DNA of 40,230 bases from Candidatus Sumerlaeota bacterium (GCA_026398515.1 JAPLSS010000446.1:1-40230); one strand, 5' to 3'. Counted from the stretch's first letter, positions 1-40,230 are shown. Notes: generated by a model from the letters alone, not told the origin. A program made the numbers and translations.

Positions 1-197
1 AGCCCCGGGGGCTCCAGAACGGGATCGAACGCCTGATCGGCGCTGTGTTCGCGATTTTTCGCGCCTGGGCGGCTGCCATCCGCTGTGGACTCTGCCACTG
101 CGCTGGGACTCTTGGCTCCGTCTTGGCCGTGTTCAGAGCGATCACTATTGAACTCATCGTTCCGGCACGCTAAAACGCGGCCTTATTCAACGGGCTG

Positions 198-1565
198 TTA
201 GGGCTTGTCCGGCGTTCCGCTCTCCTCCGAGCGCTTCACTTTCGTCATCTTGCCATTTGGATCGTGGCCCATACCCTGCCACTCCGCGAAGCTGTTCGCC
301 ACCTGGTCCTTGGACACGCTCCATTGTTGCTTCGGCCCCGCTTCATCGTAGGTGTTGCGGTCGATCTCAATCCCGCTCGTCTCGACCTTTTTCGACGCGC
401 GCGTGATGTAATAGGCCGTCCCCCACTGGACCTGTGGGCAGAGCGTGTTCCCAATGATCTTGCTGTCGCTGACATGGAACTGAACCGAGATCTCGCCCAT
501 GTTCCACTTCGCCTGGTCGTTGTCCTCCAGGGTATTCCCTTCGATCGTGATGCGGGCGGCGCTTCCGCGCTTGGCGTTGTAACCGCCGATCATGATGCCG
601 CCCTGAAAGGATCGGCTGACTGTGTTGCCGCGGACAGTGATATCGCTGGTCGTTTGGCCCGGCCACTCGGAAGCGACCTCGATGCCGATATCGCAGTCGT
701 GGATTCGGTTGTTCCCGATGAGGATATCCTTTCCCCCATCGACGTAGATGCCGTCGGCGGAGCGGTCCGTGCCATAGGCGGGATTGCCTTGCGAGGTGAT
801 GTTGTAGACGTGGTTGTTCCGGCAGACCCCGCTTCGCGCCTGGTCCAGCGCCGGGTCTCGGCACACCTTTTCGTGCCCGATGAAATCGATGCCGATGTTG
901 CTGTTGTCGTGGATTTCGCAGTTCTGCACGGTGAATTGCTCCACGTTGCCGTTCAGGACCATGGATTCCGAAGAGCCCAGCTTGCAGTCGTGGATTCGCA
1001 CGCCGTCGATGAGGACGTTCCGGATGGGCTCCGCCGGTTGATTTCCATAAACCGCGAGGCCGTGGGCGTCGCCACCGTTCTTTCCAGGGAAGAGAGTCTC
1101 AATGTGGTGGATGTCGATGTCGATCAGGTCGATGTCGCCCGAGGCGCCCGTGAGCAAAATGCCCACGGGCACGACGTCCTTCTGGTCCGATTGGAGTCCG
1201 GCGATCTCCAGTCCCTCGATGCGAATATGGTGGGCATTCTCGATTCGAAGCAGCGCATGTCGATCCTGATCGTGTAGTTCCCGGCCGCTTCCCGAGAGGA
1301 CCGCCTGGCCCTTCGCCTTGATCGTAATGGGGTTCCCCTCCGAGCCGGACCGGGCGACGCGCACCATCTCGTGATACGTTCCCGCGTTCACCGTGATGGT
1401 GTCGCCGGGCATGGCAGCGTCCACCGCGGCCTGGATCCTCGGATAGGCGCCCTTGCCGTCGGCCGATACCACGAGCGCCGCGCCAGGCAGCGGCGCGGCG
1501 ATCGCCACGGCGCCGGCGCACGAGACGAAGGCCGACAGCGCGAGCAAACTGGAATGCGACTTCAC
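198..1565 (-). CDS. Secreted right-handed parallel beta-helix (pectate-lyase-like) repeat protein
   Basis: ORF 198..1697; a GTG start at 1563-1565 gives VKSHSSLLALSAFVSCAGAVAIAAPLPGAA (signal peptide). Then GAYPRIQAAVDAAMPGDTITVNAGTYHE and repeated NxI/IxxNxI rungs typical of beta-helix proteins. Confidence 0.85.
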   Translation of the reverse strand: MKSHSSLLALSAFVSCAGAVAIAAPLPGAALVVSADGKGAYPRIQAAVDAAMPGDTITVNAGTYHEMVRVARSGSEGNPITIKAKGQAVLSGSGRELHDQDRHALLRIENAHHIRIEGLEIAGLQSDQKDVVPVGILLTGASGDIDLIDIDIHHIETLFPGKNGGDAHGLAVYGNQPAEPIRNVLIDGVRIHDCKLGSSESMVLNGNVEQFTVQNCEIHDNSNIGIDFIGHEKVCRDPALDQARSGVCRNNHVYNITSQGNPAYGTDRSADGIYVDGGKDILIGNNRIHDCDIGIEVASEWPGQTTSDITVRGNTVSRSFQGGIMIGGYNAKRGSAARITIEGNTLEDNDQAKWNMGEISVQFHVSDSKIIGNTLCPQVQWGTAYYITRASKKVETSGIEIDRNTYDEAGPKQQWSVSKDQVANSFAEWQGMGHDPNGKMTKVKRSEESGTPDKP

Positions 1566-1670
1566 GGACGCCCCTCCATTCGGCAACGAGGTGGTTGATA
1601 CTGGAATGTAGAATCGGCAATAGTAAAGAGGCAAGCCACAAGTACACCGATGGCCGCTTGGAGGTTCGAC

Positions 1671-3350
1671 ATGAAAACCATGGCGATTAGCATCCATATC
1701 ATCCTTCTCCTATGGCTCGCCTGCGAACCCCTCAACGCGCGGACCATCGAAGCCGACAAAGCGCGTATCAAAACAGTCGGCGGGATGCAGGATGGCGCGT
1801 GGAACCTGTGGTCGATTGGGGAATGGGGCGATTACGTTGAGACCATCTCGCCTGGCGCCTACCGGCTTGCCGTGGAAGCCAAAGGCTCTCCTGCCGCCGG
1901 TCAATGGCCGATCATGGCCGTGGTCGTCGATGGGGAGTCCGTGGACAGAACGGAGGTCCAGACGCCGGCACTGAAGGTCTTCGCCTTTTCCCTGAACCTG
2001 AAGGCCGGGCATCACCGCGTCACTGTCCAGTTCATGAACGACCTTCTGGCCAATGGCGAGGACCGGAACCTCTATGTGAAGCGGATGACCTTGGAATCCG
2101 AGGACGGCGCAGGCGGTGTGGCAATGGGCGACGAAGCGGCTTGGCGGGCCGCTTGGACGAAGGAACAGGCGAGGCAGGAACAAGAGACGCTCGAGCAAGC
2201 CGCCAGCTCCATTGAGAAGTGCCGGAAAGAGGACGCTTCCTTCATTGTCAAAGACCTGGAAGGACGGCCCATCCCGGGAGCGTCGGTGAAGATCGAGCAA
2301 ACCGGCCATGAGTTCCTCTTTGGCGGCAACATTTACATGTTCGATCGCTTCGGCAGCCCATCCGAAAACGACGAGTATAAGGAGCGGTTCGCCGCGCTGT
2401 TCAACTATGCCACAGTGGGCTTCTATTGGCGCGCGTACGAACCGCAGCGCGGCAAGCCGGACTACCCATACACCGATCGAGTGGTCGCCTGGTGCAGAGA
2501 GCGCGGCATCCGAATGAAGGGACATCCGCTGCTTTGGGCCGAGGAATCCGGCATCCCGGCCTGGTCGAAGGGGCAGCCTTCCCCCGAGATTCAGCGGAAA
2601 CGAGTGTCGGACATTCTCCATCGATACCAGGAACAAATCGAGTTCTGGGAAGTGGTGAACGAGCCGGCGCATCTTCCCGATTTGCCGATTGACGACGCCT
2701 ACCGCTGGGCGCGCGAAGCGGATCCCGGCGGGCATCTCATCGTGAACGATTACCAGGTCATGGCCGACGGGTTCCCGCCGTTCTTTGACCTGCTGAAGGG
2801 GGCCATCGCGCGAAAGGTGCCGTTCGACGGAATCGGCATACAGGCGCACGAGCCGAACACGATGCGATTCCCTCTCGCGTCGGTTCACCGCACTTTGGAC
2901 CACTATGCCGAGTTGGGCAAGAAACTCCATATCACGGAGTTTACGCCGACGTCGGGCGGCGAACCCGTCATCGGCTCACCCGTGGAGGGAGTCTGGGACG
3001 AGACGACGCAGGCGGATTATGCGGCAAAGTTCTATACGGTCTGTTTTTCGCACCCGGCGGTCGCGGCGATCACATGGTGGGATTTGTGCGACAGGGGCTC
3101 ATGGCTGAAAGGCGGCGGCCTGCTGCGGAAGGATCTCACACCCAAACCGGCCTACGCCGCTTTGATGAAACTGATTCATGACGACTGGACAACAAGAGCC
3201 GCGGGCCAGACGGACGAAAACGGCTGCTTCCCCTTCCGCGGCTTCCGGGGAAGATACTCGGTCGATGTTGAGGCGGACGGAAAGCGCGCCAAGCGGGAAT
3301 ACAGTCTGGCTAAGAACGAATCCAACCGGATCGAGGTGACACTGAAATGA
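1671..3350 (+). CDS. Secreted GH10 endo-1,4-beta-xylanase-like glycoside hydrolase
   Basis: ATG at 1671 after a GGAGG RBS; signal peptide MKTMAISIHIILLLWLACEP; GH10 acid/base context FWEVVNEPAHLP and nucleophile context LHITEFTP; GHPLLWAEE motif. Confidence 0.9.
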   Translation: MKTMAISIHIILLLWLACEPLNARTIEADKARIKTVGGMQDGAWNLWSIGEWGDYVETISPGAYRLAVEAKGSPAAGQWPIMAVVVDGESVDRTEVQTPALKVFAFSLNLKAGHHRVTVQFMNDLLANGEDRNLYVKRMTLESEDGAGGVAMGDEAAWRAAWTKEQARQEQETLEQAASSIEKCRKEDASFIVKDLEGRPIPGASVKIEQTGHEFLFGGNIYMFDRFGSPSENDEYKERFAALFNYATVGFYWRAYEPQRGKPDYPYTDRVVAWCRERGIRMKGHPLLWAEESGIPAWSKGQPSPEIQRKRVSDILHRYQEQIEFWEVVNEPAHLPDLPIDDAYRWAREADPGGHLIVNDYQVMADGFPPFFDLLKGAIARKVPFDGIGIQAHEPNTMRFPLASVHRTLDHYAELGKKLHITEFTPTSGGEPVIGSPVEGVWDETTQADYAAKFYTVCFSHPAVAAITWWDLCDRGSWLKGGGLLRKDLTPKPAYAALMKLIHDDWTTRAAGQTDENGCFPFRGFRGRYSVDVEADGKRAKREYSLAKNESNRIEVTLK

Positions 3351-6124
3351 AAACTGTGACGTTGCCATCCGCTAGATTCGCATGCGTGCTATCGACCGCG
3401 GGCGCGATCCTGTGCGCGCTCTTGGCGGGTATGTCACGGGCGACGGAGGCCGGCGAAGCAGCCAACCGCCCGCTCCGGAAAACCGACTCGGCTCCGCAGG
3501 TGAAGATTGCTCCGGGATTGGAGTGGCTCCAGCGCGAGCGACTGCGCGGGACGCTGTTTCATCAGCCCATTGTCGGACCGTTGGCGCCCGTGTTTCTTCA
3601 GGCCGAGCCGTCGGCGGCGCCGGACGGACAGGCCGCCGTCACCCTCCGGGGCGAGCATTATCTGTCTCTCCTCGTCGACAAGCCGGGGGACGTGTCCTTC
3701 CAGTTGGAGACCGTCTGGGCGCATGAACTCTGTCCGGTAAGCATCTTTGCGCTGTTCGGCCCCGACGGGGCGAACATCACCGGCGGGCAGGTCGAAGCCG
3801 GTAAGAACTCTCGGGTAAGAATCCCGGACGCCAAACCCGGCCGTTACATCCTGCAAATCAACTCGGGGATCGCTTCGCGCAATGTGGCCCGCGTGACAGT
3901 TCACGGCCTGCCGTGGGCGATCGAAGGCTCGACCCGCCGGACGTACCTGCAAACCCCGCTGGCGTACCACTTCCTGGGCGAACTCAAGACGGCGGGCCTC
4001 AACCTGGCGATGCTCGACGTCGAGACCCTGCCGCAGGTGTTTAGCACGGACCCGGGTCTGGCCGAGTGGACCGAAGCGGTGGAAGCCTGGGCGGATCAGG
4101 CGCGCCGGTATGACATCCGGCTCATGCCCTCGATTGACCTGGGCGGCTCGGCGACCGAAGTCGAGGCGTGGGGCGACGCGCCGAAGGGCGTTTACATCCG
4201 CGAGATCCCGGACAAGCCGATGGCGCCGTGTCCGCTCAGCCGCGTGTGGTGGGAGCGGGTGTTCCTGCGGCGAGCGCGGGAGGTGGCGCGCCTGTCCACG
4301 CGAAACCCGTATGTGGCGGGCGTCGGCATCGACCCGGAGATGTACCAGTGCTGGGAGTACGGCCACTACATGCTCAGCGGCGCCTGCTTCTGCGATGAGT
4401 GCTTCGGCGGATTCCTGCGCGCGCAGAAACTCGACCTGAATCTCTTGAAGCAACTGATGGATGGCGCGTCGCGGCACGCATGGCTCGAAGGCCAGAAACT
4501 GACGCGCGCCTTTGACGCCCGTCAGGAAGACGAGATGGCGCGGTTGGCCGCCTCGTTGCGCGACGATCTGCAGGCGATCAACCCGGAGTTCCTGATCTGC
4601 GTCTACGTGCTGGACACCGGCAACTGGTTCTGTCGGGGATTGGCCCGGGGCTTCGGCTCCCCCAGCGTTCCCGTGCTCAATTTCTCCGAAACTACGTATT
4701 ATGGCGTGGGCTGCGATCCGGCTTATGTCGCGAAGACCCAGAAGGCGTTCGCCAGTTGGGGCGCGCACGTCACCGCCGGCTTCGCGGTGTGGGACGTGTA
4801 TTTTCCCCCCACCCTGCGCGCCTACCTGGCCGCCCATTGCTACAACCTCGCCTGGAAAGGGGACGGCTACTGGTTCTGGCCCGGCTGCGATTTGATGACG
4901 GGCGCCGGCGGAGCCAATCGATGGGTGTACGAGGGGACAGCCGCCACGCCGCCGGACTACTGGCTCGCGTTGCGCGACGCCAACACCGAGATCGACCGCC
5001 GGATCGCCGCCGGCGCCGACTATGCCAGCCCGCTCGACGATGTCCAGAAAGTCCCTTGGCGAGACGCCTATATCGAAAAGGAAGCCAAGTGGAAGGATTG
5101 GAGCGGAGTGACGCCGCGCAACGAAAAGGAAGACGAGTACCCCATCCACCTCGCCGCTCCCTGCGCGCTGCAGTTCATTGCCCCCGAGCGCGCGGGGGCA
5201 TTTACGATCCGGGCGCGGGCGCAGGGCGGCGAAGGGTCGATCAAGGTCCTCTCGCCGGACCAAGAGGTGGTTCGCGAGGAGCGCTGCCCGGCCGAGGAAG
5301 ACATCCGCCTCGACATCGAACGGTCCGCCAACAACAAGCCGGGCCTCTGGACGCTCGAAGCGGCGCCGCCCGCGGATGGCCAGAGCGACCTGGCCCTCGA
5401 CCTCCAGGGGATTCCGGCCTACCTCTCTCCGCGCGGCGCCGGAGTCCTGGCCCCGCGGGTCAAAGAGGGCGATCTCCTGGGGCTCTGGCGATTCGACGAA
5501 GGTCAGGGCGCGCTTGCAGCCGATAGCGGCGGCCAGCCGGCCTACGACGGGCGGATCTACAATGCGGAATGGGCGCAAGGCCGAGCCGGCCATGCGCTTT
5601 CGTTTGACGGGAAACACAGTTCGGTCCGCGTCGCCCACACTTGGGCCATGGACAATCTCGACCAATTCACGCTGACCGCCTGGGTCAATCTCCGTTCGCT
5701 TCCGACCAAGGGGCACGGCTTCACCATTATAGGCAAGGGGCCCGAGGAGCCAACTCAGCACGTCTGGTGGTGGATCGGCTACGACCACTACCTCGCGCTG
5801 GAGGTCGGCAGCAGCCGGCACGAATGGGGAACCAGCTTCAACACCCGCCCGCTCGAATGGGAGTTGGGCCGCTGGTATCACGTCGCCGTCACGTTCCAGT
5901 GCGACGGGAAGAACTCAACGGCGACTCTCTATCGGGACGGACAGCGGCTTTCCACCAGCACGAAGAAGGAGGCCTTCCACTCCGGCGCCTACGACCTCCT
6001 GATCGGCGCCTACCACGGCGGCGCGATTCACATCTTCGACGGGCGGATCGACGAAGTGGCCTTCTACAACAGGCCACTCACCCCGGACGAAATCGCCGGA
6101 CTTGCGACGTCCGAGGCGCCATAG
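3347..6124 (+). CDS. Large secreted protein: TIM-barrel/GH-like N-terminal region plus C-terminal LamG/concanavalin A-like domain
   Basis: ATGA overlap with the upstream GH10 gene; signal peptide; C-terminus GLWRFDEGQG...ARAGHALSFDGKHSSVRV...FTLTAWVNL...RIDEVAFYNRPLTPDEI is classic LamG. Confidence 0.8.
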   Translation: MKTVTLPSARFACVLSTAGAILCALLAGMSRATEAGEAANRPLRKTDSAPQVKIAPGLEWLQRERLRGTLFHQPIVGPLAPVFLQAEPSAAPDGQAAVTLRGEHYLSLLVDKPGDVSFQLETVWAHELCPVSIFALFGPDGANITGGQVEAGKNSRVRIPDAKPGRYILQINSGIASRNVARVTVHGLPWAIEGSTRRTYLQTPLAYHFLGELKTAGLNLAMLDVETLPQVFSTDPGLAEWTEAVEAWADQARRYDIRLMPSIDLGGSATEVEAWGDAPKGVYIREIPDKPMAPCPLSRVWWERVFLRRAREVARLSTRNPYVAGVGIDPEMYQCWEYGHYMLSGACFCDECFGGFLRAQKLDLNLLKQLMDGASRHAWLEGQKLTRAFDARQEDEMARLAASLRDDLQAINPEFLICVYVLDTGNWFCRGLARGFGSPSVPVLNFSETTYYGVGCDPAYVAKTQKAFASWGAHVTAGFAVWDVYFPPTLRAYLAAHCYNLAWKGDGYWFWPGCDLMTGAGGANRWVYEGTAATPPDYWLALRDANTEIDRRIAAGADYASPLDDVQKVPWRDAYIEKEAKWKDWSGVTPRNEKEDEYPIHLAAPCALQFIAPERAGAFTIRARAQGGEGSIKVLSPDQEVVREERCPAEEDIRLDIERSANNKPGLWTLEAAPPADGQSDLALDLQGIPAYLSPRGAGVLAPRVKEGDLLGLWRFDEGQGALAADSGGQPAYDGRIYNAEWAQGRAGHALSFDGKHSSVRVAHTWAMDNLDQFTLTAWVNLRSLPTKGHGFTIIGKGPEEPTQHVWWWIGYDHYLALEVGSSRHEWGTSFNTRPLEWELGRWYHVAVTFQCDGKNSTATLYRDGQRLSTSTKKEAFHSGAYDLLIGAYHGGAIHIFDGRIDEVAFYNRPLTPDEIAGLATSEAP

Positions 6125-6149
6125 CGTCTCTGTTCGATTCGTTGCGGCC

Positions 6150-7331
6150 CTATGGGCGTCGCTCAACGGCTGGAAACGCCGGAAACCCAACGAGCGCCAT
6201 GACGGTGAAGCCCGCGACGTTGGAGAACTTCTCGCTGTCGGTTGCGGCCGTATCGCGTACGCCGCCGTTTTGGGGATCGAGCCCGTGGGCGACGATCCAA
6301 TCGAGTGAATCTTCAGGGACGGGCCCCGCCAAAGACGACGCGGCGAGGGCAAGCACCGAACTGCTCAAGGTGTATTTTGGATCGTCAGGGTAGCAAGAGA
6401 CAGAGCCATCGGGCTGCCTGCATCCGGCCAGCCACCGAAACGCCGCTTCGCTCTCGGGACTCTTCCCGAATACCCACGGAATGTAGCCTTGGGGGAAGAT
6501 GCCGTCGAATCCATCAAAGTCAGAGTCCAGATCCCCGTCCTTGTCCCTGCCAAGGCCAAATCGCCCCCGCTTCGCGTCGAAGAATCGCGAGCCAATCCGG
6601 TCTTTGATCGAGGACGCGGCCTGGCGATAGCGTTCGTCCCTGAAGAGCAACTCGCCTGAGCGCAACCCCAGGTAGACGTCGCCTTGGTCGGCCGTGTATT
6701 GGTAGCGCCACAGCCGCCATTTTCCATCGCGCTTTTTCTGCCAGGAGCTATTCGAGAAACCATCCGGGCTCCCGTTCCGGTTCAGAACAAAATCAAGGCC
6801 GGCCCGGGCGTTTGCTTCATAGCGCTTGGCCAGCGCATTGTCTCCGGTCAACGAGGAATGGAGGCAAAGCAGGTAACAAAACAGCGCGCTCGTCGCATCC
6901 ACACCGCGCGCGTCCAGGACCCCATCGCCGGGCGACACGGGCTTGGGCGCGTACGGCGGATTCGGCTCATACGCGAGGAACCAACTGCCGCGCCATTGGG
7001 GATCGGTCATCTCCTCCCGGGCCGCCAGCCACTGGATTCCCTTCTCCAGGCCGGTCCGGAACCGTGCGTCTCGGCTCTGCCAGAAGGCAGCGGCCAGGCC
7101 CATGAGCGCGTATTCCATGTTTGAGTCTTCGTTGCAGACGTCGCCGCTGGGAACGTCAGAAATGGCGCCATCGGGGTCCTGTTGGTTGAGGATGAAATCG
7201 GCGATGCGAACGGCCACGTCGCTGTAGTCTCTCCTGGCGCCAGGTTGCCCCGCCGCAGTGTCCGTGGCTATGACCACGTCGCCGATGACCGGCAGCAGCA
7301 GAACCGCACACATCGGGATGCTCCTCAGCAT
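6150..7331 (-). CDS. Secreted alpha/alpha-toroid protein (terpenoid cyclase/glycosidase-like fold)
   Basis: 393 aa with signal peptide; repeated helical segments with QDPDGAISD, CRQPDGSVSCYPDDPKYTLSSSVLALAA, DPQNGGVRDT. Confidence 0.6.
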   Translation of the reverse strand: MLRSIPMCAVLLLPVIGDVVIATDTAAGQPGARRDYSDVAVRIADFILNQQDPDGAISDVPSGDVCNEDSNMEYALMGLAAAFWQSRDARFRTGLEKGIQWLAAREEMTDPQWRGSWFLAYEPNPPYAPKPVSPGDGVLDARGVDATSALFCYLLCLHSSLTGDNALAKRYEANARAGLDFVLNRNGSPDGFSNSSWQKKRDGKWRLWRYQYTADQGDVYLGLRSGELLFRDERYRQAASSIKDRIGSRFFDAKRGRFGLGRDKDGDLDSDFDGFDGIFPQGYIPWVFGKSPESEAAFRWLAGCRQPDGSVSCYPDDPKYTLSSSVLALAASSLAGPVPEDSLDWIVAHGLDPQNGGVRDTAATDSEKFSNVAGFTVMALVGFPAFPAVERRP

Positions 7332-8310
7332 GGCCAGAGCCTCTCCGCGTCGCGCCCGGCGTTTTGCCCCGGAAAGAGAATCCTTCCGTTTGATCGAGCG
7401 GTATTCGCTTCGTCCAGGACCGACGCGCCTTGCTCATTATGGACGGAATCTGATTCCGGCCTCAAGCCCCGGATTTCCGCATCTTCTCAGGCAGGCCGGT
7501 TCGGATGTTCTGGCCACCTACCAGGCCTTTGGCACTCGTGCGATGCCAAGCCGGAAGCCATTGTCCCTGCCGCAGTTGGGTCGGCAATCGAAAAAAGACG
7601 CAGCTCTCATCATCCTCTCCTGATCCGGGCGTGGGTTCTTGATCACGCTACGAGCAGCCCGTCCACGTTTCTCAGCAATCGGAGCGATCTCGGATCATCA
7701 TGCCCAACCAGACGACTGCGCGCCAACGCCTTGAGAACGCCGAAAAAGAGGAAGTGAATAAGGTTCCTGTAGTGGGAAAGGATGGTTTTGACACTGCTTC
7801 CAGGTGTTGCTCTGCGCGCACCCCATCTCCCGCACGCATGGTTCTGTGAGGGGCGAGCGAGAACTGCCCCATGGTCGGAATCCCGTGGCGCCGCCGAGAA
7901 ACCAGGCGGAAACGGAGAACGCAAACGCCGAACCGCAGCGGTGGTAGAAACTCGTCCACTCGGCCTATATCCCTACGAGGCCACCAAGCTCTCGTGCGGC
8001 ATCGTTGGTGTCGCAGTTGAGATGCGGTTGAGAGATTGCCACCCCCAAGTCTCATCCAAGGCGTCAAGCCCGACCCTTGCAGCCGCCATGCGCAACGAGT
8101 TCGGGGCCGACTCCAGGCTGTTCGAAAGACTCCTGCCCGCAAGCGTTTCGGCGCTGTGAGACATGGCTCAGTGCCAGTTGAGTTGTACAAGGGCTGTACA
8201 TGGAAGTGTTTCTTGAGCGGTATATGCGAGTGTCGCCAGCGTGCTTCGAATGGCCTAAGTGTTGGTTCTTCAATCTCTAAGCCCAATGTTTTCAATGGCC
8301 CTTCGTTCGC

Positions 8311-8355
8311 CTTCTAATCCGACGGTCGGAGGTTCAAGTCCTCCCGGGCGCGCCA
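8311..8355 (+). pseudogene. 3' half of a tRNA-Arg(UCU)-like gene (anticodon loop to encoded CCA); no 5' half
   Basis: CTTCTAA anticodon loop, TCCGA, CGGTC, T-arm GGAGG-TTCAAGT-CCTCC, acceptor CGGGCGC, G, CCA. Upstream lacks GCGCCCG/TAGCTC D-arm sequence and cannot complete the anticodon stem. Confidence 0.75.
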
Positions 8356-8382
8356 TTGAGAACAGCGAACTTGCGCAAGCAT

Positions 8383-8411
8383 CGACCGTCGGATTTCATA
8401 TCCGACGGTCG
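8383..8411. repeat. Perfect inverted repeat CGACCGTCGGAT-TTCAT-ATCCGACGGTCG containing the left att core
   Basis: 12-bp perfect arms; also readable as 11-bp arms around a 7-bp TTTCATA spacer, the geometry of a tyrosine-recombinase core or tRNA anticodon stem-loop. Confidence 0.85.
8389..8405 (+). repeat. Left attachment core (attL candidate), TCGGATTTCATATCCGA
   Basis: 17-bp exact match to 21336-21352 in the same orientation, next to the integrase end. Confidence 0.8.
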
Positions 8412-8438
8412 CAGGTTCAATTCCTGCCGGGCGCGCCA
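8401..8438 (+). pseudogene. Second tRNA-Arg-like 3' half, just inside the element's left core
   Basis: TCCGA CGGTC GCAGG-TTCAATT-CCTGC CGGGCGC G CCA; T-stem differs from the first copy by a compensatory pair change; no matching 5' half. Confidence 0.75.
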
Positions 8439-8483
8439 TTCAAAATAAAGGACTTACGCGACGCATGGCAACAAGCGAAAAAT

Positions 8484-8507
8484 GCTCTAGGTAGCGTGCT
8501 AGGTAGC
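8484..8507 (+). promoter_or_regulatory. Candidate left arm-type integrase binding sites
   Basis: GCTCTAGGTAGCGTGCTAGGTAGC: two AGGTAGC copies; GCTCTAGGTAGCGT is identical to 21177-21190 at the other end. Confidence 0.55.
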
Positions 8508-8512
8508 ACCCG

Positions 8513-8546
8513 CCCCCGCCGCCCGGACTCCCCCGCCGCCCGGACT
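8513..8546 (+). repeat. Two-copy 17-bp tandem repeat CCCCCGCCGCCCGGACT
   Basis: Exact consecutive copies 8513-8529 and 8530-8546. Confidence 0.9.
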
Positions 8547-8931
8547 CCCCCGGCTGCGTGCGTGTTTTCAGAGAAGCGGGGCGACGAATTCCCTCCACAA
8601 CCAGACCAACCCGGCCACAAGCAGCCGGATTGCCCCCCCCCACAGCATCCGCTGAACGAAACCCTCGTGTGATCGCATGTGCGTTTTCCCTGGACAAAAG
8701 AAGGGTGATTGAGCATGTTCAAGATCGCAAAGTCGAGCGTCGGCGATGGTCGTCACGCTGTGTCCCGGTCGCGAAGCAGATAGTACCGTCGCGCGCCCAT
8801 GCGATTCCCGGAATATAAGGTCTATTGATAGAGAACGCCGCCGGGTGTCGCAAGACGTTCTTTTTTGTGGAAATTCTCAAATCTTTCGCCTATCCTACGC
8901 ATAGAGAAATGTCGAATTGGAGGCGGGGCCA

Positions 8932-9510
8932 ATGCGATCCAAGCGTCCCATGCAGTTCAAACTCGCACCCGACAAAGCCGCGGCAGTTGCAGTCCTCTTC
9001 ATCAAGAAGACGGGCGTTCAAGGCAAGAAGATCAAGTACATGAAGTTGCTGAAACTCATGTATTTTCTGGATCGGATGGCATTGCTGAGGTGGGGTCATC
9101 CCATCGTGGGCGGTCAGTACGTCTCAATGGACTACGGACCCGTTCTCAGTGAAGTCCTTGACATGATCAAGCGCAGAGGTTCTTCGAGTGAATGGGAAAG
9201 TTGTGTCTCTGAACCGTTTGACGATCACTGGGTCCGTCTCAAGGGTGACAATGATCTGCTCTGCTTGAGTGAGGCTGAAGAACGACTTGCAATGGAGATA
9301 GCCCGCAAATTTGGGCGCCATTCCGAATTTCAACTGTCTTCGCTCTCGCATGAGGTATGCCCGGAATGGCAAGATCCAAGCGGCTCGTCAAGACCAATTG
9401 CATGCGAGTCGATTCTCAAAGCTGCGAATAAGTCGTCTGCGCAGATCCTGGAAATTCAAAAGGACGCAGCCGAAACGGAGATGATGAGAAGCATCATGGA
9501 GAGCGCATAA
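8932..9510 (+). CDS. Panacea/SocA-like (DUF4065) domain protein, putative antitoxin
   Basis: ATG 8932 after GGAGGCGGGG; IKYMKLLKLMYFLDRMALLRWGHPIVGGQYVSMDYGPVLSEVLDMI is the characteristic Panacea N-terminal motif. Confidence 0.8.
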   Translation: MRSKRPMQFKLAPDKAAAVAVLFIKKTGVQGKKIKYMKLLKLMYFLDRMALLRWGHPIVGGQYVSMDYGPVLSEVLDMIKRRGSSSEWESCVSEPFDDHWVRLKGDNDLLCLSEAEERLAMEIARKFGRHSEFQLSSLSHEVCPEWQDPSGSSRPIACESILKAANKSSAQILEIQKDAAETEMMRSIMESA

Positions 9511-10007
9511 TGCCTCTTGCGCGGGGTGACACTTTCAAATCCGATCCCAAGTCTGTCGACGGAGAGAGACACTTGTGGATTATCGTGTTTGATCCACTGG
9601 TGAATGGGAATAAGACTCTGGCGTTAAACATCTCAACTTTCGACAATATGACGTGCCTTGATGACAGTTGCGTCCTAGATCCGTCCGAGTTTGCCCCCCA
9701 CCCGGAATTCGACCGCAAAAGTTACGTGAGATACGACAAAGCCATGTACGGCTCAGCCGATGGGGTTGAAGCCAACATCATATGCGGGGTGCTGATCCGG
9801 CATCCTGCTTTCGATCAAAAGGCCATACCATTGATCTTGGAGGGTGCGCTCAGGTCTAAGTATCTTAGAAGAGACCTTCGCCCGTTAATTCAAGATGAAC
9901 TGAAACGCATTCGAGCCGCGTCACATCCGCCACGTGTTACTCCGCCACATGACCGCCCAGACCAGCCCGCGCGCCGCCAGAACCGTGAGGGACCGGACGG
10001 CCCATGA
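9510..10007 (+). CDS. Putative toxin partner of the Panacea-domain protein (possibly PemK/MazF-like beta-barrel)
   Basis: Overlaps the upstream stop codon (TAATG); N-terminus LARGDTFKSDPKSVDGERHLWIIVFDP resembles PemK/MazF-like openings; DDSCVLDPSEF. Confidence 0.55.
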   Translation: MPLARGDTFKSDPKSVDGERHLWIIVFDPLVNGNKTLALNISTFDNMTCLDDSCVLDPSEFAPHPEFDRKSYVRYDKAMYGSADGVEANIICGVLIRHPAFDQKAIPLILEGALRSKYLRRDLRPLIQDELKRIRAASHPPRVTPPHDRPDQPARRQNREGPDGP

Positions 10008-10033
10008 GTCGGGTCAGGCTGTGATCGTCGATC

Positions 10034-10702
10034 CTATGCGCCCTGGACGCGCTCTGCATAGGCCCTCATCGTCTTCTCGCCCTGTTCCTTCTTCCAAGTC
10101 GCAATGGCCCAAGACCAGAAGCCCCACTCCCGATCCGCAAGCCAATCGGCGCCCAGCTCTTCCCTATCCTCGGCGTAGGCGGCCAGCCGCTCTTTGTCTG
10201 ACGCCGCCGCCAGCGCCGGCGCCTGATAGTCGGGTATCCGCGCCTGCAACTCAGGATGCTGAATTTTGAGAAGACAGTGCGCCAACTCGTGGCCGATGGT
10301 GCGCAGGGCCACGGGGACGGGGATCTCCAGTAGGGCTTCGCAAAATCGCATCCGCCGATCACCCGCCTCAGCTAAGGAAAACCAATCCCGCCCTTCCCAC
10401 GTCGGCGCCAGCTCAATCCACGGAATCAGCGGCCCGACCTTTTTCATCTGGGCGCGCATCTCCGGCGATTCTTCCCTTTCCGAGGAGACTTGCAGCCTGC
10501 GCCAGTGATCTTGAATCTCGCTCACTGCGGACCTATGGAATTTCGTCGGCCCGCGCGGGATCTTGCCCAAAGCCTCAAGCCACAGGCGCGCGAACCGCCG
10601 GCCCTTCTCGCGGTCATGGAAGCGCAACGTGGCGTATCCTAAAATCAGCGGGATCTCATAGTTGCGCAATTCGTCGAGAGGCAATCTTGTTAAGTCGAGC
10701 AT
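10034..10702 (-). CDS. Putative zinc metallopeptidase-like protein (HExxH; ImmA/IrrE-like?)
   Basis: TIGHELAHCLLKIQHPEL plus downstream EELGADWLADREWG as a possible third-ligand helix; operonic spacing with 10704..11657. Confidence 0.45.
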   Translation of the reverse strand: MLDLTRLPLDELRNYEIPLILGYATLRFHDREKGRRFARLWLEALGKIPRGPTKFHRSAVSEIQDHWRRLQVSSEREESPEMRAQMKKVGPLIPWIELAPTWEGRDWFSLAEAGDRRMRFCEALLEIPVPVALRTIGHELAHCLLKIQHPELQARIPDYQAPALAAASDKERLAAYAEDREELGADWLADREWGFWSWAIATWKKEQGEKTMRAYAERVQGA

Positions 10703-10703
10703 G

Positions 10704-11657
10704 TCACCCTCCAGGGATTACGGCGTCAGGATTCTTTTTCCAATCGTCCGTATACCGGGTGATTGTTTCAGCAATGGCTTTCACCTGTTCCCAATCGGGC
10801 CGAATATGTACCCCGAAAATTCGATTCCCGGCGAAGAGTGAGTAATCCCAACGGAAATCGAACGTGGCGACATAGCTTCCATTCCAATAGCCCGTAGCCA
10901 TTGCAATGTGTTCCTTGGCAGAGGCGAGATAGTTTGTGCCCGCCGCCAAGTCGCCGAATGCAGGAATCAGGATCAATTTCTCTCCCGTGTAACCGGGATT
11001 GGCGCAGACCCATTGAATGATTTCAGTAAGGTCCGCCGTCCCTCTTTCATAGTGGACGCCGTTGACTACAACGTCCACGAGAGTGATTTCGAGGCCGATT
11101 CCCGCCGGCCGAATTGTAACAAGGGCTGGAATCGTGGCGTCAGCCAAGGCCCAGAATGCGCTGACTTTGACGTGGGTCTGATAACCGGGTATTGTGGATT
11201 CCTGAAGCTCGCCCAAGACCGTCCATCGGCGCTCGTCTGTTCTAATAGCATTCGTCAACTCGAAAGATGCAACCGCGCAATCGACTTCCAAAGCGTTCCA
11301 ACCGCCGGGGGGCGTCACTTCCCAGCCTTGAAGGAAGCATGTATAGAACCAAGTCGGATTGACTGTCAGGTCATCGGCGGGTCCGCAGCCGTCCTTGTAA
11401 CTATCCGGCGGCGTCTCTTCAACAAACCAGCCAGCCGTGCCAGTTCCTTCATAGGCCGTTCCCTCAAAAGGGTCTTTCAAGACCAGATCGTCCCGCGTGA
11501 AGTTCTTTGGCACGTCTTCCACAAGAGGAATCTTTACTTGGACATCCGCCGGTTTCCAATAGGGATAGCTTGCTCCGTAGGCTTCTCTCGAATACACGGA
11601 CAACAAGAGATTATATGCACTAACTAATTGCCCCACTGCGATCCATGCCATTGTCAT
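10704..11657 (-). CDS. Hypothetical protein of mobile element
   Basis: Complete 317-aa ORF; 4-bp-type overlap with 11654..12253; no recognised motif. Confidence 0.7.
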   Translation of the reverse strand: MTMAWIAVGQLVSAYNLLLSVYSREAYGASYPYWKPADVQVKIPLVEDVPKNFTRDDLVLKDPFEGTAYEGTGTAGWFVEETPPDSYKDGCGPADDLTVNPTWFYTCFLQGWEVTPPGGWNALEVDCAVASFELTNAIRTDERRWTVLGELQESTIPGYQTHVKVSAFWALADATIPALVTIRPAGIGLEITLVDVVVNGVHYERGTADLTEIIQWVCANPGYTGEKLILIPAFGDLAAGTNYLASAKEHIAMATGYWNGSYVATFDFRWDYSLFAGNRIFGVHIRPDWEQVKAIAETITRYTDDWKKNPDAVIPGG

Positions 11658-12253
11658 GCCTCCAAAGAGATAGTTTCCACGCCTGGCGCAACAAGTTCGT
11701 GGCCCAACGTGTCATATACGCGGACGCCTGTATAATGCTCCGCTTTCGGTTTTGTCAGATCCGCAATCGCCAAGGATACGCCCGGCGGCAAGAGCGGGCG
11801 CAGTTGCTTGCACATTCCGCTGAGAAACTTCTCGAATAACCCTTCCACGCGGCGGGCCATTCGTTCGGCGTCATAGCACCATAGAACTTTGATGGACGTT
11901 CTTACTTCGATTGCTTCAAGTGAACCAAGGATACTTTGAGGATAGGCCCGACTCTTGTACTGTCCCATTTCAATCTGGCAAACCTCGCCCTCTATCACAA
12001 GGAAAGCTCTCTCGAATCGGCATAGTCCTTGAATCTCGCGAAAGAACCGTTCTCTTCCACTCGTCAATGAGCTAACCAAGTCCGCAATGGTCTTTCGCTC
12101 AATCGTGATTCGAGGATTTTCCCACGAGCCAAAGCCCTTTAGTGAGTAGTCGCCCACAGGCAAGCCAACCACTTCCACGGGATACTTAGTGATCGGAAGT
12201 GGTTGTTGTTCCCTGCTATCTTGCAAGACGGTGACGGCCAGCGGGATCTTCAT
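11654..12253 (-). CDS. ERCC4/XPF-type nuclease domain protein
   Basis: DSREQQPLP...VVGLPVGDYSLKGF...ITIERKTIADLVSSL: GDY...ERKxxxD nuclease signature. Confidence 0.85.
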   Translation of the reverse strand: MKIPLAVTVLQDSREQQPLPITKYPVEVVGLPVGDYSLKGFGSWENPRITIERKTIADLVSSLTSGRERFFREIQGLCRFERAFLVIEGEVCQIEMGQYKSRAYPQSILGSLEAIEVRTSIKVLWCYDAERMARRVEGLFEKFLSGMCKQLRPLLPPGVSLAIADLTKPKAEHYTGVRVYDTLGHELVAPGVETISLEA

Positions 12254-12262
12254 ACGGCGTCC

Positions 12263-12469
12263 TTAGAAGGGCAAGTCGTTGCTTTCATCAGCCGGAGAAA
12301 GATGTTCCGAGAACGCCGCCGCCTCTTCTTCATTCCTTGGCCATCTGCATTTTTCATGGCAGACCGGATCGGCTGTCCTGTGGTCACACGTACGCTCGTC
12401 TACGTGCTCGCATCCGTGACAAATGCCGATACTCCGAATATCGTTTTCTGTTTGAATAATGACGTGCAC
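12263..12469 (-). CDS. Small Cys/His-rich protein (possible zinc finger)
   Basis: 68 aa: CHGCEHVDERTCDHRTADPVCHEKCRWPRN; tightly upstream of the ERCC4 gene. Confidence 0.5.
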   Translation of the reverse strand: MHVIIQTENDIRSIGICHGCEHVDERTCDHRTADPVCHEKCRWPRNEEEAAAFSEHLSPADESNDLPF

Positions 12470-12502
12470 GATAGACTCCTTCTCGCTTTTGGTTTTGCTG
12501 AT

Positions 12503-12733
12503 TCAGAGTGTTCGCACTTCCACGCCTTGCTCAGTCCAGACGTGGACCTTTTCGAGAAATTGCCGACGTTCGCGCGGTTGCGCCCGCTTCTCTGTCGACG
12601 GGCGAGAGATGCCGGTCACACGGCGTGGCCTTGGCTTTGGCTCCGGCCTCGACTTAATTGGCTCCGACTTCGGTCCGCGACGCGGCCCGGCCAAAGTCCT
12701 GCGCCAATGTTGGAATGTTAGTGATCTTCCCAT
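12503..12733 (-). CDS. Small highly basic hypothetical protein
   Basis: MGRSLTFQHWRRTLAGPRRGPKSEPIKSRPEPKPRPRR...; fills the gap between adjacent operon genes; RBS not convincing. Confidence 0.3.
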   Translation of the reverse strand: MGRSLTFQHWRRTLAGPRRGPKSEPIKSRPEPKPRPRRVTGISRPSTEKRAQPRERRQFLEKVHVWTEQGVEVRTL

Positions 12734-12819
12734 GGGGCGGTCTTTGAAGTTACTCCTGAAAGATCCCCCAGGCCGCCGGACGAATCGAACGGCCCAGGGG
12801 CTTTCCCTGCAAGGGACAT

Positions 12820-13602
12820 TTAGAGAAGTCCCTGGAGACGCATTGTAACCATCGTGAGTGACAAACAAACACGAACTTCCTCTTTACTCCGTGGACACGC
12901 ATGCATGCATCTCTTCATCACCTCGGCAGACAGGCCGCGTTCGGTCGCTTCCGAAATGATATATTCTAAAATTTCAGTCTCATTCGGGCCAGATGATTTC
13001 GCTTCGCCCGCCGCCGCCTCGCCGCCAAAAGTCGCACTCAACAAACCGCCGGGGTTTGCGGCTGGCACGCTAACAACATCGCAAGCAAACAACACCTTCA
13101 AACGTACGTGGCGGAAGTTTGAAGTGTTCGCAGGGTCGGGGCTTACAAAACCTTTGGCTCCAACGTGCTCCATCAAGAATTGGTTTTCGTCCGTCGGGGA
13201 TCGGTCAAATACTATGGACAAACCGAACAGTTCCGGCGCTTCTTCCGCGAGTGCCAACACAAAATCAGTCAAGTTTCCACCGGGCGCGGATCGGGCTGTT
13301 TTCAAGAGTTCCAAATCGCCGATGGTCCTATTATCTCGCCTGCGAAATCTGACGAGTTTGCCAATGGTTTTTGCGGCGCCCTCATTTGCAGCGGGATGAT
13401 CCAGCCGGGACACAATACCGTTTGGTGCAGCATTGCCTAGTTGTTCAACGGAATTCAGTGTGGTTTCATCGATCCAAAGTTTATGGCCGAGTAGTTCGCC
13501 GGTCGTCATAATACTCACGCCGGAAATTCGAAGATGCTGCCGATCCACCCGGAGATCGGATGCGATACCGACAGCTAGGGTGACTACATTGCTCTTGTTC
13601 AT
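12820..13602 (-). CDS. Capsid/prohead protease-like phage protein
   Basis: SRLDHPAANEGAAKTIGKLVRFRRRDNRTIGDLELLKTARSAPGGNLTDFVLALAEEAPELFGLSIVF resembles phage prohead-protease-type proteins. Confidence 0.5.
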   Translation of the reverse strand: MNKSNVVTLAVGIASDLRVDRQHLRISGVSIMTTGELLGHKLWIDETTLNSVEQLGNAAPNGIVSRLDHPAANEGAAKTIGKLVRFRRRDNRTIGDLELLKTARSAPGGNLTDFVLALAEEAPELFGLSIVFDRSPTDENQFLMEHVGAKGFVSPDPANTSNFRHVRLKVLFACDVVSVPAANPGGLLSATFGGEAAAGEAKSSGPNETEILEYIISEATERGLSAEVMKRCMHACPRSKEEVRVCLSLTMVTMRLQGLL

Positions 13603-14471
13603 GCTAGAACCTCCTGTTCAATTTGAATCAGAGCCGGCGACCAATCGAGCCAGCTTCGGCTCGTGCTCGTCGGTGTGGCCGCGATGCCGTGCGCCTTCAA
13701 CTCGCCCAAAACGTAGGCCTTCCACCGCTGTGAGTCGGATGTGCCGGAGCTCACGCCGTCCATTTTGCGGACACCCTGAAGACTCAGCGTTTCGCTCTTG
13801 GCGATCTGCCCGGTGGCGCGCAACCAAGACACACCTCCATGAATACAAACCCGCTCGATGTGTTCCGCTTGCTCAGTCGCTTTCGTTTTCCGAGTGCGCC
13901 AGTCAGTTAAGATGCTTTGCCCGGCCGCGCGGTCAATCGTGGTAGCCGGATCGGTGAGCAACAACTCGAATTCGTCAGGACTGCCGGCGAAGAAGCACAA
14001 CGAAACGCGGTCTTCGAACCGCGCCAGATCCGCCTCGCGAAGGGCGTCGGCAATGCGTGTTTCGTATTCTTCTGCCTTTGCTTGAACTTCCGCGAGTCGG
14101 GCGCGGGCTTCTTCCAATGTCGGCTCAAGATTTTGGCACGCGCCACGAAATTGGTCGGCGTCAAATTCGAGCGCCGAGGGCCGAAGAGATAGTTCCGCAC
14201 AGACCGCCGCGCCATGACGCTTTGCCAGTTCGGAGAGAAGACTTCGTTGCACGTCAACCGCCGTGCGCGCTGCCATGACCGCTTGGCACCCTTTCGTGTT
14301 CTTCAATTCCCTGCCTTCCACGATGGCCGATGCAGCCGACACCCCGGCCTCTGCCAGCGCGGACTCCGCTTCGCTTTCGAGCCGATGGAGTTCTTCCAGG
14401 CCGCCAACGACCAGCCGCCCCAAGTGTTGGGCTTCAGCGGTTGCTACTTGATAACCCTCTGCCTCAGACAT
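13599..14471 (-). CDS. Hypothetical phage-like coiled-coil protein
   Basis: 290 aa, overlaps both neighbours by 4-8 bp; alanine/glutamate-rich helical N-terminal half. Confidence 0.6.
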   Translation of the reverse strand: MSEAEGYQVATAEAQHLGRLVVGGLEELHRLESEAESALAEAGVSAASAIVEGRELKNTKGCQAVMAARTAVDVQRSLLSELAKRHGAAVCAELSLRPSALEFDADQFRGACQNLEPTLEEARARLAEVQAKAEEYETRIADALREADLARFEDRVSLCFFAGSPDEFELLLTDPATTIDRAAGQSILTDWRTRKTKATEQAEHIERVCIHGGVSWLRATGQIAKSETLSLQGVRKMDGVSSGTSDSQRWKAYVLGELKAHGIAATPTSTSRSWLDWSPALIQIEQEVLA

Positions 14472-14688
14472 GATTTATCATCTCCTGTTTGGTTTCAACG
14501 CCGTCATGGGCGGCGTTGTCCTTCTCCGCGCTCGCGGGAGGCTTTTCTATCCACGCTGGGCCCCTGCCGGGCGCGGCGCTGTCGAAAATCACCTTCCCGG
14601 TGCCGTCCGTGATGACCTGCCTCAGCGGACGAGGCGTGGGGAACGGGCCATAGGTCTTCCGAACCGATGGTCTCAGCTTCTCTGCCAT
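14464..14688 (-). CDS. Small hypothetical protein
   Basis: 74 aa MAEKLRPSVRKTYGPFPTPRPLRQVITDGTGKVIFDS..., ATG at 14688 preceded by a GAGGAGA RBS; overlaps the next gene. Confidence 0.55.
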   Translation of the reverse strand: MAEKLRPSVRKTYGPFPTPRPLRQVITDGTGKVIFDSAAPGRGPAWIEKPPASAEKDNAAHDGVETKQEMINHV

Positions 14689-14962
14689 TTCATTTTCTCC
14701 TCTCAGATTCCCGGCGCAAAACGCCGTTGTTGCCATTCCCAAACCCCTGATTCCCGCCTGAACCGTGATTTCACGGTAGCAAGGGAAGGGGCAATTTGAG
14801 GTGAAATTCTCTGACGACGAAACATACGGACACGCCTCTTTCTTTGGGCTGGACAGGACCCGTCGATTTCTTGACGCTCGCCAATGCCTTGACGCTTCTG
14901 TGCATCGGTTTACCCACCCAGGGGGGTGCCCATTCGCTATGGAATATGCCGTCTTACCCGCG

Positions 14963-15361
14963 TCATCTTGTCGCACCCCGACGCGCCGATGTAGGTCGGC
15001 CATGACCTGTTCGACGATACCGCCAGCCTGAATCACATGACAGCGCCCTCCGTAGACTCTCGACCGCCACCGGCGGCGCGGGATGGCACCGCGAGCACAG
15101 ACGGCCTGATGGCAAGATCCAGAACGACGTCGACCCGCAGCACGAGCAAGGCGGCAAGGTGTGCATCCGGCCAACCAGATCCCGAATCGCTTCGGCCAAG
15201 CCAGCGTCAAGACAGGCCGATGGCCAGACGAAGATCCCGCCGTTGACCTCACAGAGCACACCGCCAGCGGCATAGACAGCGGCCACAGGATCTGACGCGG
15301 ACGGCGGCGATTGCACTTCCACGGCTTGCATCTGTCGCCTAATCGCTTCGAGAGCGTTCAT
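14963..15361 (-). CDS. Small zinc-ribbon-like hypothetical protein
   Basis: Contains PPCSCCGSTSFWILPSGRLCSRCHP (CxxC...CxxC). Confidence 0.55.
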   Translation of the reverse strand: MNALEAIRRQMQAVEVQSPPSASDPVAAVYAAGGVLCEVNGGIFVWPSACLDAGLAEAIRDLVGRMHTLPPCSCCGSTSFWILPSGRLCSRCHPAPPVAVESLRRALSCDSGWRYRRTGHGRPTSARRGATR

Positions 15362-15491
15362 CGCATCCTCCCCTTTGCTCCATGTCGGATATGACGCATA
15401 TGACGCGACTTTCGTACTTCCCTCTCACATATATATGTGCGCGCGTCCGGGGAGAAGTGTAGTGGCAGCGTCATATACGTCATATGCATCA

Positions 15492-17516
15492 TCATCGAAC
15501 CTCAACCCATACGCCGACAAAGCCCCGGATGACGCCGCCGGCAGCCGTACACCACCGGTCGGTTGCCACGCCCAGGCGCTGGAGCTCACGAGTCATGCGG
15601 TTACGGCTCATGGCCTCGTGCCCAGATTCGTTGCACCAAGCGCGGTAGTCGGTGTAGACCGTCTCCCCCGGAATACGCGCCCCAGGACGGTCGACCAGCC
15701 GCTCTTCGCGCCAGGCCTGAAGCGGGTTGCACTCCCGGCGATAGGCTTCGAGTTCGGCCTTGATCCGGTCGGACAGATCGAAGTGGCCACGGGCCGACAG
15801 GCGCCGTAGACCTTCGAGTGACCAATTCAAGATCCCGGGCAGCTCCGCCAGCAGTTTCTCGTCGAGATTCCGGTCTTGCTCTTGCTCGTCGAATTCGCGG
15901 GGAAAGCGAATCGGAATCAGCCGGCGCCAGACGCCATTTGACCGGTCGTTAATGTGCGGCGGGTTGTTCGTGGCAAAAACGAATCGGGCCACGTTCCGCA
16001 TAGTGAAGGGATCGCGGCCCTTACGCTCGACTTCTACGGTGTCGCCGGAAATCAGGGACTTGACCCAACCCTCATCGATATCGTGGGCGAGCTCCATTTC
16101 CGGCAAGACGTTCAACAGCTTCCCTTGTAATGCGGCTGTCGGAAACGTGCGGTCGCTGCGCAGGGCGGACAGGGCCACGCCAGCCACGTTCACCCGGCCT
16201 AGAAGGTTCTCCTGAATGCGTACCACGCGGCCCTTCCCGTTGCCGCCCTCGCCGATGTACACCACCGCCTTCTCTTGAGAAGAGTCGGGGATAAGCGAGT
16301 ATCCAAACCACTCTTGCAGCAGCTCTCGCGCGGCTGGATCATCGGGGAGCACTTCTATTAAGAACCTCTGAAAACGCGGATAGGTAGCTGTAGCGTCGTA
16401 TGTCACGGGGAGAAGGTTGCGGCAACGGAAACGCGGATCGTGCGCCAAGAGATCCGACATTGCGACATTGAGCATTCCGTTCTGGCAGGCAATCAGGATC
16501 GCGCCATCGGTCTGAGGTTCATCAAAGAACGCGCTGGATTGCCACGTCAGGTTTTCCAACAGCCGCATGGCGTCGGCGAGATTAGAGCGCCGCGCCGACG
16601 TCCCCGCCATCGTAATGGCCCGGCTCTCGAGCTGGTGCAGATCGCGTTCCACATAGACCCGGCCATCAAAATCCCAAAAGGCCCCCGTCGTGAAAATGAG
16701 ATAGGGATATTCATTACAAATTGCCTCAGCCACCCGGAGCGGGATGAGCTTCCCGGCCTCGTCGAACACATTCACCTCATATTGGCATGCGGACTTGGTG
16801 ATCCCGTCGAGATCCTTATCTGGCATAGGCGGGACGCACCGTGCGTTTGCAGCCGTCAGTCCCGCTCGAATTTCCAGCGCCTCCAAACCTTTAGAGCGGA
16901 GGGAGCACGCTAGACGAAACAATGTTTGACCCCGCCGCCCGTCAGGGATCTGGCCTTCAATCTTGAGCGGTGCCTTATGGCCATTGCTCTCCGCGCCCGC
17001 GCGCATTAGATCGGCCAACCATGCCGGCATGAGCGCCAGAGGCACGTCGGCGGGATGCTTCAGCCATTCGTACGATCGCCCGTTGGCGTGAATGCTCCCT
17101 GGCGCAACGATGGACCCCCGGTCGTTCTTAACATCCAGACCGGGGAGGAATTTCGTGTCGTTGTTGATGCCTGCCTGATAGTGGAAATAGTAATGCCGCC
17201 CACCGCCGCCCGTTCGCACCATCGGCGTCTCAGGGAGCGGCCCGTGCTTCGCTTCGAGCTCCGCCAGCGTGCGTTGTCCCTCTTCCCCGTCGATGTCGAG
17301 TATGGTGAGACCCGACACCGCGCCAGTGACAATCGCCGGATTCGCTGTAGGAAAATTCTGCCACCATCCCCGAATCATCTCCCGGTCGGTAGTGGCCACG
17401 TCGGGCCAATTATCAAGTATCCCACGTTTACCATTGACGGGGTGGACACAAAATCCCATTTCGGCGAGCGCCAAAGCATGATCACACTTCGGGTTTGTGG
17501 CCGTCAGGGTTTCCAT
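15492..17516 (-). CDS. Bifunctional PrimPol (AEP) primase-polymerase / D5-like SF3 helicase
   Basis: PrimPol motifs GLTILDIDGEEG and RTGGGGRHYYFHY; helicase Walker A GEGGNGKG, sensor RFVFATNNPPHINDRSNGVWRRLIPIRFP. Confidence 0.92.
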   Translation of the reverse strand: METLTATNPKCDHALALAEMGFCVHPVNGKRGILDNWPDVATTDREMIRGWWQNFPTANPAIVTGAVSGLTILDIDGEEGQRTLAELEAKHGPLPETPMVRTGGGGRHYYFHYQAGINNDTKFLPGLDVKNDRGSIVAPGSIHANGRSYEWLKHPADVPLALMPAWLADLMRAGAESNGHKAPLKIEGQIPDGRRGQTLFRLACSLRSKGLEALEIRAGLTAANARCVPPMPDKDLDGITKSACQYEVNVFDEAGKLIPLRVAEAICNEYPYLIFTTGAFWDFDGRVYVERDLHQLESRAITMAGTSARRSNLADAMRLLENLTWQSSAFFDEPQTDGAILIACQNGMLNVAMSDLLAHDPRFRCRNLLPVTYDATATYPRFQRFLIEVLPDDPAARELLQEWFGYSLIPDSSQEKAVVYIGEGGNGKGRVVRIQENLLGRVNVAGVALSALRSDRTFPTAALQGKLLNVLPEMELAHDIDEGWVKSLISGDTVEVERKGRDPFTMRNVARFVFATNNPPHINDRSNGVWRRLIPIRFPREFDEQEQDRNLDEKLLAELPGILNWSLEGLRRLSARGHFDLSDRIKAELEAYRRECNPLQAWREERLVDRPGARIPGETVYTDYRAWCNESGHEAMSRNRMTRELQRLGVATDRWCTAAGGVIRGFVGVWVEVR

Positions 17517-17518
17517 CG

Positions 17519-17731
17519 TCAGGCCCTCGCCGGCTGGTCGCTCGTGGACCGGCGCGCCCCGGCCTCGGCGTACTCTTCCAACTCATCTTGTTTATATCTG
17601 ACCGCGCCTTTGAACTTGTGATAAACAGGCCCGCCCCCGCGCGTCCTCCACGACTCCAACGTTGCCTTTGACAACCCAAGGAAGTTCGCGGCCTCCTTGG
17701 TTTTAACATAAGCTTGCAATGTATCCGACAT
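17519..17731 (-). CDS. Excisionase/AlpA-like helix-turn-helix protein
   Basis: 70 aa: VKTKEAANFLGLSKATLESWRTRGGGPVYHKFKGAVRYKQDELEEYAEAG. Confidence 0.88.
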   Translation of the reverse strand: MSDTLQAYVKTKEAANFLGLSKATLESWRTRGGGPVYHKFKGAVRYKQDELEEYAEAGARRSTSDQPARA

Positions 17732-17818
17732 CCTCCGCTCCTTTCATGGCGTGCTAGATAGACTATGCCGCAAGCGGTGGATGGTTGTCAAGCTATTTTT
17801 CAACCTAAGTTAGTATCA

Positions 17819-17844
17819 TTGAAATCGCGTTTAGCCCGTTTCAA
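17819..17844. promoter_or_regulatory. Candidate operator inverted repeat upstream of the HTH gene
   Basis: TTGAAA-N14-TTTCAA within the AT-richer gap between 17731 and 17887. Confidence 0.25.
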
Positions 17845-17886
17845 AGATACAAGCGCGATTCAAGAGAGGGCCGAGGGGAAAACGAC

Positions 17887-18603
17887 TTATCGTCGCGGGG
17901 ATTTGGAAATCAGTCTCTGGACTTCTGCGATGTCATCATGGATCGTCTTTTCAGTTGTCTCACATACGATTTCTTGGAGAACGAACGCGATAATCGCTTC
18001 GCGTTCCGCGGCGTCCTTGACATCGGCCACTTGGAGCGCGTCACTCATGGCGAAGTGAACGCAGTTCGCCGGATAAACCGACGTGGCACGGCCTGACGCG
18101 GCCCGTCTCTGGCCAATGGCCAAGATGAATCGTGATTTGAGCGAATGCAAAATCTCATGGCGCGCCTGGTGGGTCTTGAAAATGCCTCGCTCCTCGAATG
18201 CTCTCAGGAGATGGCCATATCGCTCCCCAATGAACACAGCCGCAAGCCGGCGCGTATCGGGGTCGGGAGGAATGCACGCGAGGGAAAGCCATGCGGAATC
18301 TGTATCCGCGTAGCGGGTCTTGTAGTAATCATAAACCGGCTGGAGGAGTTTCATTTCCCGCCGATACCCTTCCACCTGTTCCTTGGACAGGTCGTTGTCC
18401 CTTTTGGCGCCGCGACAGACGGCCAGAAGCATCAGGCAGTGCACCACTTCATCAGATAGGCATGATTTACTCGCTCGCCTCTGGATCTTCGCGCGAATCG
18501 TCGCCAATGCTTCGGCCTGACAATGGCCAGCAAGTCGTTCGGCAAAGAAGCCTTCGGGATGGTCTATCGGTTCTTGTTTAATTGTGATAAGGGTCTTCAC
18601 GGC
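17887..18603 (-). CDS. Hypothetical protein of mobile element
   Basis: ORF 17887..18621; a GTG start near VKTLITIKQEP is plausible; no recognised domain. Confidence 0.55.
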   Translation of the reverse strand, partial: AVKTLITIKQEPIDHPEGFFAERLAGHCQAEALATIRAKIQRRASKSCLSDEVVHCLMLLAVCRGAKRDNDLSKEQVEGYRREMKLLQPVYDYYKTRYADTDSAWLSLACIPPDPDTRRLAAVFIGERYGHLLRAFEERGIFKTHQARHEILHSLKSRFILAIGQRRAASGRATSVYPANCVHFAMSDALQVADVKDAAEREAIIAFVLQEIVCETTEKTIHDDIAEVQRLISKSPRR

Positions 18604-18730
18604 GCGCCTCCGCTTGCGCAATGTGTTCTCCGCTTTGGGGAAAAGGGGCGTGGCAAGTGCGGAGAGACTCGCCCCGGCGGGTTATAAAGCCGCCGGTCGC
18701 CCCCGATGGTTACACTACCGCTTTCGTGGC

Positions 18731-19801
18731 CTATTGGTCAAGTCCTTTGCCCCTCGCGCCGCCATCAACCCCCGCGTCCAATTTGCCAACGGCGTCCCTC
18801 AATTCCTCCGCGTTCACGCTGACATATATCTGTGTCGTTGCGACGCTTCCATGACCCATCAAAGATCGTATCTCCACAATGTCCACGCCCCGCCGATGCA
18901 ACCCTGTTCCAAAACTATGTCGCAAGGCATGCGGATGGCCCTTGATGGCGGCGATTCCCGCCTTCCTGGCGTGCTTGGCCAGCGCCTTCTCCACCCCCCT
19001 TGGGGAAAGGGTTTTCAGCAAGTAGCTGATGAATAGGCTACCCGTCTTCCCGCCGGGTCGGACTTCTAGGTATTTTTGAAGCGCATCCGACAGCCCCTGA
19101 TTCAACGGGATGGGTCGCTGTTTTCTACCCTTGCCATTTATCAACATCGTGCGATTGACGAAATCCACGTCGTCCACGCCGAGATTGATAAGCTCTTGCA
19201 ACCTCAATCCTCCGAAGGCGAAGGCCGCCAGCATCGCCGCGTCTCTTCGCCCAAGCCACGTTCCCATGTCAGGAATCGAAAGCAACCGATCCAATTCGTC
19301 TTCCGTGAGGTAAACCGGCAGATTGTAGGGTCGTTTTGGATTAGCAAACCCGCGCGCCGGACTGACCGCAAGATGGCCGATGCGGACACCATAGGCGAGG
19401 AAACCTCGAATACTGGATAGGGCGCGGGTTGTGGTGATCGCCCCGCACCCTCGGCGGTGCAGTTTCTCAAGAAACCCCGAAATGGTTTCAGGCCTGATTT
19501 GCTGGACTGTCGGCGCGGGTCCCCCGGATTCTTCCATGAAGGAACGAAATCGGCCCAGATCATAGACATAGGCCGCGATGGTCTTCGGAGACAATCCTTT
19601 GACCGCGGCCAGGTAGCTCTCATATTCGTCAATCGCTTCGGCAAGAGATTTGGGCGGACCCGACTCGACTTCGGCGCCCTTGCCCGCCGCCCGCAGATCC
19701 TCAATGGTTTTGGTCAGGATTTTGATCTGGCGGACGAGCGCCGCCAGCATCGTGTTTTCAGTCTTGCCCTCGCCGGGGCGTTTCGATACGGTTTTCCTCA
19801 C
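18731..19801 (-). CDS. Tyrosine recombinase, XerC/XerD-like
   Basis: FGGLRLQELINLGVDDVD, HPHALRHSFGTGLHRRGVDIVEIRSLMGHGSVATTQIYVSV (R, HxxR, H, Y); N-terminal core-binding SAM-like domain. Confidence 0.92.
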   Translation of the reverse strand: MRKTVSKRPGEGKTENTMLAALVRQIKILTKTIEDLRAAGKGAEVESGPPKSLAEAIDEYESYLAAVKGLSPKTIAAYVYDLGRFRSFMEESGGPAPTVQQIRPETISGFLEKLHRRGCGAITTTRALSSIRGFLAYGVRIGHLAVSPARGFANPKRPYNLPVYLTEDELDRLLSIPDMGTWLGRRDAAMLAAFAFGGLRLQELINLGVDDVDFVNRTMLINGKGRKQRPIPLNQGLSDALQKYLEVRPGGKTGSLFISYLLKTLSPRGVEKALAKHARKAGIAAIKGHPHALRHSFGTGLHRRGVDIVEIRSLMGHGSVATTQIYVSVNAEELRDAVGKLDAGVDGGARGKGLDQ

Positions 19802-19832
19802 GGTCGGACCCTCCTCTTTAGGGTTTGACCCA

Positions 19833-19866
19833 GGCCCCGTTTGGAGTTCTAGCTCCGTTCGGGGCC
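19833..19866. terminator. GC-rich hairpin between the two recombinase genes
   Basis: GGCCCCG...GGAG-TTCTAG-CTCC...CGGGGCC followed on + strand by GCTTTTCT; the T-tract is weak. Confidence 0.3.
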
Positions 19867-19938
19867 GCTTTTCTACCAGCCAAAAGCCGGTAGGGTGTAA
19901 GTGTCAGGCCTCCTCTCTATCGTCGATTGTGGAGGCTC

Positions 19939-21165
19939 TCAGGCCCCTTTTCCCGCCTCTTTCGCCTCTTCCCGCGCGCCCGGCGTGGCGTCCACGATCT
20001 CAGCGCCATCCATTTCCATCATGGCCTTGATGGTCTTCCCTATGAGTTCGGCGGCCGCGTGGAGCGGGTCGTTTTGAAGGTTGGCGTATCGGGCAGTCGT
20101 TTGCGGAACCGTATGGCCCATGAGAGCGCCAATGATCGGCAATCCCAGGCCCAGCCCCGCCGCCGTGCCGCCGTAGACGTGGCGCATATCGTGGATGTTG
20201 AAATCCGCCAGTTTCGCCGCGTCGCAAATCGTCTTCCACGGCTTCGCGGGATTCGTCAACGGCTCCCCCCTCTTCCGGCCTGGAATGACCCAGCCGGACG
20301 GATGGCGTTCGATCCGGTCAAGGACTTCGATGGCCGCTTCGGAGAGTACAACGTCTTTCGGCCCGGTCTTGCTATCCCTGAGATGAAGCGTCTTGTTTGC
20401 CGGGTCGTAATCTTCCCACCGCAGGCCACGGATTTCGCCGCTCCTCATGCCGGTGAACAGCGCCACTCGGAAGAAGTCGATGGACGCCTGGGGGACCAGT
20501 CTCTTTTCTTCATGGTCCTTGAGCGCCCGCGCCAGCCGGATCATCTCCTCGGGGCTGAGGAACCGCCGGCGCGCCGTCTCCCGGAACCGTTTGACGAGCC
20601 GACACGGATTCGAAGCGTCTTTGCGCAGCCCCATGAGCTCGGCCACATTCATCATCTTAGAGAGGCAAGACAAGACACGGTTGGCTGTTATAGGCTTTTC
20701 GGCTATGCTCTCCTGGAGCCGGAGAACGTCGCCCCGGTGAATGGCGTTGACGCGCATCTTCCCCAGCGCCGGCTTGATGTACTTGCTGAGATACCATTCG
20801 TCATCCTTCACGCTCCGGGGCTTCTTGTGGCGCTTGGCGTAATTGTCGATGTAGTGCTGCGCGAATTCCTGAAGGGTCTGGACCTTCCGCGCCTTCTGGC
20901 GTTCGAGGGAAACGTCTTGACCCTGGTCCGCCGCTGAGAGAATCCTCCGCGCCTCCCTCCGCGCCTCTTCCACCGTCATGCGGCCATAGACTCCGACCAG
21001 TGGACGCCGTTGCTGCATTCCAATCCGGTAATAGGCCAGAAACGACCGCTTCCCCTTGGGCGTGACTTTGACCGCGAAGCCCGGCGTCTCGGAATCCCAG
21101 ACGATGATGTCCTTGTCCGCCGGCTTGAGAGAGTCGATCAGGGTCTTCGTGAGTTTCGCTTTCAT
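19939..21165 (-). CDS. Tyrosine integrase with N-terminal arm-binding (DUF4102/P4-integrase-like) domain
   Basis: KLTKTLIDSLKPADKDIIVWDSETPGFAVKVTPKGKRSFLAYYRIG; catalytic FTGMRSGEIRGLRWEDYD, IHDMRHVYGG, GHTVPQTTARYANL. Confidence 0.93.
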   Translation of the reverse strand: MKAKLTKTLIDSLKPADKDIIVWDSETPGFAVKVTPKGKRSFLAYYRIGMQQRRPLVGVYGRMTVEEARREARRILSAADQGQDVSLERQKARKVQTLQEFAQHYIDNYAKRHKKPRSVKDDEWYLSKYIKPALGKMRVNAIHRGDVLRLQESIAEKPITANRVLSCLSKMMNVAELMGLRKDASNPCRLVKRFRETARRRFLSPEEMIRLARALKDHEEKRLVPQASIDFFRVALFTGMRSGEIRGLRWEDYDPANKTLHLRDSKTGPKDVVLSEAAIEVLDRIERHPSGWVIPGRKRGEPLTNPAKPWKTICDAAKLADFNIHDMRHVYGGTAAGLGLGLPIIGALMGHTVPQTTARYANLQNDPLHAAAELIGKTIKAMMEMDGAEIVDATPGAREEAKEAGKGA

Positions 21166-21176
21166 CGCTTGCCCCC

Positions 21177-21199
21177 GCTCTAGGTAGCGTTCAAGTAGC
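21177..21199 (+). promoter_or_regulatory. Candidate right arm-type integrase binding sites
   Basis: GCTCTAGGTAGCGT (exact match to 8484-8497) plus AAGTAGC at 21193; a further AGGTAGC at 21325-21331 abuts the core. Confidence 0.55.
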
Positions 21200-21333
21200 A
21201 GACATTAGCAAACACGCGCAAAGATGTCAAACAAAATCGAAGGCGCGGTCGCTGTGAAGTGCGAAAAAGCCAAGGAAATCGGGCCTTTTCGTGACAACTT
21301 ACAAGGTATGGCAAAACCTAGCAAAGGTAGCGG

Positions 21334-21354
21334 AATCGGATTTCATATCCGATT
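21334..21354. repeat. Right attachment core (attR candidate), AATCGGAT-TTCAT-ATCCGATT
   Basis: Perfect inverted repeat holding TCGGATTTCATATCCGA (21336-21352), identical to 8389-8405. Confidence 0.8.
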
Positions 21355-21373
21355 GCCGGAAAGATTCCGGCAA
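21353..21373. repeat. Perfect inverted repeat TTGCCGGAA-AGA-TTCCGGCAA abutting the right core
   Basis: 9-bp perfect arms, 3-nt spacer, directly next to the core palindrome. Confidence 0.8.
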
Positions 21374-21781
21374 AATCCAATGGGCCTCTTCCACAAGGCT
21401 AAGACGCGATGATCCCCCGCCGTGGACCGAGCCCAGCCGGGGAATGTGGTGACGCGCCGTGACCGTCCGCGGCGCATGGCCCAGGTATTGCTCAACGACA
21501 TCGGTGAGCAGGCCTTCGCGCGCCTCGAAGGTCGGCAGACAATTGCGCAAGTCCTTCGGCTGCCATTCCAGGCGAGGATTCCAGGCGTCCATCGATTCGC
21601 GCAACAGGACGAGAACACTCGACCAGTCTTTCCGATCGGCGAGGACTCCACGATTCAGCGACGACCACCTATTGGACCCGCGGCCCTGCTTTATGCCTGG
21701 ATTTCACGGAGCATTTCACGTTAGATACCGAAACCTTGAAGCTGATCTCAAAGCCCAAACCGCTATGGGAACGGGGGGGCC

Positions 21782-23008
21782 ATGCTCAATCGTTGTGGAC
21801 AGTTGTTGTTGGTCGTCTGCATTACACTACAGTGGGTCTCGATCTCCATCGCCTCAGAGGGAGCGGAATGGCCGGGGTTCCGAGGGCCGAGTCGCGATGG
21901 CAGGAGTTCCGATACGGGACTGCTCAAGGAATGGCCCGCCGGCGGGCCGAAGCTTCTCTGGAAGGCCGCGGACATCGGCAAGGGCTTTTCGAGCGTCGTG
22001 GTCAGCCGCGGGACGGTGTTTTTCACCGGCGACGTGAGCGACACCCTGACGCTTTTCGCCTTCGACCTGGAGGGCAAACCCAGATGGCAAGCGCCGGCTG
22101 GCCTGTCGTGGACCAGCGATCCCGGCGGGGCGCGATCTACGCCAACCGTCGATGGGGACAACGTCTATCTCCTTTCCGGGACGGGCGTCTTCGGCTGCTA
22201 CGATGCCGGGAGCGGCGCTCGCCGGTGGTCCCGGGAGATGAAGGAATTCGGCGGCAAGCCGGGCGGCTGGGGATACGCCGAATCGCCGCTGGCATTCGGC
22301 GACTCGGTGATCGTCAAGCCCGGCGGGGACAAGTGCATTGTCGCGCTCGACAAGACGAACGGACGGGAGGTCTGGGCCACCCAGGGCTACTCCGCCGGTC
22401 CGGAATATAGCTCATGCCTTCTGTTCACTCACGACAACACGCCCATGATCGTCACAGGAACCAAGGCCGGGCTGGTGTGCCTCAACGCCCGGACCGGGGA
22501 GGTCTTATGGTCCAACGACTTCTGCGCGGACAACACGGCCAATTGCCCGACGCCCGCCTATTCGGATGGCTATGTGTTCTGGGCAAACGGCTACGACAAG
22601 GGCGGCATTTGCATGAAACTCGAACCTGGCGGAAAAGCCTCTCCCGTCTGGACCACAAAGGACATGGTCTGTCACCACGGCGGATATATCATAGATTGGG
22701 GCCATATCTACGGCGACAACGGCGGGGGCGTATCGTGCCTGGAACTGAAGACGGGGACGCTGAAATGGAAGGCCCCCGCCATGGGCAAGGGATCGTTGTG
22801 CTGGGCCGACGATATGTTATACCTATTCAGTGAGAATGGCGGCCAGGCGGCCCTCGCGACCTGTTCGCCGAACGGACTGGAGATCAAAGGAAAGGTCAAG
22901 GTCGAAGGCCAGGGTCCCAGTTGGGCGCATCCAGTCGTCGTTGGAGGGAGGTTATATCTCCGATATGACACGAACCTCTACTGCTTCAACGTGAAGGCGG
23001 AATCGTGA
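21782..23008 (+). CDS. Secreted PQQ-like beta-propeller repeat protein
   Basis: Signal peptide; EWPGFRGPSRDGRSSDTGLLKEWPAGGPKLLWKA and repeated DKTNGREVWATQGY / NARTGEVLWSN blades. Confidence 0.9.
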   Translation: MLNRCGQLLLVVCITLQWVSISIASEGAEWPGFRGPSRDGRSSDTGLLKEWPAGGPKLLWKAADIGKGFSSVVVSRGTVFFTGDVSDTLTLFAFDLEGKPRWQAPAGLSWTSDPGGARSTPTVDGDNVYLLSGTGVFGCYDAGSGARRWSREMKEFGGKPGGWGYAESPLAFGDSVIVKPGGDKCIVALDKTNGREVWATQGYSAGPEYSSCLLFTHDNTPMIVTGTKAGLVCLNARTGEVLWSNDFCADNTANCPTPAYSDGYVFWANGYDKGGICMKLEPGGKASPVWTTKDMVCHHGGYIIDWGHIYGDNGGGVSCLELKTGTLKWKAPAMGKGSLCWADDMLYLFSENGGQAALATCSPNGLEIKGKVKVEGQGPSWAHPVVVGGRLYLRYDTNLYCFNVKAES

Positions 23009-23017
23009 GAGGGGGAA

Positions 23018-24076
23018 ATGATGAAGGCGCGAAATACTCTTCTATTCCTGGCGCTGACCGCTAGCGTCGCCGTGCAAGCCCAGACCCCGTTTCGAGAGCA
23101 ACTGAATGCCTCGCCCTTCAAGATCTCCTATGAGTGCTATGTTGACAACAACTGGGAGATCTTCGTCGTGAAGGCCGACGGGTCGAACCCCGTGAATCTC
23201 ACGAATACGGCCGATGAGCACGAACACTATCCGCAAGTGTCGCCCGACGGCTCAAAGATCTGCTTCCTGGCGGATCAGGGGGAAGGTCGAGAGGTCATCC
23301 GTAGCCTGTATGTCATGGATGCGGACGGCAAGAACCGGACGAAACTGGCGGCGCGAGCGCGCGAGCCATTCTGGGCCCCGGCTGGCAAGACCATTGGCTA
23401 TCTGCCGCAGGAGTACCCCAAGTTCAGCGTGACCGATTACTATACGGAGGGGATGGCGTTCTATGATCTGACGACCGGCAAGGCAGAACCGCACCCGAAC
23501 AGTGCAAACTTGCATCACTTGTACTGCCCGTCCTATTCCAGGAACGGCAAGTGGATCGTGGCGACCGTGCACGCCGGCATGGGCGTGGATCACGGAACCT
23601 TGCTGATCGAAGCGCACGGCGACAAGGTGATCAACCTGAACATCCCTGGTTGCCGCCCCTGCCTGAGCCCGGACGGCAAACAAATCGCCTGGGGCGCTGG
23701 CGATCACGAGATTGCGGTCGCGCCGATCGACCTGGACGCGGACGAGCCGGCCGTTGGGCCGCGCCGCCTCCGCATCAAGAGCGACAAGGAAACCAAGATC
23801 TATCACGTGGACTGGTCCCCGGACAGCCGGTTTCTCTGCTTCAGCCGCGGGCCCGACGGAAAAGGCGACCCGAGCAAGCCGGGGACTTTTCAGGCGGCGT
23901 GCGAGATCGTGGGTGTATATGCGGCGGGCTGGGATCTCTGCGCCGTTTCCGCGGAACGGGAGGGCGTTTTCGATCTCAACAGCGCCACCGACGCCGATGT
24001 CCTCCCGTTGACTTCGGATGGGCGCAGCAACAAGGAACCTGCGTGGTTTTTGCCCAACGGACCGCCAAAGGAGTAA
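23018..24076 (+). CDS. Secreted TolB/PD40-type beta-propeller protein
   Basis: NNWEIFVVKADGSNPVNLTNTADEHEHYPQVSPDGSKICFLAD; further WSPDSRFLCFSR blades. Confidence 0.85.
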   Translation: MMKARNTLLFLALTASVAVQAQTPFREQLNASPFKISYECYVDNNWEIFVVKADGSNPVNLTNTADEHEHYPQVSPDGSKICFLADQGEGREVIRSLYVMDADGKNRTKLAARAREPFWAPAGKTIGYLPQEYPKFSVTDYYTEGMAFYDLTTGKAEPHPNSANLHHLYCPSYSRNGKWIVATVHAGMGVDHGTLLIEAHGDKVINLNIPGCRPCLSPDGKQIAWGAGDHEIAVAPIDLDADEPAVGPRRLRIKSDKETKIYHVDWSPDSRFLCFSRGPDGKGDPSKPGTFQAACEIVGVYAAGWDLCAVSAEREGVFDLNSATDADVLPLTSDGRSNKEPAWFLPNGPPKE

Positions 24077-24079
24077 AAA

Positions 24080-24985
24080 ATGCCGCCCATTCGTTATTCT
24101 TTGCTGGCGGCCGCTGTGGCTATAATGGCCTGCAACAAGCCCGGTCAGGATTCGCGGGGAGCGGAGGAGTCCAATTCCGTCCGCGTCACTGAGATTATGA
24201 CCAAGTCGGGCGTCGTCATGGTCTACGTGCCCGGCGGCGAATTCCTGATGGGAGATGAGCACGGCAATCCGGATGAATCTCCGGCCCACAAGATGACGGT
24301 CAGCGGTTTTCTCATGGACAAATTCGAGGCGACGCACGAGATGTTCAAGAAGGCGCAGCTGCCTGACCCCTCGCACTGGCAGGACAACCCGAATCTGCCC
24401 GTCGAGCGCGTGCGCTGGCGCGACGCCAAGCAATACTGCAACGAACGCTCGCTCCAGGAGGGGCTGGCCCCTTGTTACAATGAGAAAACGGCCGATTGGG
24501 ACTGCGACCACTCGGCTAACGGCTATCGCCTGCCCACCGAGGCGGAGTGGGAATACGCCTGCCGGGCGGGAACCGATGGCCCTTACGATTTCGGCGCGCC
24601 GGACCCGCTGCGCCTTTACGCCTGGTTCGCGGACAATGCTGACCAGAAGACGCATCCGGCGGGCCAGAAGAGACCGAACCGCTGGGGATTGCATGACATG
24701 TACGGCAACGTCTCCGAGTGGTGCGAGGATGTCTATGACCCCTCCTACTACAAGGACAGTCCGGCCGTCGACCCGCACGGCCCCCCGAACCCCGGCAAGG
24801 ATGTCCGGCGCGTAATCCGCGGCGGCAGCTGGAAAGCGAGCGCGGACATGTGCCGGGCCACGTTCCGACAGGGAGAACGGACCGGCGATACGGACGCCTG
24901 TTTCCTCACCGACTTCTGCGGTTTTCGCTGCGTTCGGCGAGTCACGATGGAGGAACTCAAGCGCCTCAGGACCGCGGCGAGATAA
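24080..24985 (+). CDS. SUMF1/FGE-sulfatase-domain putative lipoprotein
   Basis: Lipobox-like AIMACNKP; MVYVPGGEFLMGDEHGNPDESPAH, YRLPTEAEWEYACRAGT, WGLHDMYGNVSEWCEDVY, RVIRGGSW, CGFRCVR. Confidence 0.92.
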   Translation: MPPIRYSLLAAAVAIMACNKPGQDSRGAEESNSVRVTEIMTKSGVVMVYVPGGEFLMGDEHGNPDESPAHKMTVSGFLMDKFEATHEMFKKAQLPDPSHWQDNPNLPVERVRWRDAKQYCNERSLQEGLAPCYNEKTADWDCDHSANGYRLPTEAEWEYACRAGTDGPYDFGAPDPLRLYAWFADNADQKTHPAGQKRPNRWGLHDMYGNVSEWCEDVYDPSYYKDSPAVDPHGPPNPGKDVRRVIRGGSWKASADMCRATFRQGERTGDTDACFLTDFCGFRCVRRVTMEELKRLRTAAR

Positions 24986-25081
24986 AACACCCAGATTCAA
25001 GTCCTGGGACGTGCCGAGCGCCAGCGAGTCGAGTCTGCTTTCAGCGTTCGAACATCGCCTCTCACAAGGTGATCTGTTCTC

Positions 25082-25918
25082 ATGAATGCCGCAAGACTTC
25101 TACTATGGGCGGCCCTCTTGTCGCTCCCCTCCATCCTTCCGGGCGCCGCGCCGAAGGCCGGCCGGATCGTCTTTTCCAGCAACAGATCGGGCGCCTGGCG
25201 CATCTGGGAGGTCAAGGCCGATGGGTCGGACCTAAAACAGATCATCAAACAGGACGGCGACGAGAGCGACGTCGACCCGATGTTCAGCCCCGACGGGAAG
25301 TCCATTTTGTTCAGTTCCACCCGCGGCGGGTCGACGGGCGTTTGGCGGATGGCGACGGATGGCTCCACGTCCGAGAGGATCTGCGACGGGGACCAAGCCG
25401 AATGGTCGCCGGACGGCTCCAGGATCGCGTTTCGCCGCAACGAGCGCGTTTTCACTCGTGATCTCAACGGCGGCCAGGAGAAGTCCGTCAGCCCCGAGGA
25501 TTGGCCGCATTGTTCGGGGCCGGCCTGGAGTCCGGACGGCAAATCCATCGCCTTCGCCGCGCGGTGGGAAGGCGGCAACGGGATCTACGTGGCGCCAGCA
25601 GAAGGCGGCAAGCCTGCCAAGGTCTATGATCAGGAGGGCGCTTGCGAACCCCATTGGTCCCCGGATGGGGCGCGCATCGTGTATGAGACAGAGACTCACA
25701 TTTGCACGATCAATCCGGATGGGACGAAGAATCGTCTCGTCACCTATTTCGGAGGCGTGCAGCGCTATGCCCGCTACAGCCCCGACGGGACGATGCTCGT
25801 TTTCTGTCAGGGCGTCTCGGAGCAAGGCCCCTGGGATATTTATGTCATTCCCGCAGCCGGCGGCACGCCGGAGAAACTCGTGGTAGGCAATTCGAATATG
25901 TATCCTCATTGGAGATGA
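25082..25918 (+). CDS. Secreted TolB/PD40-type beta-propeller protein
   Basis: GRIVFSSNRSGAWRIWEVKADGSDLKQI...PMFSPDGKSILFSSTRGG; repeated WSPDG blades. Confidence 0.88.
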   Translation: MNAARLLLWAALLSLPSILPGAAPKAGRIVFSSNRSGAWRIWEVKADGSDLKQIIKQDGDESDVDPMFSPDGKSILFSSTRGGSTGVWRMATDGSTSERICDGDQAEWSPDGSRIAFRRNERVFTRDLNGGQEKSVSPEDWPHCSGPAWSPDGKSIAFAARWEGGNGIYVAPAEGGKPAKVYDQEGACEPHWSPDGARIVYETETHICTINPDGTKNRLVTYFGGVQRYARYSPDGTMLVFCQGVSEQGPWDIYVIPAAGGTPEKLVVGNSNMYPHWR

Positions 25919-27537
25919 AAGCGTCGGCAAGTATGCCACATAACGTTGCATTACTCCGGTGTCTTACCTTTCTTCTTGCCAGCCTTGTGGTTGCACCGGT
26001 ATTCGCGCAGGACGAAACCCCATTCACCCAACTATTCGACACCCGCGTCTCTTCCGCTCAACCCCTTGGGGATGACGTGGTCGCCCTTCGAACGGGCTGG
26101 CAACTGGTCCCCGAGGACAACATCGATCACCGGTTCGCCGGGGACGCTGTGTTGTTGAACGACAAACTGGAGGTCATCCTAAGGGATCAGGGGCGCGGGG
26201 CGGAGGTGTACTCGAAAGGCCCCAGGGGCCTCGAGCGGCGAATTGCCATTAGTCACGCCGGCGTGGATTCGGCAATGGGCCAGCCGCTCGACGCCCTCAA
26301 GATCTTTGAGAACAACTCCGGCGCGGTGATGGTGGAAGCGTCGTTCAAAGACGCCAAGCCGGCGGCGCTGCGCTTTCGGCTCACCACCGGCGAATCGATT
26401 CTGGAGATTCGCCCCGGCGAAGGCGCCGCGTTTGTCACTGTTGAATCCAAGACCCGGTATGTGATTGTCCCCGATTTCTTCGGCGATGACCTGGTCTATG
26501 GCGCGGAATCCTTCACGGGCCGCGGCCTTCCGGCGGAGAACTTCTGGCTGAGTCTCCTCGATGGCGGCGACGCCATCGTGATGACGGTCTGCCAATCGAG
26601 TGAACAGAGAGTCTGGCTGGATGAAGCCAAAAGCCAGGCCTCTGGAGCCGACGAGCGCATCTGTTCCACGCGAATCGATTGCATCAAAGACAAGAGCATC
26701 TGGCTGGCCTTCCTCGAATCTCCCGGCATCTGGCGCGCCGCAAATGCGCCGGACAAGACCGAGCCGCCGTTCCCCGCGAAGTGGCGATGCAGCTTCGTTC
26801 GCGCGAATGGCGTCGCCGATTCGTGGGACGCCGGAGGCTCCATTCCTGACCAGGCCATGGGCCTTCACAAGGGACCGCTCATTACGTATCCGATCGACCG
26901 CGTCAGTTCGACTCCGCTTACGGCCGTCTGCCCCACGGATGTCATGCGGAACACCTTGGGCGTTGGCCCTTGTCAGTACATTTTGGCGGTTGAAGGTTTG
27001 TCGGCGGAAGGCGATCCTACGCCCAACAATGTGATGAACTGGGTGGAGAGGGAGTTCGAGCAGAACAAAGAGACGAAGGCCGCTGACGATATCAAGGCAC
27101 GGTTGGAGCAAATGTCCGAGCATGTGGCTGAAGCCCACGCACGAATCGAGCGATACGCGGAATTTGCCGACCAGATCCGGAGCCAGTTGACCGACAAACC
27201 AGGCGCGGAGCCGTTCGTCTCGATCATAGATGACCTCGACCGGTTCGTCGCCGCGGGCCAGACCCCGGCGGCCTCGCCGGAGAGTGCCAGGGAGTTAGCG
27301 GCCGAGGTGGCGGCGCTCATAGGCAAAGAGGATGCCCTTCTTGCCTGCCAGCGCCTCGGCGAGCCATTGCGATCCATCGGCGCGATCCAGGATGGCGCGC
27401 TCGCGAGGTGCCGCACGGCGGTCAGGCGCCTGAGGGAAGAGAGCCGCACGATTGCCGTCAAGCAGTCGCGAGATGCGGCCCTCGCGCAAGAGGTCGAGGG
27501 CCGAGCGCACGAAATGCTACAGAAATCCGAGAGGTGA
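25915..27537 (+). CDS. Exported protein of unrecognised family, paralog A
   Basis: ATGA overlap with 25082..25918; signal peptide ...LTFLLASLVVAPVFAQDE; shares GDAVLLNDxLxxxLRxxxxGAEVYS, FF.DD.V and VxRNTLGVGPCxYxLxVEG with the next gene. Confidence 0.85.
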   Translation: MKASASMPHNVALLRCLTFLLASLVVAPVFAQDETPFTQLFDTRVSSAQPLGDDVVALRTGWQLVPEDNIDHRFAGDAVLLNDKLEVILRDQGRGAEVYSKGPRGLERRIAISHAGVDSAMGQPLDALKIFENNSGAVMVEASFKDAKPAALRFRLTTGESILEIRPGEGAAFVTVESKTRYVIVPDFFGDDLVYGAESFTGRGLPAENFWLSLLDGGDAIVMTVCQSSEQRVWLDEAKSQASGADERICSTRIDCIKDKSIWLAFLESPGIWRAANAPDKTEPPFPAKWRCSFVRANGVADSWDAGGSIPDQAMGLHKGPLITYPIDRVSSTPLTAVCPTDVMRNTLGVGPCQYILAVEGLSAEGDPTPNNVMNWVEREFEQNKETKAADDIKARLEQMSEHVAEAHARIERYAEFADQIRSQLTDKPGAEPFVSIIDDLDRFVAAGQTPAASPESARELAAEVAALIGKEDALLACQRLGEPLRSIGAIQDGALARCRTAVRRLREESRTIAVKQSRDAALAQEVEGRAHEMLQKSER

Positions 27538-27541
27538 AGTG

Positions 27542-29857
27542 ATGAAGACCCGGCGGATTCCGATTCTGACGTGCCTGGCCGCTCTTGCTTCCATCCCGGC
27601 CGCTTGGGCGGCGGGTGAAGCTTCCACGAATTCCTTCGGCAACCCCAGCTTCGAGTTGGGCAGAGATGGCTGGCAATTGGACAAAGCCGGAAAGACGGAG
27701 TGCCAGCTGGTCGTAGATGACAAGGACGCCGCGGACGGTCAGTACAGCGCTCTGCTGACGATGGGTCCGGCCGAAGAGTGGGGCGCGCAGTTCGGCCAGT
27801 CCTTTCCCGCCGGCGATATGGGGAAGACCTACACCTTCGCCGTCTTCGCCAAGAGTGTGAAAGGCCCCGTCGAGGTCACCCTTCAGGTTGAGCGTAGCGC
27901 CGAGCCATGCGACAGAGCCGGCGAGAGCGAGCCGATGCATCTGACGGAGGAATGGCAGGAATTCCACCTGACGTTCACCGTCGAGCAGAAATTCCATCAG
28001 GGCTGGTTTTCTTATGTTAGCTGCACTCAGCCGAACGCCCAGTTCCGCGTCGATATGTATCGGCTTTATGAAGGACAATATAAACCCTATAAGGAAATCG
28101 CCGAACAACAGGCCGCCGTGGCCGCCGTGCGCTTGTTCGACTCCGGCGCGCGATCGTCGGCCCCGCTCACCGCGGAAGACCTAACGAACAGGACCGGCTG
28201 GACCGAGATCGGCCAAGAGGATGTCGCGCACAAATTCAAAGGAGACGCAGTTCTCCTGAATGACCGGCTCGCCTGCGTCCTTCGCCGGGGCGCGCACGGC
28301 GCCGAGGTTTACTCGATCGGCTCCGATGCCGCGACGCCGCGAGCGGTGCTGTCTCCACTAGGCGCTGCAATGGCCGACAAACTTACATCATTCACGATTG
28401 TAGAGAACAATCCCGGCGCCGCGGCGGCCGATGTAGTGTTCGCGACAGGCGATAAAAAGACTCTCACCCTGCGCTATCAGCTAAGAGTGGGTCAGCCATT
28501 CGTTCAAACCGAGGCGCGGGCGGAGGCGTCGGGTCTGCGTGTTGAGGCCCCGTGCCGCTTCGCGGTGATGCTGGACTTCTTCTCGGACGACATCGTGATC
28601 GATGGCGCCGCATTGCCCGTCGCACAGGCCGAGTTGCCCAGCGACAATATCGTCCTTCACCTGGCGCCCGATGGTCAGGCGATCGTGATGACGGTAGTGA
28701 AAACGAGCGAGGAGGACATCCGAGTCTCACTTTCCGGCGACGGCGACGAGCGAAGGATCGACAGCACCGAACTGCGCTATGGCAAAGATGGGAAGATCTG
28801 GGTGGGCGTCATGACGGGCGCGGCGATCTGGCATGAACAAGAGATCGCTCCCGAGCAAGCCGGCCAGGTCGTCCGCATGGATTGGAAGCCGCCGTTCCCC
28901 GCGCAGTGGCGCGTCGATTGGCGGCGGGTAGAGAATGCGACGGACAGTTGGGAAATGATCACCGAACGGCCGGACCGCAGTTATGCCAAACCCGGCTTGT
29001 TCGGCGAGCCGGACACGATCCCCAAGAACCGAAAACGATGGACCACTGTGCTGGGGGACTTTAGATACCCGTGCTGGCTGGATAAGAATGGCCTTGCCTT
29101 CCTCCAACCACTCAAGTCGGACGCGCTTCGTTTCCAGGGACCGGCGATCGTCTACCCGATCAATCGGATCTCTGCCACCGCGCTCGATACCTTCACCGTA
29201 GTCGACATCGTGCGGAACACGCTCGGCGTCGGGCCGTGCGAGTATGTTCTAGATGTCGAGGGACAGCAGTCCGAATACAAAGGCATGGCCACGTGCGCCG
29301 TGAGAGACGCGCTGAATCCGATCTACGAGGCCAAGCAGCAAGTGGAACGCAAGGCCGAGGTCGAGAAAGTCCTCGAAGACCTGATGATCTTCATCCGACA
29401 TATACGCGGGCGTATTGAAAGTTATGTGACCTTCGGACACGAAACCTTCGCCTATTTGGAAGAGCAGAAGAATGCCCATCCAGAACTATCCGAGCCGCTG
29501 GCCGAATTAGAGGCTCTTGCACGCCGGATTGACGATAAGTACGCCGAGCGGCAGGAAAAGATCAAGACGCCGGACTTCGTCGCGCAAACGGTGGAGGATT
29601 TCCGCAAGACAGTGCTGAATGACCAAGGCGACGATGCAGCGGCGCAGTGCAAGCTGTTCACGGAGAGATGGGTGGATATCGGAGGAAACCAGGACGAACT
29701 CGTGGGCGAATGCCGCTGGGCGGCGAAGATGCTCCGCCAACGCGCCGGGCTGATGATGGCCGCCGACCCGCGATTGGCCGACGTTGCCAAGAAGATTCGG
29801 CAGCGCAGCCAGGTCGTGCTGCGGAATCCAGCCAACCACGAAAGCGCGGAACACTAA
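27542..29857 (+). CDS. Exported protein of unrecognised family, paralog B, with extra N-terminal CBM-like domain
   Basis: ATG 27542, signal peptide MKTRRIPILTCLAALASIPAAWA; NSFGNPSFELGRDGWQL CBM-like opening; rest paralogous to 25915..27537. Confidence 0.85.
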   Translation: MKTRRIPILTCLAALASIPAAWAAGEASTNSFGNPSFELGRDGWQLDKAGKTECQLVVDDKDAADGQYSALLTMGPAEEWGAQFGQSFPAGDMGKTYTFAVFAKSVKGPVEVTLQVERSAEPCDRAGESEPMHLTEEWQEFHLTFTVEQKFHQGWFSYVSCTQPNAQFRVDMYRLYEGQYKPYKEIAEQQAAVAAVRLFDSGARSSAPLTAEDLTNRTGWTEIGQEDVAHKFKGDAVLLNDRLACVLRRGAHGAEVYSIGSDAATPRAVLSPLGAAMADKLTSFTIVENNPGAAAADVVFATGDKKTLTLRYQLRVGQPFVQTEARAEASGLRVEAPCRFAVMLDFFSDDIVIDGAALPVAQAELPSDNIVLHLAPDGQAIVMTVVKTSEEDIRVSLSGDGDERRIDSTELRYGKDGKIWVGVMTGAAIWHEQEIAPEQAGQVVRMDWKPPFPAQWRVDWRRVENATDSWEMITERPDRSYAKPGLFGEPDTIPKNRKRWTTVLGDFRYPCWLDKNGLAFLQPLKSDALRFQGPAIVYPINRISATALDTFTVVDIVRNTLGVGPCEYVLDVEGQQSEYKGMATCAVRDALNPIYEAKQQVERKAEVEKVLEDLMIFIRHIRGRIESYVTFGHETFAYLEEQKNAHPELSEPLAELEALARRIDDKYAERQEKIKTPDFVAQTVEDFRKTVLNDQGDDAAAQCKLFTERWVDIGGNQDELVGECRWAAKMLRQRAGLMMAADPRLADVAKKIRQRSQVVLRNPANHESAEH

Positions 29858-29876
29858 GAGAAGGAAGAGATCTGTC

Positions 29877-30782
29877 GTGTCCAATCGCATACCTATCATA
29901 TTGCGTTGGCGGACTCCGCTAGCGTTTGCCTTGGCAGCGCTCTTGATCCTCAGTTGCGGGCCGAGCGGCAAGTTGGCCGACACATCCCTAGCTTCCGCGC
30001 CCAAAATCATCGTAACGACGACCGGTGTCGAAATGGCTCTTCTTCCCGAAGGCGAATTCCTCATGGGGGACGAAAGCGGCGACGCCGATGAGAAACCCGC
30101 GCACAAGTCACAGGTCGGCGCCTTCTGCATGGATACGCGCGAGGTCACACAGAAGGCCTATGAGAGTTTGATGGAGAAGAACCCTTCCAAGTCCAAAGGC
30201 CCTGACAAACCGGTCGAGCAGGTGGACTGGGTCCGAGCGGCGCTCTACTGCAACATGCGTTCTCTCAAAGAGGGCCTGACTCCCTGCTACGACACAAGGA
30301 CCCTGGCCTGCAATTTCGACGCCGCCGGATACCGGCTTCCCACCGAAGCGGAATGGGAATATGCCTGCCGCGCTGGCGCCCGCACGAAGTATTCCTTCGG
30401 CGACGATCCCGCCCGGCTCGGGAGTTGCGCCTGGTTCAAGGCCAATGCCGACCAGACCACGCATCCCGTTGCCCAGAAGGCGCCCAATGCCTGGGGCCTG
30501 TACGACATGCATGGGAATGTGGCGGAATGGTGCAACGACGTTTATGGCGATAGCTTCTACCAGAACGCCGAAGGCAAGGACCCTCGCGGGCCGTCCTCGG
30601 GGGACAAACGCGTCCTGCGAGGGGGCGGCTGGAACTCCAACGCCGATGGTTGCCGATCCTCGGCGCGCACCAGTGAAAACGCGCGGTTCGCCGACGCCTG
30701 CTTTGGGTCGGATTCCTATGGCTTCCGCTGCGTGCGAAGAGCGCCGCCGCAGGAGCGGCAGACGCAGGCACAGTCACAGTGA
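29877..30782 (+). CDS. SUMF1/FGE-sulfatase-domain putative lipoprotein (paralog of 24080..24985)
   Basis: GTG 29877 after AAGGAAGAG; lipobox LLILSCGPS; MALLPEGEFLMGDESGDADEKPAHKSQ, YRLPTEAEWEYACRAG, WGLYDMHGNVAEWCNDVYG, RVLRGGGW, YGFRCVR. Confidence 0.92.
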   Translation: MSNRIPIILRWRTPLAFALAALLILSCGPSGKLADTSLASAPKIIVTTTGVEMALLPEGEFLMGDESGDADEKPAHKSQVGAFCMDTREVTQKAYESLMEKNPSKSKGPDKPVEQVDWVRAALYCNMRSLKEGLTPCYDTRTLACNFDAAGYRLPTEAEWEYACRAGARTKYSFGDDPARLGSCAWFKANADQTTHPVAQKAPNAWGLYDMHGNVAEWCNDVYGDSFYQNAEGKDPRGPSSGDKRVLRGGGWNSNADGCRSSARTSENARFADACFGSDSYGFRCVRRAPPQERQTQAQSQ

Positions 30783-30823
30783 CAGATTCCCGCCGGCGAT
30801 GACCCTACGAGATCCGCGCGAAC

Positions 30824-32239
30824 ATGCTCTTCCACACCTGGCCATTCCTCCTATTCCTGCTCGTCGTTCTGCCGGTCTTCTACTCGTTGCGAAATACCCC
30901 GCTGTGGCTGCCTTGGCTCACCGCCGCCTCGTACTTCTTCTACGCTTGGTCGAATTCCTATGCCCTTTTGGTTGTATTATATATCACGGCTTTCGATTTC
31001 ATTCTCGTCGCGCGGATCGATCGGTCGCCCGCCGAAAGCCGCGGTCGTGGAATCTGGTTTGCGATCGCCCTTGTGGGCAACCTCTTTCCCCTGCTGTTCT
31101 TCAAATACGCCCGCTTCGTCGCCGAGAACCTTAACGCGCTGTTCTCCTGCTTGCATGTCGCGCTGAGATTGCCCGATCCATCGGGGCTCATGCCGTTCGG
31201 CCTCCCTTATCTCCTTCCCGCCGGCATTTCGTTCTTCACCTTCCAATCGCTGAGCTACATCCTTGATGTCTACCTCGGCAAGGCGCCCCGCGAGCGCAAC
31301 TTGCTCCGATTCGCCAATTTCGTCTGCTTCTTTCCCCAAGTGATGGCCGGCCCCATCGAGCGCCCTGGACATCTGTTGCCACAGTTTCGTCAATTCCCGG
31401 CGATCCGCCTGCGAAACATCACCGACGGCTTGTCGCTTTTCCTTCTCGGGCTGTTCAAGAAGGTGGCGCTGGCCAGCTACCTGTCGTTGTACGTCGACCG
31501 TGTATACGACAATCCCAGCGTGTGCGGCGCCCCGGATCTGATCCTGGCGACGATCGCATTCGCCTGGCAGATCTACTTCGACTTCAGCGGATACACCGAC
31601 ATGGCCCGCGGCGTCGCTGAACTCCTGGGCTTCCGTCTCGTGCTGAACTTCAACAATCCCTACCTGGCGACCGGCTTGGGCGATTTCTGGCGTCGTTGGC
31701 ACATCTCCTTTTCACGATGGATCTTGGATTATATCTTCATGCCGCTCCAGATGCTCTGGCGGGAGCGGCGATTCGCCGGCACGGCGGCCGCGCTGGTGAT
31801 CACCTTTCTCGTCTCCGGCATTTGGCACGGCGCGGCATGGACCTTTGTCATTTGGGGCGCCCTTCATGGCGTCGGCCTCGCGGCGACGTATCAGATGGAG
31901 CGGTCCGCCTGGTACCGCAAGCGCGTGCCATCCGTCCTCAAGCAGGCGGGGGTCTTCGCCTATGTTTGTTTCACCTGGGTATTCTTCCGAGCCAACTCGC
32001 TCGACGATGCGGTGTTGATTATTCGGCGCATCTTCACCGCGGCCTGGCAGGGCCCGCAAGTGCCCGCGCTGATGCTTGGTTCGGTCATCCTGGTGTGGCT
32101 ATATCAGTATTTGTATGAATCGAGATGGCGCGCGATCCTTGAGACCGGCGTCGTCCGCCTGGGGCTGGCGGCCCTGATGGCGCTTAGTCTTTGCCTCTGC
32201 TCCTCGGGCGGCGGCAGCTTTATCTACTTCCGGTTCTAA
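30824..32239 (+). CDS. MBOAT-family O-acyltransferase (AlgI/DltB-like)
   Basis: Polytopic; YFDFSGYTDMARGVAELLGF, DFWRRWHISFSRWILDYIFMPL, SGIWHGAAWTFVIWGALHG (active-site His region). Confidence 0.95.
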   Translation: MLFHTWPFLLFLLVVLPVFYSLRNTPLWLPWLTAASYFFYAWSNSYALLVVLYITAFDFILVARIDRSPAESRGRGIWFAIALVGNLFPLLFFKYARFVAENLNALFSCLHVALRLPDPSGLMPFGLPYLLPAGISFFTFQSLSYILDVYLGKAPRERNLLRFANFVCFFPQVMAGPIERPGHLLPQFRQFPAIRLRNITDGLSLFLLGLFKKVALASYLSLYVDRVYDNPSVCGAPDLILATIAFAWQIYFDFSGYTDMARGVAELLGFRLVLNFNNPYLATGLGDFWRRWHISFSRWILDYIFMPLQMLWRERRFAGTAAALVITFLVSGIWHGAAWTFVIWGALHGVGLAATYQMERSAWYRKRVPSVLKQAGVFAYVCFTWVFFRANSLDDAVLIIRRIFTAAWQGPQVPALMLGSVILVWLYQYLYESRWRAILETGVVRLGLAALMALSLCLCSSGGGSFIYFRF

Positions 32240-32246
32240 CTCCGCC

Positions 32247-33440
32247 ATGGTAAACGAATCGCCAAACGCGAAGACAAATGGACCTCTGGCCGCTCCCTCG
32301 GTGGCGGAAACGCTTTTTGCCTCGAACGCCTTCCGACTCAACGGCCGGCAATGGCTCGCGGCATCTGCGATTCTATTGGCGGTCACGTTGTTGACTTCGC
32401 CCCTTTGGGAGCGAATCGAGCGCTACGAGACCGGTCCCGATTATCGCATCCCCTATGACCTCAGCAATGACTACTGGCTCTATGAACGAATGCTCCGGCA
32501 AACCTCCGCCCCCAATCGAATCGTCGTTCTCGGCGATTCTGTTGTGTGGGGAGAGTATGTCTTGCCGGACGGCGCCTTGTCGCATTTCCTGAATCAGCAG
32601 GCCGGAGTGTCCGATCGTTACATCAACGGCGGGTTGAACGGTTCTTTCCCGCTGGCGCTGGAGGGGTTGATCGACTACTATGGACAAGCGTTGCGCCACT
32701 GTCGGGTGATCGTGCATTGCAATGTGCTGTGGATGACGAGCCCGAAAGCGGATCTCAGCACGGAGAAGGAAGAGCGATTCAACCACTCCGGACTTGTGCC
32801 ACAGTTTTGCCCGCGCATTCCTTGTTACAAGGCCGACGCTGACGAACGCCTCGGAGCTGTCGTTGAGCGTGAGTTTGGTTTCGTGCAATGGGTGAAGCAC
32901 CTGCAGAGCGCCTATTTTGAGCGGATGAGCATTCCGAAGTGGACATTGGAGGAGGATAACGGGACGCCGCCGCGGCGCCCCAACCTCTGGCGGAATCCGC
33001 TCCGGCAAATCACGCTAACGGTTCCCGAGCCTCCTCCTGAGGATCCCCAACGCGGTCCGACGAGTTCGCGACATAAGCCGTGGTCGGAGGATGGGGAAGG
33101 CGCGGCCCGTTTTGACTGGGTTCCTCTGGGTTCGTCGCTCCAATGGCAAGCCTTCCAGCGTTTGATTGGCAGGCTCCAGGACGGCGGCAATGATGTCCTG
33201 GTGGTCGTGGGGCCTTTCAACGAACATATGATGGCGACGGAGAACCGGCCGGCGTATTCGGAGATTCGGAACGGCATCGCGGCTTGGCTCACGGAGCACA
33301 ACATACTCCATGTGGTTCCGGAGGCTTTGCCCAGCGCGCTCTACGCCGACGCCAGCCATCCCCTCACCGAAGGCTATGAGTTGCTGGCGCAGCGGCTCTA
33401 CGAAAACCCGGATTTCCAGAGGTGGGTCCGAGGAGAGTGA
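32247..33440 (+). CDS. Membrane-anchored SGNH/GDSL-like protein (DltD/AlgX-J-like role)
   Basis: N-terminal TM WLAASAILLAVTLLTSPLW; IVVLGDSVVWGEYVLPDG (GDS block) and YADASHPLTEGYELLA (DxxH block). Confidence 0.85.
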   Translation: MVNESPNAKTNGPLAAPSVAETLFASNAFRLNGRQWLAASAILLAVTLLTSPLWERIERYETGPDYRIPYDLSNDYWLYERMLRQTSAPNRIVVLGDSVVWGEYVLPDGALSHFLNQQAGVSDRYINGGLNGSFPLALEGLIDYYGQALRHCRVIVHCNVLWMTSPKADLSTEKEERFNHSGLVPQFCPRIPCYKADADERLGAVVEREFGFVQWVKHLQSAYFERMSIPKWTLEEDNGTPPRRPNLWRNPLRQITLTVPEPPPEDPQRGPTSSRHKPWSEDGEGAARFDWVPLGSSLQWQAFQRLIGRLQDGGNDVLVVVGPFNEHMMATENRPAYSEIRNGIAAWLTEHNILHVVPEALPSALYADASHPLTEGYELLAQRLYENPDFQRWVRGE

Positions 33441-33478
33441 ATCCGCTCTTATGACTTCTCGAAGGGAGGGGCTGAAGC

Positions 33479-35098
33479 ATGCTGATCAGGAATAACCAAT
33501 TCAACGTAGGCCACATTTGCACTTGCTTGCAGTGTGAACTTGGCCATTCAGGGAAGCTCGCCATGAAGTGGCTCGGCCCCCGAGGCGAGAAGGCGTCGTT
33601 CACTTTCGAGGATCTGAATCAGCAGAGTTCGCGCTTTGCCAACATTCTCGGGAGCCTTGGCTTTGCGCCCGGCGACGTATTTTTCATCTTTCTGCCAAAG
33701 ATCCCGGAGGTGTACTTCGCCTTTCTGGGCACCCTGAAAGCCCGGGTCATCGTGGGGACGCTGTTCTCCAACTTCGGCGACGAGGCGTTGCTCGACCGGT
33801 TGGGCGATTGCCGGGCCAAAGGCGTGCTCACCCGGAAGAGTTACTTGAAGAAACTGTTGCGCATTCGTGACAAGCTTCCGGCGCTTCGGCGCATCCTGCT
33901 GGTTGATGTGGATGATCATCCGGCTGGCGACATACTTAGCTTGCCGAAGCTACTGGCCGAGTCGTCCCCGCAGTTTGCCACGCCGTTGACGCCTCCGGAG
34001 ACTCCGTCCGTGCTTCATTACACGTCCGGTTCCACCGGCAAACCTAAGGGCGCGCTGCATCGGCATCGGAGCGTGGCGCTGCAACATCGAACAGCCCGCG
34101 ACGTTCTCTGTCTTCAACCGGACGATCGGTATTGGTGCACGGCAGACCATGGATGGGTGACCGGAACCTCCTATGGCATCATCGGTCCGTGGAGCCTGGG
34201 CATCTCTCAGATTCACTATGGCGGAGTTTTCGATCCCGCACGGTGGTCTGAAGTCCTCCAGGACGAACGTATCACCGTCTGGTACACGGCGCCAACCGCC
34301 TTGCGCATGTTGATGCGGCAGGAGCCGGCCTTCTTCTCCCGATATGATCTCTCGCGCTTGCGCCACATTTTTAGCGTGGGCGAGCCGTTGAATCCGGAGA
34401 TCGTGCATTGGGGACGCAAGATCTTCGGCAAGGAGATTCATGACACCTGGTGGCAGACAGAAACGGGGGCGATCCTGATAGCCAATCGGCCGGGGCTGCC
34501 CGTCAGACCTGGCTCCATGGGCCGGCCGCTCGACGGGATTGAGGCCGGAATTCTCGCCGATGACGGCGCGCCTCTTCCCAACAATGAACAAGGAAACCTG
34601 TGCCTCAGGCCGGGATGGGATTCCATGTTCATCGCCTATTATGGCCACGACGACATCTATCAGCAGAAGTTCCGCCAGGGATGGTATTGGACGGGAGACA
34701 CCGCGCGCCGCGACGATGAAGGATACTATTGGTTCATGGGCCGGAGCGATGACGTCATCAATACCGCAGGCCATTTGGTCAGTCCATTCGAGGTCGAGAG
34801 CGCGTTGCTCGAATTGGAGGCCATCGCCGAATCAGGCGTCATTGCGGCGCCGGACGCTCTGTTGTTTGAAAAGGTGGTGGCGTACGTGGCATTGCGGGAG
34901 GGCTTCGTTTGGGACGGTGATTTGGAACTCACTGCGCGTCTGCACGTGTCGAACCGGGTCTCGACCATGGCCACGCCCCAGGAGTTCTTTGTGGTTGATA
35001 GCATTCCCAAGACCAAGAGCGGCAAAATCATGCGGCGGGTTCTCAAGGCCCGCTATCTCGGGATGGATGCCGGGGATGTTAGCGCCCTGGAGATATAG
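33479..35098 (+). CDS. AMP-forming acyl ligase (acetyl-CoA-synthetase-like)
   Basis: LHYTSGSTGKPKGALH, HDTWWQTETGAIL, YWTGDTARRDDEGYYWFMGRSDDVINTAGH, IPKTKSGKIMRRVLKA. Confidence 0.95.
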   Translation: MLIRNNQFNVGHICTCLQCELGHSGKLAMKWLGPRGEKASFTFEDLNQQSSRFANILGSLGFAPGDVFFIFLPKIPEVYFAFLGTLKARVIVGTLFSNFGDEALLDRLGDCRAKGVLTRKSYLKKLLRIRDKLPALRRILLVDVDDHPAGDILSLPKLLAESSPQFATPLTPPETPSVLHYTSGSTGKPKGALHRHRSVALQHRTARDVLCLQPDDRYWCTADHGWVTGTSYGIIGPWSLGISQIHYGGVFDPARWSEVLQDERITVWYTAPTALRMLMRQEPAFFSRYDLSRLRHIFSVGEPLNPEIVHWGRKIFGKEIHDTWWQTETGAILIANRPGLPVRPGSMGRPLDGIEAGILADDGAPLPNNEQGNLCLRPGWDSMFIAYYGHDDIYQQKFRQGWYWTGDTARRDDEGYYWFMGRSDDVINTAGHLVSPFEVESALLELEAIAESGVIAAPDALLFEKVVAYVALREGFVWDGDLELTARLHVSNRVSTMATPQEFFVVDSIPKTKSGKIMRRVLKARYLGMDAGDVSALEI

Positions 35099-35115
35099 AA
35101 CGCCATGAATGGAAT

Positions 35116-35358
35116 GTGGACACTATGACGACAATGGAGAGACTGACGGAGATCTTCCGCAGGGTGTTCGCGGATGAGGAAATTCACCTCCGTCCCGAGA
35201 TGACGGCCGGCGACGTGGATGGCTGGGACTCGCTGTCGCACGTCAACCTGATTCTCGCGGTGGAGAGAGGCTTCGGCATTCGTTTTCAGCAGAAGGAATT
35301 GCTGGCGTTTCGAAATGTGGGAGATCTGTTGGAAAGCATCGAGAAGAAACTGACTTGA
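35116..35358 (+). CDS. Stand-alone acyl carrier protein
   Basis: 80 aa; DVDGWDSLSHVNLILAVERGFGIRFQQKELLAFRNVGDLLESIEKKL with phosphopantetheine Ser in GWDSLSH. Confidence 0.93.
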   Translation: MDTMTTMERLTEIFRRVFADEEIHLRPEMTAGDVDGWDSLSHVNLILAVERGFGIRFQQKELLAFRNVGDLLESIEKKLT

Positions 35359-35414
35359 TGGAGTCTCGGAGCGGATTCGTTGGCGTGGACCTTTCGGCTG
35401 ACAGGGGGTGTGAC

Positions 35415-38216
35415 ATGAGCGCTCGCTGCGTTCTTCTTCGTCTCGGCGTGTTTATGATCTCCGCTTTGTCATTCGCTATCTCTGGTCATGGCGCCGGAAC
35501 GGTGAATCTCGCGCAGAACGGCTCCTTTGAAGAAGGAGCGGACCCGCAAGGCGCGCCCATCGGTTGGGAAACCTCGGGACGGCGGGAGATCGCGCAGTCG
35601 CTCACCCTGGACGCCGGCCACGACGGAGGCAAGTCGGCGCGGCTGGTATGCACGAAATTCGTGGGTGGCACGCCGGACAGCCATGCCATGATCTGCCAGG
35701 TCGGCAAGATCGCAATTGCGCGAGGACAATGGTACCGGCTGACTTTCTGGACAAGGGGCGTGGGCATCGCGCGGTCGGTATGTCAGGCTGCGCTGTCCAA
35801 AACCAAGCCCTGGGGACCGTCCGGCATCGAGTGCAACTTCCCCATCGGCCCCGCATGGCGGCGCGTCGAACGGGTGTTCCAGGCGGCGGATGACGTGCCC
35901 GCCGAATACAGCCGCCTTCAATTCTGGTTTGGGAGCACGGGCACGCTGTGGCTGGACGACGTAGTTCTCGAACCTATCGAGATGCGCGTTGAGTATCATC
36001 CCGCCCTCTCCACGAGCGGCATTCGAAACCTGATCCCCAACAGCAGCTTCGAGTGTGGCGAAGCCGGATGGGGCAGTTACACGCCCAACTTGGACACATG
36101 GTCGGGCAATCTATATGAGCAACTCGGCGAGGTGGATGACACAACCGCGGCGCGCGGCCAACATAGTCTGCGCATCACCCTCTCCAAGGACCGCGCGCCC
36201 GTCTATTGCTGGGATTACTTCGACCCGATTCGCCAACCCATTCACACGATCCTGGCGGCGTCGGCGGGCTGGGCGCCGATGCAGCCGGGGAAGCGGTACA
36301 CGTTGTCGTGCTTTCTCAAGGCCGACCAGCCCGGCGTGCCGGCGCTGTTGCTGGCGCACGAAAGTACGGGGCGCAACCAGCAACAACGCGTCCAGGTGGG
36401 GACTGACTGGGAGCGCTTCTCCATGACCTTCACGCCCCCTGGGGAATTCGCCTGGTGCGCCATGGGAATCGATCTCTCGAAATCGAGCCTCACGAGCGCG
36501 GCTCTCTGGATCGATGCGGTGCAACTGGAAGTTGCCGACAGCGCGTCGGACTACGCGCCGCGCTCCGAGGTGGAGAGTTTCATTTCCACACCCGCCGTTG
36601 GAAACTTATTCACGGATCCCGCCAAGGGCCTCGCGGTCAACTTGTTTCTCTCGAATGACTCGCCGACGGTTCGCAACGTGCGTGGGAAGATAGTTGTCAC
36701 GGACTACCTCGACCAGGAAGTCGCGTCGCGCGATATCCAACAGGACGTGGCCGCCGGCGCATCCGCGCAGATTCGGATCTCCGACCTGGCAAGCGGGAAA
36801 CGAGGCTTCTTCCGCGTCCGCTGGGGACCCGCGGATCGTGAGGCGCCCGTCCCGCCTACGCTTCGTTGCGCGGTCATTGACCCGTATCCGCACGCCGACT
36901 CGCCGTTCGGCATGAATCACGCGTACCCCTGGGGGTTCCTGCTTCAGATCTCCAAGAGCGCCGGCCTGACGTGGATGCGCGATTGGTCGGTCAAGTGGCT
37001 CACTGTCGAGCCGCGACAAGGCGAATTCGATTTCGCCAGGACCGACCCACAGATTGATCGCGTCCTGACGGAAAATCTGAACGCGCTTTTGTTGCTCCCC
37101 TTCCCGTCTACTCCCTGGTGCAGCTCAGCGGATAAGGACGCGGTTCGAAAAGAGGCGGGCGGCGACAAATACCAGGAACAACAATGCACAATCGCGTGCC
37201 CGGCGAAGGACCCATCGTTGTTCAAGAACTATATTGCACGGACCGTGGAGCATTACCGAGATCGGATTGGTTACTATGAGATTCTGAATGAGCCGCTATA
37301 TACTACATACGCTTTGCCCCAGCGATTCGGCTACGGGATGAAAGATTATCTCCGAATCCTGCAGGACGCCTATGAGACTATCAAGGCAGGCCAACCCGGC
37401 GCCACCGTCATCGGCGGCATCGGCGCGTGGGCCGGCGAGCACTGGGTCCGGCAATTCATCGAAGACGGCGGACTCCGCTCGTGCGACGCGATGGACATCC
37501 ACCTCTACCCGTCGACCATCCCGCCGGAATCATACGAGGAGGAGCTCGCCCAATGCCGCGAGTCGATGCAGTCGCGCGGCGAGGCGAAGCCCATTTGGCT
37601 GACCGAGTTCGGCTGCTACGGCGACGACGATCCGTGGAAAACGCCCGGGGGGATCGGCGATTCAGCCATGAGCAGCGCCAACTGGCCCTCGGAGCGGGAC
37701 GCCTCGGAGGCCCTGGTCAAGACGGCGGCCGTCTTCCTGACCCACGGCGTCAGCAAGATGTTCTTCCACGCCGGAACGTGCGGCCCGATTAATGGAGACG
37801 ACGGCGGCGGCATTTTCTTCGAATACGGCGGCACGCCGCGAAAGATGTACGCCGCGTTGAGCGCGCTCGCCAACCTGCTGGGCCCCGCCCCTCGGTCCTT
37901 GCCTCTTTCGCGTCTCAACAGCCGGCTTCGCGCCTATGCGTTCGACACGGGCCAAGGCGCGGCAGCGATCGTCTGGTCCGCGACAGAAGATGCCGTTCGA
38001 CTGCAATCGGCGCCCGAGGGCGTCGTCGCGCGCGATATGATGGGCAATGCAGTTCCCCCGGACGAATTGGCCGTCGGCTCGACGCCGTTTTACCTGCTCG
38101 CCTCGAATCCCGAGGTTCTGAAATCAGCGCTCCAAGACACGGATCCCTCCCATCGCCTTTCTCGTATGGCTGGCTTGCCAGACGTTCATCGTCACTCAGA
38201 GGAGAATGGGCCATGA
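35415..38216 (+). CDS. Secreted clan GH-A glycoside hydrolase (GH39-like) with N-terminal CBM-like modules
   Basis: ATG 35415, signal peptide MSARCVLLRLGVFMISALSFAISGHGAG; two NGSFEEG/NSSFECG CBM openings; acid/base YEILNEPLY and nucleophile PIWLTEFGCYGDDD. Confidence 0.82.
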   Translation: MSARCVLLRLGVFMISALSFAISGHGAGTVNLAQNGSFEEGADPQGAPIGWETSGRREIAQSLTLDAGHDGGKSARLVCTKFVGGTPDSHAMICQVGKIAIARGQWYRLTFWTRGVGIARSVCQAALSKTKPWGPSGIECNFPIGPAWRRVERVFQAADDVPAEYSRLQFWFGSTGTLWLDDVVLEPIEMRVEYHPALSTSGIRNLIPNSSFECGEAGWGSYTPNLDTWSGNLYEQLGEVDDTTAARGQHSLRITLSKDRAPVYCWDYFDPIRQPIHTILAASAGWAPMQPGKRYTLSCFLKADQPGVPALLLAHESTGRNQQQRVQVGTDWERFSMTFTPPGEFAWCAMGIDLSKSSLTSAALWIDAVQLEVADSASDYAPRSEVESFISTPAVGNLFTDPAKGLAVNLFLSNDSPTVRNVRGKIVVTDYLDQEVASRDIQQDVAAGASAQIRISDLASGKRGFFRVRWGPADREAPVPPTLRCAVIDPYPHADSPFGMNHAYPWGFLLQISKSAGLTWMRDWSVKWLTVEPRQGEFDFARTDPQIDRVLTENLNALLLLPFPSTPWCSSADKDAVRKEAGGDKYQEQQCTIACPAKDPSLFKNYIARTVEHYRDRIGYYEILNEPLYTTYALPQRFGYGMKDYLRILQDAYETIKAGQPGATVIGGIGAWAGEHWVRQFIEDGGLRSCDAMDIHLYPSTIPPESYEEELAQCRESMQSRGEAKPIWLTEFGCYGDDDPWKTPGGIGDSAMSSANWPSERDASEALVKTAAVFLTHGVSKMFFHAGTCGPINGDDGGGIFFEYGGTPRKMYAALSALANLLGPAPRSLPLSRLNSRLRAYAFDTGQGAAAIVWSATEDAVRLQSAPEGVVARDMMGNAVPPDELAVGSTPFYLLASNPEVLKSALQDTDPSHRLSRMAGLPDVHRHSEENGP

Positions 38217-39700
38217 TGCCGAGCCTCACTCGCAGAGAATTCCTGAAAGGTGCGGCGCTGCAAGGCGCGTTGCTCGCCGGCGCCGGGATCGTGTCAGCGC
38301 GGGCGGACAGGCCCGACGGTTCGCCGCCGGACTATGACTGCATCATTGTCGGCGCGGGGACGGCCGGCCTGGCGGCGGCGCTCCGATTGCGGCAGGCGGG
38401 ATGGACGCGGCTGCTGGTTGTTGAGAAGCAACCCGGCGCCGGCGGCATTTGCTGGACGAAGACTGAGCATGGCTTTCGCTTCCCCATGGGCACGACGTAC
38501 ATCGCCAAGCCGTGGAAAGGTTCGGCGGTCAAGGCCATCTATGAATCGTTGCCGGAGAAATGGTATCGGCCATTTCCCGAACCCGAGGACAGCTTGTTCC
38601 ACGACGGCAAGATCCTCGTCGACGCCACGGTCTTTCATGATTGGGAGAAGATTCCCGGAATCACCGCCGCCCAGACCGCGGATTGCGCGGCCCTGGCCGC
38701 GTGGTTTCAAAAAGCCTACAAGAAGTGCGAATGGCCTCTCTGGAGCAATCGCGGCGGCCCCCTGGCGGAATGGGAGGCCAAGACCATCCGGGAGTTGATT
38801 CATTCGATTCGCCCGCAATGCGACCCATGGGTGATGGGGTGTCTCGACAGCTTCACGCGAGGCGTGTTCAACGGGAACGTGGACGAAATCGGCGCCTTGC
38901 AGGGCATCGATATGATCGGCGACGAATGCGACAACAAGGGCGAGAACATCACCGGCGCGAGCACGTTCGTCGTGGCCGACCTGGTGGACACGCTGGTCCG
39001 CGAAATCGGCGCGGAGCATTTCTCCTTCGAGACGGAAGCCACCGCCGTCGAACGCGTGGGGAGCCGGGTAAACGTGACGCTCGCCTCCCAGGGCCGGCAG
39101 AGCGTCCAATCCTGCTCGTATTGCGTGGTGGCCGCCGGGGCGGTCGCGGCCCGCGCGCTCGTCGCCGATCTCCCCCCCAACGCGCGGAAGGCGCTGGAGA
39201 GCATTCGCTATGGACGCTACGCCGTCGTCAACCTGGTGATGAAAGACCACACCGTGCCGATCCACGCCTTCGATTGCACGCTGGGAGACAACATCATCGA
39301 CGACATCTATGATTTCACATTCGTCCAGAAGGAAGCCCAAGGCATTCCGCTCGACCAGCCGCCGGGGATCTACGGCTGTTACATCGCCGCGCGCAACCCG
39401 GATGATCTGACGCCGCTACAACCCCGCGACGACCTGGTGAAGATGTGTCTGGCGCAGATCGACCTGATATTCGGCAAGGGAACGTCCGATGGGGTGACGT
39501 CGACGCACGTGGCGCAATACGAGCGCGGGATGCCGGTATTCTATCCCGGGCTGACCTGGGAGCAGGAGTCCAACCTGATGCCAATGATTCAGGAACGGAT
39601 CCTTCTCGCCAACGACTACGTGCAAGGCTCTCCGACCATCGAAGGCGCCATGGAAGCCGGGTGGCATGCCGGCGGAAAGATCGCGGAGGCAAAGGGTTGA
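38213..39700 (+). CDS. Tat-exported FAD-dependent amine oxidase/desaturase-like oxidoreductase
   Basis: ATGA overlap; Tat motif LTRREFLKGAALQGALLAGAGIVSARA; Rossmann YDCIIVGAGTAGLAAALRLRQAGWTRLLVVEKQPGAGGICWT; C-terminal GSPTIEGAMEAGWHAGGKIA. Confidence 0.88.
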   Translation: MMPSLTRREFLKGAALQGALLAGAGIVSARADRPDGSPPDYDCIIVGAGTAGLAAALRLRQAGWTRLLVVEKQPGAGGICWTKTEHGFRFPMGTTYIAKPWKGSAVKAIYESLPEKWYRPFPEPEDSLFHDGKILVDATVFHDWEKIPGITAAQTADCAALAAWFQKAYKKCEWPLWSNRGGPLAEWEAKTIRELIHSIRPQCDPWVMGCLDSFTRGVFNGNVDEIGALQGIDMIGDECDNKGENITGASTFVVADLVDTLVREIGAEHFSFETEATAVERVGSRVNVTLASQGRQSVQSCSYCVVAAGAVAARALVADLPPNARKALESIRYGRYAVVNLVMKDHTVPIHAFDCTLGDNIIDDIYDFTFVQKEAQGIPLDQPPGIYGCYIAARNPDDLTPLQPRDDLVKMCLAQIDLIFGKGTSDGVTSTHVAQYERGMPVFYPGLTWEQESNLMPMIQERILLANDYVQGSPTIEGAMEAGWHAGGKIAEAKG

Positions 39701-39822
39701 CGAGAAGCGGCGAAGTCGCCCCCCCTCGCGGCACTGTCATCCTTGACAATCTGAAGGAACCGGGATCAGGCTCAATAACTCATCAGGCTGCGACCACAAA
39801 TCGGAAAGGGGACCACCCCGAG

Positions 39823-40230
39823 ATGACTCCTATCAGGCTCAGGGCACGTTTTCTGAAGGCGGCTCTGGTCAGCGCGCTCATCGTTTCCGCGGCCGGATTC
39901 ATCGTGCCGGCGGCGAACGGGGCGGCGCGGACCGTCGACTACACGTGGCACAGTTTCTTTGATGTTCCCATTGTGGAGGACGCCTGGGCCCAGCGCGACA
40001 ACATCGGCTTCCAGAAGCTGCGCAGCAAGGCGTACCCCGTCACCATGGAGGCGACTTCGGTTGATGGGCCGCATGCGTACGCGGGCATTTCCGCCACGAG
40101 CTTTCTGTATGCTCCGGCCCGGTTGAAGATCACGGCTCGCAATCTGGACAAGGTCACGGTCGATACCATCGGCGGGGTCAACTCGCCGGCGCCAGCGGAG
40201 CAACGGGTCGGTCTGGCGCCTTACGACCTG
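39823..40230 (+). CDS. Secreted hypothetical protein, 3' end truncated by window
   Basis: Own translation from ATG 39823, no stop to window end: MTPIRLRARFLKAALVSALIVSAAGFIVPAANGAARTVDYTWHSFFDVPIVEDAWAQRDNIGFQKLRS...; missing from the supplied ORF track because it is open-ended. Confidence 0.65.
   Translation, partial: MTPIRLRARFLKAALVSALIVSAAGFIVPAANGAARTVDYTWHSFFDVPIVEDAWAQRDNIGFQKLRSKAYPVTMEATSVDGPHAYAGISATSFLYAPARLKITARNLDKVTVDTIGGVNSPAPAEQRVGLAPYDL

Follow-up and report, generated by a model that had tools for sequence, protein, structure and literature searches.

A Dlt-type gene set with an acetate-type ligase in Candidatus Sumerlaeota: a candidate carrier-fed route of extracytoplasmic acylation

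The Four-Gene Cassette

The window, which is the whole stretch of 40,230 nucleotides that was analysed (Candidatus Sumerlaeota bacterium, GCA_026398515.1, JAPLSS010000446.1:1-40230), carries a Dlt-type gene set in which an MBOAT, an SGNH protein, an AMP ligase and a carrier protein are encoded together by four ORFs on the + strand with intergenic gaps of 7, 38 and 17 bp. These genes and gaps are exactly where an earlier sequence-only reading, made by a model, had placed them. Its assignment of DltB-, DltD-, DltA- and DltC-like roles is borne out by Pfam matches to MBOAT, AMP-binding and PP-binding and by a DltD-like fold of the second protein.

The first gene (30824..32239, + strand) encodes an MBOAT acyltransferase of 471 aa (PF03062, E 7e-22), the one MBOAT above the family cut-off in the window genome. 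The protein aligns with the DltB structure 6bug (E 7e-31), its His335 corresponding to DltB His336. Its C-terminus reads FIYFRF (32219..32236, + strand), which the sequence-only reading had passed over and which is an FxYxxF acyl-shuttle motif with Tyr468; both PatAB/AlgI-type features, the C-terminal FxYxxF and the catalytic His, are present. PatA auto-acetylates the Tyr of its C-terminal FxYxxF motif, and a supported model has this motif passing the acetyl group to the SGNH partner (Anderson et al., PMC12148441). In the Dlt system the motif is supplied by DltX (PMC12148441). Because it is fused to the MBOAT here, no DltX would be needed. Since the protein ends in FIYFRF and the exact C-terminal FxYxxF recurs in 83 of 84 MBOAT relatives, the MBOAT is, judged by its motifs, PatA/AlgI-like in architecture and Dlt-like in its gene neighbours.

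The second gene (32247..33440, + strand) encodes a DltD-like SGNH acyltransferase of 397 aa with an N-terminal membrane helix. The protein has no Pfam match of its own, and 13 of its 57 relatives weakly match Lipase_GDSL_2. The GDS serine (Ser98) and the Asp368 and His371 of a DxxH motif are invariant in the 57 relatives. A profile search of the PDB for the family returned nothing useful and the fold search alone worked: the predicted model (mean pLDDT 94) has DltD as its best PDB hits in Foldseek (6pfx and 6o93), the top solved-structure match being Enterococcus DltD (E 5e-6). The window protein thus combines the GDS Ser and the DxxH motif with a predicted SGNH fold, and it has no match to the ALGX family.

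The third gene (33479..35098, + strand) encodes an AMP-forming acetate-type ligase of 539 aa, AcsA-short-derived, with AMP-binding and AMP-binding_C domains, and both motifs claimed for it by the sequence-only reading, HDTWWQTETG and KTKSGKIMRR, were found. The fourth gene (35116..35358, + strand) encodes an acyl/peptidyl carrier protein of 80 aa, whose PP-binding match (PF00550) lies just above the cut-off (21.8 against 20.8 bits) and whose phosphopantetheine (Ppant) serine is Ser39 in a DSL motif. Because homologous carriers begin with MTT or MTP, the ATG at 35125, which leaves a gap of 26 bp, is a more likely start than the GTG. The carrier homologues are 62-76% identical and always occur together with the ligase. 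A search for Ppant transferase genes found them in 7 of 8 genomes, all but G944, and the window genome has other carrier genes too.

The Surrounding Locus

The cassette sits in a larger TolB-EXP-EXP-FGE-MBOAT-SGNH locus, a setting that goes beyond the sequence-only reading. All of its genes lie on the + strand. A first module comprises an exported TolB-like PD40 beta-propeller protein (23018..24076, with homologues in 50 of 86 loci) and a first FGE-domain lipoprotein (24080..24985; PF03781, E 2e-46). It is followed by another exported TolB-like PD40 beta-propeller protein (25082..25918; PD40, E 3e-31; homologues in 46 of 86 loci), an exported protein of the EXP family (25702..27537, likely start 25915), a second exported EXP protein with a CBM_4_9 domain (27452..29857, likely start 27542), and an FGE-domain (SUMF1-like) lipoprotein directly upstream of the MBOAT (29784..30782; PF03781, E 7e-49). 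The last belongs to the conserved core, and 70 of 86 loci have an FGE-domain protein close to their MBOAT. Alignment to solved FGEs leaves the window protein at most one of the two active-site Cys, and its PDB matches include the PorK/GldK lipoproteins; it may be structural. The first EXP protein has homologues in the cassette loci. Its predicted model (pLDDT 87.5) shows a beta supersandwich and a helical bundle, and the fold search gave only weak supersandwich matches; the YidC periplasmic domain and GH81 were matched weakly. The main domain of the family has no Pfam family.

Together with loci L073-L152, the region 23018-30782 of the window points to a widespread, uncharacterised locus of TolB/PD40 propeller, FGE lipoprotein, MBOAT and SGNH protein in many phyla, frequently extended by a second TolB-EXP-EXP-FGE module. 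A segment at 8917-21165, directly upstream of the cluster, looks like a mobile element when judged from translations, with integrase-like ORFs at 18731-19801 and 19939-21165 and a primase-like ORF at 15492-17516.

Conservation of the Loci

Among 84,980 species genomes, the closest 80 MBOAT loci show a widespread MBOAT-SGNH unit, to which an FGE-domain protein is usually added; the phyla include Verrucomicrobiota, Planctomycetota, Armatimonadota, Omnitrophota and Hydrogenedentota. The ligase and carrier are found in only 3 of these 80. The core in most relatives is TolB-FGE-MBOAT-SGNH, to which the ligase and carrier are an add-on.

The same ligase clade occurs in eight relatives, and ligase, carrier and MBOAT stand together in all nine loci (9/9), in at least four arrangements. 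The gene order of G001, a genome of the same class as the window, is identical. In L074, L075, L198 and L199 the ligase and carrier genes lie on the opposite strand and are convergent, and L200 has the order FGE-ACP-MBOAT-LIG-SGNH. The cassettes of L073, L194 and L195 are split over contigs, their adjacency to the MBOAT being inferred. L257 (Planctomycetota) has the order AlgJ-AlgI-AlgX-LIG-ACP, with two proteins that match PF16822 ALGX. The sequence-only reading had looked to gene order for conservation: linkage is kept throughout, but strict order is common to one same-class genome only. Strict order was accordingly set aside as a test, gene content with rearrangement being the better one.

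A chance neighbourhood, in which the ligase and carrier serve another pathway beside the MBOAT-SGNH pair, would agree with the fact that most MBOAT relatives lack both genes. It is refuted by the 9/9 linkage, which spans Verrucomicrobiota, Planctomycetota and the window's class, survives rearrangement and extends over two distantly related MBOAT backgrounds. Around the 43 next-nearest AcsA-short ligase genes, flanks of 1.5 kb (shorter in a few) contain no carrier gene.

The Ligase and Its CoA-Site Residues

The best NCBIfam model of the window ligase is PRK04319, acetate--CoA ligase, at 676 bits. The AcsA equivalog NF003313 has a cut-off of 729 bits; five scanned cassette ligases score 655-698, below it, and two neighbouring AcsA proteins pass at 765 and 854 bits. 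In the tree the cassette ligases group together as a single clade (100/100) whose stem length is 0.65, beside the AcsA-short group. The eight further loci have ligases 69-76% identical to that of the window, AcsA-short proteins 45-50%, and long Acs about 37-39%. On the point that the sequence-only reading had itself marked as decisive, clustering with housekeeping enzymes, the ligase is thus set apart by a separate, fully supported clade and a score below the equivalog cut-off. A fully housekeeping ligase was rejected on the tree, the curated cut-off and the linkage.

A classical D-alanylation (Dlt) operon is largely refuted and retains hardly any credibility. The same four roles and the DltD-like SGNH fold recall it, and TIGR04091 DltB is the only NCBIfam model that matches the window MBOAT (E 5e-47). 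This match, however, reaches 161 bits against a curated cut-off of 375, the MBOAT carries the shuttle motif in its own chain, and the ligase is of the acetate type, DltA being absent from its best 25 NCBIfam models. On these three grounds the difference from classic D-alanylation proposed by the sequence-only reading stands.

The acetate pocket of Salmonella Acs, which we take to be V310, T311, V386 and W414, has V, T, V and W at the equivalent positions of the window ligase, which also keeps the same catalytic Lys as AcsA-short. From these residues acetate is predicted as the substrate. The equivalent of W414 is F in 5 of 8 aligned cassette ligases and also in the partial ligase of L194, so that the acyl group may differ from acetate in some loci. 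Carrier-fed acylation with a non-acetate group such as propionyl or a different short acyl, in the way that true Dlt systems employ D-alanine, draws on this gate Phe and on loci elsewhere whose carrier-linked MBOATs sit with different AMP ligases, FAAL-like in L038. Nevertheless, the gate Trp and the three other pocket residues of the window ligase are those of acetate-specific Acs, and the same ligase appears in the AlgI-type operon of L257, a known O-acetylation type, which makes a non-acetate group quite improbable here.

In Acs, CoA phosphates are contacted by R191 and R584, the latter touching the 3'-phosphate, and the thioester conformation is supported by R526 (Ingram-Smith et al., PMC10455477). 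The R584 equivalent is Ser in 8 of 8 cassette ligases (Ser491 in the window) and R or K in 44 of 44 AcsA-short proteins. The R526 equivalent is Leu in 8 of 8 cassette ligases, and Val stands in place of two other conserved basic residues, at the R134 and K560 positions. A protein-borne Ppant arm has no 3'-phosphate, and loss of R584 therefore fits an ACP acceptor. As proof of non-CoA use it is weakened, since among 32 long-type Acs from other bacteria 18 also lack R584, although nearly all keep R191. AcsA-short proteins lack the R191 loop.

The main alternative is an ordinary acetyl-CoA synthetase that supplies local acetyl-CoA to an MBOAT fed by CoA like PatA/AlgI, the ACP being unrelated or regulatory. 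The PRK04319 match and the intact acetate pocket are as it would have them, and in the window genome (93% complete) no second full-length Acs was found. In at least two cassette genomes, G194 and G195, there is a separate Acs, which counts against it, as do the lost CoA arginines of the cassette ligases and the ACP, which accompanies every ligase of this clade and none of the AcsA relatives. With no further full-length Acs in its genome, the window ligase might have a double role and also make acetyl-CoA.

A Putative Docking Helix in Place of the PLGG Turn

Eight ACP-linked MBOATs were compared with 23 carrier-less sisters at the docking site. At fourteen positions the ACP-linked MBOATs share a fixed residue that none of the sisters has, and 10 of these positions lie at residues 290-323. 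Residues 302-317 (31727..31774, + strand) form a putative carrier-docking horizontal helix that replaces the PLGG turn; the ACP-linked MBOATs read DYIFMPLQMLWRERRF, whereas the carrier-less sisters read DYVYIPLGGNR. In DltB, M302, V305, I306, M309 and K312 contact DltC (PMC11035591). In the 6bug alignment the DltB helix residues align onto residues 306-315 of the window MBOAT, and DltC Met36 and Val39 (Ser35 +1 and +4) correspond to Leu40 and Val43 of the window carrier. By this alignment the hydrophobic helix putatively replaces the PLGG turn exactly at the position where DltC docks on DltB. Such a change is absent from the carrier-less relatives, among which the ACP-linked clade is nested in the tree, and this argues further against CoA feeding, which we regard as unlikely. 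Feeding of the MBOAT by the carrier, as proposed by the sequence-only reading, draws support from the docking-helix and CoA-arginine signatures, which both point to it.

In the first MBOAT tree L038 fell inside the window clade, and once the docking block was removed it lay far away; its MBOAT shares 74% identity with the window MBOAT at residues 288-349 and 25-36% elsewhere. Because L038 leaves the clade without the motif columns, its block is best read as convergence or recombination at the docking site. The nearest MBOATs of L257 are carrier-less and AlgI-type, and its docking-site change is therefore a separate one. L038 is a cluster of its own kind (L038:8695-13045), with a FAAL-like fatty acyl-AMP ligase, an ACP, an MBOAT and an SGNH-like gene, and perhaps serves carrier-fed long-chain acylation of a surface polymer.

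Carrier Genes and the GG Pair across MBOATs

A total of 266 MBOATs were scored for GG in the PLGG turn and for a carrier gene within 4.5 kb. Over all sets a carrier lies nearby for 0/243 GG MBOATs and 17/23 non-GG MBOATs; no carrier was found near the other six, and one MBOAT counted as positive, that of L066, has its carrier 3.7 kb away. The discovery set gave 0/111 and 11/13, with the carrier of L073 on another contig. Outside the discovery set the counts are 0/132 and 6/10. In the Planctomycetota sample no GG MBOAT has a carrier nearby (0/82). Named plasmids gave 0/11 for GG and 1/1 for non-GG, the latter from a Metabacillus cassette that also encodes an ACP and an AMP ligase, and relatives from many phyla, fetched once the rule was fixed, gave 0/33 and 2/5 (two further rows without a readable motif were left out of the counts). 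Among named controls the figures are 0/6 and 3/4. N. gonorrhoeae PatA has GG and Listeria DltB lacks it; the non-GG controls with a carrier are Listeria DltB and the Klebsiella and Sulfitobacter cassettes, and the fourth, carrier-less, is a lone plasmid dltB.

Fisher p-values on these counts ignore relatedness. A tree built without the motif columns implies at least five losses of GG (5-6 independent ones), and a carrier accompanies the loss in 3-4 of 5 independent pairs and never the reverse. With so few origins the pairwise sign test is not significant (p 0.125-0.25). The broader proposition is that several CoA-to-carrier donor switches occurred in bacterial MBOAT-SGNH acyltransferases, each replacing the PLGG turn by a hydrophobic docking helix and leaving the donor readable from the sequence, and that here the partner ligase was converted in parallel from acetyl-CoA synthetase to acetyl-ACP synthetase. 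We hold this to be evenly balanced.

Several loci of this survey have features of their own. Another MBOAT of G001 (L035, G001:C133) has a carrier-type block (YVFMPLNMAWREW) with no carrier nearby, and may share the cassette carrier in trans. On a plasmid of Metabacillus sp. B2-18 (L341:3126-7454), ACP, AMP ligase and MBOAT are followed by a hypothetical gene, and the MBOAT has a non-PLGG docking block; as a named Bacillota isolate it offers a practical bench system. A plasmid of Klebsiella electrica (L399) carries a Dlt-like operon (DltD, MBOAT, AMP-binding, ACP) flanked by insertion sequences in a Gram-negative host.

Proposed Mechanism and Relation to Known Systems

We consider the cassette to be a carrier-protein-fed extracytoplasmic acylation system, most likely for O-acetylation, with a probability of roughly 70%. 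The ligase would adenylate acetate with ATP and load the acetyl group onto the phosphopantetheine of ACP Ser39 rather than onto CoA. Acetyl-ACP would then dock at the DltB-like horizontal helix (302-317), its Ppant arm reaching His335 through a membrane tunnel. By analogy with the published DltBD and PatAB mechanisms, the acetyl group would pass to Tyr468 in the FxYxxF motif of the MBOAT itself and from there to Ser98 of the DltD-like SGNH protein. Finally, the SGNH protein would hand it on to an acceptor outside the cytoplasm. This is probably a glycan or glycoconjugate of the cell surface that the neighbouring TolB, EXP and FGE proteins handle.

The cassette has the AMP ligase, carrier, MBOAT and DltD-fold SGNH protein of the Dlt pathway, a DltB-like sequence at the putative docking helix and the expected acyl-Tyr to acyl-Ser relay. 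It differs in that the ligase is AcsA-type, no D-Ala ligase being present, and in that the shuttle Tyr is in the MBOAT and not on DltX. With PatA/PatB it shares the C-terminal FxYxxF of the MBOAT, an SGNH partner and, as predicted, the acetyl group; the donor of PatA is acetyl-CoA and its turn reads PLGG, whereas the cassette has a dedicated ligase and carrier and the turn is replaced. The AlgI/AlgJ/AlgX system is linked through L257, where the same ligase and carrier stand in an AlgJ-AlgI-AlgX-like operon, but in other loci the AlgI-type relatives are carrier-less and show PLGG, and the window SGNH protein has no ALGX match. From AcsA-short (PRK04319), which it resembles in overall identity, acetate pocket and catalytic Lys, the cassette ligase departs in its sub-cut-off score, in the Ser in place of the Arg/Lys for the CoA 3'-phosphate, and in its constant carrier gene.

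A 2025 paper describes the MBOAT/SGNH pathways other than Dlt as lacking a carrier. The nine cassette loci are exceptions to this rule, each with a ligase and carrier that apparently feed a PatA-like MBOAT whose shuttle motif is part of the same chain. The MBOAT-SGNH relay and carrier feeding, the latter in Dlt, are already known. In the literature searched, most subscription journals lying outside its scope, we found no description of an MBOAT-SGNH pair served by an acetate ligase through a carrier, nor of the combination with a fused shuttle motif.

If the acetyl-ACP reading and the donor signature are right, surface O-acetylation would have an acetyl-ACP branch, and a short sequence signature would predict the donor used by a bacterial MBOAT.
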